A DNA stretch of 64,000 bases from Xanthomonas arboricola pv. juglandis (GTDB taxonomy: Bacteria; Pseudomonadota; Gammaproteobacteria; Xanthomonadales; Xanthomonadaceae). The position numbers were made by a program, and so were the translations under genes. This document shows positions 1-64,000 of this stretch, piece by piece. Location of the stretch: assembly GCF_001013475.1 (NCBI RefSeq), contig NZ_JZEF01000003.1, positions 248,001 to 312,000 of the forward strand. The letters run 5' to 3'. The notes beneath the pieces were generated by a model that ran no database searches, was not told the DNA's origin, and saw only the letters and a list, made by a program, of their open reading frames with translations. Numbering within the stretch: position 1 is the stretch's first letter; each line of letters opens with the position of its first letter.

Positions 1-701
1 AGCGCGGTCAGGCGCGCGAGCTGGTTGGCATCAGGCACCGACAACGCCGCTGCCGGTACCGGCGCCACGCCTTCATCGAAACGGGTGATGCCGGTATGCG
101 GCACGCGGTGCGAGTCGGTGCCGGCCGAGCGCATCACGAAGCCGATCGCGCCCTTGCGGATCGCTTCCGACGGGCCCTTGCTGCGCACCGCGCCGCCATT
201 GCCGTAATCCTTGCCGTCGCGCGCCTTGGTCATCTGGTAATCGACGAACGCGATCTTGCCGGCCAGCGAGCCGGCCGGTGCGGCCTGCAGTGCGGCCAGG
301 TTTTCGAAGCGCACCACCTCGCCTTCGACGGTGCCGCCCGGGCTGCCGCCCAGTGCAGTGATGTGCAGGGGCTGCGCATGCGCACCGATCACCGCCGCCT
401 GTTCGCTGCGCCGCTGCCACTTCGGAAAGCTCACCGGCTCGGTCCACACCTTGTCGAAGCCCAGCGACTGAAACTTGGCCTTGGCCCAGGCCACCGCGCG
501 CGGGTCGGCCTCGCCACCGGCAATGCGTGGACCCACTTCGGTGGTCAACGATTCCACCACCGCAAAGCCGGTGGTGTCAGCCAGGGCCTGCTCGCGCAGC
601 TGCGCGGCGGTGCGTAGCGCGCCATCGGCGATGCTGGTCTGTGCGGCAAGCGCGGGTGTGCAGGCGAGTAGGGCAGAGATGGCAACAGCGAGGCGACGCA
701 T
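1..701 (-). CDS. M28-family metallopeptidase, N-terminal part (cut by window edge)
   Basis: The protein starts MRRLAVAISALLACTPALAA, a classic Sec signal peptide ending in an A-x-A site, so it is exported. The mature part reads TTGFAVVESLTTEVGPRIAG, then a protease-associated-like insert with KIAFVDYQM and GAIGFVMRSAGTDSHRVPHTG. This is the pattern of M28 zinc aminopeptidases related to carboxypeptidase Q. The metal ligands and catalytic glutamate lie beyond position 1 and cannot be seen. About 233 codons are present. The start is the only ATG before the signal peptide. Substrate is unknown. Family assignment is fairly secure; exact activity is inference. Confidence 0.8.
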   Translation of the reverse strand, partial: MRRLAVAISALLACTPALAAQTSIADGALRTAAQLREQALADTTGFAVVESLTTEVGPRIAGGEADPRAVAWAKAKFQSLGFDKVWTEPVSFPKWQRRSEQAAVIGAHAQPLHITALGGSPGGTVEGEVVRFENLAALQAAPAGSLAGKIAFVDYQMTKARDGKDYGNGGAVRSKGPSEAIRKGAIGFVMRSAGTDSHRVPHTGITRFDEGVAPVPAAALSVPDANQLARLTA

Positions 702-810
702 GCAGGGCGGCTCCAACGACAAGGGGACCCCGAGCTTATCAGCGCGAGGTCCCCCGTCTGCGTGCGAAAGGTCATCCTCCTGCGCGAAGTTGCGCAGCGG
801 ATGTGTCCGC

Positions 811-1242
811 TTACGGCACGCCCGGTGTCTTCAGTGTGTCGTTCTTCAACGAATCGCGGATCTCGCGCAGCAACAGCACTTCTTCGCTCGGGCCCTTGGG
901 GGCATCCGGCTTGCGGTGGGTCAAGCGGTTGATCAGCTTGACCACCATGAAGATCGCAAAGGCGATGATCACGAACTGCACGACGGTGTTGATGAAATCG
1001 CCGTAGCCGATCGCCACTGCCGGAATTTCCTTGCCGGTGGCATCGACGCCGGCTGGCTTGAGCACCCAGGCCAGGCGCGAGAAATCCACATTGCCGATGG
1101 CCCAGCCGATCGGCGGCATGATGATCTTTTCCACCAGTGCAGTGACGATCTTGCCGAACGCTGCACCGATGACGACACCGACCGCCAGGTCGATGACATT
1201 GCCACGCATCGCGAATTGCTTGAATTCGCTGACCATTCCCAT
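811..1242 (-). CDS. mscL: Large-conductance mechanosensitive channel MscL
   Basis: At 143 residues it has the usual MscL length. The N-terminal amphipathic stretch ([15 protein letters not shown]) is followed by the pore helix TM1 ([18 protein letters not shown]), a periplasmic loop, and TM2 ([25 protein letters not shown]). The C-terminal cytoplasmic helix contains the conserved [13 protein letters not shown]. It acts in the inner membrane as a homopentameric emergency valve that opens on membrane tension during hypo-osmotic shock. It stands alone between the M28 peptidase and the FAH hydrolase, all on the minus strand. Nothing is missing or unusual. Confidence 0.97.
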
Positions 1243-1302
1243 AGCGCACTCCAGATGCGGTCGCGGACCAACTGCCGCAGGGTGATCGTAGCGGGCCGCG
1301 TG

Positions 1303-2016
1303 TCAGCCCGCGATGATGCCGTGGCGCTCGGCAACGTTTTCCAGGCGTGCGCTGAACTGATCGCCGGGCAGTAGCGGGCCGACACCGGCCGGAGTGCCCA
1401 TGAAGATCAGGTCGCCCGCGCGCAATGCGTAGAGCTTGGAGAGCTCATGCAAAATCTCCGGCACGTTCCAGATCATCTGATCCAGCAACGACTGCTGACG
1501 CACCTGGCCGTTGACTTCCAGCGACAGATTCAAGGCCTCCAGCGCACCCACTTCGCCGGCATGCACCAGTTCGCTGATCGGCGCGGAGTGGTCGAAGCCC
1601 TTGGCGATGTCCCACGGCAGGCCCTTGGCCTTGGCAGCTGCCTGCAGGTCGCGTCGGGTCAGGTCCAGGCCCACGCCGTAGCCGTAGATCAGCGCCTCTG
1701 CCTGCTCCACCGGCAACTCGCCGGCCGGCGCATCGCTGCCCAGTGCCACCACCAGTTCCACTTCGTGGTGCAGTTCCCGGGTGCCGGGCGGATACGGAAT
1801 ATGGTCGCCGTGGCCGACCACGATCGCATCGGCAGGCTTCATGAAAAAGGTCGGCTGGCCACGTTCGGCCTTGGAAGCAGGCGCAGTGGCGCCCATCTCG
1901 CGTGCGTGATCGGCAAAGTTGCGGCCGACGCAGTAGATGCGGTGCACCGGAAAGTTGCCGCCACCAACCACTGGAATGCGCGGAACATCGGCGGCGGGAA
2001 TCACATCGTGGGTCAT
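1303..2016 (-). CDS. Fumarylacetoacetate hydrolase (FAH) family protein
   Basis: The core shows the FAH fold signature: IYCVGRNFADHAREMG, then PTFFMKPADAIV, HHEVELVVALG with the metal-binding His-x-Glu-x-Glu, and GYGVGLDLTRRDLQ. C-terminal motifs are GDLIFMGTPAGVGPL. At 237 residues it resembles fumarylpyruvate hydrolases and related C-C bond hydrolases that act on 2,4-diketo acids. The start chosen is the ATG of MTHDVIPAADVPRIPV; an in-frame ATG nine codons upstream lacks family similarity. It lies 60 bp upstream of mscL on the same strand. No adjacent aromatic-degradation genes fix the substrate. Confidence 0.88.
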   Translation of the reverse strand: MTHDVIPAADVPRIPVVGGGNFPVHRIYCVGRNFADHAREMGATAPASKAERGQPTFFMKPADAIVVGHGDHIPYPPGTRELHHEVELVVALGSDAPAGELPVEQAEALIYGYGVGLDLTRRDLQAAAKAKGLPWDIAKGFDHSAPISELVHAGEVGALEALNLSLEVNGQVRQQSLLDQMIWNVPEILHELSKLYALRAGDLIFMGTPAGVGPLLPGDQFSARLENVAERHGIIAG

Positions 2017-2236
2017 GCACGCATCCTTGGGGCGACGGAGCACGTGAGTCTAGCCGTTTGACTGTGCATGACGGAACCGCCGTGCTGCGCGTTGAGTGCA
2101 TCGCTCCGCCTGGCTGGCAGTTCGTGCGACCACGGTCTGCGTCGGCGCAGGCGAAAGCGCGCATGCCGGTCAGGTCATGCGCGCAGTGACATCAGGATTC
2201 AATGCCCACCGCGCCAGATGGCGGTGGAATGGCGCT

Positions 2237-2512
2237 TCAGTGCGACAACGGCAGCGCGGGCTTGCGCACCACGCGGTATTCGGCCTCGACCACGCGCGTG
2301 TGCTGCGGCGTGCGGCGGTCCGACTTGCTCAACAGCTTCCAGGCAATGCCGCCCAGGATCATCGCCGCGCCCACGAACACGCTGAAGAAGATCAGCACCG
2401 CAAGGATGACCAGGCCAGCCAGCCCGGCGGCCACACGCACCAGCGGGTGACGCGGCTTGCGCGGGGCAAACAGGTGGTGGAGGTTGCCGAATTGGAAGAG
2501 GCGTGCAGGCAT
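2237..2512 (-). CDS. Small hypothetical membrane protein
   Basis: This 91-residue protein has one long hydrophobic stretch (RVAAGLAGLVILAVLIFFSV, continuing through FVGAAMILGGIAW), enough for one long or two short membrane helices. A short basic N-terminus precedes it and a polar tail follows (EAEYRVVRKPALPLSH). No domain is recognised. Its arrangement, pure membrane segment plus soluble tail, suggests an inner-membrane accessory protein. It is not clearly co-transcribed with the FAH gene, from which it is separated by about 220 bp. Real gene status is supported by the coherent hydrophobic profile. Confidence 0.65.
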   Translation of the reverse strand: MPARLFQFGNLHHLFAPRKPRHPLVRVAAGLAGLVILAVLIFFSVFVGAAMILGGIAWKLLSKSDRRTPQHTRVVEAEYRVVRKPALPLSH

Positions 2513-2764
2513 GGCGGTGGGCTGCCGGGAAGGAAACAGGCCCGCAGTATCGTTGCGGTTTCATGTCATTGAGTGAAAACTTCGTTAAACAGTGGTTCGT
2601 TTTGCCAAATCCATCACATCCGATGAGGTGCGACATCGTCGTCGTACCGGTCAGAAGTATTGCCCGCAGTGGTGACAAGCGCGCGCGAGTGGCCGCTATC
2701 GCATGGCGTCTGAGCGATGCAGGCGCATGCCACAATCGCAGTCCGTTCTAGAACAGCAGACCGC

Positions 2765-3106
2765 ATGTCTTCGTCATCGTCCACCACGCTCGCCGAACTG
2801 GCGCAGATTCCCGATGCCGGATTTCTGGAAGTCGAAGCGGTGTGGGACGGCGGCCCGGAGTCGCTGGTGCTGTATCGCGATGGTGCGCAGGTGCGCGCCT
2901 GGTTGAACGTCTGCCCGCACGCTGGCCGTCGGCTGGACTGGGCGCCCGGCCAGTTCCTCAAGACCAAGGAAGGCCATCTGGTGTGCGCAGCGCATGGCGC
3001 AGCGTTCGAGCTGGGTGGCGGCGAATGCATCAGCGGCCCGTGCCGCGGTCAATCGCTGCTGGCGGTGCCGGTGCGTGTCGAAGGTGATCAGGTGGTCCTT
3101 GGCTAG
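2765..3106 (+). CDS. Small Rieske [2Fe-2S] protein
   Basis: This single-domain protein of 113 residues carries both Rieske cluster boxes: CPHAGRRLDWAPG (first Cys-x-His pair) and CAAHGAAFELGGGECISGPC (second Cys-x2-His pair). It therefore binds a [2Fe-2S] centre through two Cys and two His, like ferredoxin components of ring-hydroxylating dioxygenases and NirD-like proteins. No signal peptide is present, so it is cytoplasmic. The start ATG of MSSSSSTTLAEL is preferred over an in-frame ATG 16 codons upstream, because the extra residues do not resemble the family. No reductase or oxygenase lies next to it, so the partner is unknown. Confidence 0.85.
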   Translation: MSSSSSTTLAELAQIPDAGFLEVEAVWDGGPESLVLYRDGAQVRAWLNVCPHAGRRLDWAPGQFLKTKEGHLVCAAHGAAFELGGGECISGPCRGQSLLAVPVRVEGDQVVLG

Positions 3107-3181
3107 GTTGCTGGTCCGGGGCGTGGTCGCCATCGTCCGCGCACATTCGCAGCGATCGCTATCGCCGACCAACACGCCGGC

Positions 3182-5044
3182 TCACCGCGCTGCCCACCAG
3201 AACATCAGGTTGATCATCGACACCATCACCACGATATAGATCAGCGACAGCGGTGCGCCCACGCGCCACAGCTCGCGCGGCTGATAGTTGGCCGGGCCGG
3301 CCACCATCGAAATCACGGGGTTGGAGGCAGTCATCAGATTGTTGGACGCCGACAACGCCACGATCAGCGCGAACGCGGTGGGGTTGCCGTTGGCTGCCAG
3401 CGCCAGGTTGACCGCGATCGGCACCATCACGATGGTGGCGCCGACATGGCTGATCACCAGCGAAAACGCGGTGGTCAGCAGCGCCAGGCTGATTTCCAGC
3501 GCCCAGACCGGGATGCCTTCGGGCAGGCGGTCGATGGTGTGGCCGGCTACCCAGGCCGCGGTGCCGCTGCTGTCCATCGCCCAGCCCAGCGGAATCAGGC
3601 CGGCCATCATGAAGATGGTCTTCCAGTTGATCGAGGCATAGGCCTCGTCCATGCGCAGCACGCCGCTGACCAGCATGCAGGCCACGCCGGTCATCAAGGT
3701 CAGCGCCACCGGCAGGCGCGAGGTCAGTGCGATCAGGATGGTGAAGGCGAAGATCGCCATGGCGATCTTGAACTTGTGCGGGCGCTGCTCGCCCTTGGGA
3801 AAGTCGGTCACCGGCACGAAATCGCGGCTTTCCGCCGCCTGCGCCAGGTCCTGCCAGATGCTGTGGAACACCAGCATGTCGCCGCCGCGCAGCGGCACGT
3901 TACGCACGTCCTCGCGGATCACCTGCTTGTCGCGGTTGATCGCCAGCAGGCTGATGCCGCTCTGCTTGCGCAGGCGCAATTCGGCGGCGGTCTTGCCGAT
4001 CAGCCGCGAGTTGGGCGGAATCAATGCTTCGGAAATGCCGGCCAGGCTGGGATTGAACAGGTCGCCCAGGTTGCGCAGGCGCGAGGACATGCGCAGGAAC
4101 TGGTTCTGCGCAAAGTCGGTCACTTCCTGGCGCGGCCCCATCGCGCCGAGCACGCTGCCGACCCAGATGCGCATGTCGGCCGGCGGCGCCAGGCGGGTGT
4201 CGTTGCCGGTCTTCAGGGCCAGCAACAACGGCGCGTCGTGCAGCGCTTCGGCCTCGCCCAGGGTCATGCCCACCAACGGGCTTTCGGCGCTGACGGTGAG
4301 CTCGAACACGTCGCCGTCGATGCCGTAGGTCTTGGCGAAGTAGCTTTCGGTGCGCGAGGGCGTGACGCCTTCGTTGATCAGGCGTTCTTCTTCGATCAGC
4401 TTGCGGTCGCCGTAGAAACGGAAGTACAGCAGTGCGGCGATCAGCAAGGCCACGCCGATCGGCAGCGGTGCGAACATCGTCAACGGCTCGATGCTGGCCA
4501 TGCCCGAGGGCAGGTTGTTGTTGGCCGATACCAATAGGTCGTTGAGCAGGATCAGCGGCGAATTGCCCACCATGGTCAGCGCGCCGCCCATCACGATGGC
4601 TGCGGCGATCGGCAGCAGCATGCGTTGCAGGGTCAGCCCGGTGCGCGCGGCCAGCCGCGAGGCGACCGGCAGGTACAAGGCCATCACCGACGGGTTCTGC
4701 ATGAAGGACGAGTTCAGGCCGGAGATGGCCAGCGTCATCATCATCAGGCGTTGTTCGCTGCCGTGCGAGCGCCGCAGCAACCAGGTCGCCAGGCGATTCA
4801 ACGCACCGGTGCGCTCCAGCCCCGCACCGAGAATGGTAGTGGCGATGATGCTCATCACCGCGTTACCGGAAAAACCACCGAACAGTTCTTCCGGCGCCAC
4901 CAGCCCGGTGACGCCCAGCACCACCAGCACGATCAAGGCCACCACGTCGGCGCGGATGCGCTCGAACAAAAACATCGCCATCGTGAAACCGACCAGCCCG
5001 AGGACGAGCTTCATATCGTTGGTCAGTGTCAGCGCGGTGTCCAT
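3182..5044 (-). CDS. SLC13/DASS-family permease with two TrkA-C domains
   Basis: A 620-residue inner-membrane transporter. The N-terminal half holds about five membrane helices and the signature GLNSSFMQNPSVMALYLPV. A central soluble block carries two TrkA-C (RCK-C) domains, the second reading SRLIGKTAAELRLRKQSGISLLAINR. The C-terminal half repeats the membrane unit with ALSASNNLMTASNPVISMVAGP. The domain order is that of divalent-anion:sodium symporter family members fused to RCK-C domains; substrates may be sulfate, dicarboxylates or similar anions. The start MDTALTLTNDMKLVLG is chosen because upstream in-frame codons translate the intergenic GATTCCC repeats. Confidence 0.88.
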   Translation of the reverse strand: MDTALTLTNDMKLVLGLVGFTMAMFLFERIRADVVALIVLVVLGVTGLVAPEELFGGFSGNAVMSIIATTILGAGLERTGALNRLATWLLRRSHGSEQRLMMMTLAISGLNSSFMQNPSVMALYLPVASRLAARTGLTLQRMLLPIAAAIVMGGALTMVGNSPLILLNDLLVSANNNLPSGMASIEPLTMFAPLPIGVALLIAALLYFRFYGDRKLIEEERLINEGVTPSRTESYFAKTYGIDGDVFELTVSAESPLVGMTLGEAEALHDAPLLLALKTGNDTRLAPPADMRIWVGSVLGAMGPRQEVTDFAQNQFLRMSSRLRNLGDLFNPSLAGISEALIPPNSRLIGKTAAELRLRKQSGISLLAINRDKQVIREDVRNVPLRGGDMLVFHSIWQDLAQAAESRDFVPVTDFPKGEQRPHKFKIAMAIFAFTILIALTSRLPVALTLMTGVACMLVSGVLRMDEAYASINWKTIFMMAGLIPLGWAMDSSGTAAWVAGHTIDRLPEGIPVWALEISLALLTTAFSLVISHVGATIVMVPIAVNLALAANGNPTAFALIVALSASNNLMTASNPVISMVAGPANYQPRELWRVGAPLSLIYIVVMVSMINLMFWWAAR

Positions 5045-5057
5045 CGGGTGCCGGGGC

Positions 5058-5177
5058 CGGGAATGGGGAGTCGGGAATGGAGAATGGTGAAAGCGGGATA
5101 GGCCGATGCAAGGCGACGCTATCCGGATGCCGCAGGCAGTTGCCCTTGCGATTCCCGATTCCCGATTCCCGATTCCC
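5058..5177. repeat. GATTCCC/GGGAATC intergenic repeat cluster
   Basis: Two arms face each other: GGGAATGG-type copies on the plus strand at about 5058-5087 and four perfect tandem GATTCCC units at 5150-5177. The right arm lies inside the 3' end of trmB. The same family recurs near 61.2 and 61.9 kb in this window, so it is a dispersed genomic repeat. The opposed arms can pair as a long imperfect hairpin. Confidence 0.8.
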
Positions 5178-5904
5178 GGTCGTACAGCAGATCCCACACG
5201 CCGTGGCCGAGCTTCTGGCCGCGGGTTTCGAAGTGGGTCTGCGGGCGCCAGGCGGGGCGTTCGACGTGGCCGCGCGGGCCTGCGCGATTGACCAGGCCCG
5301 GGGTGGCGTCGAGCACGTCCCACATCTGTTCGGCGTAATCGGCCCAGTCGGTGGCCGCATGCAGGCGGCCACCATCGCGCAGCTTGCGCACCACCAGCTG
5401 CGCGAACGCCGGCTGGATCAGGCGGCGCTTGTTGTGGCGCTTCTTATGCCACGGATCGGGGAAGTAGATGCGCACCTCGTCAAGCGCGCCATCGGCGATC
5501 TCGTGTTCGAGCACTTCCACCGCATCGTGGTGATACAGGCGCACATGCGTGCTGCCATCATCGTCCAGCGCATTGAGCAGGCGACCGACGCCGGGCGCAT
5601 GCACCTCGATGCCGATGTAGTCGCGGCTGGGGTCCTGCTGCGCGGCAAAGCGCAATGCCGCGCCATTGCCAAACCCGATCTCCAGCACCTTGGGTGCGGG
5701 GCGGCCGAAGGCCGCATCGAGATCGCGCGGCGCACCGCTGTAGTCCAGGCCGAAGCGCGGCCACAGCTCGTCGAACGCGCGCTGCTGCGCCGGGGTAAAG
5801 CGGCCCTGGCGCAGCACGAAGCTGCGCACCTGCCGGCGGCCCTCTTCGATGGTGAAGGGCTTGGGCGGCATCTTGGCGCCGTCGCTGGTGAAAGGATCAG
5901 TCAT
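5119..5904 (-). CDS. trmB: tRNA (guanine-N7-)-methyltransferase TrmB
   Basis: The enzyme transfers a methyl group from SAM to N7 of G46 in the tRNA variable loop. Visible motifs are the SAM-binding [31 protein letters not shown], the family signature [19 protein letters not shown], and the late [20 protein letters not shown] that ends most orthologues. The protein runs on for about 20 further residues ([10 protein letters not shown] and a short tail) encoded by the tandem GATTCCC repeat, so its C-terminus has been extended by the repeat. Total length is 261 residues. Catalytic regions are intact, so the tail is probably tolerated. Confidence 0.96.
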
Positions 5905-5918
5905 GAGGAAGTCACATC

Positions 5919-5953
5919 AAAAAACAAAAGCCCCTCTGCCTTGGGGAGAGGGG
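5919..5953 (-). terminator. Rho-independent terminator after thiG
   Basis: Read on the minus strand, stem CCCCTCT (5947-5953) pairs with AGAGGGG (5931-5937) and is followed by CTTTTGTTTTTT. It lies between the end of thiG and the start of trmB and should end the thiSG transcript. Confidence 0.75.
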
Positions 5954-6076
5954 TTGGGGTGAGGGTACGGCGTGAGGGAGCACGTGCAGCAACGCGCGAT
6001 CCAGCAACGGCTACATCCGGCGCGTCACACGGCCAAGTAGTGCGCATCGAGTGCAATGTCAACGCAGCCCACCCAC

Positions 6077-6871
6077 TCATCCAATCACGCCATCCACCGG
6101 ACTCGACGCCGAGGCATACCGCTTGCGCGGAATCCGCCCGGCCAGGAAGGCTTCGCGTCCGGCCTCGATCGCCTTGCGCATCGCGCTCGCCATCAGGATC
6201 GGATCGCGTGCACCGGCGATCGCGGTATTCATCAGCACGCCGTCGCAGCCCAGCTCCATCGCGATCGCCGCGTCCGATGCCGTGCCCACGCCGGCATCGA
6301 CAATGATCGGCACCTTGGCGTTTTCGATGATTTCCAGCAGGTTGTACTTGTTCTGGATGCCCAGCCCGGAGCCGATCGGCGCGGCCAGCGGCATCACCGC
6401 CACGCAGCCGATCTCTTCCAGGCGCTTGGCCAGGATCGGATCGTCGGAGGTGTAGACCATGACGTCGAAGCCATCGGCGACCAACTGCTCGGCAGCCTTG
6501 AGCGTCTGCACCACGTCCGGATACAGCGTGCGCTCGTCGCCGAGCACCTCCAGCTTGGTCAGGTTGTGGCCGTCCAGCAGCTCGCGCGCCAGCCGGCAGG
6601 TGCGCACCGCGTCTTCGGCGGTGTAGCAGCCGGCGGTGTTGGGCAGCAGCGTGTAGCGATCCGGCGGCAGCACATCGAGCAGGCTGGGCGCGTTGGGGTC
6701 CTGGCCGATGTTCACCCGGCGGATCGCCACGGTGACGATCTGCGCGGCGGCCGCTTCGGTGGCCAGGCGGGTTTCATCCAGGTCCTTGAACTTGCCGGTG
6801 CCGGTCAGCAGGCGCGAACGGTAGGGCTTGCCGGCGATGATCAGCGCATCAGAGGGGGCGGTATTGGTCAT
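6077..6871 (-). CDS. thiG: Thiazole synthase ThiG
   Basis: ThiG condenses 1-deoxy-xylulose-5-phosphate, dehydroglycine and ThiS-thiocarboxylate into the thiazole phosphate precursor of thiamine. The 264-residue TIM-barrel protein shows the opening [22 protein letters not shown] with the Schiff-base lysine region, [27 protein letters not shown], and the phosphate-binding end [35 protein letters not shown]. The start [10 protein letters not shown] is chosen because upstream in-frame sequence is the shadow of thiS. thiS lies 49 bp upstream on the same strand, so the two form an operon. Confidence 0.97.
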
Positions 6872-6920
6872 CGGGCAATTATCACCGATCGCGCGCAGCT
6901 GCGCCGGCCTGCGCGCCGCA

Positions 6921-7121
6921 TCAACCGCCGCCCAGCGCGTGCACGATCTCCACCACATCGCCGGCACGCAACCGGTGCGTGGCATGCCGCCCGCGCGACA
7001 CGATTTCGCCATTGATCTCCACCGCCACGCGCCGCTGTGCAAGACCTTCCTGCTCCAGCAGGGTGGCCAGCAGCAGATCGTCGGGAATGTCGCGCGGGGT
7101 GCCGTTGAGTTGAATGTTCAT
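6921..7121 (-). CDS. thiS: Sulfur carrier protein ThiS
   Basis: A 66-residue ubiquitin-fold carrier ending in Gly-Gly-Gly ([11 protein letters not shown]). Its C-terminal glycine is adenylated and thiocarboxylated to deliver sulfur to ThiG. The start [15 protein letters not shown] matches the family. It is the first gene of the thiSG operon. I looked for a TPP riboswitch (CTGAGA thi box) upstream and saw none, so regulation is not visible here. Confidence 0.95.
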
Positions 7122-7278
7122 GTCATCATTGTGGCATCGCGTGCCGTCAGGGCGCGCGTTTTTGCGTTATGCGGCAATGCAGCGTGAGCGCGGGCGGCGA
7201 GGGTGAAACCATGTGCCATTCGCCGGCGTACGTCAGCAGGTCCGGTCCAGTTCCACACTACCTTGAACAGGCACTCCC

Positions 7279-9096
7279 ATGGCTTCAACTCTTCGCCCGA
7301 TCCGTTCCCTGATGGCCGTGGCCATCGCCATTGCGGCCACCCCGGCCATGGCCGCGTCTGCCTTCGACCAGACCGTGTTCTTCGGTGACAGCCTCACCGA
7401 CAGCGGCTACTACAACCCGTTGCTGCCGGCCGCCTCGCGCGCCGTCACCGGCAAGTTCACCACCAACCCGGGTTGGGTCTGGGCCGAATACGTCGCCGAC
7501 CATTACGGCACCAATGCCGCGCCCAACGGCAACGGCCAGACCGGCGACAACTACGCTGCCGGCGGCGCACGCATCCAGGCCAGTTCGACCAGCGTGCTCG
7601 GCGCCGCGCCCTCGGTGACCAGCCAGATCAACACCTACCTGAGCGCCAACGGCGGCCAGGCCAATCCGAACGCGCTCTACACCGTGTGGGGCGGCGCCAA
7701 CGACCTGCTCGCCGCTGCAGCCGCGCCGGTCCAGGCGCAGGCCATCATCGGCAACGCGGTCACCGCGCAGGTCGGTGCGGTCGGCGCCTTGCAGGCCGCC
7801 GGCGCGCGCTATGTGATGGTGCCGACCATTCCGGACGTGGGCATCACCCCGCGCTTCCGCGCCGGCGGTGCCGCCGCGATGGCGCAGGGCACTGCTGCGG
7901 CAACCGCCTACAACACCGCACTGTTCAATGGCCTGCGTTCGGCCGGCCTGCGCGTGATCCCGGTCGACACCTTCCACATCCTGCAGGAAGTGGTTGCCGA
8001 TCCGGGCACCTACGGTTTCAGCAACGTCACCAGCACCGCCTGCAACCCGGCCGTGCCGCTGCCGGCCTGCAACCCGACCAGCCTGGTCGCTGCCAACGCG
8101 CCCAACACCTATGTGTTCGCCGACGGCATCCACCCGAGCACCGCCACCCACCAGATCCTGGGCCAGTACGCCATCTCGCTGCTGGAAGCGCCGCGTCTGC
8201 AGCAGGTGCTGACGCATTCGGCGCAGGCCATCGGCCGCGCGCGCGCCGACCAGGTGGCCTGGCATCTGGACGGCAAGCCGGACGCCGACGGCCTGCGTTG
8301 GTGGGGCAGTGTGCGTGGCGACATGCAGCGCTACGATCACGCCGATCTGTACGACGGCATGGCCCCGGCCGGCCTGTTCGGTGTGGACTGGACTGCGGGC
8401 GACCTGGTGTTCGGCGGCTTTGCCGGCTTCGGCAGCATGGACGCCGACTTCGGCAACCGTAACGGCAGCTTCAAGCAGGACGACACCACGCTGGGCGGCT
8501 TCTTCGGCTGGTACACCGGCCCGGTCTGGGTCAACGCGCAGGTCAGCTACAGCTGGCTGAGCTACGACGTCGACCGCGAAGTGCAGCTGGGGCCGGCCAC
8601 CCGCGTGCACAGCGGCTCGCCGGATGGCAGCAACCTCACCGCCGCGGTCAACGCCGGCTATTCGCTGGGCGAAGGCAACGTCAAGTACGGCCCGGTGGTC
8701 GGCCTGACCTGGCAGAAGCTCAAGCTCGACGGCTACACCGAGAGCAACGAAAGCTCCACCGCATTGGGCTATGCCGATCAGGACATCGACTCGATGGTCG
8801 GCCGCATCGGCTTCCAGGTGCGCCTGGACGGTGCAATGGTCAAGCCGTACCTGCAGGCAACCTACGACCACGAGTTCAAGGACGGCACCGAAGCCAGCGC
8901 CTGGCTGCAGTCGATGCCGGAAGTGGGTATGTACACCGTCCCGGGCCAGAACTTCGATCGCAACTACGCCACCGTCGTTCTGGGCGCCCGCACCGGCCTG
9001 TGGGGTCTGCAGAGCAACATCGGCCTGAGCACCACCACCGCCCAGCGCAGCGCCCGCGACGCGACACTGTTCGTGAATTTCAGCGGCAACTTCTGA
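7279..9096 (+). CDS. estA: Autotransporter GDSL esterase/lipase (EstA-like)
   Basis: The 605-residue protein starts with a signal peptide (MAVAIAIAATPAMAASAF). The passenger domain is a GDSL hydrolase: FFGDSLTDSG near residue 37 holds the nucleophilic serine, GGANDL is block III, and DGIHPSTATHQ near residue 282 gives the catalytic Asp and His. From about residue 330 the protein is a beta-barrel autotransporter domain with alternating aromatic strands, ending in FVNFSGNF with the terminal Phe needed for outer-membrane insertion. It is expected to display an esterase at the cell surface. It sits immediately upstream of tRNA-Gly. The symbol follows the family name. Confidence 0.93.
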   Translation: MASTLRPIRSLMAVAIAIAATPAMAASAFDQTVFFGDSLTDSGYYNPLLPAASRAVTGKFTTNPGWVWAEYVADHYGTNAAPNGNGQTGDNYAAGGARIQASSTSVLGAAPSVTSQINTYLSANGGQANPNALYTVWGGANDLLAAAAAPVQAQAIIGNAVTAQVGAVGALQAAGARYVMVPTIPDVGITPRFRAGGAAAMAQGTAAATAYNTALFNGLRSAGLRVIPVDTFHILQEVVADPGTYGFSNVTSTACNPAVPLPACNPTSLVAANAPNTYVFADGIHPSTATHQILGQYAISLLEAPRLQQVLTHSAQAIGRARADQVAWHLDGKPDADGLRWWGSVRGDMQRYDHADLYDGMAPAGLFGVDWTAGDLVFGGFAGFGSMDADFGNRNGSFKQDDTTLGGFFGWYTGPVWVNAQVSYSWLSYDVDREVQLGPATRVHSGSPDGSNLTAAVNAGYSLGEGNVKYGPVVGLTWQKLKLDGYTESNESSTALGYADQDIDSMVGRIGFQVRLDGAMVKPYLQATYDHEFKDGTEASAWLQSMPEVGMYTVPGQNFDRNYATVVLGARTGLWGLQSNIGLSTTTAQRSARDATLFVNFSGNF

Positions 9097-9120
9097 TCCA
9101 AGCACCACACGCGTTGCAAA

Positions 9121-9144
9121 CGAGGGCCGGGCAACCGGCCCTCG
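9121..9144 (+). terminator. Strong hairpin after the esterase gene
   Basis: A perfect 10-bp stem CGAGGGCCGG / CCGGCCCTCG with a GCAA loop lies 24 bp after the esterase stop. No T-tract follows, so it could be a terminator or an mRNA 3'-end stabiliser. Confidence 0.6.
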
Positions 9145-9200
9145 TCACATCTGTGCATTGCGCCCGGCCCCCGCACCCGCCTAAACTCTCGCAACGCCGC

Positions 9201-9274
9201 GCGGGCGTAGCTCAATGGTAGAGCTGTAGCTTCCCAAGCTACTGACGTGGGTTCGATTCCCATCGCCCGCTCCA
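9201..9274 (+). tRNA. tRNA-Gly(CCC)
   Basis: The acceptor stem GCGGGCG pairs with CGCCCGC; the anticodon loop TTCCCAA gives anticodon CCC; the T-arm is GTGGGTTCGATTCCCAT and CCA is encoded. The integrase gene begins 68 bp downstream, so the 3' end of this tRNA is the likely attachment site of the island. I found no second copy of its 3' half further right in the window. Confidence 0.95.
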
Positions 9275-9341
9275 GAGCTTCTACTCAGTCCGTAACTACT
9301 TGATTTAGTTGGATATTCAGACCGATTGATGATTCCGAGCG

Positions 9342-10913
9342 ATGCCCCTTGAGGTATCAATCGAGGTATCAATCTTGCCCAAGCCTCTGATGATGTCGCG
9401 CTCAGCCGGCCTACATGCGCGCTTCTTTGTTCCCACTGATCTTCGAGCCCTGGTTGGCTCGCGTTACCTTGTCCGATCGCTGGAAAACCGTCGTGGGGAC
9501 CACGCCAGGCTGGCGGCGGCCACGATGGGGATGGCACTATCGATGGCATTCGATGCCATGCGGAAAGGGATGACCGTGGATCTGGAAGAACTGCTGGAAA
9601 AGGTTCGCAGTGGGGACATCAAAGAGCTGACCCTGAAAGATGTGACGCTGCCCGACGGCACGCGCATCGCTCAGGCGCAGCTGGACAACCCCGCCGATGC
9701 CGGGATCTTCGGAGACCTCATGGTGCGGTCGCGGCAGACGGAGCCCACTGAGGTCATGGCAGCGAGGGTGGCCAAGCGTCGGCAACAGTTGCGCGAGGGC
9801 AGTCAACGCATATCCGGCGGCGGCGATGCACCCAAGGCGCTGATGCTGTCCAAGGCGATGGCCGATCATTTGAGGGACCTGGCCGGGGCCCGTCTGCATC
9901 AGAAGACCGTGTTGGAAAGCCGTCACACCCTGCGCCTGTTTGCCGGGATCCTTGGCAAGGACGTGCCCGTGGCCTCGCTGACCCAGGATCACGTGCGGGC
10001 CTTCTTTGAGGGCGTGCGCTACTGGCCGTCGAATGCGACCAAGCGGCCGGCCTACCGAGACCTGTCGGTGCCCGAGGTCATCAAGCTGGCGAAGAAGAAC
10101 GAGGAACCAGAGCCGGCGGCGTGGACCATGGCGAAGCACCGGCAACGGTTGAGCGTCTTCCTGGTGTCGCTGGTTGAGGGAAAGCATCTCGCAGTGAACC
10201 CGCTGGCAGGCATCCGGGCGATCTCTACGCCGGATTCGGAAGACACGGGCTCGCCGTTTACCGATGCCGAGTTGAAGGCCATCTTTGACCCGGTGGAGTT
10301 TCCGAAGTGGGCGTCGAAATACCCGCATCGGTGGTTCGGACCGATCTTGGGACTTTACTCGGGAGCTCGCGTCAACGAGATCGCGCAGCTCCGGCTGGAG
10401 GACATCGACACCATCGACGGCGTGCCCGGCTTCTTCGTCCGGAAGATCGGGAAGAAGCAGAGCATCAAGAACAAGCACAGCCGGCGGTTCATCCCGCTGG
10501 CTCAGCCGGTCATTGAGGCCGGGTTCCTTACCTACGTGGAAGAGGCGAGGCAAGCTGGGGTCGAGCGGTTGTTCCCGGACCTGCCCAACTCGACAGGGCT
10601 GGGCTACGGACGGCAGCTGAGCCGTCAGTTCTCCGTTTACATCAAGCGGCAAGGGGTGGCGGAGAAGGGGCAGGGGTTCCACGGGTTCCGCCACACGATT
10701 GCTTCAAAGCTGGATGAGGCGGGTGTGTCGGCGTCTGCTATCGGAGCGCTTACCGGGCATGGCACAGGGCAGACCGTGCTGGAGAAGTTCTACATTGATC
10801 GGCGGAGCCTGCCGGACCGGGTGGCAACGCTGGCGAAGTTGAGCGAGCTTGCGGTGTTGCCTGTCTACGAGCCAAGTCAGTTCGGAAAGAATCTGAACCA
10901 GAAAATGGGATGA
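9342..10913 (+). CDS. Tyrosine recombinase (phage/island integrase)
   Basis: A 523-residue integrase. The catalytic domain shows the Arg box GLYSGARVNEIAQL (about residue 342), GFHGFRHTIASKL with the His-x-x-Arg pair, LTGHGTG, and the nucleophile in EKFYIDRRSL (about residue 484). A core-binding SAM-like domain precedes it (LESRHTLRLFAGILGKDVPVASL). All catalytic residues are present. An alternative TTG start at 9375 (MPKPLMMSRSAG) has an AGGT sequence eight bases upstream and fits related integrases better. Two direct copies of GGTATCAATC lie across the start region. Its position just after tRNA-Gly indicates it catalysed insertion there. Confidence 0.93.
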   Translation: MPLEVSIEVSILPKPLMMSRSAGLHARFFVPTDLRALVGSRYLVRSLENRRGDHARLAAATMGMALSMAFDAMRKGMTVDLEELLEKVRSGDIKELTLKDVTLPDGTRIAQAQLDNPADAGIFGDLMVRSRQTEPTEVMAARVAKRRQQLREGSQRISGGGDAPKALMLSKAMADHLRDLAGARLHQKTVLESRHTLRLFAGILGKDVPVASLTQDHVRAFFEGVRYWPSNATKRPAYRDLSVPEVIKLAKKNEEPEPAAWTMAKHRQRLSVFLVSLVEGKHLAVNPLAGIRAISTPDSEDTGSPFTDAELKAIFDPVEFPKWASKYPHRWFGPILGLYSGARVNEIAQLRLEDIDTIDGVPGFFVRKIGKKQSIKNKHSRRFIPLAQPVIEAGFLTYVEEARQAGVERLFPDLPNSTGLGYGRQLSRQFSVYIKRQGVAEKGQGFHGFRHTIASKLDEAGVSASAIGALTGHGTGQTVLEKFYIDRRSLPDRVATLAKLSELAVLPVYEPSQFGKNLNQKMG

Positions 10914-11141
10914 CGAAAGCGGGAATCTGATCTACCTAACCTAACCCTTTGCTTCTATGACGGATCGCGAATCGGCTGTGTCCTTTGTTTAATGTTTTTT
11001 CGTTCTAGCGTCGGACGCGCGTTTGAGGTTAATCTAAAGTTGCCGAGTGCATGCTAGTCAGATTTCCGACGGTGGCGAACTAGGCAGAGACAGGGAGGGG
11101 TATTCGCATTACTTTTGATAAAGACTAGGCTGGAGGCCAAA
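10914..11141. other. Gene-free, lower-GC interval after the integrase
   Basis: About 230 bp with no plausible gene. Composition is clearly more AT-rich than the flanking core genome (for example TTTGTTTAATGTTTTTTCG). It probably holds the promoter of the following small genes, but no clear -35/-10 pair stands out. Confidence 0.5.
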
Positions 11142-11348
11142 ATGACGGAGACTCAACGGGAAAAAGCTGTCCTCCTCGCAATGAAAGCTTCGGGATTGGA
11201 AGGCACGGTAGTTGTTAGTGTTTCAGAAGGGGAGCGGCTTCAACTGCATGAAGGAGCCGAGGCGGACCCTGAGGCTTTACGCTCTAAATACGACCTCATC
11301 ACCGATGATGCACGAGTGAAGTATCTGGTTAAAAAAAAAGACAAATGA
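11142..11348 (+). CDS. Small hypothetical protein
   Basis: A 68-residue, soluble, charged protein (MTETQREKAVLLAMKASG, then VVVSVSEGERLQLHEGAEADPEA) ending in KKKDK. No known domain. The ATG at 11142 is preceded by TGGAGG at good spacing, which decides against the start nine codons upstream. A second small gene begins 10 bp after its stop, so the two are probably co-transcribed. Composition is AT-richer than the core genome, in keeping with mobile origin. Confidence 0.6.
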   Translation: MTETQREKAVLLAMKASGLEGTVVVSVSEGERLQLHEGAEADPEALRSKYDLITDDARVKYLVKKKDK

Positions 11349-11358
11349 TCTACTAAAG

Positions 11359-11610
11359 GTGGCAAAGACTGCTTTTTTTTCGCCGAACACTAGCGTTCAG
11401 GTCGTGGAGATTGCAACCTTTGAGGGGGATTTTGTGATTCCTATCGCCGTAACATTCTCAGTGGAGTATCAAGGAGGCGGTTTGGTCTTCTTGACCACTC
11501 CAAGCAGGACCATTGCGGTAGCGAACGCAGTTGCAGAAGAAAGACAGGAACTCATCGAGAAACAGGAGGTCTCTCGATCCGCTTCAAAGAAGCAGAAGTT
11601 GAAAAGGTGA
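11359..11610 (+). CDS. Small hypothetical protein (GTG start)
   Basis: An 83-residue protein of beta-rich character (SVQVVEIATFEGDFVIPIAV, TFSVEYQGGGLVFLTT) with a basic tail rich in Lys and Arg. No recognised family. The start is GTG with AAAGG directly upstream, so the start is uncertain. The last 59 bases overlap the convergent gene that ends at 11552. It follows the previous small gene closely and probably belongs to the same transcript. Confidence 0.5.
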   Translation: MAKTAFFSPNTSVQVVEIATFEGDFVIPIAVTFSVEYQGGGLVFLTTPSRTIAVANAVAEERQELIEKQEVSRSASKKQKLKR

Positions 11611-11839
11611 CGACATTCCCAGTCCTTGGGAAGCTAAACCTTCCAAGGACCTCCGGGACCATGCCGATTTCCTGGTCTTGCCACCGCATCGATCTATCAG
11701 GCGACTTCTCTGCGGATTTTTCTTGCCACTGCCCAATGCATAGCTGGGTTGCCTTGTCTGCCTCTTCTTTCGCTTGTTCGGGCGGAAGGCGACTCAGTAG
11801 AGATATAAATGCTTGGTTCCAGAATGACTCTATATTCAT
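11552..11839 (-). CDS. Hypothetical phage/island protein
   Basis: A 95-residue protein with a helical N-terminus (MNIESFWNQAFISLLSRLPP, EQAKEEADKATQLCIGQWQEK). This resembles the short phage-encoded proteins that begin with an S-x-E-x-F-W-N motif and carry an E/A-rich helix; the function of that group is unknown to me. The C-terminal portion is less coherent and overlaps the oppositely oriented gene ending at 11610, so the frame may have been extended by loss of an earlier stop. The N-terminal half is more convincing than the rest. Confidence 0.55.
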   Translation of the reverse strand: MNIESFWNQAFISLLSRLPPEQAKEEADKATQLCIGQWQEKSAEKSPDRSMRWQDQEIGMVPEVLGRFSFPRTGNVVTFSTSASLKRIERPPVSR

Positions 11840-11982
11840 GGCTAGTGGTCTTGGCTTATCATTACTTCTTATAGCTTGATATTCAGGAGTGTCAAGTCCT
11901 TGAATTCAAGCGTCTCAAGATAAATGATCATAAAAAAGAGGCTGCGATCACGTCAGCCTCTTCTCATATCTTCTTGTTAGTT

Positions 11983-12081
11983 CTATCGGATCAGTTGCGC
12001 GCATACCATGAGTAAGAGCATTGGAATCCCACTCAGCATGGCGAAGGCTGCGGATGCGCCCATCAGAGTCTGCAGCGTCAT
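11983..12081 (-). CDS. Small one-helix membrane peptide, copy 2
   Basis: A 32-residue peptide (opening MTLQTLMGASAAFAMLSGIP) that is essentially one transmembrane helix, ending QLIR. It aligns with the copy-1 peptide at Met-Thr, Met-Gly-Ala, Leu-Ser-Gly, Pro-Met and Gln-Leu-x-Arg. There is no ATG further upstream because of an in-frame stop, and no good ribosome-binding site, so this copy may be decaying. Confidence rests on the paralogy with the better copy. Confidence 0.35.
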   Translation of the reverse strand: MTLQTLMGASAAFAMLSGIPMLLLMVCAQLIR

Positions 12082-12185
12082 GACCCAACACTGCCATCAA
12101 GCGAACTCCCTTGTGTCCCGAGCCTAGCGACACGAGCATCGGCCGGGTAAAGGCGTTCCACCTTCCGTGTTCTCCGTCGGGCCAT
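12078..12185 (-). CDS. Small basic protein, copy 2 (MAR peptide)
   Basis: A 35-residue peptide starting MARRRTRKVERLYPADARVA. It matches the copy-1 peptide through its first 21 residues (MAR, then RK, ERL, a proline and an Ala-Arg end). After that the frame diverges, and the homologous continuation GHDA(A/T)DSDG is found in another frame, so this copy looks frameshifted. It overlaps the start of the membrane peptide downstream. Confidence 0.35.
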   Translation of the reverse strand: MARRRTRKVERLYPADARVARLGTQGSSLDGSVGS

Positions 12186-12241
12186 CGGCGGCCCGACGAT
12201 GAAGCCTAACGGCCTGGGAGGAGCAGGATGCTTAGAAAAAC

Positions 12242-12382
12242 TCACCGGGTCAGCTGCACCCAAAGCACCACCAGCACCATGGGGAGTCCGCTAAGCGCTG
12301 ACGCGACCCAGAAAGCTCCCATCACTGTCAGTGGCGTCATGACCCACAACTGGGCAGCGGTAAACCCGCGGTCGCGCCGCAT
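12242..12382 (-). CDS. Small one-helix membrane protein, copy 1
   Basis: A 46-residue protein (MRRDRGFTAAQLWVMTPLTV then a hydrophobic stretch ending VQLTR). The ATG at 12382 has AGGAGG five bases upstream, a near-perfect ribosome-binding site. One membrane helix spans roughly residues 15-41, with a basic N-terminus that should stay in the cytoplasm. It overlaps the MAR peptide gene in another frame. It could be a phage-type holin or an inhibitor peptide; nothing in the sequence decides. Confidence 0.55.
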   Translation of the reverse strand: MRRDRGFTAAQLWVMTPLTVMGAFWVASALSGLPMVLVVLWVQLTR

Positions 12383-12434
12383 AGGCCTCCTGCGGGTGGA
12401 GCCGCTCGGCTTTGCGAAGACCCCATCTAGCCAT
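12291..12434 (-). CDS. Small basic protein, copy 1 (MAR peptide)
   Basis: A 47-residue protein (MARWGLRKAERLHPQEAYAA, then RVYRCPVVGHDATDSDG). The RVYRCP segment resembles the start of a zinc ribbon (Y-R-C-P-x-C), but the second cysteine is absent, so a zinc site is unlikely in this copy. The conservation of the first 21 residues with copy 2 supports coding. It precedes and overlaps the one-helix membrane gene, forming a two-gene mini-cassette. Confidence 0.45.
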   Translation of the reverse strand: MARWGLRKAERLHPQEAYAARPRVYRCPVVGHDATDSDGSFLGRVSA

Positions 12435-12679
12435 CAGCGGCCCGACGATGAAGCCATAAGGACCCCCAGAAGAGATGCTCAGCGAGAACGCAAGAGAAGA
12501 ACCGTTTCGAAGGTCGTGGGCACTTTATGTTGCCGCTCAGAATAGCTATGAGCTAAAAGTGCTTCCGAAAGAGTGAGATTGATGGCTGTCAGCGATAGCT
12601 CCGTGGCGATTGTTTAAGCTTCATCTACTCAGCCGGCTGGGGAGGCAATTGAAAAAGGCTACCCTGACGTGGCATGGCC

Positions 12680-13474
12680 TCATCCTGGGTTCCAAGCGCG
12701 ATTCGCGGACCGGCTTTCATGCTTCCGAGTCAGCTCGGCAAGGTGCGCTTGAATCCGACTATTCGTGTTCGTGAAAGAGTTGCACCGGACGAACTCTATG
12801 TCTTCCCAAAAGCCTACTACTGCCGAAATCATTTGGTCTAGAACGCTTCTTGGCAGCGTGATGTTCTCGAACAGATGGTGGGGCAAGGCGTCTTTGCGGA
12901 CGCAAAGTTGACCTCCAGCGACCTTCAAGACAGTTCCTGGAGGCAGCCAGTGAGGCCAGAGCGAAGGGCATAGCTCGTGAAGCTCCTCGGCCGATGGGCC
13001 GTCCCCATGTCTCAAGACGTTGCCAAACAGCCGCAGCACACGCAGATCCGTTTGATCGCCGAACGATTGAATTGGGTTGTCAAACAGGCCTTGAAACAAC
13101 GCGGGCACTCCCCTGCTGCCCTTAGACCAGTCGGCTACTTTGATTTTGTTCTGGTCATCAGCAGTCCACTTCTTGCGTCTTGCCATAGCGATCATAAGGC
13201 CGCGAAGGCTTCGCTCATGCATGGACTGCGTAGTAAGCAAGAAACCCTCTACCGTGTTGTGAAGTAGATCTGCGTAGACATCCGCTCCGAATGTGCTTTC
13301 CGCAATGTCGCCGCTTTCCTCCATCTGCTCGATCCGTCTCTCTAAGGTATTGAGTGAAGGAACCACCACCTCGTCCCGAAACATGGCGAAGGCGTGAAGA
13401 TCCAAGCCTGCGTAGACAGCGACACTATGGTCAGGCCAATGGATTTGGGCCAACGATGGGGTGGCAGAATTCAT
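12680..13474 (-). CDS. Hypothetical protein, possible HEPN-like domain
   Basis: A 264-residue soluble, helix-rich protein. The segment LRVLRLFGNVLRHGDGPSAEEL resembles the asparagine/arginine-x(n)-His helix of HEPN domains (N-x-x-R-H-G-x-G), which in many defence and toxin systems forms an RNase site. An upstream helical region (TVEGFLLTTQSMHERSLRGL) is compatible with a bundle fold. This is pattern recognition only: I cannot name a family, and no obvious antitoxin (MNT nucleotidyltransferase) lies beside it. The start is a good ATG (MNSATPSLAQIHW). It is separated from its neighbours by 100-250 bp on each side. Confidence 0.5.
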   Translation of the reverse strand: MNSATPSLAQIHWPDHSVAVYAGLDLHAFAMFRDEVVVPSLNTLERRIEQMEESGDIAESTFGADVYADLLHNTVEGFLLTTQSMHERSLRGLMIAMARRKKWTADDQNKIKVADWSKGSRGVPALFQGLFDNPIQSFGDQTDLRVLRLFGNVLRHGDGPSAEELHELCPSLWPHWLPPGTVLKVAGGQLCVRKDALPHHLFENITLPRSVLDQMISAVVGFWEDIEFVRCNSFTNTNSRIQAHLAELTRKHESRSANRAWNPG

Positions 13475-13655
13475 CGGTTTGCGTCCGTTCGAAGTGTCCC
13501 CATTTTCGCTCTACCGCTGAGGTATTCAAAGGTGCGGCGGGCTCCTTACTCTACCTTGCCCAGGCGACCCTGAGGCCACGTGGCACCTGTTGCTGATGTG
13601 TAAGGGCGGCATCTTCGGTTGCAGCAAAGGTCGTTCAAGTCGAGGGTTGAACCGC

Positions 13656-14033
13656 CTACCTCCTATCCAACAACTCTGCGATTAGCTGATCTCGAACCTT
13701 GGGTTGAAGATTCGTCAGTGTCGCTAGGACCTTCGCCAGTTGGTCCTGCTGTCGATCGCTTTGCTCTCCCAACGCCAAGATCGCGTCGGCCATGCCAGGG
13801 GTGCTAGCCAGCAAGAAAGCAGGTGGCACTTCCAGCGCTTTTGCCATCTCGAACAAAGCCTCGAGGCTGATAGACATGGCTCCGGATTCATATCTGGATA
13901 TCCGCGCTGACGCTGTGTCTTTGTCCAGGCCCATTCGCATCCCTACCTCGCGCTGACTCAGGCCCCGTCGTTCGCGGGCTTGACGCAGGCGCGCGGCCAC
14001 GATCTCCCGAGGGGCGGGAGTGGCGGGCTTCAC
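13656..14033 (-). CDS. XRE-family transcriptional regulator
   Basis: The N-terminal helix-turn-helix reads VAARLRQARERRGLSQREVG, MRMGLDKDTASARISRYESG, SISLEALFEMAKALEVPPAF, a textbook Cro/CI-type DNA-binding domain. The C-terminal part (DAILALGEQSDRQQDQLAKV) is a predicted helix, perhaps for dimerisation. The start is unclear: the GTG of VKPATPAPREIV at 14033 gives 125 residues. The open frame continues upstream to 14207 but overlaps the divergent gene. It is transcribed away from the envelope operon at 14145, with palindromes between them, so it probably controls that operon and itself. Confidence 0.75.
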   Translation of the reverse strand: MKPATPAPREIVAARLRQARERRGLSQREVGMRMGLDKDTASARISRYESGAMSISLEALFEMAKALEVPPAFLLASTPGMADAILALGEQSDRQQDQLAKVLATLTNLQPKVRDQLIAELLDRR

Positions 14034-14091
14034 AGGCTGAATCGATGCAGTGCAGGCATGGAAAGAGCATGACGGAAGCCTTACGCCACGG

Positions 14092-14111
14092 GTAGACTCT
14101 ACGTGACACGT
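14092..14111. promoter_or_regulatory. Overlapping palindromes, candidate XRE operator
   Basis: GTAGACTCTAC (14092-14102) and ACGTGACACGT (14101-14111) are each perfect palindromes around one central base and overlap by two bases. They lie between the divergent XRE regulator and the exported-protein operon, where an autoregulatory operator would be expected. Confidence 0.5.
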
Positions 14112-14144
14112 AAGTTCGTCGCAACCCGACGCAAGGAGCAGGGC

Positions 14145-15005
14145 ATGAAAAAGCAGTGGGCAGCGGCCATAGGCGCGTTCGCGATGGCCGCAAGCATGGC
14201 GGTGCAAGCGCAGGACAGGGGAAATCTTCTTCAGCAGATTGGGCGGGCCATCACCGGGGCTCCGCAGGTATCAAGGGACAGGGCCAAGAGCCCGTATCTC
14301 GATCCGCAAGGAACCTACTGGGACCTCGACCAGGACGAACTGGCAGGCGCGCAACACATCCGCGCTGGGTTGGCGTCCACGGCCTCGGCGGGCTACCACA
14401 CCTGCGATGCGAGGCTGATTGCGTCGACGCGGTCTAGCTACCGATTGAGCAAGACAGAGCGCGAGCAGTGTTTGTATGGCGAGTGGCTGATCGATACGAA
14501 GCGGAACGGGCCTAATGGCATCACCGCTCAGGAGCCGGAAGCCATTGAGCGCAAGTATGGCGCGACCTTCGATGCAAGGGCGCAGCGCTTCCGTAGCATC
14601 CAGCGTTTTGCCGTTCGCCCCAACATCGTGGACCAACCGTCCTATGACCGGCGACGCGGCATCTTGGACATCTACGTGCCGATTCCTTGGATCACCGGAT
14701 TCCAGGTAGAGGGCATCGCGGGCGAGGGGTTTGCCCCGACCAGTGCTCGCAGTGAGCGATCTGTTTGGACACCCCAGCATGCCGGGCATTTTCATCTTCC
14801 AATCCGTATGAGCGAAAGCGAGGCAGCCGGATTGTTCAAGCAGGGCAGGGACGCCAGGGACGATCTGGTGGTCTTCACCGTCAAGCGGGTCTGGTTGGAG
14901 AACGGAGGCCCGCGCGCCGAGGTGGACGTTGAACGCGTCCAGGTGGGTTACCGAAACGAAGTCATCGGCGTGGACCTGACCAAACAGAAGAACGGAGAGT
15001 CGTGA
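14145..15005 (+). CDS. Secreted hypothetical protein
   Basis: The start ATG at 14145 has AAGGAG upstream. MKKQWAAAIGAFAMAASMAV followed by QAQ is a clear Sec signal peptide, so the 286-residue product is exported to the periplasm or beyond. The mature protein has four visible cysteines (HTCDARL, EQCLYG) and a mixed alpha/beta look (GILDIYVPIPWITGFQVEGI, FTVKRVWLENGGPRAEVDVE). No known family. It is the first gene of an operon with a lipoprotein (overlapping by one base) and a membrane protein, suggesting an envelope complex. Confidence 0.7.
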   Translation: MKKQWAAAIGAFAMAASMAVQAQDRGNLLQQIGRAITGAPQVSRDRAKSPYLDPQGTYWDLDQDELAGAQHIRAGLASTASAGYHTCDARLIASTRSSYRLSKTEREQCLYGEWLIDTKRNGPNGITAQEPEAIERKYGATFDARAQRFRSIQRFAVRPNIVDQPSYDRRRGILDIYVPIPWITGFQVEGIAGEGFAPTSARSERSVWTPQHAGHFHLPIRMSESEAAGLFKQGRDARDDLVVFTVKRVWLENGGPRAEVDVERVQVGYRNEVIGVDLTKQKNGES

Positions 15006-15394
15006 TGCGGACCATTCAACGTGTTTTGATTCCGGCGTGCTTCTTGGTGTTGGGCTTGTCGGCCTGTGGTGCAAAGCATGCGCCGAGCACGGAGGACGCT
15101 GTCAAAGCAGTAGAGCGATTCTTTACTGAGAAGGGGAGGCAGGCAACGCTTCAGCGGACTTGGCGGTTCGAAGTCAAGGAAGCGAGCGGGCTGGAGATCG
15201 CCTGCACAAAACTGCCCAACGGTGATCAGGAGTGTCGGATCTCCGGGAGCGTCGATGGACTGGGCTTCATTGGCGATCAGCCTACGACGCCGAAGGCCAA
15301 GGAAATGCGCTTAAAGATGACGATGAAGTTCCGGCCGGCCGGCGAAGGTTGGGAACTGGTCGACGTGACCGATGACGGAACATCTGCGGGCTAA
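15005..15394 (+). CDS. Hypothetical lipoprotein
   Basis: The ATG overlaps the preceding TGA stop (TGATG), indicating translational coupling. The N-terminus MRTIQRVLIPACFLVLGLSAC ends in a lipobox LSAC, so the product of 129 residues should be lipidated at Cys21. The mature part (EDAVKAVERFFTEKGRQATL then TWRFEVKEASGLEIACTKLP) has a small alpha/beta appearance reminiscent of NTF2-like or periplasmic binding folds, but I cannot assign one. It is the middle gene of the envelope operon. Confidence 0.65.
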   Translation: MRTIQRVLIPACFLVLGLSACGAKHAPSTEDAVKAVERFFTEKGRQATLQRTWRFEVKEASGLEIACTKLPNGDQECRISGSVDGLGFIGDQPTTPKAKEMRLKMTMKFRPAGEGWELVDVTDDGTSAG

Positions 15395-15464
15395 CCCTCG
15401 ACCAACCATTTGCCATGCGGTTGCCGTGACGCCGTTTGGTCTTGCTCCTAACAGAGGAAAAGAA

Positions 15465-15965
15465 ATGAACCACCAAGCGAACTACCAGCGGCTTTATGCA
15501 CCAACCGGGCCGGCTGCCATGATCCTGCCCTGCGTCATCCTCGGGCCCTTGGGTATGCTGTTGTTTGGAGCAGGTCTCGACGCTGTCTTCAAGACCCAGC
15601 AGCTGATGGGCTTGGTCTACTGTGTAGGTGGGCTGCTGATCGCCGGCTTCCTGGCGTTCTGCCTGATGTTGCACATCCGCGCCCAGCAGGTCTGGGCTTG
15701 GCATGTCAGGACCGGTCGCATTCCCTACTTTCGCAAAGGCGAATTCCTGAAGGGGGCGCTCGTGGGCGGCGGGTTGGGGCTTGCAGCGGTCTTCGGTTGC
15801 GCGGTGCTTGGCTGGAAGTTCGCGGAACACCCTGTCTATGGTGAGCTCGCTACTGCTGCCTTTTACCTCGCGTTCTTGTGGGGCAGCGCGGTCGTGGTAG
15901 CTCCAGCGCTCATCGTTGGCTGGGCGAGGCGGGCATGGGATCGAACGGCAGTCCCGTCAAAGTAG
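15465..15965 (+). CDS. Hypothetical membrane protein with four predicted helices
   Basis: The ATG at 15465 is preceded by GAGGAAAAG. The 166-residue product has four hydrophobic segments: AAMILPCVILGPLGMLLFGA, LMGLVYCVGGLLIAGFLAFC, FLKGALVGGGLGLAAVFGCA and the C-terminal AAFYLAFLWGSAVVVAPALI. Between the second and third is a soluble loop with aromatic residues. No family recognised. It is 70 bp after the lipoprotein gene and on the same strand, so it completes a secreted/lipoprotein/membrane trio. Confidence 0.6.
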   Translation: MNHQANYQRLYAPTGPAAMILPCVILGPLGMLLFGAGLDAVFKTQQLMGLVYCVGGLLIAGFLAFCLMLHIRAQQVWAWHVRTGRIPYFRKGEFLKGALVGGGLGLAAVFGCAVLGWKFAEHPVYGELATAAFYLAFLWGSAVVVAPALIVGWARRAWDRTAVPSK

Positions 15966-16066
15966 CCTTGTTCAGGATCCAAGGCTGTGCGGTGCGCCCG
16001 TCCAGGTGAGCAGCTCACAGCGCAGATCCTCGTCATCCATTCCATGTCGTGTTAAGCATCGATACG

Positions 16067-16768
16067 CTACACCTTCAGGCGCTTCCTCGCATCTACCCGA
16101 TACCACGGCTCTATCTCTCGAGCATCCATGGAAATAGCTACGACTTTCAGCGGACTCGAGCGCGTGACCTGCCAAACCGTCCGCCGTAAGCCGCTGTGAA
16201 TGTGCCAGTAGTCCGTGCCAGACGCCGATGGCTCAAGGATGAAAAACATGCTTTGCGGCCGTGTTTGTGTCGATTTGAAAAGATCGGCACAGCAGAGGAG
16301 CACATAAGGTAGGTAGCCAGGAACGAAGTTCTTGAAACTCCAAATATCGTATTTGTTCGCGAGATCCAGTAACGGCAAGAACTCTTTCAAAGTCAACCCT
16401 GGGCACAGATGTCGGCTCCGCTCGTAAATACTTTCAAGATTATCCAGCGCATAGAGCTTCAAGCGCTTCGCATCCTCTGCGCTGCCACGGGGGGTTCGGT
16501 TAAAAATATCGAACGGCTTGGCATTCTTGGCAGTGGAAGGGCAGTTGGCCCATCTCTCGTGTGCGAAATGAGTTTCCACCTCGGTAGAAAGCTCGCCCTT
16601 CGGCTTGACGATGCCTCCGCAGACTGGGCAAACAGCGGTATCGTCGGAATGGTTTAGTAGCCATTCGCCAATGTCGATGAGAGGCCCATTTAAAGCTCCA
16701 CTCTCAAGTGCGCTCTTCATTCTTTCTTCCGTGGACGATAGGCTGAGGCTAATCGTATCAAGAAGCAT
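16067..16768 (-). CDS. Hypothetical protein with CoiA-like zinc finger
   Basis: In a 233-residue protein the segment CPVCGGIVKPKGELSTEVET followed by HFAHERWANC reproduces the Cys-x2-Cys ... His-Phe-x-His spacing found in the N-terminal zinc-binding domain of CoiA-like proteins (competence and defence-associated nucleases). The restriction-endonuclease-like core of true CoiA is not evident in the remaining sequence. Base composition is clearly AT-richer than the core genome, a sign of transfer. A small gene lies 24 bp upstream on the same strand. Function unknown. Confidence 0.5.
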   Translation of the reverse strand: MLLDTISLSLSSTEERMKSALESGALNGPLIDIGEWLLNHSDDTAVCPVCGGIVKPKGELSTEVETHFAHERWANCPSTAKNAKPFDIFNRTPRGSAEDAKRLKLYALDNLESIYERSRHLCPGLTLKEFLPLLDLANKYDIWSFKNFVPGYLPYVLLCCADLFKSTQTRPQSMFFILEPSASGTDYWHIHSGLRRTVWQVTRSSPLKVVAISMDAREIEPWYRVDARKRLKV

Positions 16769-16791
16769 GAAGTGTCGCGAGCGCTTAAGTG

Positions 16792-16992
16792 CTACTTGAT
16801 TGGCAGCACTCCGCAGTCAAGAAGTTGTTTATACCAATCAGTAAGCCCATCAGTATCGAAGAACTCCGGATCTGAAGACGAGCCAAGTGATTCGGGTGGG
16901 AAGACAATCCAGCATCCCTGTCTGGAAGGGCGCTCGTCCGGCTCTATGGAGAAGCCAGCCTCCTGTAGCTTGATGATTGTGTTGTTCATCAC
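16792..16992 (-). CDS. Small hypothetical protein
   Basis: A 66-residue soluble acidic protein (MMNNTIIKLQEAGFSIEPDE, then FFDTDGLTDWYKQLLDCGVL). No family recognised. It begins only 26 bp before the left end of the first IS and is followed after 24 bp by the CoiA-like gene, so the two probably form an operon whose promoter has been displaced or replaced by the IS insertion. Confidence 0.45.
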   Translation of the reverse strand: MMNNTIIKLQEAGFSIEPDERPSRQGCWIVFPPESLGSSSDPEFFDTDGLTDWYKQLLDCGVLPIK

Positions 16993-17080
16993 ATGCTTTT
17001 ACTACTGATCCGCGGTTTGATACGCCCAGGGTTTCCTAGACATCTCATGGCCATGGAAAATGGTCGATTCGGAGGTGTCT

Positions 17081-17353
17081 ATGAGCAGCAAGCGGTATAC
17101 GGATGAGTTCAAGATCGAGGCGGTCCGGCAAGTGACTGATCGTGGGTTCAAGGTGGCAGAAGTCGCCGAGCGGCTGGGTGTCACCACGCACAGCCTGTAC
17201 GCCTGGCTGCGCACGTTCGGCAAGCCTGGCGTAGTGCAGCGCGCCGAGGTGGACCAGAGCGCCGAGGTTCGGCGGCTAAAGGCAGAGTTGCGTCGAGTGA
17301 CCGAGGAGCGCGACATCCTAAAAAAGGCCGCCGCGTACTTTGCCAAGGGGTAA
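17081..17353 (+). CDS. IS-A transposase OrfA
   Basis: A 90-residue helix-turn-helix and leucine-zipper protein (MSSKRYTDEFKIEAVRQVTD, then VAEVAERLGVTTHSLYAWLR) typical of IS3-family OrfA. GGAGGT precedes the chosen ATG. The heptamer A_AAA_AAG near 17321-17327 sits in the correct frame for programmed -1 frameshifting, which would fuse OrfA to OrfB; the frame of OrfB is indeed -1 relative to OrfA. Confidence 0.9.
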   Translation: MSSKRYTDEFKIEAVRQVTDRGFKVAEVAERLGVTTHSLYAWLRTFGKPGVVQRAEVDQSAEVRRLKAELRRVTEERDILKKAAAYFAKG

Positions 17354-17370
17354 AGGCAAAGTACGCCTTC

Positions 17371-18243
17371 ATGCAAGCCCACTGCGGGGAATTCAGGGTG
17401 TGTGTGATGTGCCGGGTGTTGCGGGTCAACCGGGCGGGTTATTACGCCTGGTTACGCTCGCCCGACAGTGAGCGCGCCAAGGAAGATGATCGCTTGCTTG
17501 GACTAATCAAGCACCACTGGCTGGCCAGCGGCAGTGTTTATGGGCATCGCAAGATCACCACGGATCTGCGCGATCTAGGTGAGCGTTGTAGTCGCCATCG
17601 GGTGCATCGGCTGATGCGCACCGAGGGACTGCGTGCCCAGGTGGGCTATGGTCGCAAACCGCGCTTCCATGGAGGGATGCAGTGCAAGGCGGCTGCCAAC
17701 CTGCTTGACCGACAGTTCGACGTGACGGAGCCGGACACGGCCTGGGCGAGTGATTTCACCTTCATCCGCACGCATGAAGGCTGGATGTATTTGGCTGTTG
17801 TGATCGATCTGTTTTCCAGGCAGGTCGTCGGCTGGGCGATGCGCGATCGGGCCGACACCGAGTTGGTCGTGCAGGCCTTGTTGTCTGCGGTGTGGCGGCG
17901 CAAACCCAACGCTGGTTGCTTGGTTCATTCGGACCAAGGGTCTGTCTACACCAGCGATGACTGGCGCAGTTTCCTGGCGTCCCATGGCTTGGTGTGCAGC
18001 ATGAGTCGGCGTGGCAACTGCCACGACAACGCACCCGTGGAGAGCTTCTTCGGCCTGCTCAAACGCGAGCGGATCAGGCGGCGGACCTATCCCACCAAGG
18101 ACGCCGCTCGCGCCGAGGTATTCGACTACATCGAGATGTTCTACAACCCCAACCGCCGCCACGGTTCAACTGGCGACTTGTCCCCTGTAGAGTTTGAACG
18201 GCGCTACGCGCAACGAGGGTCTGACCCACCCCCTGAAAACTGA
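17371..18243 (+). CDS. IS-A transposase OrfB, 3' end replaced by IS-B
   Basis: The DDE integrase domain is complete: WASDFTFIRT, LVHSDQGSVY and NAPVESFFGLLKRE carry the Asp, Asp and Glu catalytic residues. The protein probably starts by -1 frameshifting from OrfA; the ATG at 17371 is internal to the fusion. IS-B inserts at 18222, so the last few residues (DPPPEN) and the stop codon come from IS-B. The catalytic core is intact, but only the right end 1.3 kb away is available for transposition. Confidence 0.85.
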   Translation: MQAHCGEFRVCVMCRVLRVNRAGYYAWLRSPDSERAKEDDRLLGLIKHHWLASGSVYGHRKITTDLRDLGERCSRHRVHRLMRTEGLRAQVGYGRKPRFHGGMQCKAAANLLDRQFDVTEPDTAWASDFTFIRTHEGWMYLAVVIDLFSRQVVGWAMRDRADTELVVQALLSAVWRRKPNAGCLVHSDQGSVYTSDDWRSFLASHGLVCSMSRRGNCHDNAPVESFFGLLKRERIRRRTYPTKDAARAEVFDYIEMFYNPNRRHGSTGDLSPVEFERRYAQRGSDPPPEN

Positions 18244-18302
18244 GCCACGGTAAAGTAGAGACTTCGGCAGCATGGGCCCCCGTAGCAACGAGGATTCAAG
18301 CG

Positions 18303-18569
18303 ATGAAGAAGTCACGATTTACCGAAGAGCAGGTGGCCTACGCGCTCAAGCAGGCCGAGCTGGGGATGGCGGTCGGGGAGATCTGCCGGAAGATGGGCAT
18401 AGCCGAGGCCACGTTCTACGTGTGGCGCAAGAAATACGGTGGGCTGGGCCCGTCCGAGCTCAAGCGCCTGCGGCTGCTGGAAGAGGAGAATCGCAAGCTC
18501 AAGCAACTGGTGGCCGACCTTAGCTTGGACAAGGCGATGCTGCAGGAGGTGGTCACAAAAAAGCTCTGA
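18303..18569 (+). CDS. IS-B transposase OrfA
   Basis: An 88-residue HTH protein (MKKSRFTEEQVAYALKQAEL, KMGIAEATFYVWRKKYGG) with a C-terminal leucine zipper (LRLLEEENRKLKQLVADLSL). Just before its stop codon the heptamer A_AAA_AAG occurs in frame (ACA AAA AAG CTC TGA), so a -1 frameshift would join it to OrfB without interruption. Confidence 0.92.
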   Translation: MKKSRFTEEQVAYALKQAELGMAVGEICRKMGIAEATFYVWRKKYGGLGPSELKRLRLLEEENRKLKQLVADLSLDKAMLQEVVTKKL

Positions 18570-18637
18570 GGCCTGCCCAGCGACGTTCCTGGGTAGGCAA
18601 GCTGCATGAGCGTTTTGGGGTCAGCCTGCGCCGCGCG

Positions 18638-19411
18638 TTGCAGATGATGTCGATGTCCCAGTCCAGCTACTCCTACAAGGCCAAGGCGCGGGACTGCAGC
18701 GCGGTGCGCATGCGAATGCGGGAGATCGCCTTGAGCCGTGTTCATTACGGGTGCGAGCGGGTTTTCGTAATGCTGCGCCGGGAAGGCTGGCGGGACAACC
18801 ACAAGCGCATCCATCGCATTTACAAGGAGGAAGGCCTGTCTTTAAGGCATTGTCGGCCTCGTCGCAGTCGCAGTGCACGCCGACGGCAACCGATCAAAGT
18901 GGCCACTGCGCCCAATACCCTGTGGGGCATGGACTTCGTCAGTGATGCGCTGTTCGATGGCCGTCGCTTCCGGTTGTTGCCGGTACTGGATCACTTCACG
19001 CATGAGTGCCTGGCCATCGTCGTAGACCAGTCCTTGCGGGCCGACGATGTGGCCGAGGCAGTGACCCGGTTGGCCGCTCAACGCGGCAAGCCGGAGGCGA
19101 TCAAGGTGGATAACGGCAGCGAGTTTGCCGGCAAGGTAATGGACCGCTGGGCGTATGAAAACGGCGTGGAGCTGGACTTCTCCCGCAGAGGGACACCGAC
19201 CGACAACGCGCTGGTGGAAAGCTTCAACGGGCGCCTGCGGCAGGAGTGCCTGAATGAGCACTGGTTCTTGTCACTGGCCGACGCGCGGAGCAAAATCGAA
19301 GCGTGGCGGCGCTTCTATAACGAGGAGCGACCCCACAGTGCACTGGCATGGAAAACCCCTGAGGAATTCGCCCGAAATTGCGGGTCCCAAGCGAATTCCC
19401 AGGCGCCGTAG
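18638..19411 (+). CDS. IS-B transposase OrfB
   Basis: A DDE integrase-core transposase with WGMDFVSDALFDG, IKVDNGSEFAGK and NALVESFNGRLRQECLNEHW as the Asp, Asp and Glu motifs. The open frame continues upstream of the ATG to the frameshift site at the end of OrfA (reading ALRPAQRRSWVGKLHERFG), so the natural product is the OrfAB fusion. Length and motifs appear intact, so this copy may be active. Confidence 0.92.
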   Translation: MQMMSMSQSSYSYKAKARDCSAVRMRMREIALSRVHYGCERVFVMLRREGWRDNHKRIHRIYKEEGLSLRHCRPRRSRSARRRQPIKVATAPNTLWGMDFVSDALFDGRRFRLLPVLDHFTHECLAIVVDQSLRADDVAEAVTRLAAQRGKPEAIKVDNGSEFAGKVMDRWAYENGVELDFSRRGTPTDNALVESFNGRLRQECLNEHWFLSLADARSKIEAWRRFYNEERPHSALAWKTPEEFARNCGSQANSQAP

Positions 19412-19541
19412 AAGGTCGAATTCTCTACTTTCGAATGGCACGGTAATCGGGGGTGGGTCACTTAACCCGGGACTCTAAACCAAGCCGCTACTCAGGGCGG
19501 GGGGATGTCGGGTCTTGAGTGTCTACGGAACCCTGGGCGTA

Positions 19542-20030
19542 TCAGTCTTCCAGATTCTTGCCGGCCCACTCCAAGAGCTTTGTGTAGCCGTCCTTGCCGC
19601 CTGCCGGGGCGAAGATTCCAGCCTCGTAGGTGGACTGGCGAGCCTTGAGGCCATCCAGATACACGCCAACCAGCTCTTTTGGGAAACCAGCCTTTTCCAG
19701 TGACTTGAAGCTCTCTTCGGAGATGGTGCCGGTCTCGGCAAACTCCTGAGTGAACACAGTCTGGTCGAGGCCAGCGGCCTTCAGTGCGTCTGCTGCAGCG
19801 GCTTCGTTGGCATCGCCGCCGTTTCCTTCGCCTTCCACTGTCGCGGCTTCTTTGGCCGCCTTCAGCCCAGCATTGCCGGCCGGGTCAGCCGGAGTTGCGG
19901 CAGCCGCGTAGGCTGCCTCCAGTTCTTCGACCGTTTTGTATTTGCCGCCATACAGGCGTTCGGTCTGCTGACCTTCGGTTCCGTCAGCGACGACCTGAGC
20001 CGGTTGGGTCTCGGTGGTCTGCTCGGTCAC
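19542..20030 (-). CDS. Capsid assembly scaffolding protein, truncated by IS-A
   Basis: A 162-residue, acidic, Ala/Glu-rich protein following the portal gene, as T7 gp9 does. Motifs include ERLYGGKYKTVEELEAAYA, found at the N-terminus of many podoviral scaffolds, and a late helical SFKSLEKAGFPKELVGVYLD. The stop codon TGA is contributed by the terminal TATCA of IS-A, so the true C-terminus, which binds capsid protein in T7-like scaffolds, is lost. It overlaps the preceding small gene by four bases (ATGA). Confidence 0.8.
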   Translation of the reverse strand: MTEQTTETQPAQVVADGTEGQQTERLYGGKYKTVEELEAAYAAAATPADPAGNAGLKAAKEAATVEGEGNGGDANEAAAADALKAAGLDQTVFTQEFAETGTISEESFKSLEKAGFPKELVGVYLDGLKARQSTYEAGIFAPAGGKDGYTKLLEWAGKNLED

Positions 20031-20197
20031 TTGGTCGTGCCCAGCGCGTTGTAGTGGGTAGTGCCGTCGCCGAATTCAGTGATCGTCACATCGCCCTTCT
20101 TGGTCACGCGCGGATAGGTCTTATCTGCCACGGCGTCAGCCCGTGGTGCTGGTGTGCCTGCCTCGTCGGCGGGGGTTGCGGCTTTTGCCATGGTCAT
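20027..20197 (-). CDS. Small phage protein between portal and scaffold
   Basis: A 56-residue protein (MTMAKAATPADEAGTPAPRA then KKGDVTITEFGDGTTHYNAL). The first ATG overlaps the portal stop (ATGA), and a second ATG lies two codons later. Short beta-strand-like conserved phage proteins of unknown role are common at this place in podovirus structural operons. Function unknown. Confidence 0.6.
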   Translation of the reverse strand: MTMAKAATPADEAGTPAPRADAVADKTYPRVTKKGDVTITEFGDGTTHYNALGTTK

Positions 20198-21759
20198 TCC
20201 TGGATTGGTGAGCCACCTGTCATCGCTGCGTTCACCAAGTTCGGTGCGGCGCGGACAGCGGCCTCGTTCATTGCGGAGGTCTGGTCGTTTTGCTGGACGG
20301 CTTCTGGGTCGAGCACAAGACCCTTTGTGGTGATGTCGGATGCGGCGCCCAGTCGGGACAGCCACTCGCCCCAGTCGATGCGGCGGCCAGCTTCTTGCTC
20401 ACCCATGACGCCCTTGGCGGTCTCGCCAAAGCGCACGAGCTTCTCGAAGTCGTGGCCGCGGCCTAGGGCTGCGACGCCTACGGTGATGCGTGGTTTGATG
20501 AGGCCTTCCGGCAGCTCCGGGATTGCCCCGTTCTGCTGCAGTCGGAAGAGGATGCGACGGATGAGTGGAACCATCAGCTCGGGGCCGAGCACCGAGTAGA
20601 GGCCGGCGCGGTTATCCTCAAGCACACGGGCGAGATACTGGATTTCCTCTCGGGTCACCCGGTCGCCGCTGCGCTGGATGGCAGTTCCGACGCCGAAGAC
20701 CAGCTCCAGGTTGCGGGCGGTGGTGTCGGCTTCGCTCTTGACGAAGGAGAGATCCTGGAACTTGTCCAGGGTCAAGGAGGAAATGTCGTTCTTGTCGCCG
20801 CGGATGACGGCGCCCGACTCAGCCTTGGTCAGCTGGTCCGGCTTCATCGCCGAGGTCGGCTTGAGCAACCAAAGGATTTTCGCGGCAGCTGCAGCCCCCT
20901 TCCGAAGCGCCTTTCGGAGCGCCTCAAGAGTCTCGAACTCACCTCGGTAGTCTTCGATCAGGCCGCGACCATAGTCTTCACTAGTGGGCCGAGGGATCGA
21001 TACTGGAATCCAAGGGGGAGCATCGATTGGGTAGCTGCCTTCGGTCCCGGCGATGATGACGCCTTCGACCTCCTGATAGCACAGCCAGTTCTCGTTGTTC
21101 TCGTCGCGGTATACGCGGGTGTAAAGCTCAGCGTCTTCGGCCAGCTTCTTCAACCGCTCGGTCTCGGAGACCTTGGCGAGTATCGATTCACGAGCCTCGG
21201 CTGGGAGCATCTGAATGGCGATCATGTCGAGGGTGACAATCTCCAGTACGTTGCCCAGGCCGTCGCGGTCAGCGATGTAGGAGGTCAACGGGTAGAGCTT
21301 GCCCGGCCCTTGGTCTGGCACGTACAGCAGCCAGTTGCCAGTTGCGGCGGAGTGCTTGAAGCCTTCGGCTAGGACCGAACGCAGCTGCGCACCCGCTTCG
21401 ATTTCATCCATGACGGCACGTTCGATTTCCGAAAGCGCCGTCTCAAGTTCTCCCTTCTGGATGCCTGCTTCCTGCATGAGCTTGTCCGATTCGGACAAGT
21501 CGGGCTTCAGGGTGAAGGGGGTGATGTTGGGAGGCAAAACTGCAAGTAAAAGTGCATTGGCGATTGCGTTGGCGCAGCGCGCGCCCGTGCCTTGTACGGG
21601 AGTGATGAAAGTCTGTGACTTTTGCTTCGGGTCAACGAACAGTGATGGGATGGTGACCTTGGTACACGCTTTGGCGCGGGTCTCGGCACTGTTTCGGTTG
21701 GGCTTCAGCTCGTCGTAGCGTTCCTTGGCGGATACGAGGGTCTTGCCGGCGTCAGCCAC
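20194..21759 (-). CDS. Head-tail connector (portal) protein, T7 gp8-like
   Basis: A 521-residue protein of the usual T7-type portal length. Recognisable features are the N-terminal SAKERYDELKPNRNSAETRA, the PVQGTGARCANAIANALLLA stretch, the membrane-fusion-like VLPPNITPFTLKP, RPTSEDYGRGLIEDYRGEFE, and the C-terminal GDRVTREEIQYLARVLEDNR followed by LGPELMVPLIRRI. The portal forms the dodecameric vertex through which DNA is packaged. The frame is intact. It is overlapped on both sides by small genes, consistent with a polycistronic late transcript. Confidence 0.9.
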   Translation of the reverse strand: MADAGKTLVSAKERYDELKPNRNSAETRAKACTKVTIPSLFVDPKQKSQTFITPVQGTGARCANAIANALLLAVLPPNITPFTLKPDLSESDKLMQEAGIQKGELETALSEIERAVMDEIEAGAQLRSVLAEGFKHSAATGNWLLYVPDQGPGKLYPLTSYIADRDGLGNVLEIVTLDMIAIQMLPAEARESILAKVSETERLKKLAEDAELYTRVYRDENNENWLCYQEVEGVIIAGTEGSYPIDAPPWIPVSIPRPTSEDYGRGLIEDYRGEFETLEALRKALRKGAAAAAKILWLLKPTSAMKPDQLTKAESGAVIRGDKNDISSLTLDKFQDLSFVKSEADTTARNLELVFGVGTAIQRSGDRVTREEIQYLARVLEDNRAGLYSVLGPELMVPLIRRILFRLQQNGAIPELPEGLIKPRITVGVAALGRGHDFEKLVRFGETAKGVMGEQEAGRRIDWGEWLSRLGAASDITTKGLVLDPEAVQQNDQTSAMNEAAVRAAPNLVNAAMTGGSPIQE

Positions 21760-21919
21760 GCGGAATGGTCAATCCTTGGTAGAGCGGAGAGTTCATGTCG
21801 CTGCGTAGACCGGATTTCCTGCGGGCCTGCGCCGATTGGGACTGGCCGGAGCCGTCACGTGCGGTGACAAGAATGTCTGGTGTTTCCGTCTTCGGAGTCT
21901 TGGGTTTGGAGCTGCACAT
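21752..21919 (-). CDS. Small phage protein upstream of portal
   Basis: A 55-residue basic, Pro/Lys/Ser-rich protein (MCSSKPKTPKTETPDILVTA) with an N-terminal Met-Cys, a feature seen in short podoviral proteins just before the portal gene. It starts on the ATG that overlaps the stop of the previous gene and overlaps the portal start by eight bases. Role unknown, perhaps a virion component. Confidence 0.6.
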   Translation of the reverse strand: MCSSKPKTPKTETPDILVTARDGSGQSQSAQARRKSGLRSDMNSPLYQGLTIPRG

Positions 21920-22104
21920 CAGCGGCGTCCTCCTCGGGACTCTTCGCGTTCCTGCTCGCGCGCGGCCAGGAGTCGAAGTACCAGGCGGCGCTCCCCGGAC
22001 TTGAGGAGGAATTCCTCTCGGTCCTGCTCGGGGTCGTAGATAACCTCGGGGTAGATGCGGGCCAGCTCGTCGATCAGCTCGTCGGCGGTCAGGGGAATAT
22101 TCAT
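21919..22104 (-). CDS. Small phage protein, first gene of the late block
   Basis: A 61-residue acidic protein (MNIPLTADELIDELARIYPE, then EQDREEFLLKSGERRLVLRL). It is the first gene after the candidate late promoter at 22161-22179, with a 58-base leader that includes a hairpin. The charged helical C-terminus resembles small regulatory or virion proteins of podoviruses, but no family can be named. Confidence 0.6.
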   Translation of the reverse strand: MNIPLTADELIDELARIYPEVIYDPEQDREEFLLKSGERRLVLRLLAAREQEREESRGGRR

Positions 22105-22139
22105 GATTCTTTAGGTGAACTTAGAGTGGATCTAGAAAG

Positions 22140-22160
22140 GGGAAAACCGTGGGTTTTCCC
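22140..22160 (-). promoter_or_regulatory. Perfect hairpin in the late-gene leader
   Basis: GGGAAAACC-CAC-GGTTTTCCC forms a 9-bp stem that would begin two bases after the predicted start of the late transcript. It may protect the 5' end of the mRNA or act as a phage terminator for upstream transcription (CTTTCT follows). Confidence 0.55.
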
Positions 22161-22179
22161 TCTAGAGGCCCGACTAATT
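22161..22179 (-). promoter_or_regulatory. Candidate phage RNA polymerase promoter P2 (late genes)
   Basis: The minus strand reads AATTAGTCGGGCCTCTAGA, 17 of 19 bases identical to P1 upstream of the RNA polymerase gene. The layout AATTAG-N6-CTxTAG matches the T7/K11/SP6 promoter class. Predicted +1 is the G at 22162. It begins in the stop codon of the dNMP kinase gene, precisely between the metabolic and structural gene blocks. Confidence 0.65.
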
Positions 22180-22704
22180 CGCCAATCCCTGCGCAGCCGC
22201 TCGAAGCTGCGCCAACGTCCCGCAATTGACCACGGTGTGGTCCACCAGCCAGGACGGCAGGGGGCGTTCACTTGCATGGTCTGCGACTGAGGCGACGCCC
22301 GGTCGATCCACTACGACAACGATGCCGCCCAGCTCTCGCACCAGCATGGCTTCGTTCTCGAAACGCACGTCAGGAATGACGACACCAGCAGCGCCGCCAG
22401 CGCGGGCCTCCTCAACGCGACGTGCGGCGACTTTCAGCCAAAGGCTCTCGTCGATCATCTCTCGACCCCATTCGGTGCCGATGGTCTGCATGAGGCGGCG
22501 CGGGGAAGTGCCGCCCAGCCAGTCCAGCGGTGCTTCCTTCAGAGGGCCTGCGGTCAGTTCCTCCATACTCAGACCGGTGATATCCGACACAAAGCGGCGC
22601 AGCGGTTCGGCTAAGGCGATGCGGATGAAGCCTTGCTCGACGAGAAAGCCAGCGAGGGTGTCCTTGCCAGAGCCAGCTTTGCCTGAGATGCCGACGATCT
22701 TCAT
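22174..22704 (-). CDS. Deoxynucleoside monophosphate kinase, phage type
   Basis: The enzyme phosphorylates dNMPs to supply precursors for phage DNA synthesis. The 176-residue protein starts MKIVGISGKAGSGKDTLAGF, with the Walker A motif GKAGSGKD at residues 7-14. The following segments LMQTIGTEWGREMIDESLWL, VVIPDVRFENEAMLVRELGG and VVVDRPG match T4 gp1-like and podoviral dNMP kinases. The start is the ATG directly before the P-loop; upstream codons are non-homologous. Its stop codon TAG is part of promoter P2. Confidence 0.85.
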   Translation of the reverse strand: MKIVGISGKAGSGKDTLAGFLVEQGFIRIALAEPLRRFVSDITGLSMEELTAGPLKEAPLDWLGGTSPRRLMQTIGTEWGREMIDESLWLKVAARRVEEARAGGAAGVVIPDVRFENEAMLVRELGGIVVVVDRPGVASVADHASERPLPSWLVDHTVVNCGTLAQLRAAAQGLAN

Positions 22705-22736
22705 CGGACCACCTGCAGGGAACAGAGGTATCTGGC

Positions 22737-22910
22737 TCAAGAGACCCAACCCGCAATCAGCCAACACCAGCACATGGCGGGTGCGAGGATGTTGAACAGC
22801 TTTACTTTCACTTGCCGCCCGAGGCCAAGAGCGACGAAGGCCCAAAATACAGTCCAGCCCAGCGTGAAGTAGGCCACGCCGAACCACGCGACGATGGTTA
22901 GAAACAGCAT
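22737..22910 (-). CDS. Small membrane protein, holin candidate
   Basis: A 57-residue hydrophobic protein (MLFLTIVAWFGVAYFTLGWT, then AFVALGLGRQVKVKLFNILA) with two predicted membrane helices separated by a short basic loop. The ATG overlaps the exonuclease stop. Size and topology fit a class II-type holin, and spanin genes occur 1.4 kb upstream in the same operon, but no endolysin is visible nearby. Holin is therefore only a suggestion. Confidence 0.5.
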   Translation of the reverse strand: MLFLTIVAWFGVAYFTLGWTVFWAFVALGLGRQVKVKLFNILAPAMCWCWLIAGWVS

Positions 22911-23752
22911 TACGGTTCCCAAAGATTCACCTTGTTTGTTTTGTAGTTGAGGTCACCGTGGCGGAGGATTCGCGCCAGGCGTGCTTGGACGAGGGCGTCA
23001 TCTGCCGTCAGTCCCTTCTTTTTGTAGATAGCCACCACGGCCGCCCACAGGGCCGCCAGGTGCTCGTCTGGGGAGCCGTCGCGGTACGCCTCGTGCACGG
23101 GCATCAGGGCCTCGTCAGCGCGCTTGGCGCCGATGCCAGGGCACCCGGTGTAGTTGTCGGTGGTGTCGCCCATCAGGGCTTGCTTCATCCAGAACAGGTC
23201 GGCGTCGTAGCGGTCGATAGTCCGCACGCCGAGGTCTGGCTTGTTCGGGTTGTAGAGTCGACAAGGGATCGTCTGGAGATCCTTGTCGATAGACACAACG
23301 ATGCGCGGCCCGGGGCACCGCTTGGGACTGGGATGCGTCGCCAGGGTTCCGAGGATGTCGTCGCCTTCCAGCGAGTGCCGCTTGATAATCTTGTCGGCGT
23401 ACTCCTCGTGAATGAACTCGTCGAGGGCGTGCCACAGGACCGGCTTGGGCTTCTCGTGGCGGGCCTGCTTGTAGGTCGGCTCCACGTCCTTGCGGAAGTT
23501 ATGCTCGGGGCACGACAGCGGCAGCACGAAGTCGGCGGCGTCGAACTTCTCAACCAGCTCCGCGATGTACTCGGCCACTTCGACCTTCGCCTTTTCCGGC
23601 TGGTACACCTCCATGGTGTCGCCGTCGCCATCCCAGTCGATGGACTTGGTGTTCTTGAAGGCCATGTAGTACCGCAGCACGTCCGCGTCGATCAGCAGGA
23701 CGGGTCTCTGGCGCTTCTTCAAGGTGCCTTCTCGGGGTGCCGCTTGTGCCAC
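22910..23752 (-). CDS. 5'-3' exonuclease, T7 gp6-like (FEN family)
   Basis: A 280-residue nuclease of the flap-endonuclease superfamily. The N-terminal RPVLLIDADVLRYYMAFKNT carries the first metal-binding aspartates; KRHSLEGDDILGTLA and IVVSIDKDLQTIPC carry the second set; MGDTTDNYTGCPGIGAKRAD is the helix-three-turn-helix with conserved Asp residues. In T7, gp6 removes RNA primers and degrades host DNA, and it acts in recombination. All acidic motifs are present. The start overlaps the previous gene; a start at the second Met-rich region is less likely. Confidence 0.9.
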   Translation of the reverse strand: MAQAAPREGTLKKRQRPVLLIDADVLRYYMAFKNTKSIDWDGDGDTMEVYQPEKAKVEVAEYIAELVEKFDAADFVLPLSCPEHNFRKDVEPTYKQARHEKPKPVLWHALDEFIHEEYADKIIKRHSLEGDDILGTLATHPSPKRCPGPRIVVSIDKDLQTIPCRLYNPNKPDLGVRTIDRYDADLFWMKQALMGDTTDNYTGCPGIGAKRADEALMPVHEAYRDGSPDEHLAALWAAVVAIYKKKGLTADDALVQARLARILRHGDLNYKTNKVNLWEP

Positions 23753-24048
23753 TCGTCGAGGCGCTTGAGGTAGTCCACATAGGCGGCCTGAAAAGCGGGA
23801 CCATCGCCGAGCGGGTACTCCCGCTCGTCACAGACGACTCTGGTGGTCGGATACGCATACGGGACCTGAGTGCAGCTGGTCCCTGTGCACACCGATTGCC
23901 ACATGATGATCACGTCATTCTCGACGTGCGACCGCTTGCAAGCACCGTAGTCGGCGTCCGGCGAGCGCGGCTTCCAGTCGTATTGCAGGAGCGTGACGAC
24001 GACTAGTGCTGCAAGAAGGATGCCTCCTGTGAAGAGGGACCGCCTCAT
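23719..24048 (-). CDS. Membrane-anchored hypothetical phage protein
   Basis: A 109-residue protein with a single N-terminal membrane helix (MRRSLFTGGILLAALVVVTL) and an extracytoplasmic domain with four cysteines (YGACKRS, VCTGTSCTQV, VVCDER), suggesting disulfide bonds in the periplasm. It lies between the spanin genes and the exonuclease and overlaps its upstream neighbour by four bases (ATGA). It could be a superinfection-exclusion or lysis-related protein, but the sequence does not decide. Confidence 0.6.
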   Translation of the reverse strand: MRRSLFTGGILLAALVVVTLLQYDWKPRSPDADYGACKRSHVENDVIIMWQSVCTGTSCTQVPYAYPTTRVVCDEREYPLGDGPAFQAAYVDYLKRLDEWHKRHPEKAP

Positions 24049-24266
24049 GCGAACACCGCCCGGCGGCCAATCTCGCGCGACAGCTTTTCCAAAACACATT
24101 CCACTGCCATGCCGACGTAGTCGGGAGGGCATAGCTCGACGCAATGGAATCCTTGGCACGTCGCCTTGACTTCTATGTAGCCAGGGCCACGGCCATGCGA
24201 ATAGCCGGCTTCACGGATGAAAATCTGAGTGTCTCTTGACCAGCGAGGGATCGGCTTGTCGCTCAT
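24045..24266 (-). CDS. Hypothetical phage protein
   Basis: A 73-residue soluble protein (MSDKPIPRWSRDTQIFIREA, then CQGFHCVELCPPDYVGMAVE) with three cysteines. No family recognised. It overlaps both neighbours by ATGA, so it is translationally coupled to the Rz1-like gene upstream. Confidence 0.55.
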   Translation of the reverse strand: MSDKPIPRWSRDTQIFIREAGYSHGRGPGYIEVKATCQGFHCVELCPPDYVGMAVECVLEKLSREIGRRAVFA

Positions 24267-24517
24267 CGCTTGCCCTCCTGAAGGCGTTTGATGGATTCCT
24301 TGTCGGCGTTGCAGCGCGCAAGGGCGTCTTCGGCGTTGCCGCCGAAGTGATAGAGGTCATAGGTCTCGGAGGCGGGGTCGGCCATCACCGCGTCAAGGGA
24401 GCTGTGCTTGCCCTCGACCAGGCACGGCTGGAGGTACAGCTCGATCACCGAAGTGCGCGGCACGCAGCCCGTCAGGAATGCGCTGGTGCAGATAGTCAGA
24501 AACAGCAGGGTCTTCAT
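24263..24517 (-). CDS. Rz1-like outer-membrane spanin lipoprotein
   Basis: The N-terminus MKTLLFLTICTSAFLTGCVP is a lipoprotein signal with lipobox LTGC, giving a lipidated cysteine and export to the outer membrane. It begins inside the Rz-like gene in a different frame, the classical Rz/Rz1 nested arrangement. At 84 residues it is longer than lambda Rz1 and lacks a strong proline run, so it is a variant o-spanin. With Rz it would fuse inner and outer membranes at lysis. Confidence 0.7.
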   Translation of the reverse strand: MKTLLFLTICTSAFLTGCVPRTSVIELYLQPCLVEGKHSSLDAVMADPASETYDLYHFGGNAEDALARCNADKESIKRLQEGKR

Positions 24518-24773
24518 TTGCAGCGGTCTCCACGGAACGGTTGCGCTCAGCGCGCAAATCCCGAATTGCTTTGTCGAAAGAGGCACGGCGAACGGCCTCC
24601 TGCTGGAGGGTCGCCAGTGATTTTTTGAGGTCGTCGTAATCACGCGAAGTCGCTTCGAGCGACTCAACACGCTTCGCCATGTGGCCGTAGGACCACAGAC
24701 CGAATACTCCTGCGCCGAGGGCGGCCAGGATCAGCAGACCGGCGAGAGTCTGGAGGATCTGCTTGGGGGTCAT
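24393..24773 (-). CDS. Rz-like inner-membrane spanin
   Basis: A 126-residue type II membrane protein. One N-terminal helix (LAGLLILAALGAGVFGLWSY) anchors it, followed by a coiled-coil periplasmic domain (KRVESLEATSRDYDDLKKSL, then ATLQQEAVRRASFDKAIRDL). This is the i-spanin architecture. The C-terminal 45 residues overlap the Rz1-like gene and are less conserved in character. The ATG overlaps the stop of the gene upstream. Confidence 0.75.
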   Translation of the reverse strand: MTPKQILQTLAGLLILAALGAGVFGLWSYGHMAKRVESLEATSRDYDDLKKSLATLQQEAVRRASFDKAIRDLRAERNRSVETAANEDPAVSDYLHQRIPDGLRAAHFGDRAVPPAVPGRGQAQLP

Positions 24774-24925
24774 CCAACGTCTTGGGAGATTTCCAAGGCA
24801 TAGTCATAGCCGTCCCAGTTATCCACGCCGGCTGCACGAAGGGCGCTCAGAAACTCTTCGTCCTCTAGCAGTTCGACATATCGGGCACGGGTGATGGTCA
24901 CCGTCTCGGTGTTCGTGTCGTTCAT
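24770..24925 (-). CDS. Small acidic phage protein
   Basis: A 51-residue acidic protein (MNDTNTETVTITRARYVELL, then EDEEFLSALRAAGVDNWDGY). The VTITRARYVELLEDEEFLSALRAAGVDNW pattern is frequent in short phage proteins encoded near lysis or replication genes; their function is not known to me. It overlaps its neighbours by four bases at each end. Confidence 0.65.
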   Translation of the reverse strand: MNDTNTETVTITRARYVELLEDEEFLSALRAAGVDNWDGYDYALEISQDVG

Positions 24926-25215
24926 GTGTTCTCCTGAACCCAGCAAGCCACCTGCAGAAGCTCTGCGGTAGAAGCGTCGGATTTGATTTGGTTGGCCCTG
25001 CTGGAGATAACGCGGACGTTGCCGCGCACGTAACCCAGCTCAGGGGTGATGCGATCCAGCGTCGGGGAGTTAGGTCCCTGCGCCTTCAGTCCGACAGAGC
25101 GGAACAGCGGAATTCCCAGGGCGGGACAGAAGCTTGGAATCTTGATGTCGTACCTTTCTAAGTTGAAAGGGAGACCGCGCTTCTGTGCCCGCCTACGGGC
25201 ACTGCGAAGGAGCAC
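24922..25215 (-). CDS. HNH-type endonuclease (endonuclease VII-like)
   Basis: A 97-residue protein with the signature LDRITPELGYVRGNVRVISS followed by RANQIKSDA, the His-me/HNH core seen in phage recombination endonuclease VII-like proteins. SARRRAQKRGLPFNLERYDI precedes it. In T7 the endonuclease gp3 occupies a comparable functional place, resolving branches. The GTG at 25215 is the listed start; in-frame sequence with family-like residues (NPLTKPRTSDPVGV) continues upstream into the end of the DNA polymerase gene without a standard start, so the true start is uncertain. Confidence 0.75.
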   Translation of the reverse strand: MLLRSARRRAQKRGLPFNLERYDIKIPSFCPALGIPLFRSVGLKAQGPNSPTLDRITPELGYVRGNVRVISSRANQIKSDASTAELLQVACWVQENT

Positions 25216-25244
25216 ACCTACCGGATCGGAGGTGCGTGGTTTGG

Positions 25245-27158
25245 TCAGTGGGTTTCTGCCCAGTTGTTGCCGATTTTGTATTCGCCATCGAGCTGACAGC
25301 GGAAGCCGAAGTAGTCACCTGCGGCGCGGATGGATGCCACCGCTGTCTGGCCGACGAATTCGGCACGCTGCTCGTCAACCTCAATCTGCCATTCGTCGTG
25401 GATGTTGCCGACGAACTCGTAGTTCACTCCCGGAACTAGGCCAGCTTTCTGGAGTGTCTGGTCGAGGATGTGTAGGCCCTTTTTCATAACCAAGGCACCG
25501 GCCGACTGCAGCAGCGTGTTGAGTGCAGCGTGGTCACTCCGGATATGCAGCTTTCGGCCGTCCAGGCCGATTAGGTAGCCCTTATCCTTGGCGCGTTTCT
25601 TGACGCCCTTGACGAGCTTTGCGAGCGCCGGAAGACCCTGTAGGAATTTTTCCTTAAGTACCTTGCCGTGCTTGCGCCCCTTGCCGATGATCGATCCGAT
25701 CTTCTCGTCGCCTGCCCCATAGAGGAAGGCGTAGATGAAGGTCTTTGCGTTGTCGCGGGAAGGGAGGCCAGCTGCATTTTGGTTGACTGCGTGGATGTCG
25801 CCTTCCAGCAAGACCCGGGCGTAGTCGCCACCATCGAATGCGGCCATGAAGTGCGCCAGACAGCGCAGCTCCAGGCCCGATGCGTCAGCGCCCACCAGCT
25901 TCTTGCCCTTCGGCACGGTGAACAGCTCGCGGCACTCATAGCCCCAGCCGCCCGCTTCGCCGAAGAGAATCCCCTCCTTGCCCTTTTGGACCTTGGGGAC
26001 CTGGGCCATGTTCGGCCCCGAGTGCGTCATGCGTCCGGTGACCGCAGCGTTCTGATTCACCCGGCCGTGGATGCGTCCATCCTTCTTAACCTGGGTGATC
26101 CAGGCTTCGGACTTCTTCTTCGACTTGCTCGGGGTACCGTCCTTCTTGAGCTTTGGCAGAGGCTCGGAGAGTTGCCCTGCGCGCTTCGCCACCGTTAGGT
26201 AGCGCAGCAACATGGGAATCTCGGGGTACTTGAGGTGCGCAAGGGTCTCTTCGTCGATCTTCGGGCGACCCTCAGGCGTAAATACCGTGGGCTTCCATCC
26301 GTGGAGTGCCTTTAGGCGCTTCGCGATGTGATCGCGAGAGCCTGCATTGAAAACATACGACTTGAACTTTTCGTGCGGCACGCCTTTGACGTAGCCGAGT
26401 TTTGCGTTGTTGACCTTCGGGACGAACATGCCGAGGCTCTCACGCCACGGCTGGAACACGCGGGTCAGCTCGTCAGTGAGTCTGGCCTTGGTGACCATGA
26501 ACTCGCGTTGCAGCTTGTCGGCCTTCTTTTGGTCGAACAGGAAGCCATAGGAAGTCTGGCGCTGGAGTATCGGTGCGATGCCATGCTCCAGGTCAATCGC
26601 TTCTTGTGACAGCCCCTTGGTCATCTGCAGGGCGAAGAGCTTCTGCGTGACGCGCACGTCCTGGTCGCAGTAGTCGTCCATCTCCTGGTTCCATGCTGCC
26701 CAGGGATCGAGTCCCCTGGACTTCATGACTTCGGAGTAGTCGCCTTTCCATTCGCCAAGGCGGTAGCCCCAGGCTTCCAGCGCGTGCCTTCCCACAAACT
26801 GGCCCGGCAGCTTTCCAGGCGACTTCTTGATGGCAGCGAAGTCGCGGTCGCGCAGGTCCGGCCATAGCAGAGTGGACAACAGCATCGTGTCCAGTGCCCG
26901 CTTAACCTTGAAGTCCGGGTACAGCTTGCGGATGGCGGGCACGTCGAAGTTGACGATGTTGTGGCCAACTACGGCATCCGCGCCCCGAAGCATCTCCAGT
27001 GCCTGCTCGATGGTCAGCTCTCCGTTTACGCGGTTGGCTGACAGCACTGCGCCCACGGGCACTCCCTCCGGATTTACTTCCTGGAGGGAGATGCAGTGGA
27101 TGGTGGTGAGTTCGTCGAGTAGGCCGTTGGTCTCAATGTCAAAGACGAGCCAGGCCAT
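25245..27158 (-). CDS. DNA polymerase, T7-like family A
   Basis: A 637-residue polymerase with 3'-5' exonuclease. The exo I motif FDIETNG holds Asp7 and Glu9. Polymerase motif A is GADASGLELRCLAHFMAAFD (about residue 423), motif B RDNAKTFIYAFLYGAGDEKI (about 468) and motif C NIHDEWQIEV (about 586). It is shorter than T7 gp5 (704 residues) but has every catalytic motif. In T7 the enzyme uses host thioredoxin as processivity factor; whether the thioredoxin-binding insertion exists here is not obvious. The ATG lies inside the nucleotidyltransferase-like gene (20-base overlap). Confidence 0.95.
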   Translation of the reverse strand: MAWLVFDIETNGLLDELTTIHCISLQEVNPEGVPVGAVLSANRVNGELTIEQALEMLRGADAVVGHNIVNFDVPAIRKLYPDFKVKRALDTMLLSTLLWPDLRDRDFAAIKKSPGKLPGQFVGRHALEAWGYRLGEWKGDYSEVMKSRGLDPWAAWNQEMDDYCDQDVRVTQKLFALQMTKGLSQEAIDLEHGIAPILQRQTSYGFLFDQKKADKLQREFMVTKARLTDELTRVFQPWRESLGMFVPKVNNAKLGYVKGVPHEKFKSYVFNAGSRDHIAKRLKALHGWKPTVFTPEGRPKIDEETLAHLKYPEIPMLLRYLTVAKRAGQLSEPLPKLKKDGTPSKSKKKSEAWITQVKKDGRIHGRVNQNAAVTGRMTHSGPNMAQVPKVQKGKEGILFGEAGGWGYECRELFTVPKGKKLVGADASGLELRCLAHFMAAFDGGDYARVLLEGDIHAVNQNAAGLPSRDNAKTFIYAFLYGAGDEKIGSIIGKGRKHGKVLKEKFLQGLPALAKLVKGVKKRAKDKGYLIGLDGRKLHIRSDHAALNTLLQSAGALVMKKGLHILDQTLQKAGLVPGVNYEFVGNIHDEWQIEVDEQRAEFVGQTAVASIRAAGDYFGFRCQLDGEYKIGNNWAETH

Positions 27159-27759
27159 CGGAGCCTACACCTCGTGCAGCCTTGGGGTAGCTTTTGAGGA
27201 GCTGCTTGACGCGCTCGAAACTCGGCAGGGGAACATCATTCGGCTGCTTGGTGAGGTCCTCATCGAGACCTAAGTCGAGGCGGTAGCCGTAGTCCTTGTA
27301 GCGATGCATCCGAGCATAAGTACGCTCGTCGCCGTTGTTGTTCATCACAACGAGACGCTTCGCCTCGGCGTCGGCAGCAGCTTCAGGGTGCGCTGAAGCT
27401 GTCGGGAGGTCGTATTCCAGCCACGCCGCGAACATGCAGCAGCGGAAGTCGAATGCATCTCGGTGCCCTTGAGGTGTGTCGAAATGAAAGCCGACCAAGT
27501 TGAAGAGGCGGCCGGTGTTTAGGTCGTGGAACTGTGAGGTGCCGTTGGGTGCCGCCAGCTCCATGTACCGATTGCCCTGCTCCGAGAACGCAGCGAAGGC
27601 AACGAGGTAGTCCTGATAAGAACGGAAGAACAGGTCGTAGTCTTTGGCGGGAGTGCCGTCAAAGAACGACCGTAGGGCGCCGCCACCGAGGATGGAGACG
27701 ATGCGCGCTGCGGCCGGCATGTCCAGAAAGATTGCCTTGATGTAGGCGCCGTAGGTCAT
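27139..27759 (-). CDS. Nucleotidyltransferase-like phage protein
   Basis: A 206-residue protein. The segment ILGGGALRSFFDGTPAKDYD followed by LFF matches the Gly-Gly...Asp-x-Asp signature of polymerase-beta-type nucleotidyltransferases (CCA-adding enzyme and MNT families), in which the two aspartates bind metal. The remaining sequence (GFHFDTPQGHRDAFDFRCCM, ERTYARMHRYKDYGYRLDLG) fits an AbiEii/poly(A)-polymerase-head-like fold. It lies between primase-helicase and DNA polymerase genes and overlaps both neighbours. The target (tRNA, protein or DNA) is unknown. Confidence 0.7.
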   Translation of the reverse strand: MTYGAYIKAIFLDMPAAARIVSILGGGALRSFFDGTPAKDYDLFFRSYQDYLVAFAAFSEQGNRYMELAAPNGTSQFHDLNTGRLFNLVGFHFDTPQGHRDAFDFRCCMFAAWLEYDLPTASAHPEAAADAEAKRLVVMNNNGDERTYARMHRYKDYGYRLDLGLDEDLTKQPNDVPLPSFERVKQLLKSYPKAARGVGSDGLARL

Positions 27760-28001
27760 TCGATGATGGCCTTGATGCGGCTGGCGACGCGACCGGCACG
27801 TAGAGCGCGCGAGCGGTGGCCCACGGCTTCCTGTACCAACTTGGCGGCCTTCGCTTCTGCGATTGCAGCGCGGTCGCGCAGCTTCCCTTCGGCTGCATCC
27901 AGTTTGCCCAGGGTGCGGTCCAGGTCGGCGACGATGGCTTCAACGCTTGGGGCTGGGGTCAGGAAAGCGTGGATCGCCAGCAGTGCGGTCTTGAGGGTCA
28001 T
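27756..28001 (-). CDS. Small helical phage protein
   Basis: An 81-residue protein predicted to be almost wholly alpha-helical with a heptad pattern (VEAIVADLDRTLGKLDAAEG, KLRDRAAIAEAKAAKLVQEA) and a basic C-terminus. It overlaps the nucleotidyltransferase-like gene by four bases. Function unknown; coiled-coil phage proteins of this size often act as structural adaptors. Confidence 0.6.
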   Translation of the reverse strand: MTLKTALLAIHAFLTPAPSVEAIVADLDRTLGKLDAAEGKLRDRAAIAEAKAAKLVQEAVGHRSRALRAGRVASRIKAIIE

Positions 28002-28033
28002 GTTGTTTATCCTTGAGTGAGGTGAGGTGCAGC

Positions 28034-29668
28034 TCAGTAGCCGCTTGGCGTGTCGTCGAAGCTCTCGTCATCGCCGTCCGCGTATGGGTCGGCGCACGGC
28101 ACGAGGCGGCCGGTCTGTTCGTCGTAGCGGAGGTAGATGCACTTGCCCGCGGCCTGGCCGGTGTAGCGGTCCTTGAGCACGCGGAGAGTCGTTGTGGTTC
28201 GGACGGAGATGTCTGCCGCCTGTTGATCGCGCTCCAGACCGAACATGAAGTGCGACCAGAAGCCAATGGCGCGACTGCCCTTGAACTGACGGATAGTCAC
28301 GCGCCCACCTTCCTCGTGCGGCGAACCCTTCTCGGGGGTCGTGAGGTGGGAGATGAAATAGATGCAGACGTTCAGCTCCATCGCCAACTTGGCGAGTGCA
28401 GCCATCACCTGTTCCAGCACTTTCTTCTCGTCGTCGGCGTCGGCTGCGAGTGCAGTGAGGTGGTCCAGGAAGATGTGCTTAACGCCGTCCGCGACGGCCA
28501 TATGGCGCATCTTGGAAGCGATTACTTCCCAGTCGGTGGTGCCAAAGTGGTCGTAAAGAACGACGTTGCCCGTGCTGTCCAGGATGTCGAACGCGTCTTC
28601 TAATTCCTGTTGCGTCCAGCCTGCATCAGGCACATGGAAGCGGCGCGAGGCGTATTTTCCGGCCAGGCGCTTCGCCGTCTCCGCGGGCGGCTGTTCCAGC
28701 TTGAGGACGCCGCACTTCTCGTTGCAGGTGGTCGCCGTAAATACGATGATTTCGTCGAACACATCGGACTTGCCCATGCCCGTACCGGCGCCCAGGCCGT
28801 AGATTTCGCCGTAGCGCCGGCCAAGGGTGTAGTCGGTCAATTCGGGCCAAGGCCAGGGCATCCCGATGACAACGGGAGCTAGCGCCTTCTCGCGCACGGA
28901 GCCGAAGGTCACGATGCCGTCTGGACGAACCGTCTGGGCTTCGTAGATGCACGAGACGATGGCCTCGCCATTGCCGGCCTGGAGCATCGCGTTGGGGTCT
29001 TTCAGCGGCAGCTGTGCGATTCGCGCCTTTCCCGGCGAAAGGATTCCAGCGACCTCCTGAGCGGCGGCCTGGCCTGGCTCATCCATGTCGAACATGATGA
29101 CCACTTCGTCAAACTTCTCGACCCACTCAAGCTCACGCTTGATGGCCTTCGCCGCGCCCTGTGCACCGTTTGGAACCGACACTACGGGCCACTTCAGGCC
29201 GAGCACTTGAGCGACGCTTAGGCAGTCCACTTCACCTTCGGTGATGACCAGGCGCCGCGTGGGCTGCCAAAGGTGCTGGCCGAACAGGCCTGCTTCCTTT
29301 GTGTCGCCAATGAAGGCGAATTTCTTATCTTTGAACCGTAGCTTCTGTGCGACGGTGCGCCCGTCGCGGCGATAGTTGGCGATCTGGCAGGTTTTGCCGT
29401 CCTTGTTCTTGCCTACCCAGTAGGAGAATTTTCGACAGGTTTCTTCCTGCAGACCGCGAGCGGCCAGAGCTGAGGCTTCGCCCTGGGCAAAGTCGTCGGA
29501 CATGCGGTGCCTTGATTGCGTGCGTGTGGCGTCGCCATCTGCCGGCTCGTAGTGGGAGCACCCAAAGCAGAAGCCGTGCCCGTCGTCGTAGCGCGCGAGG
29601 TTGTCGCGACTGCCACACTTAGGGCACGGCTCTTTAGCAACGAACTGAGACTCAGCGTCGGCTGACAC
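28034..29668 (-). CDS. Primase-helicase, T7 gp4-like
   Basis: A 544-residue bifunctional replisome protein. The N-terminal zinc ribbon CPKCGSRDNLARYDDGHGFC continuing FGCSHY supplies four cysteines; the TOPRIM primase core shows VITEGEVDCLSVAQ and VIMFDMDEPGQAAAQE; the RecA-like helicase shows Walker A GAGTGMGKS near residue 300, the Walker B-like KHIFLDHLTALAAD and the QFKGSRAIGFWSHF motif. All parts needed for primer synthesis and 5'-3' unwinding are present. The start is GTG and overlaps the preceding small gene. Confidence 0.95.
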   Translation of the reverse strand: MSADAESQFVAKEPCPKCGSRDNLARYDDGHGFCFGCSHYEPADGDATRTQSRHRMSDDFAQGEASALAARGLQEETCRKFSYWVGKNKDGKTCQIANYRRDGRTVAQKLRFKDKKFAFIGDTKEAGLFGQHLWQPTRRLVITEGEVDCLSVAQVLGLKWPVVSVPNGAQGAAKAIKRELEWVEKFDEVVIMFDMDEPGQAAAQEVAGILSPGKARIAQLPLKDPNAMLQAGNGEAIVSCIYEAQTVRPDGIVTFGSVREKALAPVVIGMPWPWPELTDYTLGRRYGEIYGLGAGTGMGKSDVFDEIIVFTATTCNEKCGVLKLEQPPAETAKRLAGKYASRRFHVPDAGWTQQELEDAFDILDSTGNVVLYDHFGTTDWEVIASKMRHMAVADGVKHIFLDHLTALAADADDEKKVLEQVMAALAKLAMELNVCIYFISHLTTPEKGSPHEEGGRVTIRQFKGSRAIGFWSHFMFGLERDQQAADISVRTTTTLRVLKDRYTGQAAGKCIYLRYDEQTGRLVPCADPYADGDDESFDDTPSGY

Positions 29669-29822
29669 GCTCGACCGACCACATGGTCTTGCGGCGGGTC
29701 ACGCCCAGTTGGCGGTTGGACGCCGAGCGGACCATCGCGTAAGTGCGGTCGCGCTCTTCCTTCGGTACTTCTTGGGTCGCCTTTGCGAAGGCCAGGCGCA
29801 TTGCGGATTGGACCTGTTGCAT
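29652..29822 (-). CDS. Small phage protein
   Basis: A 56-residue basic protein (MQQVQSAMRLAFAKATQEVP, then KEERDRTYAMVRSASNRQLG). Its ATG overlaps the stop of the preceding open frame, and its end overlaps the GTG of the primase-helicase gene, so it is coupled to both. Short basic proteins next to T7-type helicases are common but uncharacterised. Confidence 0.55.
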   Translation of the reverse strand: MQQVQSAMRLAFAKATQEVPKEERDRTYAMVRSASNRQLGVTRRKTMWSVERVSRR

Positions 29823-29974
29823 CACTTGGCCTCCTGAAGGAAGCGGCGGAAGTCTTCGGTCTCGGTATCCAGGTCATCACCGCCCAGGCCCAGTTCCTTC
29901 GCGCAGTAGGTGCGGTAAAGGTCGATCAGGCGGTCCAGTAGGAAGCGCGGCTGCTCGGGAGTCGGCGGGTGCAG
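29822..29974 (-). CDS. Small phage open frame without a standard start codon
   Basis: About 50 residues of coherent protein (HPPTPEQPRFLLDRLIDLYR, then TYCAKELGLGGDDLDTETED and FRRFLQEAK). The only initiation candidate is a CTG at 29974. The frame is open back to the RusA stop and is in the same frame as RusA, so it could also be made by readthrough of that TGA. Amino-acid composition and the overlap with the next gene support coding. Alternatively its start codon has been lost in the decaying prophage. Confidence 0.4.
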   Translation of the reverse strand: MHPPTPEQPRFLLDRLIDLYRTYCAKELGLGGDDLDTETEDFRRFLQEAK

Positions 29975-30037
29975 TGGTGTGCTGCGGCGCTTTTGCGAAC
30001 TATGATGCCAAGGATCGGGGGTTTTTAGAGCTGCCCT

Positions 30038-30415
30038 TCAGTCGCACAGGAGCACCTGCAGCGACGTGTGCGGCTCTTCGCCGGGTTCGGCAAACCGCTT
30101 GATGGCGTAGAGGGATTCGATCCACTTGTCGTCCGGCCAAATGCCGGCGTGGGTGATGGCGTCAAGTGGCGCCTTGGCGTAGTTGTCGATGTCGCCTTTG
30201 GGCGTCACGAGCTTCGTGGACTTCGGCTTACGACAGACGAACTCCAGTGCTACATGCAGCTTCCCTTCCGGGATCGTTACGCCAGTGGTCTTGAGGTACG
30301 CGCCGGCTGCTTCCAGCCAGGTCTTGTAGGTCTTCAGGTGGTACGTGCCCCAGCGCGTTACGCGGGGGCGAGAAGCCGGAACGGGGTCTATTGGGAAAAT
30401 GAAAGAGGCGGCCAA
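30038..30415 (-). CDS. RusA-family Holliday junction resolvase
   Basis: A 125-residue protein with the RusA signature: FPIDPVPASRPRVTRWGTYH, LEFVCRKPKSTKLVTPKGDI, DNYAKAPLDAITHAGIWPDD and a late KWIESL. The conserved aspartates of the DIDNYAK and WPDDKW motifs bind metal. RusA cuts four-way junctions during phage recombination and packaging. A TTG start with AAAGGGG upstream gives the family length; no ATG fits. It follows the ssDNA-binding protein gene by 31 bp. Confidence 0.88.
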   Translation of the reverse strand: MAASFIFPIDPVPASRPRVTRWGTYHLKTYKTWLEAAGAYLKTTGVTIPEGKLHVALEFVCRKPKSTKLVTPKGDIDNYAKAPLDAITHAGIWPDDKWIESLYAIKRFAEPGEEPHTSLQVLLCD

Positions 30416-30446
30416 CGCCGCCCCTTTCGTGACCTTGGACGAGGGC

Positions 30447-31118
30447 TTAGTAGTCGCCGTCGTCGCCATCATCTCCGTCGCTGTCTTCGTCCGAATCGTC
30501 GGAGTCGTCGTCATCGCTCGGGCGGTCTGCGCCGTCAGCGATTTCGTCACCATCCTCCTCATCGAAGTCGTCGGCTGCACGGCTGGCGCCGCCGAACTCG
30601 ACCAACTTGATGATCTGGACGCCGACCATGCGCAGCGAAATGCCAAACTTCTTGTCCGCCGCCGCGAAGTAGGGCACGGCCTCGAAGCTCACCTTGAGAA
30701 TGCTGCCGCCCCCGATGTTCGGCGGATTCTTCAGCACTTCCTTCTTGGCGTTCACGATGGTCGGGACCATGGTGTAGACCTTGCCGGTCTTCTTCGCCTT
30801 GATCTTGTGCTTCATCTTGAAGTTGAAGGTCACCCGGCCGGTCTCGTCGCCCTCATCGTCCGTTTCCGAAGCGAAGAAGTCGGCCAGTGCAGCCTTCTTG
30901 TGTTTCGGATTCTCAGATTTGAACTGCTCGAAGGCTTCGTCGCGGATGCCGGTCAGCTTCTTGATGAACGCCTGGGTGTCGGCGTCTGACTCGTCCATCG
31001 CTAGCTTGGCGGAGAACTCGCCGTCCGCGTTGTACTTGGTGTCGGGGGCATTCAGTCGCGGCCAGATGGCCGTACCGGCCGGGGACACGTATCGCTTATT
31101 CGCTTTCTTCTGGGTCAT
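30447..31118 (-). CDS. ssDNA-binding protein, T7 gp2.5-like
   Basis: A 223-residue protein with an OB-fold-like body (YVSPAGTAIWPRLNAPDTKY, VTFNFKMKHKIKAKKTGKVY, GGGSILKVSFEAVPYF) and a strikingly acidic C-terminal tail composed of Asp, Glu, Ser and Gly (ending DDGDDGDY). The tail is the hallmark of gp2.5 and other SSBs and contacts the replisome proteins. It protects ssDNA at the replication fork. The ATG lies inside the preceding 49-residue gene. Confidence 0.9.
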   Translation of the reverse strand: MTQKKANKRYVSPAGTAIWPRLNAPDTKYNADGEFSAKLAMDESDADTQAFIKKLTGIRDEAFEQFKSENPKHKKAALADFFASETDDEGDETGRVTFNFKMKHKIKAKKTGKVYTMVPTIVNAKKEVLKNPPNIGGGSILKVSFEAVPYFAAADKKFGISLRMVGVQIIKLVEFGGASRAADDFDEEDGDEIADGADRPSDDDDSDDSDEDSDGDDGDDGDY

Positions 31119-31245
31119 AGGATTCTGGTTCTTCGGGGAGGTAGCCGGCTTCGATCAGACGGGCTTCGGTGGAGGCGAAAGCCGCTCCGTACAGCTCGTT
31201 TTCCAGTGCTGCCTGTTCAAGCAGCCGTTCGATTTCGCGTGTCAT
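31096..31245 (-). CDS. Small acidic phage protein
   Basis: A 49-residue acidic helical peptide (MTREIERLLEQAALENELYG, then ASTEARLIEAGYLPEEPESY). It overlaps the previous gene by ATGA and the SSB start by 23 bases, so it is translationally embedded in the operon. Function unknown. Confidence 0.6.
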   Translation of the reverse strand: MTREIERLLEQAALENELYGAAFASTEARLIEAGYLPEEPESYDPEESE

Positions 31246-31532
31246 GGGAGCTTCTTCGCCAGTTCTTCCTGGGCGTACTTGCGGACGGCCGACAGGGTGT
31301 TGAGTTCACGGAAGCGGCAGTCCGCTTCCATGCGTTCGGTGAGTTCGAGAAGGGAGAGCGGGTCGTACCCGCATTCCTCGGCGGTGAATCGGAAAGCGCA
31401 GGCCAGCCCGATGAGCTGGTCTGCGGGGTGCTCGACCATCTGCACGCCACTCAGGGCTGCGAAGGCGCCGCGGGAGGCCGCGTGTGCGCTTCGGGAGTGC
31501 AGTACGTGTGAGCGGAGACGCGGCTCGATCAC
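31242..31532 (-). CDS. Hypothetical phage protein (GTG start)
   Basis: A 96-residue protein starting with a GTG that overlaps the upstream TGA (GTGA). The body (ALSGVQMVEHPADQLIGLAC, AFRFTAEECGYDPLSLLELT, ERMEADCRFRELNTLSAVRK) is helical and coherent, recognisable as a conserved early phage protein type but not of known function. The short overlap on each side supports the start assignment. Confidence 0.6.
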   Translation of the reverse strand: MIEPRLRSHVLHSRSAHAASRGAFAALSGVQMVEHPADQLIGLACAFRFTAEECGYDPLSLLELTERMEADCRFRELNTLSAVRKYAQEELAKKLP

Positions 31533-31663
31533 TCGGACCGGCCCATCTCGTTGCGAAACTCCTCGACCGTTCCGTGGGTGGACGGGCTGTAGATCGCCAG
31601 GACTTGGCCGTAGGCGTCCAGTGCGACGTAGGTGCCGAGAGTTGCGTTGAAGTTGATGCTCAT
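31529..31663 (-). CDS. Small phage protein, first gene after the RNA polymerase
   Basis: A 44-residue protein (MSINFNATLGTYVALDAYGQ, then VLAIYSPSTHGTVEEFRNEM). AGGAGC precedes the ATG. It is the first gene of the early/replication operon after the RNA polymerase and lies directly downstream of operator-like palindrome B. Confidence 0.6.
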   Translation of the reverse strand: MSINFNATLGTYVALDAYGQVLAIYSPSTHGTVEEFRNEMGRSE

Positions 31664-31684
31664 TGGGCTCCTGTGTTGGGATGA

Positions 31685-31700
31685 ATCCCAAATATGGGAT
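31685..31700. promoter_or_regulatory. Operator-like palindrome B
   Basis: ATCCCAAATATGGGAT is a 16-bp palindrome with perfect 6-bp arms. It lies between the RNA polymerase stop and the next gene. The same arms occur in palindrome A upstream of the RNA polymerase gene. Confidence 0.6.
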
Positions 31701-31703
31701 GTA

Positions 31704-34124
31704 TCAGGCAAAGAAATAGCTGCTCTCAAGCACTGCGGAGAGGTCCAGGTCACCGAACGGGGGAATCTCTGGAAGATCAGCGGCGACCTCCACGGGTAGC
31801 TGTTCTGCCAGTTCGGTTCTGAAGTTGCCCAGTACGTCGCCCTCGTATTGCTCAATAAAGGCGTGACGCAGCGCGGCGGCGAGGGTGCCGGTGTTGCCGG
31901 CATGGGTTCCGTAGGAGTCGTGGATCATCGCGAAGCTGGTGATCCCGTTGTCCGACGCGAGACAGGTGGTCAGCATCAGGTGGCTCGCATCGCAGGAGTG
32001 AACGAAGTTGGGGGAGATCCCTAGACCCTGGCGACGGCGGTCAAGTTTGCTCCCGTCCATAGCCACGATTAATTCGACGCGCTTGCCGCCGATGTGGGTT
32101 GTGACGCGCTTGCCGAGGTCCTCCCTGTACTCCTGCAGGACCGGGAAGCCTGCCGGCGTGGTCCAGGCGATAGGGAGGTCGGAGGCCGATGCGACCTTCG
32201 ATGCTTCCTTCAGCCAGTCCATCGCTTGGCGCGCGGCCACCACGACTTCGCCAATGCAGTCCCAAAGAATGTCGCCGAGGTAAGCGGCCTGCTCGTTGGA
32301 GGGCGAGAGTCCCTCCTTTTTGGCGTTGGCCTGCACCTGGCCGCGCATGCCGGACTTGGTGACGCCGTAAGGAAGCGTCATGACTGGCTGTTTGACGATG
32401 CCACGTGTCAACAGGCCATCCCAGAACAAGGCGCAAGCGTTCCCTGCCTCGGCTTCTGCCCTGACACGCGCCGCAGCCACGTCCATCACTGCCGTGTAGA
32501 TGTCGGCCGGCTTGTCCTGCGGTAGAAGGTTCGTCGCAGAGCCGCCGATGGAGTCTCGGAGCATCGCCGAGAAGTTCTGCAAGCCGTTGCACGAGCCGTC
32601 GAGGGCGACCGGCAGGTGCGACACGTGCTCGTTGCCGTTAATGGAGTAGCCGAGCCACTCAAAGCAGGCGGCGAGGGCGCAGAACGGCGAGTCGGCTTTG
32701 GACCAAGCGCGCTGGCCGTCCAGCGGGCTGAGGGCCGAGTCTAGAATCATCTCCTCGTTCGCCTTGACCCACGCCAGGCGTTCCGAGAAGGCGACCTTAT
32801 CGACGCCGAAGCAGTTTGCGACGTGGATAGCCAGCCAGAACGCGCCGTCCTCGCCAAGCGGTACGCCTTCGGCCAGTGTCAACAGTGCTTTTGCCTGGTC
32901 GTCGCCTTGCGGAGTTAGGATCGATGGGATCGGGTAGACCCGTCCGCGGAAGTCCAAGTTGTGCGGAAAGTAGATCGCCTCCTCGTCTTTGAACTTCACC
33001 GCCAGAGCGATTTTCTGCGCTGCCGACAATCGGCGGGAGGTGCCGCGGGCGTTCTCTTCGTAGACCTCTGCGCGGGCGCGCTTCCACGCCTTGAACTCCT
33101 CCGCATGGTGCTCCTTGTAGAACTCGGGGTCGCTAACCAGCAGTGCCGGCTGCTCCGGCAATTCCACTAAGTCGCGGTCAGGCAGGTCAGCGAAGCCGCC
33201 GCCCATTGCCCAAGCGTCCTGCATGACTTCCAGGACTGGTTTGTTGATCTTCCACGGAGTGGACTGGATGAGGTTGACCGCCCGGTAGACATTGGGCATG
33301 TCTGCCTGCTCCAGCTCGCGCTTGTAGGCACGGTTGCGCGTGCGCACGAGGTCCGCTCTTCCGCCGATGTCGGTGAGATAGCCACCGTCGCGAGGCGTCG
33401 TCCAGTCCTTGGGCGGGACGAGCATGGGCAACCACACTGGCAGGAACATTGAGGCGCTCTCGTGGGCCTTGGCGAGCCACTCGCGGATCGCGGCGGTGCC
33501 CTGCAAGATCGCGACGGTTTGGTTCTTGCGGGGTCTGGTCAGGATGATTTCGGCCAGGCCAGATGCCTCAATGAAGAGGTCGATCAGCTTCATGCCGACC
33601 AGAGCCTCTTCGTCCGGCGTGAACACGAACATTTCGGTCTCGGTCTTGGCGAGGGCGTGGTTCATCACTCCGGTCGAGTGATGCGCAGAGGTGGATTTCT
33701 TCAGCTGTTGTTGGATTACCCGGTAGAGGCCCGCGTGGTTGTCCCGCAGCTTTTTGTAGTTCACGTCCTGGGCGAGGGCAGCGCCTACAGAGCGTGCTAC
33801 TGCTGTCAGCTTGGCCTGCTCGCCAGCCAGGGCATTCACGCACACCACCGCGGTCAGGTAAGCGCAACCCTCGGGGTCGAGATGCTCCAGCCACTTCACC
33901 GCCGTGTGTCTACGGCCGCCACCTCCTTGCTTAGCCTTCTCGACAAACTCACGGATGGCTTGGCCGGTGGCCGCGACCGCTTGCATGACCAGCTTCTTGC
34001 CGGGGCCGGTGTCAGCCTCGTCGGAATTGGCGCGGGCCTTCTCGTAACGGGCAATGCCGAGCGAAGTCGATTCGGATTCCAGCTGGAGCTGGCGTTCGTG
34101 GAGCGTTTGGGCGGTAGATTGCAT
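31704..34124 (-). CDS. Single-subunit DNA-dependent RNA polymerase, T7-like
   Basis: A complete 806-residue polymerase. Catalytic signatures are LDGSCNGLQNFSAMLRD (first catalytic Asp, about residue 507), RGIVKQPVMTLPYGVTKSGM (catalytic Lys and Tyr, about 577-585), GISPNFVHSCDASHLMLTTC and MIHDSYGTHAGN (second catalytic Asp, about 735), and the C-terminus ESSYFFA resembles the FAFA end of T7 RNAP. The N-terminus aligns to T7 RNAP from about its residue 30 (HERQLQLESESTSLGIARY). No frameshift or stop is seen. It would transcribe its own genome from promoters such as P1 and P2. No strong ribosome-binding site precedes the ATG. Confidence 0.97.
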   Translation of the reverse strand: MQSTAQTLHERQLQLESESTSLGIARYEKARANSDEADTGPGKKLVMQAVAATGQAIREFVEKAKQGGGGRRHTAVKWLEHLDPEGCAYLTAVVCVNALAGEQAKLTAVARSVGAALAQDVNYKKLRDNHAGLYRVIQQQLKKSTSAHHSTGVMNHALAKTETEMFVFTPDEEALVGMKLIDLFIEASGLAEIILTRPRKNQTVAILQGTAAIREWLAKAHESASMFLPVWLPMLVPPKDWTTPRDGGYLTDIGGRADLVRTRNRAYKRELEQADMPNVYRAVNLIQSTPWKINKPVLEVMQDAWAMGGGFADLPDRDLVELPEQPALLVSDPEFYKEHHAEEFKAWKRARAEVYEENARGTSRRLSAAQKIALAVKFKDEEAIYFPHNLDFRGRVYPIPSILTPQGDDQAKALLTLAEGVPLGEDGAFWLAIHVANCFGVDKVAFSERLAWVKANEEMILDSALSPLDGQRAWSKADSPFCALAACFEWLGYSINGNEHVSHLPVALDGSCNGLQNFSAMLRDSIGGSATNLLPQDKPADIYTAVMDVAAARVRAEAEAGNACALFWDGLLTRGIVKQPVMTLPYGVTKSGMRGQVQANAKKEGLSPSNEQAAYLGDILWDCIGEVVVAARQAMDWLKEASKVASASDLPIAWTTPAGFPVLQEYREDLGKRVTTHIGGKRVELIVAMDGSKLDRRRQGLGISPNFVHSCDASHLMLTTCLASDNGITSFAMIHDSYGTHAGNTGTLAAALRHAFIEQYEGDVLGNFRTELAEQLPVEVAADLPEIPPFGDLDLSAVLESSYFFA

Positions 34125-34135
34125 ATTAGGAATGC

Positions 34136-34151
34136 GTCCCGAATTTGAGAT
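34136..34151. promoter_or_regulatory. Operator-like palindrome C (degenerate)
   Basis: On the minus strand ATCTCAAATTCGGGAC matches palindrome B (ATCCCAAATATGGGAT) at 12 of 16 positions. It lies 12 bp before the ATG of the RNA polymerase, between the terminator and the start codon, where a bound protein could block elongation or translation. Confidence 0.45.
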
Positions 34152-34165
34152 GGAATGGGCAAACG

Positions 34166-34192
34166 AAAAACGCCCCCGCCCGAAGGCGGAGG
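34166..34192 (-). terminator. Intrinsic terminator directly upstream of the RNA polymerase gene
   Basis: Read on the minus strand, CCTCCGCC-TTCG-GGCGGGGG (one G-A mismatch) is followed by CGTTTTT. The hairpin and T-tract are of textbook quality. It lies between promoter P1/palindrome A and the RNA polymerase ATG, so host-RNAP transcripts entering from the right should stop before the gene. Confidence 0.75.
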
Positions 34193-34247
34193 TGTTGGCG
34201 GAGCTGCTGAAACCGGCACGGCCGGAGGGTGGTACTTGAAGAGCCCC

Positions 34248-34262
34248 TTCAGTGGAACTGAA
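34248..34262. promoter_or_regulatory. Inverted repeat in the RNA polymerase leader
   Basis: TTCAGT-GGA-ACTGAA is a perfect 6-bp-arm inverted repeat between palindrome A and the terminator. It could be a protein site or part of a leader RNA structure that competes with the terminator. Confidence 0.4.
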
Positions 34263-34302
34263 AGAGAGCTTTAAGTGACACCCTTGTGGTTCGAACTATC
34301 TT

Positions 34303-34318
34303 ATCCCATATCTGGGAT
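34303..34318. promoter_or_regulatory. Operator-like palindrome A
   Basis: ATCCCATATCTGGGAT has the same 6-bp arms as palindrome B. Immediately after it, on the minus strand, TAAGAT could serve as a -10 hexamer of a host promoter, although no good -35 is seen. A protein bound here would occlude transcription toward the RNA polymerase gene. Confidence 0.6.
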
Positions 34319-34375
34319 CGTATCTGCCGCACTTAGAGCTGGAGGTCTTTTGCCTCCCTCTGAAAGTTCGTTTGG

Positions 34376-34394
34376 TCTATAGCCCCGACTAATT
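34376..34394 (-). promoter_or_regulatory. Candidate phage RNA polymerase promoter P1
   Basis: The minus strand reads AATTAGTCGGGGCTATAGA. The framework AATTAG-N6-CTATAG has exactly the spacing of the known K11 and SP6 promoters (established knowledge), with a different N6 recognition segment TCGGGG. It is 17/19 identical to P2. Predicted +1 is the G at 34377, about 250 bp upstream of the RNA polymerase ATG. Confidence 0.7.
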
Positions 34395-34400
34395 GGTCGC

Positions 34401-34449
34401 GTCACCTGTGACGCCACGGATGTCACCTTTACGTCACCCGCGGCGTCAC
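34401..34449. repeat. Direct GTCAC(C) repeats beside attR
   Basis: Four copies of GTCAC, three of them GTCACC, start at 34401, 34422, 34433 and 34445 in the 100 bp next to the tRNA-His fragment. Such short direct repeats beside an attachment core are typical arm-type sites of tyrosine integrases; this role is inferred. Confidence 0.45.
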
Positions 34450-34487
34450 AAACGAACGAAAACGTTGTATGCTTAGGGGCTGGGGCA

Positions 34488-34535
34488 GGATTGTGATTCC
34501 AGATGTCGGGGGTTCGAGTCCCCTCAGCCACCCCA
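34488..34535 (+). pseudogene. 3' half of tRNA-His(GTG): probable attR
   Basis: The sequence from the anticodon loop (TTGTGAT) through the T-arm to CAGCCAC-C-CCA is the 3' part of tRNA-His, including the diagnostic C73 discriminator. The matching 5' half (a GTGGCTG acceptor and D-arm) is absent; unrelated phage DNA precedes it. This is what integration into a tRNA-His gene leaves on the distal side. Confidence 0.75.
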
Positions 34536-34619
34536 CTGATTGCAGGAAAAGTTGGACCCGATGCATCGCGGGGTGTTGCAACGACGCAAAAACGCGCATA
34601 CAATGTGCGACCAGTTTCA

Positions 34620-34695
34620 GGGCCGTTAGCTCAGTTGGTAGAGCAGTTGACTCTTAATCAATAGGTCCAAGGTTCGAATCCTTGACGGCCCACCA
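34620..34695 (+). tRNA. tRNA-Lys(CTT)
   Basis: Acceptor GGGCCGT pairs with ACGGCCC; anticodon loop CTCTTAA gives CTT; T-arm CCAAGGTTCGAATCCTTGA; CCA is encoded. It marks the return to core genome. Confidence 0.96.
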
Positions 34696-34698
34696 AAC

Positions 34699-34736
34699 AA
34701 AAGCACTTAGGCATCCGCCTAGGTGCTTTTCTTTTT
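34699..34736 (+). terminator. Terminator after tRNA-Lys
   Basis: Hairpin AAAAGCACTTAGGC / GCCTAGGTGCTTTT with an ATCC loop, then CTTTTTG. Confidence 0.85.
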
Positions 34737-34896
34737 GTGCTGAGGAAAAGATGACGCAAGGAATCGGCTGCAGCTTCGCTGTCGTCTCGGTCGGCGGCCG
34801 CGGCAACGCAGTGCCGATCTCGGCCCGGCGCGATGCCTGGCCTGTGTCAGGTGCGCAATCGCCACCGGTCGTCGCCGCCCGGTCGAGCGAGCGCAC

Positions 34897-35355
34897 ATGA
34901 GGCCTGCTGTGTCCGGAGCATTGCGGCATTCGATCCTGGGCCAGGTTGGCATCTTCGCGATCGCCGGTCCTCCGCTCGGCGGGATGCTGGGCCTGGTGCT
35001 GTTGACCCGTTTCGATCTGCAGACCGTGTTGTTGATCGTTGCCTGGTCGTACGGCCTGGTGTTACCGGTGATTGCCTGCGCCGCGGCGGGATGGCTGTGT
35101 GCGCGCATCTGTGCCTGGCGGTACCGTGGGCGCCGGCCCAACCTGCTGGTCCACGTTGGCATCGGTGCGTTGAGCGGCCTGCTCTCGACCGGGGTGATCG
35201 TGCTGCTGCTGGCGATCATCGGCGGCTGGTCGATGATGTCTGATCGCGCAGTGATGCTGACGCTGCTGCAATGTGGGCTGGCGGCAGGTGGCGCCTGCGC
35301 CGTGCTTGTCTGGCTGATGTGGTCGCGCCTGACAGTGTCGCCCCGCGCCAGGTAA
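34897..35355 (+). CDS. Hypothetical membrane protein with four predicted helices
   Basis: A 152-residue protein with four hydrophobic segments: HSILGQVGIFAIAGPPLGGM, TVLLIVAWSYGLVLPVIACA, VGIGALSGLLSTGVIVLLLA and LLQCGLAAGGACAVLVWLMW. Short basic loops separate them. No family recognised. It stands alone between tRNA-Lys and the histidine kinase on the opposite strand. Confidence 0.6.
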   Translation: MRPAVSGALRHSILGQVGIFAIAGPPLGGMLGLVLLTRFDLQTVLLIVAWSYGLVLPVIACAAAGWLCARICAWRYRGRRPNLLVHVGIGALSGLLSTGVIVLLLAIIGGWSMMSDRAVMLTLLQCGLAAGGACAVLVWLMWSRLTVSPRAR

Positions 35356-35480
35356 CGGGGCGCCAGGCAGTGTCCATCGGCATGCGCAGCAAGAGGTTCT
35401 TTGCTGCACTGGATGGCGCTTAAGGCCTTGATGCGGTGGGCTACGCCTGATCGGCTGCGGGCAACTGCAGCCGTGGTCGC

Positions 35481-36776
35481 TTACGGCGATGCGGCGGGCG
35501 CGGGCGCCGCGCTCTGCTGCATGCGTGGGAACGCCAGCGTAAAGCACGCGCCCTGGCCGGGCGCCGATGTCACTTCCACAAAGCCACCTGCCTGACGGAC
35601 TGCGCTGTACACCTGCGCCAGCCCCAGGCCCGCGCCTTTGTCGGCATCCTTGGTGGTGAAATACGCTTCGAACAGGTGCGCCTGCACGTGCGCATCCATG
35701 CCATGCCCGTTGTCGGCCACGGCGATGGTGACGTAGTGCCCGGCCGGCCTGGCCAGGTTGGCCTGTTCTTCAGCGACCACGGCGTCGCCGGTCTCCACGC
35801 GAATGACGCCGCCACCCTGGCAGGCATCGCGGGAGTTGATCACCAGGTTCAAGATGGCGCGTTCCACCGTGTGGCGGTCGACCATCGCGCAGCATCCACC
35901 TTCGGCGGTGCCAAGCTGCAATTGCAGATCCGCGCCGATCACCTGTTCGAGCAAGGGGCCGAGCTGTTCGGTCAAGGCAGCCAGGTCCACCGATTCCGGG
36001 CTGTACGGATACTGCCGCGAAAACCCGACCAGGCGCTGTGCCATGACCGAGCCATGTTGAAGCGCCGCATCGGCCACGCTCAACAGCTTGGTGTCGTGCG
36101 CATCGATCCTGGCGCGCTGTACCACCAGCTCGATGGCCGAGGTTGCCGCCTGCAGCACGTTGTTCAAATCGTGCACCACGCCGGCCAGCAGTTGTCCCAC
36201 CGCCTCGCCCTTTTGCGCCTGCTCGGAAATCTTTTCGGCGGCGCTCTGCGCGGCGCGCGCAATGTCCAGATCGCCTTCGATGCGCTCTTGCAGGTCGCGC
36301 AGGCTGTGCAGTTCGCTCGACAGCGAATGTTCGCGCGCTTGCGCCAGTCGCAGCACACCACTGGAAAATGCGCGCTCTGCGGTCAGGGTTGAATCCAGTG
36401 TGCGAAAGGCGGTCTCCAGCGCCCGGCGGTCGGAGATGTTCCTGCTTACCGCCAGGATCGCTTCGACCTTGCCAAGCGCATCGAACAGCGGGCTGGTGAC
36501 GACCTGCCAGATCTGGCGCACGCCGGCGAAGTTCACGCTGGCGGCCTCGAATTCCTGGATCGAACCGGCGCGGGAGCCGGCGATTGCCGCATCCACCAGC
36601 TCGGCCGCCTCCGGCGGCCACAGGTCGCGCCAGGGCCGCGCGATCAGCTGATCCTGGTGGCTGGCGCGCAGTTCGGTCAGGCCATTGATGTTGATGGCCG
36701 TAATCCGCCCGTCGAGGTCGATCTCCTTGATGCAGTCGCGGGACAGGGCCACGATCTGCCGATAGCGATCTCTCAT
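35481..36776 (-). CDS. PAS-domain sensor histidine kinase
   Basis: A 431-residue, apparently soluble kinase. The N-terminal PAS domain (residues about 1-120) includes CIKEIDLDGRITAININGLT and IQEFEAASVNFAGVRQIWQV. A coiled-coil linker follows. The phosphoacceptor motif is GVVHDLNNVLQAATSAIELV. The ATPase has N-box AILNLVINSRDACQGGG, G1 VTIAVADNGHGMDAHV, F-box LFEAYFTTKD and G2 GAGLGLAQVYSAVRQAGG. It resembles NtrB-like orphan kinases. No response regulator is adjacent and no membrane segment is present, so it senses a cytoplasmic signal. Confidence 0.9.
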   Translation of the reverse strand: MRDRYRQIVALSRDCIKEIDLDGRITAININGLTELRASHQDQLIARPWRDLWPPEAAELVDAAIAGSRAGSIQEFEAASVNFAGVRQIWQVVTSPLFDALGKVEAILAVSRNISDRRALETAFRTLDSTLTAERAFSSGVLRLAQAREHSLSSELHSLRDLQERIEGDLDIARAAQSAAEKISEQAQKGEAVGQLLAGVVHDLNNVLQAATSAIELVVQRARIDAHDTKLLSVADAALQHGSVMAQRLVGFSRQYPYSPESVDLAALTEQLGPLLEQVIGADLQLQLGTAEGGCCAMVDRHTVERAILNLVINSRDACQGGGVIRVETGDAVVAEEQANLARPAGHYVTIAVADNGHGMDAHVQAHLFEAYFTTKDADKGAGLGLAQVYSAVRQAGGFVEVTSAPGQGACFTLAFPRMQQSAAPAPAASP

Positions 36777-37050
36777 CGCGATGACTGCCTCTCACTGGTG
36801 TTAACGGAATTTTAGCGAATGCCAGATTTACCCAGCGCTAGCGGGCGGAAGCAAGGTACGCCAGTGCGTGCCGAGTTGCATGATGAATATGTTTATCGTC
36901 GGCGCGTCGGATTCAGGGTCAGCCGCGCTCGCGCTGTCCGTCCAGGCGCGCAGGATGCAAGCCGTGGGCGATATTCAGCGGCGTCGTCGCTCCCGCGATG
37001 CTTTTTCTTTCCCGGCATCCCTGCAACAATGGCCGGGCAGGAGCAGCATC

Positions 37051-37135
<85 letters not shown>

Positions 37136-37336
37136 ATGCAGTGCGGCCGTGCGTGTTCCGGCCGCTTCCCGCCGCAGGCCTGGGGTCTTTCCATTGCGCG
37201 GCGCGGTGGCGCGTATTCCGCTGGCAGCGGCCGCCGTTATCGGCGAAACTACAAGGCTCGGCGGCTTTCTCGCCATCCGTCAACCCGCATCTTCCATCTC
37301 GTGCCGACGCTTGTGCAGTCGGTGGCAGGAGTCAAC

Positions 37337-38629
37337 ATGCAAGCATCGATCGAATCCACCGGCAATCTGGAACGCCGCCTGACCTTCACCCTGCCGCAGG
37401 AGCGCCTGGAGACGCATGTCGGTGGCCGCCTGCGCGAACTTGCGCGGACCACACGCATCAAGGGTTTCCGCCCGGGCAAGGTGCCCACCAAGGTCATCGA
37501 GCAGCGCTTCGGTCAGCAGGTGCGTGCCGAGGCGATGGAAGGCCTGCTGCGTGAGACCTTCGATTCGGCAGTGCGCGAGCATTCGCTGCGTCTGGCCGGC
37601 AACCCGCGTATCGATCAGGGCGAGAGCGATTTCGACTTCGTCGCCACCTTCGAAGTGGTGCCGGATTTCGGCGATATCGACGTGGCCAAGCTGTCGGTGG
37701 TGCGTCACACCGCCGAAGTGACCGATGCCGACATCGATCAGATGATCGAGAACCTGCGTCTGCAGCGCCGCACCTGGAACCCGGTCGAGCGCGGCGCGCA
37801 GGTCGGTGACCTGGTGGTACTGGAGACCTGGTCGCAGGCCGGCGACGAGCGTCTGCCCGCCGAGGGCGTGGAGACCGGCAGCAGCGTGCTGGGCTCGGGC
37901 GTGATGTTCGACCAGATCGAAAAGGGCCTGGAAGGCCTGGCCAAGGGCGAGGACAAGACCCTGACCATCGACTTCCCGGCCGAGTGGCGCGTGCCGCAGC
38001 TGGCCGGCAAGACCGTGCAGGTGCACGTCAAGGCGGTCGAGGTCTCCGAGCCGGTGCTGCCGGTGGTGGACAAGGAGTTCATCAAGAGCTTCGGCGTGAA
38101 GAGTGGCGATGCCGAGCAGTTCCGCGCCGACATCCGCACCAACCTGGAGCGCGAGCTCAAGGGCGCGCTGATGAACCGCCTGCGTCGCGAAGTGGGCGAG
38201 CAGCTGATCGCCGCCTATGCGCACGTGGAAATGCCGCCGCGCCTGGTCGAGAACGAAGCCCGTTCGATGCTGGCGCAGCAGGTCGAGCAGGTCCGCCGCA
38301 GCGGCCGCAACCCGGGCGAGATCCCGGCCGATGCCCACCAGGGTTTCATGGACGCGGCTGCCAAGCGCGTGCTGGTCGGTCTGCTGGTGGGCGAGGTGGC
38401 CCGTCGCAACGAGCTGCGCCTGGAATCCAAGCGCGTCAGCGAAACGCTGCGTCTGATCGCCTCGACCTACGAAGAGCCGGAGCAGGTCATTGAGATGTAC
38501 CGCAACGACCCCCAACTGATGAGTGGACTGCAGAGCCGTGTCATGGAAGAGCAGGTGATCGACTGGATCGCCGAGCGCGCCCAGCACACCGAGCAGTCGC
38601 TGTCGTTCCAGGACGCCATTCGGGTCTAA
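37337..38629 (+). CDS. tig: Trigger factor, ribosome-associated chaperone
   Basis: A 430-residue chaperone that binds ribosomal protein L23 near the exit tunnel. The ribosome-docking signature [20 protein letters not shown] is present near residue 45; the FKBP-like PPIase domain follows ([40 protein letters not shown]), then the helical substrate-cradle domain. The start [20 protein letters not shown] is the conserved N-terminus; upstream in-frame codons overlap the tRNA leader. It is followed by clpP, clpX and lon in the order usual for gammaproteobacteria. Confidence 0.97.
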
Positions 38630-38726
38630 GGTAAGCGACCGCGTGACACCAACCCGCATCCCGATGGCTGGATGCGGATGTCAAACCCGGGCATCGGCGC
38701 AAGCCGGTGCCACTACAGGAAGACTG

Positions 38727-39353
38727 ATGAGCATTGTGACCAAAGCCCTGAACCTGGTGCCGATGGTGGTCGAACAGACCAGCCGCGGCGAGCGTGCGTA
38801 TGACATCTACTCGCGTCTGCTGAAGGAGCGTCTGATCTTCCTGGTCGGTCCGATCGACGACCACATGGCCAACGTGATCGTGGCCCAGCTGCTGTTCCTG
38901 GAAGCGGACAACCCGGAAAAGGACATCAGCATCTACATCAATTCGCCGGGCGGCGTGGTCACCGCCGGCATGGCGATCTACGACACCATGCAGTACATCA
39001 AGCCGGACGTGAGTACCATCTGCGTCGGCCAGGCCGCCTCGATGGGCGCGCTGTTGCTGGCATCGGGCGCGGCCGGCAAGCGCTATGCGCTGCCGAACTC
39101 GCGCGTGATGATCCACCAGCCGCTGGGCGGCTTCCAGGGCCAGGCCACCGATATCGACATCCATGCGCGCGAAATCCTGACCCTGCGTTCGCGTTTGAAC
39201 GAGATCCTGGCCAAGCACACCGGCCAATCCCTGGAGACGATTGCGCGCGATACCGAGCGCGACAACTTCAAGAGTGCGGTCGATGCGCAGGCCTATGGCC
39301 TGGTCGACCAGGTGCTGGAACGCCGTCCGGAAGAGTCGATCCAGCCGTCTTGA
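38727..39353 (+). CDS. clpP: ATP-dependent Clp protease proteolytic subunit
   Basis: A 208-residue serine peptidase forming a double heptameric barrel. The nucleophile lies in [20 protein letters not shown], the catalytic His in [15 protein letters not shown], and the Asp in the [20 protein letters not shown] region. The N-terminal residues [20 protein letters not shown] include the propeptide removed on assembly. It is 97 bp after tig and 125 bp before clpX, its unfoldase partner. Confidence 0.97.
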
Positions 39354-39478
39354 TCGCCAGATTGCTGAAATTGCAGGAAAAACCGGCAGGGTCGGGCTGG
39401 GCGGATGTCCTCCCGACCCTGTGCTATTCTCGAAATCGAACCCCCGTGCATCGGGTGGGGTAACTGGGTAACAGAAGC

Positions 39479-40765
<1,287 letters not shown>

Positions 40766-40840
40766 GGCCCGGATGCCGCTGCGCCCGGCCCCGGCCTCGC
40801 TCGCGGATAAAGGGTTTCCGAACGCTACTTGCAACACCTC

Positions 40841-40876
40841 GCCGATGGCCCCATAACGGGGCCATCGGCTTTTTTT
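40841..40876 (+). terminator. Terminator between clpX and lon
   Basis: GCCGATGGCCCC and GGGGCCATCGGC form a perfect 12-bp stem around ATAAC, followed by TTTTTTT. Confidence 0.9.
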
Positions 40877-40910
40877 ACGCCCCAAAACCCCCATTCCTGC
40901 GGAGCGCCCC

Positions 40911-43382
<2,472 letters not shown>

Positions 43383-43408
43383 AACCGCCTGTCTAAACCC
43401 AGGCAAAA

Positions 43409-43445
43409 CAAGCCAAAACCCGCGTCGTTATTGGGTTTTGGCTTG
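43409..43445 (+). terminator. Hairpin after lon
   Basis: CAAGCCAAAACCC / GGGTTTTGGCTTG is a perfect 13-bp stem with an 11-base loop, starting 27 bp after the lon stop. There is no T-tract, so it may end transcription or protect the mRNA. Confidence 0.7.
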
Positions 43446-43596
43446 CGTGCGGTTGGGGGCGCTGGTATAAATGCACGACTCGTGGGCGCGGCAAATTGTG
43501 ATGCGTCACGCGATACCACTTGTGTCGGGTTCTTCGCTAACGGCAAGAGCGCCGATTGTCGATTCCGCGGCATCTGCCGCAAAGGGAGTTTCAAGA

Positions 43597-43869
43597 ATGA
43601 ATAAAACCGAATTGATCGATGGCGTTGCCGCTGCCGCTGACATCTCCAAGGCTGAGGCCGGCCGTGCTGTTGACGCGGTTGTGAGCGAAATCACCAAGGC
43701 GCTGAAGAAGGGCGATGCCGTCACCCTCGTTGGCTTTGGCACCTTCCAGGTCCGCGCGCGCGCTGAGCGTACCGGCCGCAATCCGAAGACCGGCGACAGC
43801 ATCAAGATCGCTGCTTCGATGAATCCTGCATTCAAGGCTGGCAAAGCCCTGAAGGATGCAGTAAACTAA
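43597..43869 (+). CDS. hupB: DNA-binding protein HU
   Basis: A 90-residue histone-like protein with the HU start [20 protein letters not shown], the middle [20 protein letters not shown], and the DNA-intercalating arm region [20 protein letters not shown]. It forms a dimer that bends and compacts DNA. About 210 bp separate it from lon and probably hold its own promoter. Two tRNA genes follow at once. Confidence 0.96.
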
Positions 43870-43880
43870 TCGACTCGCTA

Positions 43881-43955
43881 GGGTGCTTAGCTCAGCGGTA
43901 GAGCGTCTCCCTTACACGGAGAGGGTCGGGGGTTCGAAACCCTCAGCACCCACCA
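43881..43955 (+). tRNA. tRNA-Val(TAC)
   Basis: Acceptor GGGTGCT / AGCACCC, anticodon loop CTTACAC (TAC), T-arm GGGGGTTCGAAACCCTC, encoded CCA. Confidence 0.96.
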
Positions 43956-43983
43956 TTAAGCACCAGGCAAATGTTTCAAGCGC

Positions 43984-44060
43984 GGAGCGGTAGTTCAGCT
44001 GGTTAGAATGCTGGCCTGTCACGCCGGAGGTCGCGGGTTCGAGTCCCGTCCGCTCCGCCA
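43984..44060 (+). tRNA. tRNA-Asp(GTC), copy 1
   Basis: Acceptor GGAGCGG / CCGCTCC with discriminator G, anticodon loop CTGTCAC (GTC), encoded CCA. Confidence 0.96.
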
Positions 44061-44068
44061 GTTATACC

Positions 44069-44100
44069 GAAGCCCCTGAGCGATTGGGGGCTTCGTTTTC
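44069..44100 (+). terminator. Terminator after first tRNA-Asp
   Basis: GAAGCCCC / GGGGGCTTC stem followed by GTTTTC. Confidence 0.8.
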
Positions 44101-44155
44101 TCCACCGCATTCGCATTGCGGAAATGGTGGGGAAGCAGCAGTCCAAGTTTAAAGC

Positions 44156-44232
44156 GGAGCGGTAGTTCAGCTGGTTAGAATGCTGGCCTGTCACGCCGGA
44201 GGTCGCGGGTTCGAGTCCCGTCCGCTCCGCCA
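44156..44232 (+). tRNA. tRNA-Asp(GTC), copy 2
   Basis: Identical to copy 1 over the whole tRNA and a few flanking bases on each side (GC before, GTTATAC after), so it is a recent tandem duplication or is kept uniform by gene conversion. Confidence 0.96.
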
Positions 44233-44239
44233 GTTATAC

Positions 44240-44274
44240 AAAGCCCTCGGCTTCGTGCCGGGGGCTTTTTTTTT
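44240..44274 (+). terminator. Terminator after second tRNA-Asp
   Basis: AAAGCCC-T-CGGC / GCCG-G-GGGCTTT hairpin with a long T-tract of about nine bases. Confidence 0.88.
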
Positions 44275-44396
44275 GCGCCAGCGCGGCAATTGCGCGCCGA
44301 AAGCCATGCCGGATCCGGTGCGGTGCGGGATTGGGCTGGGTGCCCGGCGTCAGGCGCGTTACACTGCGCGGCTCGCCCACAGGCCGTGATTTGCCA

Positions 44397-46367
44397 ATGC
44401 TGCAGAAACTTCGCGACAAGACGTCAGGCTGGATCGCTACCGCCATCCTGGGGTTGCTGATGATTCCGTTCCTGTTCGTCATCGACAACAGCTACCTCGG
44501 CGGCATTGGCGCCAATAACGTGGCCAAGGTGCAGGCGCCACCGATGTGGTGGAAATCGGCACCGTCGTGGTGGCCGGTCTCGCTGCTGTGGCAGCACCAT
44601 GAAATCAGTACCCAGGATTTCCGCGCCCGCTTCGAGCAGGCGCGCATGCAGGAGCGGCAGCGCCAGGGCGAGAATTTCGATCCGCGCACGTTCGAATCGC
44701 GCGAAAACAAATTGCAGGTGCTCGACCAGTTGGTCGACGAGCAAGTCGTGCGTCTGGGTGCCGAAGATGCCGGCATCGTGATCGGCGATGCGACGGTGCG
44801 CGATTACATCGCCGGCATTCAGGCGTTCCAGGTCGACGGCAAATTCAGCCCCGACCAGTACCGCGCTGCACTTGCGCAGGGCACGCCGCCGCGCACGCCG
44901 GCGCAGTTCGATGCGTTGGTGCGCGACAGCTTGCAGCAGTCGGTGATTCCGCAGGCGATCGCCGAGTCGGGCTTTGCGACCAAGGCAGATTTCGAGCGCT
45001 TGCTCAAGCTGATGGGCGAAACGCGCGACGTGCAGCTGGCCATGCTGCCGCCACCGGCCGCCGATACCGCGCCGGTCAGCGATGCACAGATCAAGCAGTG
45101 GTACGACGGGCATACCCAGGATTTCCGTCAGCCGGAGACGGTGACGATCGAGTATGTCGAACTCGATGCCGCCAAGTTGCCGCCGGCAACCGCCGCTGAC
45201 GAGGCGACGCTGCGCAAGCGCTACGACGAAGAGAAAGCGCGTTTTGTCGAGCCGGATCAGCGTCTGGCATCGCACATCCTGATCGCCGCCGGTAGCGATC
45301 CTGCCGCGCAGAAAGCCGCCGAGGAAAAAGCGGCCAAGCTGGCTGCGGAAGCCAAGCAGCCGGGCGCCGATTTCGCCGCGTTGGCCAAGGCCAATTCGCA
45401 GGACCCCGGTTCCAAGGGCGCTGGTGGCGATCTCGGGTGGGTCGAGAAGGGCACGATGGTCAAGCCGTTCGAAGATGCCTTGTTCTCGATGAAGGCTGGC
45501 GAGGTGGTCGGCCCGATCAAGAGCGAGTTCGGTTACCACGTGATCCAGCTGCGCGAGGTCAAGGGCGGCCAGGGCAAGTCGTTCGAGCAGGTGCGCGATC
45601 AGCTCGCCGCCGAGCAGCTCAAGGCCGATGCCGACAAGGCGTTTACGGATGTGAGCGGCAAGCTGGTGGATCAGGTCTACAAGAATCCCACCGCGCTGGA
45701 GCCGGCAGCCAAGCAGGTCGGTCTGCCGGTGCAGACGCTGGGCCCGTTCTCGCGCGCCGATGCCAGCGGTATCGCGGCCAATCCGGCGGTGCTGCGTTCG
45801 GCATTCTCCGAAACGCTGGTGCAGGACGGCACGGTGAGCGATCCGATCACCATCGGGCCGAACCACAGCGTGGTGTTGCGTGTGACCAACCACACCGCCG
45901 AGGCGGCCCTGCCGTTGGACAAGGTGCGCGAGAAGGTAATCGCCGCCGTCCGCGCGGACCGCAGCGAGAAGGCCGCCGCGGCCGCTGCCGACGCATTGCT
46001 GGCACGTGTACGGAAAGGCGAGACCCTGCAGGCGCTGGCCGCCAGCGAGAAGTTGCAGGTGCAGCCGATCCCGGGCTTGCCGCGCACCGCGCCGATTCCG
46101 ACGCCGGCGGCAAACCGCGCCATCTTCAGCGCGCTGCGTCCGACCGAAGGCAAGCCGTCGGTGGGCAAGGTGGAGCTGGATGGCGGACGCTTTGCGGTGT
46201 TCGTCATCAGCAAGGCGACTCCGGGCGATCTGAAGCAGATGCCGGCCGAGCAGCAGACCATGCTGCGCGAGCAGCTGAGCCAGATCGACGGCAACAACGC
46301 GGCACAGGCGTACGTCAAGGAAATGCGCAAGCGCTACAAGATCCAGATCGAAGAGGCGCAGCTGTAA
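44397..46367 (+). CDS. ppiD: Peptidyl-prolyl isomerase PpiD (SurA N-like/parvulin)
   Basis: A 656-residue inner-membrane-anchored periplasmic folding factor. One N-terminal helix (GWIATAILGLLMIPFLFVID) anchors it. The SurA-like chaperone region follows (QVLDQLVDEQVVRLGAEDAG), then a parvulin PPIase domain at about residues 285-390 (ASHILIAAGSDPAAQKAAEE through GGDLGWVEKGTMVKPFEDAL and SEFGYHVIQLREVKGG). It binds unfolded proteins leaving the Sec translocon. The start MLQKLRDKTSGW is chosen because it gives the usual short cytoplasmic N-terminus. Confidence 0.95.
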   Translation: MLQKLRDKTSGWIATAILGLLMIPFLFVIDNSYLGGIGANNVAKVQAPPMWWKSAPSWWPVSLLWQHHEISTQDFRARFEQARMQERQRQGENFDPRTFESRENKLQVLDQLVDEQVVRLGAEDAGIVIGDATVRDYIAGIQAFQVDGKFSPDQYRAALAQGTPPRTPAQFDALVRDSLQQSVIPQAIAESGFATKADFERLLKLMGETRDVQLAMLPPPAADTAPVSDAQIKQWYDGHTQDFRQPETVTIEYVELDAAKLPPATAADEATLRKRYDEEKARFVEPDQRLASHILIAAGSDPAAQKAAEEKAAKLAAEAKQPGADFAALAKANSQDPGSKGAGGDLGWVEKGTMVKPFEDALFSMKAGEVVGPIKSEFGYHVIQLREVKGGQGKSFEQVRDQLAAEQLKADADKAFTDVSGKLVDQVYKNPTALEPAAKQVGLPVQTLGPFSRADASGIAANPAVLRSAFSETLVQDGTVSDPITIGPNHSVVLRVTNHTAEAALPLDKVREKVIAAVRADRSEKAAAAAADALLARVRKGETLQALAASEKLQVQPIPGLPRTAPIPTPAANRAIFSALRPTEGKPSVGKVELDGGRFAVFVISKATPGDLKQMPAEQQTMLREQLSQIDGNNAAQAYVKEMRKRYKIQIEEAQL

Positions 46368-46394
46368 CCGCTGCTGTTCGACTGGTGGAGAAAG

Positions 46395-46420
46395 AGCCCG
46401 GGAAACCGGGCTTTTTCTTT
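46395..46420 (+). terminator. Terminator after ppiD
   Basis: AGCCCGG-GAAA-CCGGGCT with TTTTCTTT. Confidence 0.92.
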
Positions 46421-47042
46421 GGCCGATGCCGTGGGCAGGTGCCAGTGTTCGTGTGGAGTATCCCGCCGCTGGCGCTGCGGCGAGTCTGTGGTTGCGTGGG
46501 CCAGGCACTGGATTCCCGCAGCAACTGGCTAAGTCACTGCGATGGCCCGCCGCAACTGATCTGACGTCGTGCGCATTGCCATCCGTTGGAGACAGGTCTG
46601 CGGGGTTGCGGATTTCGCGCGTCATGGTTGCAGGCGTGCGGTCGCAAAGACGTGCGTCATTTAGCGCGCTGATCTGCCAGGCCAATCTGCCAGGCCAGAA
46701 AAGCCAGTGTCGGGTTGCGCGTTTGGTGCGCCTACGGGTGGCTACATGGCGGTTGGCGGCAGGCGCTGCAGGCGCGCTCGATCAACTGCGATGTCGGTCG
46801 GCTTGCAGTGATAGCGGGTTAATCGGCTGCGAGTACGTCCGTTCCCGACTCCACATAGGTTTCCGATTCCGTATGGCATCGCTGCAGCGGCGCAGGCAAA
46901 GGGGAAATGTCAGGCGCTCTCTTCGCATCCGACCGTCGCTTGCGCAGCGCGGTGCTCAACTTCCCCATGCGCAACATCGGCGAAAAGCATGCCGCTGCAG
47001 TGTCAGCGGCGCCGGAACGGCGCCGGAGGCAGGCGGCTTAGG
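46421..47042. other. Gene-free interval between ppiD and mltD
   Basis: About 620 bp between convergent genes. Open frames exist on both strands but none has a plausible start, ribosome-binding site or protein-like sequence. A short direct repeat ATCTGCCAGGCCA occurs twice around 46671-46697. No RNA gene is recognised. Confidence 0.5.
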
Positions 47043-48227
47043 TCAGGGTGTGTCTTCGAACGACAACACCATGCCGGGCTTCAGCACGGCGCGCTTGTCC
47101 AGGCCATTGCTGGTCAGCAGTGTCGTGACGGTCACGCCATAGCGGCGTGCGATGGCCCAGGCGGATTCGCCGTTGCGCACCGTATGCGTGGTGCGCGCTT
47201 GTGGCCTGGATGCCCTCGTCGCCGCGGCGGCAACGACCGTGGGAGCGGCAGCGTTGTTGTCGGCGTTACTGTCTGTTTCGGCGGCCGCGACCAAGGCGCC
47301 TGTTGCACCTGGTTGCGCAGGTGCGATCGGGGCGAGCACATGCACGCCACGCGGTGCGGCGCGAGCGCTGGCCAGCGCCGGATTCAGCCGGGCCAGCAGT
47401 TGCGGCTCGATGTCGCGTTGTCCGGCAAAGGCGTTGAGGCTGGTGCCGGCCGGCAATGCATGTTCGGTGAGTACCGGTACCGGGCGGTCGAGCGAGGTCA
47501 ACAGATTGCCTTGCTGCTGCGCATGGTCCAGCACACAGGCCAGCGCGTGCAGCTTTTCCACGTACTCATAGGTGACCTTGGACATGCCGGGCAATTCGGA
47601 CGGGCGAGCATTCTGCGCGTTCATGCCGGCCGAGCGCATGGCCTGCAGCACGCGATACTCGCCCGCGTTATAGGCCATCAGCGCCAGGCGCCAATCGCCG
47701 CCGAACATGCCATACAACGTCTTGAGATAACGCACCGCCGCCGTAGTGGAATCCACTGCCGAGAGGCGGCCGTCATATTGCGCGCCAACCGGCACATGGT
47801 GGTTGCGCGCAGTGGTGGCGATGAACTGCCAGAGGCCGGCGGGACCGCTGCCGTTGCGGGCGCCCGGGCGATAACCGCTTTCGACGAACGGAATCAGCGC
47901 AAATTCGGTCGGCATGTCGGCTTCGCGCAATTCATCGACCACGTAGCCGAACAGCGGCAAGACATCCTGTGCGTCGTCCGCCAGGCGGGCCGGCGCGCGC
48001 GAAAAATGTTGTTCCCAGCGCGTATCGCTATGCTCGCTGTCGCAGCCGGGATCGGCGCGACCGTCCAGGAACGACGAAAAGATCTCCCGACCATTGCGCA
48101 CCTCGGGTGTGGCGGTCTGGGCGATCGAGCTCTCTGCGGGTTTGGGGCGGCTTGCGTCGTTGGACGATGCGGCTGCGGGTGCGATGACCGCCGATGCGGT
48201 CAGCACTGCCAGAAGCAGGCGCCTCAT
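47043..48227 (-). CDS. mltD: Membrane-bound lytic murein transglycosylase D
   Basis: A 394-residue periplasmic enzyme that cleaves peptidoglycan between MurNAc and GlcNAc, forming 1,6-anhydro ends. It has a signal peptide (MRRLLLAVLTASAVIAPAAA) and lacks an obvious lipobox, unlike E. coli MltD. The SLT catalytic domain reads FALIPFVESGYRPGARNGSG, PAGLWQFIATTARNHHVPVG and LALMAYNAGEYRVLQAM, with the catalytic Glu in FVESGY. One LysM domain is at the C-terminus (HTVRNGESAWAIARRYGVTV). It overlaps gloB by four bases, so the two are co-transcribed. Confidence 0.92.
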   Translation of the reverse strand: MRRLLLAVLTASAVIAPAAASSNDASRPKPAESSIAQTATPEVRNGREIFSSFLDGRADPGCDSEHSDTRWEQHFSRAPARLADDAQDVLPLFGYVVDELREADMPTEFALIPFVESGYRPGARNGSGPAGLWQFIATTARNHHVPVGAQYDGRLSAVDSTTAAVRYLKTLYGMFGGDWRLALMAYNAGEYRVLQAMRSAGMNAQNARPSELPGMSKVTYEYVEKLHALACVLDHAQQQGNLLTSLDRPVPVLTEHALPAGTSLNAFAGQRDIEPQLLARLNPALASARAAPRGVHVLAPIAPAQPGATGALVAAAETDSNADNNAAAPTVVAAAATRASRPQARTTHTVRNGESAWAIARRYGVTVTTLLTSNGLDKRAVLKPGMVLSFEDTP

Positions 48228-48991
48228 GCGCGAAATTCGTCTTTCCAGCGCCGAAGTTCGGCGAAAACGTCAACTTCAGAGGAAGGTGCGCCGGCTGCGC
48301 GCGATGCTACGGCGGCGCGGATTTCAGGACTGCTGGTACGTAGGAACGGATTGGTGGCCAGTTCACTCTTGAGCGAAATCGGCAGGGTAGGACGGGCTGC
48401 ATGACGCATGGCCTGGGCTTCCTGTTGACGGCGCTGCAAGGCAGCGTTGGTGGGATCGACGTGCAACGCAAAGGCCGCGTTGGCCAAGGTGTATTCGTGG
48501 CCGCAACACACGAGCGTTTCGCCAGGCAGGGAGGCCAGGCACTGCAAGGAGTCGAACATCTGAGGAGCGGTACCTTCGAACATCCGCCCACAGCCTAGGC
48601 TGAACAGGGTATCTCCGCTGAATAGATGGCGGTCGGTGACGAAGGCGAGGTGGCTGCGGGTATGGCCCGGCACTTCCAGCACATCGAAATGGATGCCAAG
48701 CAGGCTCAAGCGCTCGCCCTGGCCCACGCGGCGGGCATCTGTGGGGATGCGTTCGTCGGCAGGTCCGTATAGCGCAAGGTCCGGCCAACGCTGCTGCAGC
48801 GCCGCCACGCCGCCGATGTGGTCGGCATGGTGGTGGGTCAGCAGGACGGCGCTGGGACTGAAGCCTTCGCGCTCTGCGGCGGCGAACACCGGCTCGGCCT
48901 GGCCGGGATCGACGATGACTGCGCGGCCATCGGTGGCGACCAGCGCCCAGATGTAGTTGTCGTCGAATGCGGGCAGTGCAGTCAGTCGCAT
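48224..48991 (-). CDS. gloB: Hydroxyacylglutathione hydrolase (glyoxalase II)
   Basis: A 255-residue metallo-beta-lactamase-fold enzyme that hydrolyses S-lactoylglutathione to lactate and glutathione, the last step of methylglyoxal detoxification. The metal motif THHHADHIGGVAAL is complete, further ligands lie in VPGHTRSHLAFVTDRHLFSG and CGHEYTLANAAFALHVDP, and the C-terminal glutathione-binding region is present. The start MRLTALPAFDDNYIWALVAT matches orthologues. It is divergent from the methyltransferase gene, with only 12 bp between start codons, so their promoters must overlap. Confidence 0.96.
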   Translation of the reverse strand: MRLTALPAFDDNYIWALVATDGRAVIVDPGQAEPVFAAAEREGFSPSAVLLTHHHADHIGGVAALQQRWPDLALYGPADERIPTDARRVGQGERLSLLGIHFDVLEVPGHTRSHLAFVTDRHLFSGDTLFSLGCGRMFEGTAPQMFDSLQCLASLPGETLVCCGHEYTLANAAFALHVDPTNAALQRRQQEAQAMRHAARPTLPISLKSELATNPFLRTSSPEIRAAVASRAAGAPSSEVDVFAELRRWKDEFRA

Positions 48992-49003
48992 AGAATTGGG
49001 ACC

Positions 49004-49660
49004 ATGCCTGCCACGCCATTCTCCCGTCAAGCTGGCGTCTCATCCTGGTTTGAAACAGGTGCAGGGCGCAGCCTGCTCCAGTTGGAGCGCCGATTGGCGC
49101 TTGCGGCGCTGCAGACGCGTCCGTCGCAGCCCTGGCTGTGGCTGACGCCCACTCCCGAGCTGCCGCCACGCGAGCTCCTGCAGGGGCGAGGGCTGCGGCT
49201 GCATCGCAGCGCTGGCCGCTTTGCGGGCGACGCGCGCTGCGCCATGCCGTTTCCGTTGCCGACCGAAAGCCTGCAGGCCATCGTGGTGCAGCATGCGGTG
49301 GTGGGCGGCGCGGCGGAATTCCTGGCCGAATGCGAGCGGCTGCTGATGCCGGGCGGCCGGCTATGGCTGTTCACGCTCAATCCGCTGAGCCCGTACCGCT
49401 TCCGCTGGGCGCGGCGTGGTCCGGTGGCGTTGCGGCCGGATCGCTGGCGGCTGCTGGCGCAGCGTGCGGGGCTGCAATGCGTTCAGACCGAGCGCTACCT
49501 GGGGCCGATCTGGCGCACCGGGCGTGGCGCCACCGGCGCCGATCGCGCACCCTGGCGTGCGGTCTATCTGCTCGAAGTGGAAAAGCGCGCTGCCGCTTCG
49601 ATCGGGCCGACCCCGATCGCGATGCCCTCGCGCTGGCCGCAGCCTGTAGCCACGATCTGA
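49004..49660 (+). CDS. SAM-dependent methyltransferase domain protein
   Basis: A 218-residue protein in the place where many gammaproteobacteria carry a class I methyltransferase between gloB and rnhA. The C-terminal half has the late Rossmann strands (SLQAIVVQHAVVGGAAEFLA, CERLLMPGGRLWLFTLNPLS), but the glycine-rich SAM-binding motif I is weak or absent at the N-terminus. It may bind SAM poorly or have changed function. It starts divergently from gloB and runs into rnhA 31 bp downstream. Confidence 0.75.
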   Translation: MPATPFSRQAGVSSWFETGAGRSLLQLERRLALAALQTRPSQPWLWLTPTPELPPRELLQGRGLRLHRSAGRFAGDARCAMPFPLPTESLQAIVVQHAVVGGAAEFLAECERLLMPGGRLWLFTLNPLSPYRFRWARRGPVALRPDRWRLLAQRAGLQCVQTERYLGPIWRTGRGATGADRAPWRAVYLLEVEKRAAASIGPTPIAMPSRWPQPVATI

Positions 49661-49691
49661 CGATTGACCACTTTCCAAACACCAGAAGCCG

Positions 49692-50144
49692 ATGAAATCC
49701 ATTGAAGTGCATACCGACGGCTCCTGCCTCGGCAATCCCGGGCCGGGCGGTTGGGCGGCCCTGTTGCGTTACAACGGCCGCGAGAAGGAATTGTCCGGCG
49801 GCGAAGCGACATCCACCAACAACCGCATGGAGTTGATGGCGGCGATCATGGCGCTGGAAACGCTCACCGAGCCGTGCCAGATCGTGCTGCATACCGACTC
49901 GCAATACGTGCGCCAGGGCATTACCGAGTGGATGTCCGGCTGGGTGCGCCGCGGTTGGAAAACCGCTGGCGGCGACCCGGTCAAGAACCGTGAACTGTGG
50001 GAGCGCCTGCATGCGGCCACGCAACGCCACAGCATCGATTGGCGTTGGGTGAAAGGCCACAATGGTGACCCGGACAACGAGCGCGTCGACGTGCTCGCCC
50101 GCAATCAGGCCATCGCCCAGCGCGGTGGCAGCGCAACCGCGTAA
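49692..50144 (+). CDS. rnhA: Ribonuclease HI
   Basis: A 150-residue endonuclease that cuts RNA in RNA-DNA hybrids. The four catalytic acids are visible: Asp in [20 protein letters not shown], Glu in [17 protein letters not shown]-like [18 protein letters not shown], Asp in [20 protein letters not shown], and Asp in [12 protein letters not shown]. The basic handle [20 protein letters not shown] is present. It is followed by dnaQ after 19 bp, as in many gammaproteobacteria. Confidence 0.97.
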
Positions 50145-50163
50145 GCAATCAGCAAGAGGATTC

Positions 50164-50898
50164 ATGCGTCAGATCATTCTCGATACCGAAACCACCGGCC
50201 TGGAATGGCGCAAGGGCAACCGCGTCGTCGAAATCGGTGCGGTGGAGCTGCTGGAGCGGCGCCCGAGCGGCAACAACTTCCATCGCTACCTGAAGCCCGA
50301 TTGCGATTTCGAGCCGGGTGCGCAGGAAGTGACGGGGTTGACCCTGGAGTTCCTGGCCGACAAGCCGCTGTTTGCCGATGTGGTCGAGGAGTTCCTGGCC
50401 TACATCGACGGCGCGGAGCTGATCATCCACAACGCCGCGTTCGATCTGGGCTTCCTGGACAACGAGCTGTCGCTGCTGGGCGACAACTACGGCCGTATCG
50501 TCGAGCGCGCCACCGTGGTGGATACCCTGATGATGGCGCGCGAGCGCTATCCGGGGCAGCGCAACTCGCTGGATGCCTTGTGCAAGCGCCTGGGCGTGGA
50601 CAACTCGCATCGCCAGTTGCATGGCGCCTTGCTCGATGCGCAGATCCTGGCCGATGTGTACATCGCGCTGACCTCGGGCCAGGAAGAAATTGGCTTTGCC
50701 AGCGCCGATACCGGCCAGCGCAGCGAGCATGGCGAGGGCATGATCACCTTCGATCCGGCGCTGCTGTTGCCGCGCGCACGGGTGGTGGTGACCGCGTCGG
50801 AGTCGCAGGCGCACGAGGCGCGCCTGGCGCACCTGCGCAAGAAGGCCGGGCGCGCGTTGTGGGATGCGCCGGTCGAAGAGGTGGCTGCTGCCGGGTAG
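50164..50898 (+). CDS. dnaQ: DNA polymerase III epsilon subunit (proofreading exonuclease)
   Basis: A 244-residue DEDDh exonuclease. Exo I is QIILDTETTGLEWRKGNRVV, exo II is LIIHNAAFDLGFLDNELSLL and exo III epsilon is HRQLHGALLDAQILADVYIA with the catalytic His-x4-Asp. The C-terminal region that binds the alpha subunit follows. It corrects replication errors in the core polymerase. The ATG at 50164 has AAGAGG upstream. Confidence 0.97.
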   Translation: MRQIILDTETTGLEWRKGNRVVEIGAVELLERRPSGNNFHRYLKPDCDFEPGAQEVTGLTLEFLADKPLFADVVEEFLAYIDGAELIIHNAAFDLGFLDNELSLLGDNYGRIVERATVVDTLMMARERYPGQRNSLDALCKRLGVDNSHRQLHGALLDAQILADVYIALTSGQEEIGFASADTGQRSEHGEGMITFDPALLLPRARVVVTASESQAHEARLAHLRKKAGRALWDAPVEEVAAAG

Positions 50899-51498
50899 TG
50901 CGGCTTTTGGCAACTGGTGTCCTGCTGTCGTGCGGCGTGGCGATGTGGTGGGAGTGCAGTGCGTAGTTGGTGCCCGGCGAGGCCGCGAATTGCGCGCCCG
51001 GAGTAGCTACCGCGCGGGTTCGATGCCCGAGCTTGGCTCTGCCAACAAAACGATGTCTCTCTGGTCTAGTGCGGAGCGGGATGATGTTGCTCTTCGCTGC
51101 AGGCTGGTGATCTGCGGCCTGGCTGCAGGGCCCTTGCCCGCCCACCATCGCGGGACACGCCGCAAGTACGTCCCTGTAGGCTCTTACGCGGCATCCATGC
51201 CGCGTAAGGTCCCGCGACGGTGGGCGGGCAAGGACCTGTCGAGATGGTCGGAGTGCATGGTGTTCAACCAGGTAGCCGACTCACGCTCTGGTGCACTGCT
51301 CTCGACGGTTCCGGGATCCTTGGCGGCCTGGATGCTGCCAGCGAGTCCTTAGGGCTAGATTTACGGCGTGACCCGCAGGCAGTGAGGACATCGCGCCCTC
51401 GACCGACCAGGCGCTTGTCTGCCTTCAACCAGATGCGGGCCAACAACACCCTTGCGCTCACCGCCAGCCGGGCACTCGCTAGGTCTTGTTGGCCGCTT
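50899..51498. other. Gene-free interval between dnaQ and the PP2C gene
   Basis: About 600 bp between convergent genes. Open frames are present but without credible starts or protein-like sequence. The main feature is the long inverted repeat at 51133-51232. Confidence 0.5.
51133..51232. repeat. Long inverted repeat (nested hairpin)
   Basis: Outer arms of 24 bp at 51133-51156 and 51209-51232 (starting CTTGCCCGCCCACC) differ at one position. An inner hairpin CTTACGCGGCAT / ATGCCGCGTAAG lies within. The whole 100-bp unit looks like a dispersed palindromic element or miniature inverted-repeat element. Confidence 0.75.
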
Positions 51499-52203
51499 TC
51501 AGTAGCTGCGCACCAGGATCGCGGTGATGTTGTCCGATCCACCGCCATCGAGTGCGGCGGCGACCAGGCATTCGACACATTCCTGTGCGCTGCAATCGGC
51601 TTGCGACAGGGTCGCGGCGATCGCGGCATCGTCGACTTCTTCGGTGAGGCCGTCGCTGCACAGCAGCAGCTGCATGCCGGATTTGAGCTCGCCCTGCATG
51701 GTGGCGACATTGAGGTGGACCGGATCGGTGACGCCCAGCGCCTGGGTCACCACATTGCGATGCGGATGCGCGCGCGCCTGTTCGCTGGTCAGCGTGCCCT
51801 GGGCGATCAGTTCCTGCACATAGCTATGGTCCTGGCTCAGCTGCGCCAGCCGGCCGTCGCGCCACAGGTAGGCGCGACTGTCGCCGACCCAGGCCACTTC
51901 GAAGCGCTGGCCCAGTACGCGCGCGGCGACGACGGTAGTGCCCATCGGCAAGGTGTCGTTGCAGCGGCGCGAGGTCTTGATGATCTCTTCGTCGGCGATG
52001 CGTACCGCCTGGGCCAGCGGGGTGCCGGCGCGCACCTCGCGCACGATGGTTTCGCGCGCCAGGGCGCTGGCCACTTCGCCGCAGGCATGCCCGCCCATGC
52101 CATCGGCCACCAGCCACAGCCCCAGCTCGCTGTCGCCGTAGTACGTGTCCTCGTTGAGGTCACGGCGCAGGCCGACATGGGTAAGGTGTCCGAATTCGAG
52201 CAT
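51499..52203 (-). CDS. PP2C-family Ser/Thr protein phosphatase (Stp1-like)
   Basis: A 234-residue soluble phosphatase with the eleven-motif PP2C layout: RRDLNEDTYY, GLWLVADGMGGHACGEVASA, TTVVAARVLGQRFEVAWVGD, SRAYLWRDGRLAQLSQDHSY, LLLCSDGLTEEVDDAAIAAT and GGGSDNITAILV. The metal-binding aspartates are all present. Similar proteins counteract Hanks-type kinases or act with FHA proteins in type VI secretion; no kinase is adjacent here. The start MLEFGHLTHVGLRRDL is preferred over upstream in-frame codons. Confidence 0.92.
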   Translation of the reverse strand: MLEFGHLTHVGLRRDLNEDTYYGDSELGLWLVADGMGGHACGEVASALARETIVREVRAGTPLAQAVRIADEEIIKTSRRCNDTLPMGTTVVAARVLGQRFEVAWVGDSRAYLWRDGRLAQLSQDHSYVQELIAQGTLTSEQARAHPHRNVVTQALGVTDPVHLNVATMQGELKSGMQLLLCSDGLTEEVDDAAIAATLSQADCSAQECVECLVAAALDGGGSDNITAILVRSY

Positions 52204-52400
52204 GGGGGCGGGTCGCCAAGGAAGGAGGTGCGTGACCATCATCGCGGCGCGGCCGGCCCGCAGCAACACGCCGATCGCCGATGCCGCAGGGCGGGTTCAC
52301 GCCCGGACCTTCGATCGTGCCGGCGATGCCGGCCCGGGCCGCTTGTGGCTGGGCGCCGGTGCCCGTATGATGCACGGCCCCAGGACACTGGGGACCATCT

Positions 52401-52491
52401 GGAGAGGTGGCAGAGCGGTTGAATGTACCTGACTCGAAATCAGGCAGGCGTTTATAGCGCCTCGGGGGTTCGAATCCCCCCCTCTCCGCCA
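52401..52491 (+). tRNA. tRNA-Ser(CGA)
   Basis: Class II tRNA: acceptor GGAGAGG / CCTCTCC with G73, anticodon loop CTCGAAA (CGA), long variable arm (GCAGGCGTTTATAGCGCCTC), encoded CCA. Confidence 0.96.
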
Positions 52492-52501
52492 GATTCGCAT
52501 C

Positions 52502-52526
52502 AGCCCCCGCAAGGGGGCTTTTGTTT
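52502..52526 (+). terminator. Terminator after tRNA-Ser
   Basis: AGCCCCC-GCAA-GGGGGCT stem then TTTGTTT. Confidence 0.88.
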
Positions 52527-52590
52527 ATGTGTCGCCGCCGCGCGCTGCTGCGCTGGCTACAATCCGCCCGATATCCGTTGGAGGCCTGTC

Positions 52591-52995
52591 ATGTCCGAGA
52601 TCCTGGTGCCCGTGTCCTTTGGTGAGCTGCTCGACAAGATCGCGATCCTGCAGATCAAGTCCGAGCGCATGAGCGACCCCGTCAAGCTGGCCAACGTGCG
52701 CAGCGAGCTGTCCGCGCTGGAGACCAGCTGGATGGCGCATCCGGCCGCCGGCCACGACATCGTGCGTCTGCGTGCGGCGCTCAAGGCCGTCAACGAGCGG
52801 CTGTGGGTGATCGAGGACGACATCCGGCTCAAGGAGCAGGCGCAGACCTTCGACGACAGCTTCGTGCAGCTGGCGCGCAGCGTCTATATCGAAAACGACG
52901 AACGCGCGCGCATCAAGAAAGAGATCAACCTGGCGCTGGGTTCGTCGTACGTGGAAGAGAAGTCGTATCAGGACTATCGCGCTAACGGTGTCTGA
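52591..52995 (+). CDS. DUF6165 family protein
   Basis: A 134-residue helical protein (ILVPVSFGELLDKIAILQIK, VRLRAALKAVNERLWVIEDD, SVYIENDERARIKKEINLAL). I recognise it as the DUF6165 family, whose members are often encoded near LPS or glycosyltransferase genes; here a glycosyltransferase of family 9 follows on the other strand. No catalytic residues are evident and the function is unknown. TTGGAGG upstream of the ATG supports the start. Confidence 0.8.
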   Translation: MSEILVPVSFGELLDKIAILQIKSERMSDPVKLANVRSELSALETSWMAHPAAGHDIVRLRAALKAVNERLWVIEDDIRLKEQAQTFDDSFVQLARSVYIENDERARIKKEINLALGSSYVEEKSYQDYRANGV

Positions 52996-53217
52996 AAGCC
53001 GCTGACTGCAGGTCTGCGTAACCGATACACGTGGTGGTCGGTGGGTGCGCGGCGCTTTCTGGTGCGCCGCCACACTTCGAGTCGGCCGGCACCGCGGTGG
53101 TTGGCTGCCGCGCGCGTGAGCTGGCGGTGTTTCGCTCTTGTTTCCTGGCTGTCCTGGGCATCTGCGCCACGGCGCAGCGATTGAACGCCTGTTCGAGTGC
53201 CGATCCGATGCCCATCC

Positions 53218-54267
53218 TCAGCGCGGATGATCGCTGCGATAACGCTCGAATGCGGCGATTGCATCGTCCACGGTGATCAGCGCCATCACCTCGTCGAATT
53301 CGATCTTGGTGCCCCATTTCAGTTGGTCGGCCGGCTTGCCCAGGTATTTGCGGGCCGCCGCGTCGTAACGGTCCACGCAGTAGCGCACGTCCGAGTACGG
53401 GCCGCTGCGCAGCGGGTTGCTGGCCGCATGCAGGCCCAGCACCTTGGTGCCCATCGCGTTGGCGATGTGCATCGGCCCGGAATCGGGGGTGACCACCAGA
53501 TCGGCGCGGGCGAGCAGGGCGGGGAGTTGTTTGAGCGTGTCCTTGCCGACCAGGTCCAGCACCGGCGTGCGCGCGGCCGCGACGATGGCATCGGCGGTGC
53601 TGCGTTCCAGCTCGCTGCGGCCACCGCACAGCACGACCCGCCAGCCTTGCGCTGCGGCATGGTCGGCCAGCGCGGCGTGGCGGTCGGGATACCAGTTGCG
53701 GCGTGCGTGGCTGGAGCACGGCGAAATCATCAGCACCGGGCGGCCATCGTCGTCCCATTGTGCGCGTGCCCAGCGATGCGCGTCGTCGGGAACCGGCAAG
53801 TCCCAGCGCACCTGGGTCTGGGTCAGGCCGAGCGGCTGCGCGAAGCTGCCGATGGCGTCGAGCACGTGGATGCCGGGGCGGTCGGCGATGCGCTCGTTGA
53901 CGAACAGGCCGTGCAGGTCCTTGGAACGGCTGCGGTCATAGCCGATCCGCCGCCGCGCCGGCACGAAGGCCGACAGCACGTTGGCGCGCAAGGCCACCTG
54001 CATCTGCAGCAGCGCATCGAAGCGACCCAATGGCGCCAGCGAGCGGCGGAGCGCGCGCATGCCGGCCACGCCGGTGCGCTTGTCGTAGGCATGGAACTGC
54101 ACGCCGGGCAGGCCGTCGAGCAATTTCAGCCCAGCCTTGTCGATGATCCAATGCAGCTGGCTTGCCGGAAATCCCGCCTGCAAGGTGCGCACCAGCGGCA
54201 CCACATGGGTGACGTCACCCAGGGCGGACAGGCGCAGCAGGCATAACGAGGCGGGCGTAGAAGCCAT
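53218..54267 (-). CDS. Glycosyltransferase family 9 (heptosyltransferase-like)
   Basis: A 349-residue GT-B enzyme. The N-terminal LLRLSALGDVTHVVPLVRTL is the GT9 signature; the C-terminal domain has LMISPCSSHARRNWYPDRHA, VVLCGGRSELERSTADAIVA and the donor-binding ADLVVTPDSGPMHIANAMGT. GT9 enzymes transfer heptose from ADP-heptose to LPS inner core. It is divergent from kdkA (20 bp between starts), which phosphorylates Kdo of the same core, so both contribute to LPS-core assembly. Acceptor specificity cannot be read from the sequence. Confidence 0.9.
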   Translation of the reverse strand: MASTPASLCLLRLSALGDVTHVVPLVRTLQAGFPASQLHWIIDKAGLKLLDGLPGVQFHAYDKRTGVAGMRALRRSLAPLGRFDALLQMQVALRANVLSAFVPARRRIGYDRSRSKDLHGLFVNERIADRPGIHVLDAIGSFAQPLGLTQTQVRWDLPVPDDAHRWARAQWDDDGRPVLMISPCSSHARRNWYPDRHAALADHAAAQGWRVVLCGGRSELERSTADAIVAAARTPVLDLVGKDTLKQLPALLARADLVVTPDSGPMHIANAMGTKVLGLHAASNPLRSGPYSDVRYCVDRYDAAARKYLGKPADQLKWGTKIEFDEVMALITVDDAIAAFERYRSDHPR

Positions 54268-54287
54268 GGTGTTGTTAGACTCGATAG

Positions 54288-55037
54288 ATGGTTTCTTTCG
54301 ACGCCACTGAAGCGCTGGCGCCGTACCGCGAAGGCCGCGGCTATGGCGCCATTCTGTTCGACCGCGAACGGCTGCGGCAAGCCGATGCCGGGCTGTTTTC
54401 GCCGCAACGCTGGGGCGACAGGGCACGGCCGGTCGATGAAGGCGGGCGCGGTGGGGCGTGGTTCGTGGATGCGCCGTTCGGTCACAGCGTGTTGCGGCAG
54501 TACCTGCGCGGCGGCATGGCCGCGCGCGTGAGCCGCGATCACTATCTGTGGAAGGGCGCCGGGCGCACGCGCAGCTTTGCCGAGTTCCGGCTGATGCGCG
54601 AACTGCTCAGGCGCAAGTTGCCGGTGCCGCGCCCGTTGGCGGCCTGTTATCTGCGCGAGGGGCTGAGCTATCGCGCTGCATTGTTGATGGAGCGCCTGGA
54701 GAACGTGCGCTCGCTCGCCGATCATGCGCAGGTCGCCGGGCGCGGTGCGCCGTGGGAAGAAACCGGGCGGCTGCTCGCCCGCTTTCATCGCGCCGGCCTG
54801 GATCATGCCGATCTCAACGCGCACAACATCCTGTTCGATGCCGGCGGGCATGGCTGGTTGATCGATTTCGACCGCGGCGTGTTGCGCATTCCGGCCACGC
54901 GCTGGCGCGAAGGCAATCTCAAGCGCCTGCATCGCTCGCTGCTGAAGTTGCGCGGCAACCGCAGCCGCGAAGAGGTCGACAAGGATTACGAACGCCTGCA
55001 TCGCGCGTACGAACTGGCCTGGGGCCGGGGTTACTGA
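54288..55037 (+). CDS. kdkA: 3-deoxy-D-manno-octulosonic acid (Kdo) kinase
   Basis: A 249-residue kinase of the eukaryote-like kinase superfamily that phosphorylates the 4-OH of Kdo in lipid A-Kdo. Visible are [20 protein letters not shown], the catalytic loop [20 protein letters not shown] and the metal-binding [20 protein letters not shown]. These match KdkA from Haemophilus and Xanthomonas. It overlaps the next gene at TGATG, so translation is coupled. Confidence 0.93.
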
Positions 55038-55786
55038 TGAATTGGGCGTTGCGGGTGCAAGGGGTCGGCAATGCGTCGGCGGTGGCGCTCGGTTCGCCGA
55101 TGGCCACCATCGAGCGCGCCGGCGCGCCGTGGCTGACCATCGATTGCGGCAGCGAAGGGCTGACTGCCTACCAGGCCCAGTATGGTCATCTGCCGCAGGC
55201 GGTCTTCATCACCCATGTGCACCTGGACCACGTCGGCGGGCTGGAACGGCTGTTCGTGGACAGCTATTTCTCCCAACGCCGCGGCCGCACGCGCCTGTAC
55301 GTACCGGCGCCGGTGGTGCCGTTGCTGCAGCGGCGGATCGCCGACTACCCCAACGTGCTGGCCGAGGGCGGCGCGAACTTCTGGGATGCCTTCCAGCTGG
55401 TGCCGGTCGGCGACGCGTTCTGGCACGACGGGGTGCGGCTGGAAGTGTTCCCGGCGCGCCACCACTGGCCGGAGACCGCCTACGGGCTGCGGCTGAAGGG
55501 GGCGCTGGTCTGGAGTGGCGACACCCGGCCGATCCCGGAAATGCTGGCCCGTTATGCCGATGACAGCGAGCTCATCGCGCATGACTGCGGCGTTCACGGC
55601 AACCCGTCGCATACTGGGGTGGACGATTTGGAGCGGGAATACCCGCAGGACCTGTTGAGCCGCATGCTGCTGTACCACTACGCCAGCGACGCCGACGGCG
55701 ACGTGCTCCGCGCACGCGGCCATCGCGTAGCCGTGCCTGGTCAACATCTGCCGCTGGCGGAGCCGACTGCCGCCATGGTGCCCTGA
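55037..55786 (+). CDS. MBL-fold metallo-hydrolase
   Basis: A 249-residue metallo-beta-lactamase-fold protein. The metal signature is FITHVHLDHVGGLERL; further ligands are in PARHHWPETAYGLRLKGALV, WSGDTRPIPEML and IAHDCGVHGNPSHTGVDDLE. It resembles ribonuclease Z-like and phosphodiesterase-like MBL proteins but lacks the long exosite of RNase Z. The start and stop overlap kdkA and moaA, so it is sandwiched in one operon; the substrate is unknown. Confidence 0.85.
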   Translation: MNWALRVQGVGNASAVALGSPMATIERAGAPWLTIDCGSEGLTAYQAQYGHLPQAVFITHVHLDHVGGLERLFVDSYFSQRRGRTRLYVPAPVVPLLQRRIADYPNVLAEGGANFWDAFQLVPVGDAFWHDGVRLEVFPARHHWPETAYGLRLKGALVWSGDTRPIPEMLARYADDSELIAHDCGVHGNPSHTGVDDLEREYPQDLLSRMLLYHYASDADGDVLRARGHRVAVPGQHLPLAEPTAAMVP

Positions 55787-56817
55787 TGGGCGCCCTGCTG
55801 TTGCCGAACCTGACCGCTGCGCCGATGCAGGACCGCTATGGCCGGCCGCTGCGCGACCTGCGCCTGTCGGTCATCGAGGCCTGCAATTTCCGCTGCGGTT
55901 ACTGCATGCCGGCCGATCGCGTGCCCGACGATTACGGATTCGATGCGCAGCAGCGCCTGAGCTTCGATCAGCTGGAAACGCTGGTGCGTGCCTTCGTCTC
56001 GGTCGGCGTCACCAAGGTACGCCTGACCGGTGGCGAGCCGCTGTTGCGTCGCGATCTGCCCAGCCTGATTGCGCGCCTGACCACGATCGAGGGCATCGAG
56101 GATCTGGCGCTGACCACCAACGGCACCTTGCTCGCGCGTCAGGCGGTGGCGCTGCGCCAGGCCGGGCTGCGCCGGATCACGGTGAGCATGGACGCCCTGG
56201 ATCCGGAGCTGTTCAGACGCATGAGCGGCAACCGCGGCGAGATCGCGCAGGTACTGGCCGGTATCGCCGCTGCCGAGCAGGCCGGCTTCCAGCGCCTGAA
56301 GATCAACTGCGTGGTGCAGCGTGGCGTCAACGAAGATCAGGTGCTGCCCCTGGTGGAGCACTTCCGTGGCAGCGGCCACGTGCTGCGCTTCATCGAGTTC
56401 ATGGATGTGGGCAGCTGCAACGGCTGGACCGCCGATGCGGTGGTGACCTCGGCGCAACTGCACGCGCGCATCCACGCGCGCTGGCCATTGCTGCCGCTGG
56501 ATGCCAACTACACCGGCGAAGTGGCGCAGCGGCATGCATTTGCCGATGGCGCCGGCGAGGTGGGTTTTGTCAGTTCGGTCAGCGTGCCGTTCTGCGGCGA
56601 TTGCCAGCGCGCACGCGTGTCGGCCGACGGGCAGTTGTACACCTGCCTGTTTGCCAGCCAGGGCCATGACCTCAAGCCGGCCCTGGCCGAGGGCGAGCAT
56701 GGGTTGTCCGAGCATCTGCGTGCGCGCTGGAGCGTACGTGGCGACCGCTACAGCGAGGTCCGTGCATCGACACCGCGCCGTGGCAAGCCGGTGGAGATGT
56801 TCCTGATCGGCGGGTAA
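55786..56817 (+). CDS. moaA: GTP 3',8-cyclase MoaA
   Basis: The radical-SAM enzyme that starts molybdenum cofactor synthesis by converting GTP to 3',8-cyclo-GTP. The first [4Fe-4S] motif is ACNFRCGYCMPAD (Cys-x3-Cys-x2-Cys). The second cluster lies in VPFCGDCQRARVSADGQLYT followed by Cys in CLFASQGHDLKP. VTKVRLTGGEPLLRRDLPSL supports the SAM site. Length 343 residues is normal, but the usual C-terminal Gly-Gly is only a short GG in FLIGG, which is correct for MoaA. The ATG overlaps the preceding stop. Confidence 0.96.
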   Translation: MGALLLPNLTAAPMQDRYGRPLRDLRLSVIEACNFRCGYCMPADRVPDDYGFDAQQRLSFDQLETLVRAFVSVGVTKVRLTGGEPLLRRDLPSLIARLTTIEGIEDLALTTNGTLLARQAVALRQAGLRRITVSMDALDPELFRRMSGNRGEIAQVLAGIAAAEQAGFQRLKINCVVQRGVNEDQVLPLVEHFRGSGHVLRFIEFMDVGSCNGWTADAVVTSAQLHARIHARWPLLPLDANYTGEVAQRHAFADGAGEVGFVSSVSVPFCGDCQRARVSADGQLYTCLFASQGHDLKPALAEGEHGLSEHLRARWSVRGDRYSEVRASTPRRGKPVEMFLIGG

Positions 56818-56893
56818 GGCGCTGCTGTTCCATCCAGGCGCCCCGTTCACCGAGAATGTCGCATCCTGAGTGCCTGTCATCGTGTCGTTTCCC

Positions 56894-57391
56894 ATGCCTG
56901 CAAAATCCCGTTCCGCACGCCTGACCCACCTGGACGATTCCGGACTGCCCACGATGGTGGATGTCTCGGACAAGGCGGTCACCGCGCGCAGCGCCACCGC
57001 GCAAAGCCGGGTGCGTTTTCCGGCTGCCGTCGCCGCACAGTTGCGCGCCAATGGCTTGCGCAGCGCCAAGGGCGGCATCGTGGAGACCGCGGTGATCGCC
57101 GGCACCATGGCGGTCAAACGCACGCACGAGTTGATTCCGTTCTGCCACCCGTTGCCGATCGATGCGTGCCGGTTCGAGATTGACTGGGCGGGCGGGCAGC
57201 TGCTGGACATCCGTTGCACGGTGCGCTGCGTGCATCGCACCGGTGTGGAAATGGAAGCGCTCACCGGCGCCAGCGTGGCGGCCCTGACGGTCTACGACAT
57301 GTGCAAGGCGTTGTCGCACAGCATGAGCATCGGCCCGACCAGGTTGGTGTCCAAGCGTGGTGGCAAGCGCGATATCGGAGCAAACCAATGA
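56894..57391 (+). CDS. moaC: Cyclic pyranopterin monophosphate synthase MoaC
   Basis: MoaC converts cyclo-GTP to cPMP. The 165-residue protein shows [40 protein letters not shown], the signature [40 protein letters not shown], and [20 protein letters not shown], ending in GGKRDI. A GTG 24 bp upstream is an alternative start. It overlaps moaD by four bases (ATGA). Confidence 0.95.
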
Positions 57392-57633
57392 GCACGACAG
57401 TGACGGTGCTGTATTTCGCCAGCCTGCGTGAGGCAGCGGGCATTGCCAGCGAGCAGGTGCACTCGCAGGCGCAGGACCTGCGCGCGCTCTATGCCGAACT
57501 CGATACGCGCCATGGCCTGCGCTGGACGCCGGCGCAGCTGCGCGTGGCGGTGGATGGCGCGTTCGCGCGCTGGGAGGACGGCGTGCGCGATGGCAGTGAA
57601 ATCGTGTTTATTCCGCCGGTGTCGGGAGGTTGA
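57388..57633 (+). CDS. moaD: Molybdopterin synthase sulfur carrier subunit MoaD
   Basis: An 81-residue ubiquitin-like protein ending in SGG, the C-terminal Gly-Gly that is adenylated and thiocarboxylated. The body ([34 protein letters not shown]) matches MoaD. It is the small subunit of molybdopterin synthase and is translated together with moaC and moaE. Confidence 0.95.
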
Positions 57634-57635
57634 GC

Positions 57636-58079
57636 ATGAGCGAGCAGACTTCCGCCCTCTTTGCGCTTTCCGACGTGCCATTGCCGGTCGACAGCTTGCG
57701 CGCTGCGCTGGAACACCCGCATGCCGGCGCGTTTGCCAGTTTCGAAGGCTGGGTACGCAATCACAATGAGGGCCGCAGCGTGGCCGGGCTGCGCTACGAG
57801 GCCTACGCCGCGCTGGCGCAGGCCGAAGGCCAGCGCGTGCTCGACGAGGCAATGAGTCGGTTTGCCGTCGTCAACGCCTACTGCGTGCACCGCGTGGGCG
57901 AGCTGCGCATCGGCGACATGGCAGTGTGGGTCGGCGTCAGTGCGGCACATCGCGGCGCCGCATTCGATGCCTGCCGCTTCATCATCGACGAGGTCAAGGC
58001 ACGCGTGCCGATCTGGAAGCACGAGCATTACCTGGAAGGCGATGCCGGCTGGCTGCATCCGGAATCGCAGACGCAGTAG
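57636..58079 (+). CDS. moaE: Molybdopterin synthase catalytic subunit MoaE
   Basis: A 147-residue protein with FASFEGWVRNHNEGRSVAGL, LRYEAYAALAQAEGQRVLDE, YCVHRVGELRIGDMAVWVGV, and the active-site region VKARVPIWKHEHYLEGDAGW containing the catalytic lysine. It transfers sulfur from MoaD to cPMP to make molybdopterin. The ATG follows the moaD stop by two bases; an in-frame TTG six bases upstream is less likely. Confidence 0.95.
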   Translation: MSEQTSALFALSDVPLPVDSLRAALEHPHAGAFASFEGWVRNHNEGRSVAGLRYEAYAALAQAEGQRVLDEAMSRFAVVNAYCVHRVGELRIGDMAVWVGVSAAHRGAAFDACRFIIDEVKARVPIWKHEHYLEGDAGWLHPESQTQ

Positions 58080-58321
58080 TGCGCTCGCAGGTCACGCGCT
58101 GCGGGAACATCAAAAGATCAGGTTGGTGTTCCGCCGGTTGAGCGCGCCGGAAAGCGCCTGACGCTGCGCATATTTCCGAGCCATCGCCGCGGCCGGTGCA
58201 AATCACTGGCCAGCTTTGGGCATGGCTGCAAAGTGCCGAGTCGCAGTGGCGGCTGCACACCGTCTGCATTGCGCGCCGAGTGCGTGCGGCATCTGTCGAT
58301 GCGCTATCAGTCTGGGGTTGG

Positions 58322-58432
58322 GGTGGTGTCCCCGCCGGTTGACCTCGGCGCCCGCATCAATCGATACCGTTGCTGCCTTCCGGCCCTGGCGGGATTTTCG
58401 ATCTAGCGTCGCGAGGGACCGACGGGGCCACC
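58322..58432 (-). ncRNA. ffs: Signal recognition particle 4.5S RNA
   Basis: On the minus strand the conserved SRP domain IV loop CAGGGCCGGAAGGCAGCAAC is present (the Ffh-binding GGAAGGxAGCA). Flanking arms pair: GGTGGCCCCG at the 5' end with CGGGGACACCACC at the 3' end. Length about 111 nt fits gammaproteobacterial 4.5S RNA. Confidence 0.9.
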
Positions 58433-58494
58433 ATAAGACGTGGGTCACTGGCGTGACCCTGGATCCATGCAAACGCATTGCAGGATCATGAAAC

Positions 58495-58587
58495 TGGCGG
58501 AGAGAGGGGGATTCGAACCCCCGAAGCGCGGTTTAGACGCTTACACACTTTCCAGGCGTGCTCCTTCAACCACTCGGACACCTCTCC
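58495..58587 (-). tRNA. tRNA-Ser(GGA)
   Basis: Minus strand. Acceptor GGAGAGG pairs with CTCTCTCC-type 3' strand, anticodon loop CTGGAAA (GGA), long class II variable arm, encoded CCA. Confidence 0.95.
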
Positions 58588-58824
58588 GTACCTGCCGTGC
58601 GACCGGGTCGTCGGCAGGAGCGGGATTCTAGCCGCCGCGGGCGCCATTAACAAGGTAAAGGATCTGCCAGTCCGGCATGACGGCGCCAGCGCAGGTGTCT
58701 AGCCGGCCACCGACGCTGTTTGTCAGTCCTCCGGTGGGTGGCAACGCCGGGGGCACCACGGCCGCTGAACGAACCCCTTGACGCGCCATGGCACAATATC
58801 GGTTCAGAGGAAGCTGGTTGCCCG

Positions 58825-60855
58825 ATGTCTTATCTTGTTCTCGCCCGCAAGTGGCGCCCGAAGCGTTTTGCCGAACTCGTAGGCCAGGAACACGTGGTCC
58901 GCGCGCTCAGTAACGCGCTCGACAGTGGGCGTGTGCACCACGCATTCCTGTTCACCGGCACCCGCGGCGTGGGCAAGACCACGATTGCGCGCATTTTCGC
59001 CAAATCGCTGAACTGCGAGACCGGCACCAGTGCCGATCCGTGCGGCCAGTGCCCGGCCTGCCTGGATATCGACGCCGGCCGCTATATCGACCTGCTGGAA
59101 ATCGACGCCGCGTCCAATACCGGCGTGGACGATGTGCGCGAGGTGATCGAGAACGCCCAGTACATGCCCTCGCGCGGCAAGTTCAAGGTCTATCTGATCG
59201 ACGAAGTGCACATGCTCTCCAAGGCCGCGTTCAATGCGCTGCTGAAGACGCTGGAAGAGCCGCCCGAGCATGTGAAGTTCCTGCTGGCCACCACCGACCC
59301 GCAGAAGCTGCCGGTGACCGTGCTGTCGCGCTGCCTGCAGTTCAACCTCAAGCGGCTGGACGAGGACCAGATCCAGGGCCAGATGACCCGGATCCTGGCC
59401 GCCGAGCAGATCGAATCGGATCCATCGGCGATCGTGCAGCTGTCCAAGGCCGCAGACGGTTCGCTGCGCGACGGCCTGTCGCTGCTCGACCAAGCCATTG
59501 CCTATGCCGGCGGCGCGCTGCGCGAGGACGTGGTGCGCACCATGCTCGGCACGGTCGATCGCACCCAGGTCGGCGCGATGCTGCAGTCGCTGGCCGACGG
59601 CGATGGCGCGCGCCTGATGCAGGTGGTCGCCGCGCTGGCCGAATTCTCGCCCGACTGGAGTGGCGTGCTGGAGGCGCTGGCCGAGGCCTTGCACCGCATC
59701 CAGGTGCAGCAGTTGGTGCCGTCGGTGGCATTCGTCGGCGATGGCATCGACCCGACTGCCTATGCCGCGCAGCTGCGGCCGGAAGTGGTGCAGCTGTGGT
59801 ACCAGATGGCGCTCAACGGCCGTCGCGATCTGTATCTGGCGCCGAGTCCGCGCGCCGGTTTCGAGATGGCGGTGCTGCGCATGCTCGCCTTCCGCCCAGC
59901 GGCGGCAGTGCCGGCTGGCGGCAGCGACGATGGACGTGGTGCCAGCGCGGGCGGTCATGCGCGTTCTGCGGCAATTGGCGTGCAGGCCGCCACACCGGTG
60001 GCAGCCGCACCAGCACCCGCAGCGGTGACGAAACCGGCCGACCTGGAGGCCGCTCCTGCTGCCGTGGCTGCGGTCGCCGCACCGGCGCCAGTCGCTGCTG
60101 CGCCCGCGCCTGTCGTGGTGCTGCCCGCTGCGCAAGCGTCGACCGATAGCCGCCCATCGACAGCTCCCACGCGCAGCGACGACACGCCGCCCTGGGCAAT
60201 GGACGATGCGCCGGTGCGCGCCAACGCTGCCCCCGTCGCTGCGGCGACGCCCGTGCTGGCGCCGGAAGCGGCAATGGCGCCACCCACAGCAGCCGCTGCG
60301 ACGTTGCCGGCTGCGGTCGCGCCCGAAGCTGCGGTGGCAGTTGCCGCAGCGGCTGGGGTACCTGCATCTGCAGCGGCGGTGGTATCGATGCCATCGGTTG
60401 CCGCACCCTCCGTATCGGCACCGGAACCGACAACCGATCCATCGCCCCTGCTCGACAACGGCCACATCGCCGACGCCGAGCAGTGGCTGGATCTGGTCAC
60501 CCGCAGCGGCTTGAACGGTCCCTCGCGACAGCTCGCCGCCAATGCCGCCTTCATCGGCCATCGCGACGGCGTGCTGCGCCTGGCGCTGGCGCCGGGCTTC
60601 GAATATCTCAATTCCGAGCGTTCCATCGCCAACCTTGCGCAGGCACTCGCGCCCGAGTTGGGAAATACGCCGCGCATCGTCATCGAGACCGGCAACGCCG
60701 ATGTCGAGACCCTGCACGAGCGGGCCAGCCGCCAGAAAGGCGAGCGCCAGAGCGCGGCCGAAACAGCGTTCATGAACGACCCGAACGTGCAGCAGCTGAT
60801 TCAGCAGCAAGGCGCGCGGGTCGTCCCCGATTCCATCCGCCCTTACGACGAGTAA
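58825..60855 (+). CDS. dnaX: DNA polymerase III subunits gamma/tau
   Basis: A 676-residue clamp-loader ATPase. Walker A is FTGTRGVGKTTIARIFAKSL; the zinc motif is CETGTSADPCGQCPACLDID; the DEVH-like Walker B is YLIDEVHMLSKAAFNALLKT; the SRC motif is LSRCLQFNLKRLDEDQ. An Ala/Pro-rich linker of about 180 residues (from about residue 390) joins the clamp-loader part to the C-terminal tau domain that binds the alpha subunit and DnaB. I did not see an obvious A-rich frameshift site for gamma in the linker. Confidence 0.96.
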   Translation: MSYLVLARKWRPKRFAELVGQEHVVRALSNALDSGRVHHAFLFTGTRGVGKTTIARIFAKSLNCETGTSADPCGQCPACLDIDAGRYIDLLEIDAASNTGVDDVREVIENAQYMPSRGKFKVYLIDEVHMLSKAAFNALLKTLEEPPEHVKFLLATTDPQKLPVTVLSRCLQFNLKRLDEDQIQGQMTRILAAEQIESDPSAIVQLSKAADGSLRDGLSLLDQAIAYAGGALREDVVRTMLGTVDRTQVGAMLQSLADGDGARLMQVVAALAEFSPDWSGVLEALAEALHRIQVQQLVPSVAFVGDGIDPTAYAAQLRPEVVQLWYQMALNGRRDLYLAPSPRAGFEMAVLRMLAFRPAAAVPAGGSDDGRGASAGGHARSAAIGVQAATPVAAAPAPAAVTKPADLEAAPAAVAAVAAPAPVAAAPAPVVVLPAAQASTDSRPSTAPTRSDDTPPWAMDDAPVRANAAPVAAATPVLAPEAAMAPPTAAAATLPAAVAPEAAVAVAAAAGVPASAAAVVSMPSVAAPSVSAPEPTTDPSPLLDNGHIADAEQWLDLVTRSGLNGPSRQLAANAAFIGHRDGVLRLALAPGFEYLNSERSIANLAQALAPELGNTPRIVIETGNADVETLHERASRQKGERQSAAETAFMNDPNVQQLIQQQGARVVPDSIRPYDE

Positions 60856-60861
60856 CGACAC

Positions 60862-61182
60862 ATGCGTGGGAACATTGCCCAATTGATGCAGCAGGCGCAG
60901 AAGATGCAGGAAAACCTGCAGCGCGCCCAGGAAGAGCTGGCCAAGCTGGAAGTCACCGGCACCGCCGGCGGCGGCATGGTCAGCGTGACGCTGACCGGCG
61001 CCAAGGAGTGCCGCAAGGTCCGCATCGACCCGAGCATCCTCTCCGACCAGGAAATGGCCGAGGACCTGATCGCCGCCGCCTTCAACGACGCCTCCAACAA
61101 GATCGACGCCGAATCCAAGGACCGGATGGGCTCGGCCACTGCCGGCATGCAGCTGCCGCCGGGCATGAAGTTGCCGTTCTGA
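60862..61182 (+). CDS. YbaB/EbfC family nucleoid-associated protein
   Basis: A 106-residue DNA-binding protein with the family start [20 protein letters not shown], ITGxAGGGxV-like [20 protein letters not shown], and a C-terminal MPPGMKLPF-like PPGMKLPF. It lies between dnaX and recR as in most bacteria and binds DNA as a dimer. It follows dnaX by six bases. Confidence 0.96.
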
Positions 61183-61185
61183 GCG

Positions 61186-61282
61186 AGGGGATTCGGGAGT
61201 CGGGATTGGGGATTGGCTGGAAGCGAGATCCGCTTCTGCATTTGCGAATCCCAAATCTCCAATTCCCAATCCCGGCCACCCA
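61186..61282. repeat. GATTCCC-family repeat between ybaB and recR
   Basis: Plus-strand GGGATTCGGGAGTCGGGATT at the left and an opposed arm (CCCAAATCTCCAATTCCCAA) at the right form an imperfect long hairpin of the same family as at 5058-5177. Confidence 0.75.
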
Positions 61283-61876
61283 ATGTCCTCTCTTCTCGAA
61301 CAACTGATCGAGGCCTTCCGGGTATTGCCGGGTGTGGGCCAGAAATCGGCCCAGCGCATGGCCTACCACGTGCTCGAACGCGAGCGCGAGGGTGGCCGCC
61401 GCCTGGCTGCGGCGCTGGCCAATGCGGTGGAAAAGGTCGGCCATTGCGTGCAATGCCGCGACTTCACCGAGGCGGAGATCTGCGCGATCTGTGCCAGCAG
61501 CAGCCGCGACCGGCAGCAGCTGTGCGTGGTGGAATCGCCGGCCGATCGCCTGGCGATCGAACATGCCACCGGCTACCGTGGGCTGTACTTCATCCTGCAG
61601 GGCCGGCTGTCGCCGCTGGACGGCATCGGCCCGCGCGAGCTGGGCCTGGACCGGCTCGGCGAGCGTCTGGCCACCGGTGAGGTCACCGAAATGATCATCG
61701 CCACCAATGCCACCGTGGAAGGCGAGGCAACCGCGCATTACCTGGCGCAGCTTGCCCGCCAGCATGCGGTGCGCCCGAGCCGGCTCGCGCAGGGCATGCC
61801 GTTGGGCGGCGAGCTGGAATACGTCGATCGCGGCACCTTGTCGCATGCCTTCGGCACCCGGGGTGAGGTGCTTTGA
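61283..61876 (+). CDS. recR: Recombination mediator RecR
   Basis: A 197-residue protein of the RecFOR pathway. The helix-hairpin-helix [20 protein letters not shown] is N-terminal; the zinc finger is [20 protein letters not shown]; the TOPRIM domain is [20 protein letters not shown] with [15 protein letters not shown] and the C-terminal [20 protein letters not shown]. It helps load RecA on gaps. Confidence 0.97.
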
Positions 61877-61982
61877 GGGCGGGGAATCGGGATTGGGGAA
61901 TCGAGAATTGGAGAAGCGAAAAGCAGTGGCGCGCGCGGTAAGCTCTTGCGATTCCCCACTCCCGACTCCCGATTCCCCACCC
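61877..61982. repeat. GATTCCC-family repeat between recR and the HIT gene
   Basis: Left arm GGGAATCGGGATTGGGGAAT and right arm GCGATTCCCCACTCCCGACT face each other around about 40 bp, another imperfect hairpin of the family. Confidence 0.75.
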
Positions 61983-62333
61983 ATGACCGACACCATCTTC
62001 GGCAAGATCATTCGTCGCGAAATTCCGGCCAACATCGTCTATGAAGACGACGAGGTGCTGGGCTTTCAGGACATCGCACCGCAGGCGCCGGTGCATGTGC
62101 TGTTCATTCCCAAGCAGCATGCCATTCCCACGCTGGACGACGTGCCGCCGGAGCAGGCGTTGTTGGTGGGCAGGCTCGCACTCGCTGCAGCGTCGTATGC
62201 ACGGGAGCAGGGGCTGGCACAGGACGGCTATCGCATCGTGATGAACTGCCGCGAGCATGCCGGCCAGACAGTGTTCCATATCCATCTGCATCTGCTGGCC
62301 GGTGCGCCGCTGGGACGGTTCGGCACGCCCTGA
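61983..62333 (+). CDS. HIT-family nucleotide-binding protein (HinT-like)
   Basis: A 116-residue histidine-triad hydrolase. The start MTDTIFGKIIRREIPANIVY and the active-site triad QTVFHIHLHLLAGAPLGRF are typical of HinT, which cleaves AMP-lysine-type phosphoramidates. It lies after the GATTCCC repeat that follows recR and is closed by a strong terminator shared with the convergent Slp gene. Confidence 0.93.
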   Translation: MTDTIFGKIIRREIPANIVYEDDEVLGFQDIAPQAPVHVLFIPKQHAIPTLDDVPPEQALLVGRLALAAASYAREQGLAQDGYRIVMNCREHAGQTVFHIHLHLLAGAPLGRFGTP

Positions 62334-62389
62334 CCTGGTTGCTTGATCGAGCGCGTCAGCGCCTGTTTGAGCCGCCGTATCGCATAAAC

Positions 62390-62420
62390 AAAAACGCCGC
62401 TCCCTGCGAGCGGCGTTTTT
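62390..62420. terminator. Bidirectional terminator between HIT and Slp genes
   Basis: AAAAACGCCGCTC-CCTGC-GAGCGGCGTTTTT has A and T tracts on both sides of a strong stem and can serve both convergent genes. Confidence 0.92.
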
Positions 62421-62444
62421 GCGTGTCACTGACTCAGCGGTCGA

Positions 62445-62978
62445 TTACCACCAGCCGCGGCCCCAGCCCCAGCCACCGCCCCAGCGCGGACCCCACGGGT
62501 CGCCCCACGGGCCGTACGGATAGGCCGGCACCACATCCACCTCGCGCACGACCGGCCATAGGTAGACCACGTCGGCATTCACCTTGGGCAACTTGTAGTC
62601 GTACTCGCCGATCTTGGTGGTTTCGTAGCCTTCGATCTTGCCGATGAAGGTCACTTCGCGGCCGGGCTCGAACACGGCCGGGTCGTAGAAGCCCGAGCGG
62701 CAAGTCAGGAAGCGGCCATCGCTGGCGTCCACGGCGTTGCGGTCCGGACGGCCACTGGCATTGAGCGGACGCGAGATCAGCTCGAAACAGGTCTGGCCCT
62801 GCCCGGGCTTGGTCTGGATGATCTTGCCGCCCCAGCGCACCGACGTGCCGACCTGGGCGCTGGCGGTGGAATCGCTCGGACTGACCGTAGGGAACTGACC
62901 CTGCAGCGGCTTGGGCGCGGTGGCGCAGGCGGCGAGCCCGAGCGCGGCGACAATGGGAAGAAGAAAGCGGGTACTCAT
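62445..62978 (-). CDS. Slp-family outer-membrane lipoprotein
   Basis: A 177-residue lipoprotein; MSTRFLLPIVAALGLAACAT has the lipobox LAAC. The body matches Slp (starvation lipoprotein) proteins: VGTSVRWGGKIIQTKPGQGQ, TCFELISRPLNASGRPDRNA, FEPGREVTFIGKIEGYETTK and YDYKLPKVNADVVYLWP. The C-terminus is Gly/Trp/Pro-rich (WGDPWGPRWGGGWGWGRGWW), unusual and probably exposed. The ATG overlaps the stop of the transglutaminase gene upstream. Confidence 0.92.
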   Translation of the reverse strand: MSTRFLLPIVAALGLAACATAPKPLQGQFPTVSPSDSTASAQVGTSVRWGGKIIQTKPGQGQTCFELISRPLNASGRPDRNAVDASDGRFLTCRSGFYDPAVFEPGREVTFIGKIEGYETTKIGEYDYKLPKVNADVVYLWPVVREVDVVPAYPYGPWGDPWGPRWGGGWGWGRGWW

Positions 62979-64000
62979 GAGGAAGCTCCGGTTCGCGGGC
63001 GATGCTGCTGCAGATCTTTGAGGAGTGAGGCGCTGTCCGAATCAGCGCCAGCGTAGCGCGCGGCAGCGAAACGTTGGCTGAGTGCCAACAATGCCGGATT
63101 CGGGTGTGAACGGGCGACACGTTGCGCCCAGGCGATGGCCGGTTCGTGCGGTTCGCGGGCCAGGCCGAGCTTGTCGTAGCGGCGGCCCAGGCGATGCCAG
63201 GCGCGCAGCAGCGGGTCGCGTTCACGCTCGCCGCGCGCCAGCAGCCAACCCATCCACGCCAGCGCGCTGACCGCAAACACGCCGAAGATGGCGGCCAGCT
63301 GTGAGCTGTCCAGGCGATCGATGCCGAAGGGTTGCAGCAGCCGCTGCTGGCGGTCGGCATCGAAGGACAGCACCAGATCGTTCCAGCCGCGGCGCAGCAG
63401 GTCGCTGACCTGGCCCAGGCTGGCCCACATGCCGAGCTGGGCAAAATTGTTGCCCGCGCCGACCTGCACGCGGTCTTCCAGCGTGTCGTAGATGCGCTCC
63501 GGCGCCACCGCCGCGGTGGGGTCCACCCGCACCCAGCCGCGCCCGGCCAGCCAGACTTCGGTCCAGGCATGCGCATCCATGCGCCGCACCACCCAGTAAT
63601 TGCCGAAGCCGTTGTAGGTGCCGCCGGCATACCCGGTGACCACGCGCGCGGGGATGCCGGCCGCTCGCATCAGCACCACGAACGAAGAGCTGAAGTGCTC
63701 GCAGAACCCGGCCTTCTGCTGAAACAGGAATTCGTCGACGCTGTTGCGGCCGAGCAGGGGGGTATCCAGGGTGTAGGCGAAGTCGCGGGTGATCCACTGC
63801 AGCGCGCGCTGCACCACGGCATCGTCGTTGCTGCCGGCTTCCGCGCGCCATTGCCGTGCCAGCGCGAGCGTACGTGGATTGAAGCCCGGCGGCAGGGCGA
63901 GGGCGCGCTTGCGCAACTGGTCGGGTAGGTCGGTGTCGAAGCGTGCCGGTGGCGCCGATTGCAGCTCCCAGCGGGTCAACGCACTCAATGGCCGCTGCGC
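62975..64000 (-). CDS. TgpA-like transglutaminase, C-terminal part (cut by window edge)
   Basis: The visible 340 residues contain the transglutaminase-like core: catalytic Cys in KAGFCEHFSSSFVVLMRAAG, IPARVVTGYAGGTYNGFGNY, catalytic His in RMDAHAWTEVWLAGRGWVRV and Asp in VDPTAAVAPERIYD. After it is one membrane helix (LAAIFGVFAVSALAWMGWLL) and a cytoplasmic tail (FAAARYAGADSDSASLLKDL). This is the C-terminal half of TgpA-type proteins (DUF3488 plus transglutaminase), whose N-terminal membrane region lies beyond position 64000. Confidence 0.88.
   Translation of the reverse strand, partial: AQRPLSALTRWELQSAPPARFDTDLPDQLRKRALALPPGFNPRTLALARQWRAEAGSNDDAVVQRALQWITRDFAYTLDTPLLGRNSVDEFLFQQKAGFCEHFSSSFVVLMRAAGIPARVVTGYAGGTYNGFGNYWVVRRMDAHAWTEVWLAGRGWVRVDPTAAVAPERIYDTLEDRVQVGAGNNFAQLGMWASLGQVSDLLRRGWNDLVLSFDADRQQRLLQPFGIDRLDSSQLAAIFGVFAVSALAWMGWLLARGERERDPLLRAWHRLGRRYDKLGLAREPHEPAIAWAQRVARSHPNPALLALSQRFAAARYAGADSDSASLLKDLQQHRPRTGASS

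What the first reader, a model, noticed from the sequence alone, without database searches (positions are those of the whole stretch)
34376..34394. Candidate cognate promoter of a prophage T7-type RNA polymerase (P1)
On the minus strand AATTAGTCGGGGCTATAGA has the exact AATTAG-N6-CTATAG spacing of the K11 and SP6 phage promoters but a different recognition hexamer (TCGGGG). It lies about 250 bp before an intact single-subunit RNA polymerase gene. It may define a new promoter specificity in the T7 RNAP superfamily.
Basis: partly seen in the sequence, partly recalled or inferred. Interest (0 to 1): 0.88.

Follow-up and report, generated by a model that had tools for sequence, protein, structure and literature searches.

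The report
Promoter hidden inside its polymerase gene
A dormant virus in a bacterium carries its own RNA-copying enzyme and three matching start signals, one of them written inside the part of the enzyme's gene that encodes the signal-reading loop, and in related viruses the loop and the signals have changed together.

Summary
The site is real: AATTAGTCGGGGCTATAGA at 34394-34376 (-), 253 bp before an intact T7-type RNA polymerase gene. It is one of three matching sites in this prophage: P1 (the finding), P2 (22179-22161 -, before the portal gene, with a leader hairpin) and P3 (32074-32056 -), inside the codons of the polymerase's own promoter-specificity loop.

Comparative evidence makes cognate promoters very likely. 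A sister prophage (87% identical polymerase, changed loop) carries CCCTG instead of TCG[GT]G at all three positions, the T3 core, with the T3-type residue (D at T7-748). An equally distant relative with a nearly unchanged loop keeps TCG[GT]G. Across 17 loci P1 and P3 agree 100% at -11, -10 and -9 within a phage but only 22-34% between phages; agreement fades outside about -17 to +3. The loop-embedded promoter looks ancestral to a 37-row clade of T7-like prophages and is missing in one subclade.

A phage promoter before the polymerase gene has an experimental precedent (LUZ100). My searches found no report of a promoter embedded in the specificity loop, or of such a natural series of matched switches. 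No transcription has been measured here.

The parts
34376..34394 (-). P1: promoter upstream of the RNA polymerase gene, AATTAGTCGGGGCTATAGA; predicted +1 = G at 34377
   Evidence: kept in the 4 of 7 near-identical records that reach it (G002, G006, G007 exactly, G003 with 1 mismatch) and in G042 with 1 mismatch; covaries with loop
32056..32074 (-). P3: promoter-like AATTAATCGTGGCTATGGA inside the RNAP coding sequence (codons of E684-D690, second strand of the specificity-loop hairpin); predicted +1 = 32057
   Evidence: no other window of the RNAP CDS matches the upstream region better; synonymous-recoding p = 0.00065
22161..22179 (-). P2: late promoter AATTAGTCGGGCCTCTAGA, overlapping the kinase stop codon, upstream of a small ORF and the portal gene; predicted +1 = 22162
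   Evidence: identical in 6 of 7 records G001-G007 (G002 ends inside the site by BLAST) and in G042, G043, G044; kept in G003 although the sequence before it differs
22140..22160 (-). 5' leader hairpin of the P2 transcript, GGGAAAACCCACGGTTTTCCC (9 bp stem), like the T7 phi10 leader (resemblance recalled)
   Evidence: fold; counterparts with different letters but kept stem in G339, G347 (two), L119, L123
31704..34124 (-). T7-type single-subunit RNA polymerase, 806 aa
   Evidence: AlphaFold2 pLDDT 92.3, Foldseek best hits are T7 RNAP
32055..32114 (-). codons 671-690: promoter-specificity loop hairpin
   Evidence: alignment to the T7 specificity loop; strands 671-678 and 681-688 in model
34304..34317 (.). 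palindrome TCCCATATCTGGGA between P1 and RNAP, operator candidate
   Evidence: counterpart in G002, G003, G006, G007, not found in G042; another type in G339
31686..31699 (.). second copy of the palindrome, just after the RNAP stop
34173..34192 (-). intrinsic-terminator-like hairpin between P1 and the RNAP start
   Evidence: 2 such structures in the stretch against 1.0 in shuffles, so weak alone; a comparable structure before RNAP in 23 of 32 clade loci and 9 of 38 more distant ones
34399..34449 (.). five GTGACG-like repeats between the att core and P1; integrase arm-site candidates
34488..34539 (+). attachment-site core: 3' part of tRNA-His, 52 bp identical to the intact tRNA-His region on contig C7
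30447..31118 (-). gp2.5-like ssDNA-binding protein
   Evidence: phrog_112
30038..30646 (-). RusA-type resolvase
   Evidence: PF05866
28034..29668 (-). primase/helicase
   Evidence: phrog_239
25245..27158 (-). DNA polymerase
   Evidence: phrog_17
22910..23752 (-). exonuclease
   Evidence: phrog_107
22174..22887 (-). deoxynucleoside monophosphate kinase
   Evidence: phrog_139
20194..21759 (-). portal / head-tail connector
   Evidence: phrog_449
19542..20030 (-). capsid assembly (scaffold) protein, appears truncated (matches only part of the profile) next to insertion sequences

Best explanation
P1, P3 and P2 are the cognate promoters of this temperate T7-like prophage's own RNA polymerase. Read like T7 promoters, they have an AT-rich box at -17 to -13, bases -12 to -6 read by the specificity loop, melting around -4 to -1, and +1 at G. 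P1 makes an autogenous positive-feedback loop for the polymerase, P3 drives the middle (replication) genes, and P2 drives the late structural genes with a stabilising 5' hairpin. When the loop changes in a lineage, the promoters change with it. In the lysogen the polymerase is probably kept off by a MarR-like regulator acting at the palindromes and by a terminator before the gene. Shown here: sequences, positions, coordinated change, footprint, tree. Inferred: initiation, start sites, gene assignments of P3 and P2, regulation.
For: Three same-strand sites where T7-like promoters are expected, 0/100 shuffles; in the prophage records scanned the next best score is 13.9, against 21.7-29.9 for the three. 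G339 (87.1% RNAP identity) has CCCTG at all three positions while G042 (87.6%) keeps TCG[GT]G; loop differences 8/23 vs 1/23 at equal background of 96/783 vs 99/783. G339's loop has D at T7-748, R at 756, Q at 758, as in T3, whose promoter shares CCCT; N748D, with changes at 219/222, was in all surviving T7 RNAP clones evolved onto the T3 promoter (PMC4633624, passage). L106 and L108 differ in 2 of 23 loop residues (748, 756), and their sites at -10 in P1 (which also differs at -3), in P3 (a synonymous change) and in a third site. P1/P3 agreement over 17 chosen loci: 1.00 at -11, -10, -9 within, 0.23, 0.22, 0.34 between. Synonymous-recoding null: p at most 0.0026 in 23 of 25 chosen loci. LUZ100 has a TSS-mapped phage promoter before its RNAP (PMC10134795).
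Against: No transcription or TSS data for any member. 7 clade loci (one subclade) show no P3/P1 match and I found no promoter in them. L116 fails (P1 CACGCA, P3 CAGTGA, P2-like site CAGGGA; p = 0.32) and L123 is weak (p = 0.04). P1 and P3 cores differ at 2 of 7 bases in the window itself, L113, L104 and G066. No P2 in G274 despite 36 kb scanned. WIN keeps R at T7-756 but has G at -9, unlike T7 and T3. No sigma-70-like site was found on the RNAP strand between att and the gene, so how the first polymerase is made is open. Only three sites per prophage is few beside the eight of LUZ100.
Confidence: 0.92

Rival explanations
1. P1 and P2 are promoters, but P3 is only coding sequence that resembles them, for instance because P1 was once copied from the polymerase gene; it is not used for transcription.
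For: P3 is the weakest match in the window (3 of 19 mismatches); L123 and L116 have P3 cores that differ from P1.
Against: Synonymous recoding rarely reproduces the match (p at most 0.0026 in 23 of 25 loci); codons TTA or ATA, rare in these genes, sit at the AT-rich box in 24 of the 25 loci (all but L110); P3 follows P1 through lineage-specific changes, including a synonymous one in L106/L108.
Confidence: 0.12
2. The repeats are binding sites of another phage protein (repressor, integrase, replication initiator) that happens to vary between lineages.
For: P1 lies among GTGACG repeats, palindromes and an att core, and some phage proteins bind at several places.
Against: The shared stretch is asymmetric, runs from -17 to about +3 and always points downstream; loop residues track the bases: acidic 748 with C-11 in 5 of 5 rows, K748 with G-11 in 4 of 4, Q758 with T-8 in 4 of 4 of a 20-row table that includes T7, T3, K11 and LUZ100 (counted by me on the table).
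Confidence: 0.04
3. Chance resemblance, with host sigma-70 transcription doing all the work.
For: AT-rich hexamers occur by chance; the backwards control pattern hits 6 times in the genome at up to 3 mismatches.
Against: 0/100 shuffles; conservation and coordinated switching in relatives.
Confidence: 0.01

Closest known systems
Pseudomonas phage LUZ100 promoters phi1-phi8 (PMC10134795; OP329100)
   Same: T7-like phage with temperate features, integrase and MarR-like regulator; phage-specific promoter phi1 directly upstream of the RNAP; AATTA box about 17 bp before the start in phi1, phi4, phi6-phi8 (GATTA in phi2, phi3)
   Different: Core CCACACA, not GTCGGGG; phi2 and phi3 lie after the RNAP gene and none lies in the specificity loop; RNAP only 40% identical
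K11, T3, T7 and SP6 promoters
   Same: -17 AT-rich box, spacing to CTATAG-like melting region; K11 shares AATTAG and CTATAG
   Different: The four K11, two T3 and one T7 sites read from records keep C-7 A-6 C-5 (SP6 recalled); here G-7 [GC]-6 C-5; recognition bases TCGGGG are new
T7 phi1.1A / T3 phi1.05 / K11 phi1.05 (first middle promoters)
   Same: Promoter close to the end of the RNAP gene that serves the middle genes; P3 has this role by position
   Different: Those lie after the RNAP stop; P3 lies inside the loop codons
T7 RNAP evolved to the T3 promoter (N748D; PMC4633624)
   Same: The laboratory N748D step is paralleled by G339, whose loop has D at this place and whose promoters read CCCT
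   Different: Natural switch, changed at three promoters as well as in the loop
Caulobacter phage S2B and phage jiawei
   Same: Closest isolated relatives in the phage collection (43%), with integrase and a small ORF of regulator size near the RNAP
   Different: No loop-embedded promoter among the top matches

Membership tests
T7-type single-subunit RNA polymerase | Fold and catalytic residues (T7 D537, R627, K631, Y639, D812) | tested here: met
T7-type single-subunit RNA polymerase | Specificity loop, AT-rich recognition loop and intercalating hairpin present | tested here: met
   aligned segments; hairpin strands 671-678/681-688 and 191-199/202-209 in the model
T7-type phage promoter | Asymmetric element with AT-rich box at -17, recognition bases -12 to -5, +1 purine | tested here: met
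   (sequence only)
T7-type phage promoter | Several copies per genome at positions ahead of middle and late genes | tested here: met
   three copies; few compared with LUZ100
T7-type phage promoter | Specific initiation by the cognate polymerase at +1 | not testable with these tools
   needs in vitro transcription or 5'-end mapping
K11/SP6 promoter specificity class | Recognition bases GGCACA (K11) or GTGACA (SP6) at -11 to -6 | tested here: not met
   TCGGGG here (SP6 recalled)
Temperate T7-like phages (LUZ100, S2B type) | Tyrosine integrase and regulator adjacent to attP and upstream of the RNAP in the circular form | tested here: met
   G007: regulator 76600-77049, integrase 77060-78322, tRNA-His 78359-78435, att at 34.7 kb; in the window's genome on contig C7
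MarR-family regulator | MarR Pfam or PHROG profile | tested here: inconclusive
   no Pfam hit; phrog_9665 transcriptional regulator E 1.1e-6
Temperate T7-like phages | Induction and excision of this prophage | not testable with these tools
   late genes after the scaffold are not in the window; the one late protein searched for was not found in the genome

The most novel reading that the evidence does not exclude
The loop-coding DNA is a self-contained specificity cassette: because the promoter-reading loop and a matching promoter share the same short stretch, one recombination or conversion event in it moves reader and target together, and P1 and P2 follow.
Probability: 0.3. Interest if true: 0.93.

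Novelty: new variant of a known kind. Interest (0 to 1): 0.86.

Why it matters
How a phage polymerase can change promoter specificity without losing all its promoters at once is, to my knowledge, an open question studied mostly in the laboratory. This clade is a natural series: near-identical polymerases, small loop changes, and matching changes at several promoters, with regularities that fit T7 biochemistry (acidic residue at 748 with C at -11, lysine with G at -11, Q758 with T at -8). It would give ready-made, testable polymerase-promoter pairs for orthogonal expression. The embedded promoter is an overlapping code in which the same bases specify the reading surface and are themselves read.

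Tried and rejected
Rejected: K11- or SP6-type specificity (core differs). A promoter-like site elsewhere in the late region: none scores above 13.9 in the prophage records scanned. A promoter inside the loop of T7, T3, SP6, K11, LUZ100: best matches there 8-11 of 18, at best tied with other places in the gene (T7 and SP6 tie for first at 11); none at that place among the top matches of S2B, jiawei, L034, L011. A programmed-diversification reading (P1 as a template for the loop) was considered and set aside because the shared letters stop near -17 and +3 and a third site (P2) with its own leader carries them too; it was not tested further.

Led nowhere: the first AlphaFold2 job (5 sequences) gave pLDDT 49 and was not used; the second (57 sequences) was good. 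In subclade N (L111, L112, L114, L117, L128, L129, L162) I found no repeated promoter motif.

Rows dropped: L130 (match ends before the loop). L001, L002, L004, L005 and L006 were left out of the large tables as near-copies of WIN. The viral-contig scan kept the best 80 of 375 relatives. 5 clade loci (L105, L107, L115, L126, L127) and 7 more distant ones had too little upstream DNA for the P1 test; in the tree L105, L107, L115 and L126 were labelled 'embedded' from P3 alone. The 25 loci and the 17 were chosen after seeing candidates and include near relatives; the rank test needed no choice. The register of P3 in L110 was shifted (+18 instead of +7) after its best match was seen.

Full report
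Observation. The 19-mer AATTAGTCGGGGCTATAGA is on the minus strand at 34394-34376. Two more sites lie on the same strand: AATTAGTCGGGCCTCTAGA at 22179-22161 (2 mismatches) and AATTAATCGTGGCTATGGA at 32074-32056 (3 mismatches); 100 shuffles gave none. In the whole genome the pattern AATTAGTCGGGSCTMTAGA matches within 3 mismatches only there, against 6 hits for the reversed control. The ORF 34124-31704 (-) is an intact T7-type RNA polymerase, the only PF00940 match in the genome. AlphaFold2 with 57 sequences gives pLDDT 92.3 and the best structural matches are T7 RNA polymerase.

Surroundings. The element is a T7-like prophage next to a 3' tRNA-His fragment. RNAP is followed by gp2.5-like SSB, RusA, primase/helicase, DNA polymerase, exonuclease, kinase, portal and a scaffold gene that looks truncated. 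In the relative G007 the prophage continues through tail, internal virion and terminase genes to a MarR-like regulator, a tyrosine integrase and an intact tRNA-His. In the circular phage the order would therefore be regulator, integrase, attP, P1, RNAP, as in LUZ100. In the window's genome the integrase end lies on another contig, C7: a 2.7-kb stretch covering integrase and regulator, beside an intact tRNA-His whose 3' part is identical over 52 bp to the att core here. That contig ends inside the prophage, and one internal virion protein was not found in the genome (which had no positive control). So this copy is split by a rearrangement or an assembly break and may be defective, but polymerase and promoters are intact.

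Conservation. 7 IMG/VR records with 96-99% identical RNAP (G001-G007) carry the sites wherever the contig reaches them: P2 in 6 of 7 (G002 ends inside it) and P1 in 4 of 7 (G001, G004 and G005 end at the RNAP); G003 has one change in P1. G044, a further record nearly identical to the window, and G043 carry P2. G042, a relative at 77-84% DNA identity over the four aligned pieces, has P1 with one mismatch and P2 exactly. In G003 the sequence before P2 differs from the window's, yet P2 and its hairpin are kept.

The switch. A search of 395 genomes of the family found the RNAP in 5, the window's own included. G339 (87%) has AATTAACCCTGCCTCTAGA, AATTAACCCTGGCTATTGA and TAATAACCCTGCCTATAGA at the P2, P3 and P1 places; G347 (70%) has CAGTGG cores at P1 and P3 and at one of two tandem sites about 11.3 kb downstream, the other being a variant. 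G339 and G042 are equally far from the window (87.1 and 87.6%), but in the 23-residue loop G339 differs at 8 positions and G042 at 1, against 96 and 99 of 783 elsewhere (Fisher p 0.0055 and 0.34). At the positions aligned with T7 746, 748, 756 and 758 the window has R, T, R, E; G339 T, D, R, Q; T3 R, D, R, Q. T3's promoter has CCCT at the same places, so a T3-like reading seems to have arisen again here. In the literature N748D, together with changes at 219 or 222, was in all surviving T7 RNAP clones selected on the T3 promoter (PMC4633624; I read search passages only).

The embedded promoter. P3 covers codons E684-D690, in the second strand of the loop hairpin. A scan of the loop DNA against each phage sequence found, in all 6 lineages first tried, the upstream site 2.2-2.4 kb away at the same offset as the best match or tied with it; nine other phages or prophages (T7, T3, SP6, K11, LUZ100, S2B, jiawei, L034, L011) showed no such match among the top six. 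For T7, T3, SP6 and K11 only the RNAP neighbourhood was scanned. A viral-contig scan with an alignment kept the best 80 of 375 relatives. Of 32 loci with at least 55% RNAP identity and enough upstream DNA, the loop site is beaten by at most 2 of about 2,400 CDS windows in 16, with up to 1% of windows tied; L110 has a 19/20 match in a shifted register; six (L120, L121, L139, L125, G519, G666) have their P1 about 1 kb upstream, beyond an inserted gene; L123 is weak, and L116 and the seven loci of one subclade are negative. Among 38 more distant loci (40-46%) with upstream DNA, one (L136, 14/20) passes the same rank limit, as chance may allow. Replacing codons by synonyms reproduced the observed match with p at most 0.0026 in 23 of 25 loci, 0.04 in L123 and 0.32 in L116. 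On the polymerase tree a 37-row clade (support 100/98) holds all embedded rows, with one eight-row subclade lacking the site; the label needs 4 changes, against 16.4 in shuffles (four rows labelled from P3 alone, and one of the eight, L127, had no upstream DNA to test). One gain with one loss and two decayed rows is the simplest reading, not the only one.

Footprint and code. Over 17 loci P1 and P3 agree within a phage in all cases at -16, -13, -11, -10, -9, -4 and +1, and between phages in only 22-34% at -11 to -9; outside about -17 to +3 the two figures hardly differ, apart from stray positions such as +21. Core matches (-12 to -6) average 6.1 of 7 within and 2.6 of 7 between 15 loci. L106 and L108 (89% identical) differ in the loop only at the 748 and 756 places (N/R, K/E), and their promoters differ at -10 (C/G) in P1, in P3 by a synonymous codon change, and in a third site 1.87 kb downstream of the loop; P1 has one further difference at -3. 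In a 20-row table acidic residues at 748 go with C-11 in 5 of 5, lysine with G-11 in 4 of 4 and Q758 with T-8 in 4 of 4 (my count on that table). Related rows are not independent, and R at 756 does not fix -9.

Late promoter. P2-type sites 9.4-11.4 kb downstream of the loop were found for WIN, G003, G339, G347 (two), L119, L123, G066, G519 and G666; for G007 and G042; and a variant in the record of L116. Only in the window were the genes after the site annotated by profile search (portal); elsewhere 'late' rests on distance. In most a hairpin follows with different letters but the same layout, for example GGGAAAACCCACGGTTTTCCC here and GGGGAACCCGAAGGGTTCCCC in G347. Many other loci end before this region; G274 has none in the 36 kb scanned.

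How it probably works. On entry or induction some host transcription makes the first polymerase; P1 then amplifies it; P3 serves the replication genes and P2 the virion genes. A terminator-like hairpin lies between P1 and the start codon in 23 of 32 clade loci and 9 of 38 more distant ones (in the window the scan finds 2 such structures against 1.0 in shuffles). A palindrome lies before and after RNAP, and in G007 also 6 kb before the regulator and at the end of the integrase gene. I infer that these, with the MarR-like regulator, hold the polymerase off in the lysogen, as proposed for LUZ100 (PMC10134795, sections 10 and 12 read). The scan found no sigma-70-like site on the RNAP strand in this stretch, and the Pfam scan did not confirm the regulator as MarR.

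Known or new. A phage promoter before the RNAP of a T7-like phage with temperate features is known (LUZ100), and new promoter letters in a new T7-like phage are expected. What I did not find in print is a promoter written inside the polymerase's specificity loop and a natural series of matched switches (searches). A 2026 survey of mined phage RNA polymerases names neither Xanthomonas nor prophages in its main text (PMC13029058, passages).

Noticed in passing
window 17060-19411: Two IS3-like elements (recognised by eye from translations, not tested) sit where the prophage's late genes should continue; the scaffold gene ends beside them.
   Followed up: partly
L183 (own genome, contig C7:91877-97461): The integrase and regulator end of the same prophage, next to intact tRNA-His, lies on another contig that ends inside the prophage: a rearrangement or assembly break has split the prophage.
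   Followed up: partly
window 34304-34317 and 31686-31699; G007 70573, 78252; G339 upstream region; C7:92045: Palindromes TCCCA-N4-TGGGA (G339: TCCCTAGATAGGGA) lie before and after the RNAP gene and at the end of the integrase gene; the operator letters also seem to differ between lineages.
   Followed up: partly
window 34399-34449: Five GTGACG-like repeats between the att core and P1, seen by eye in many relatives; some lineages (L118, L119, L122-L124) have GGTGCC-type repeats at the same place, so integrase arm sites may switch too.
   Followed up: no
L120, L121, L125, L139, G519, G666 upstream of RNAP: A gene of up to about 1 kb, by eye resembling a KilA-C type antirepressor, is inserted between P1 and the RNAP gene.
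   Followed up: no
L111, L112, L114, L117, L127, L128, L129, L162: A well-supported subclade without a loop-embedded promoter (L127 without upstream DNA to test); no promoter motif was identified for its polymerases.
   Followed up: partly
L116 (record G1043): Three different cores at P1 (CACGCA), a P2-like site (CAGGGA) and P3 (CAGTGA): possibly a phage caught in mid-switch or a mosaic.
   Followed up: partly
L126, loop P3 AATTAACCCTGAG: Another distant lineage with D, R, Q at 748, 756, 758 and CCCT in the loop-embedded site; its upstream region is not on the contig.
   Followed up: no
window 11000-13500: Low-GC stretch (48% at 11-12 kb) beside the prophage; an HTH_3 gene follows at 13656-14207 (-).
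   Followed up: no
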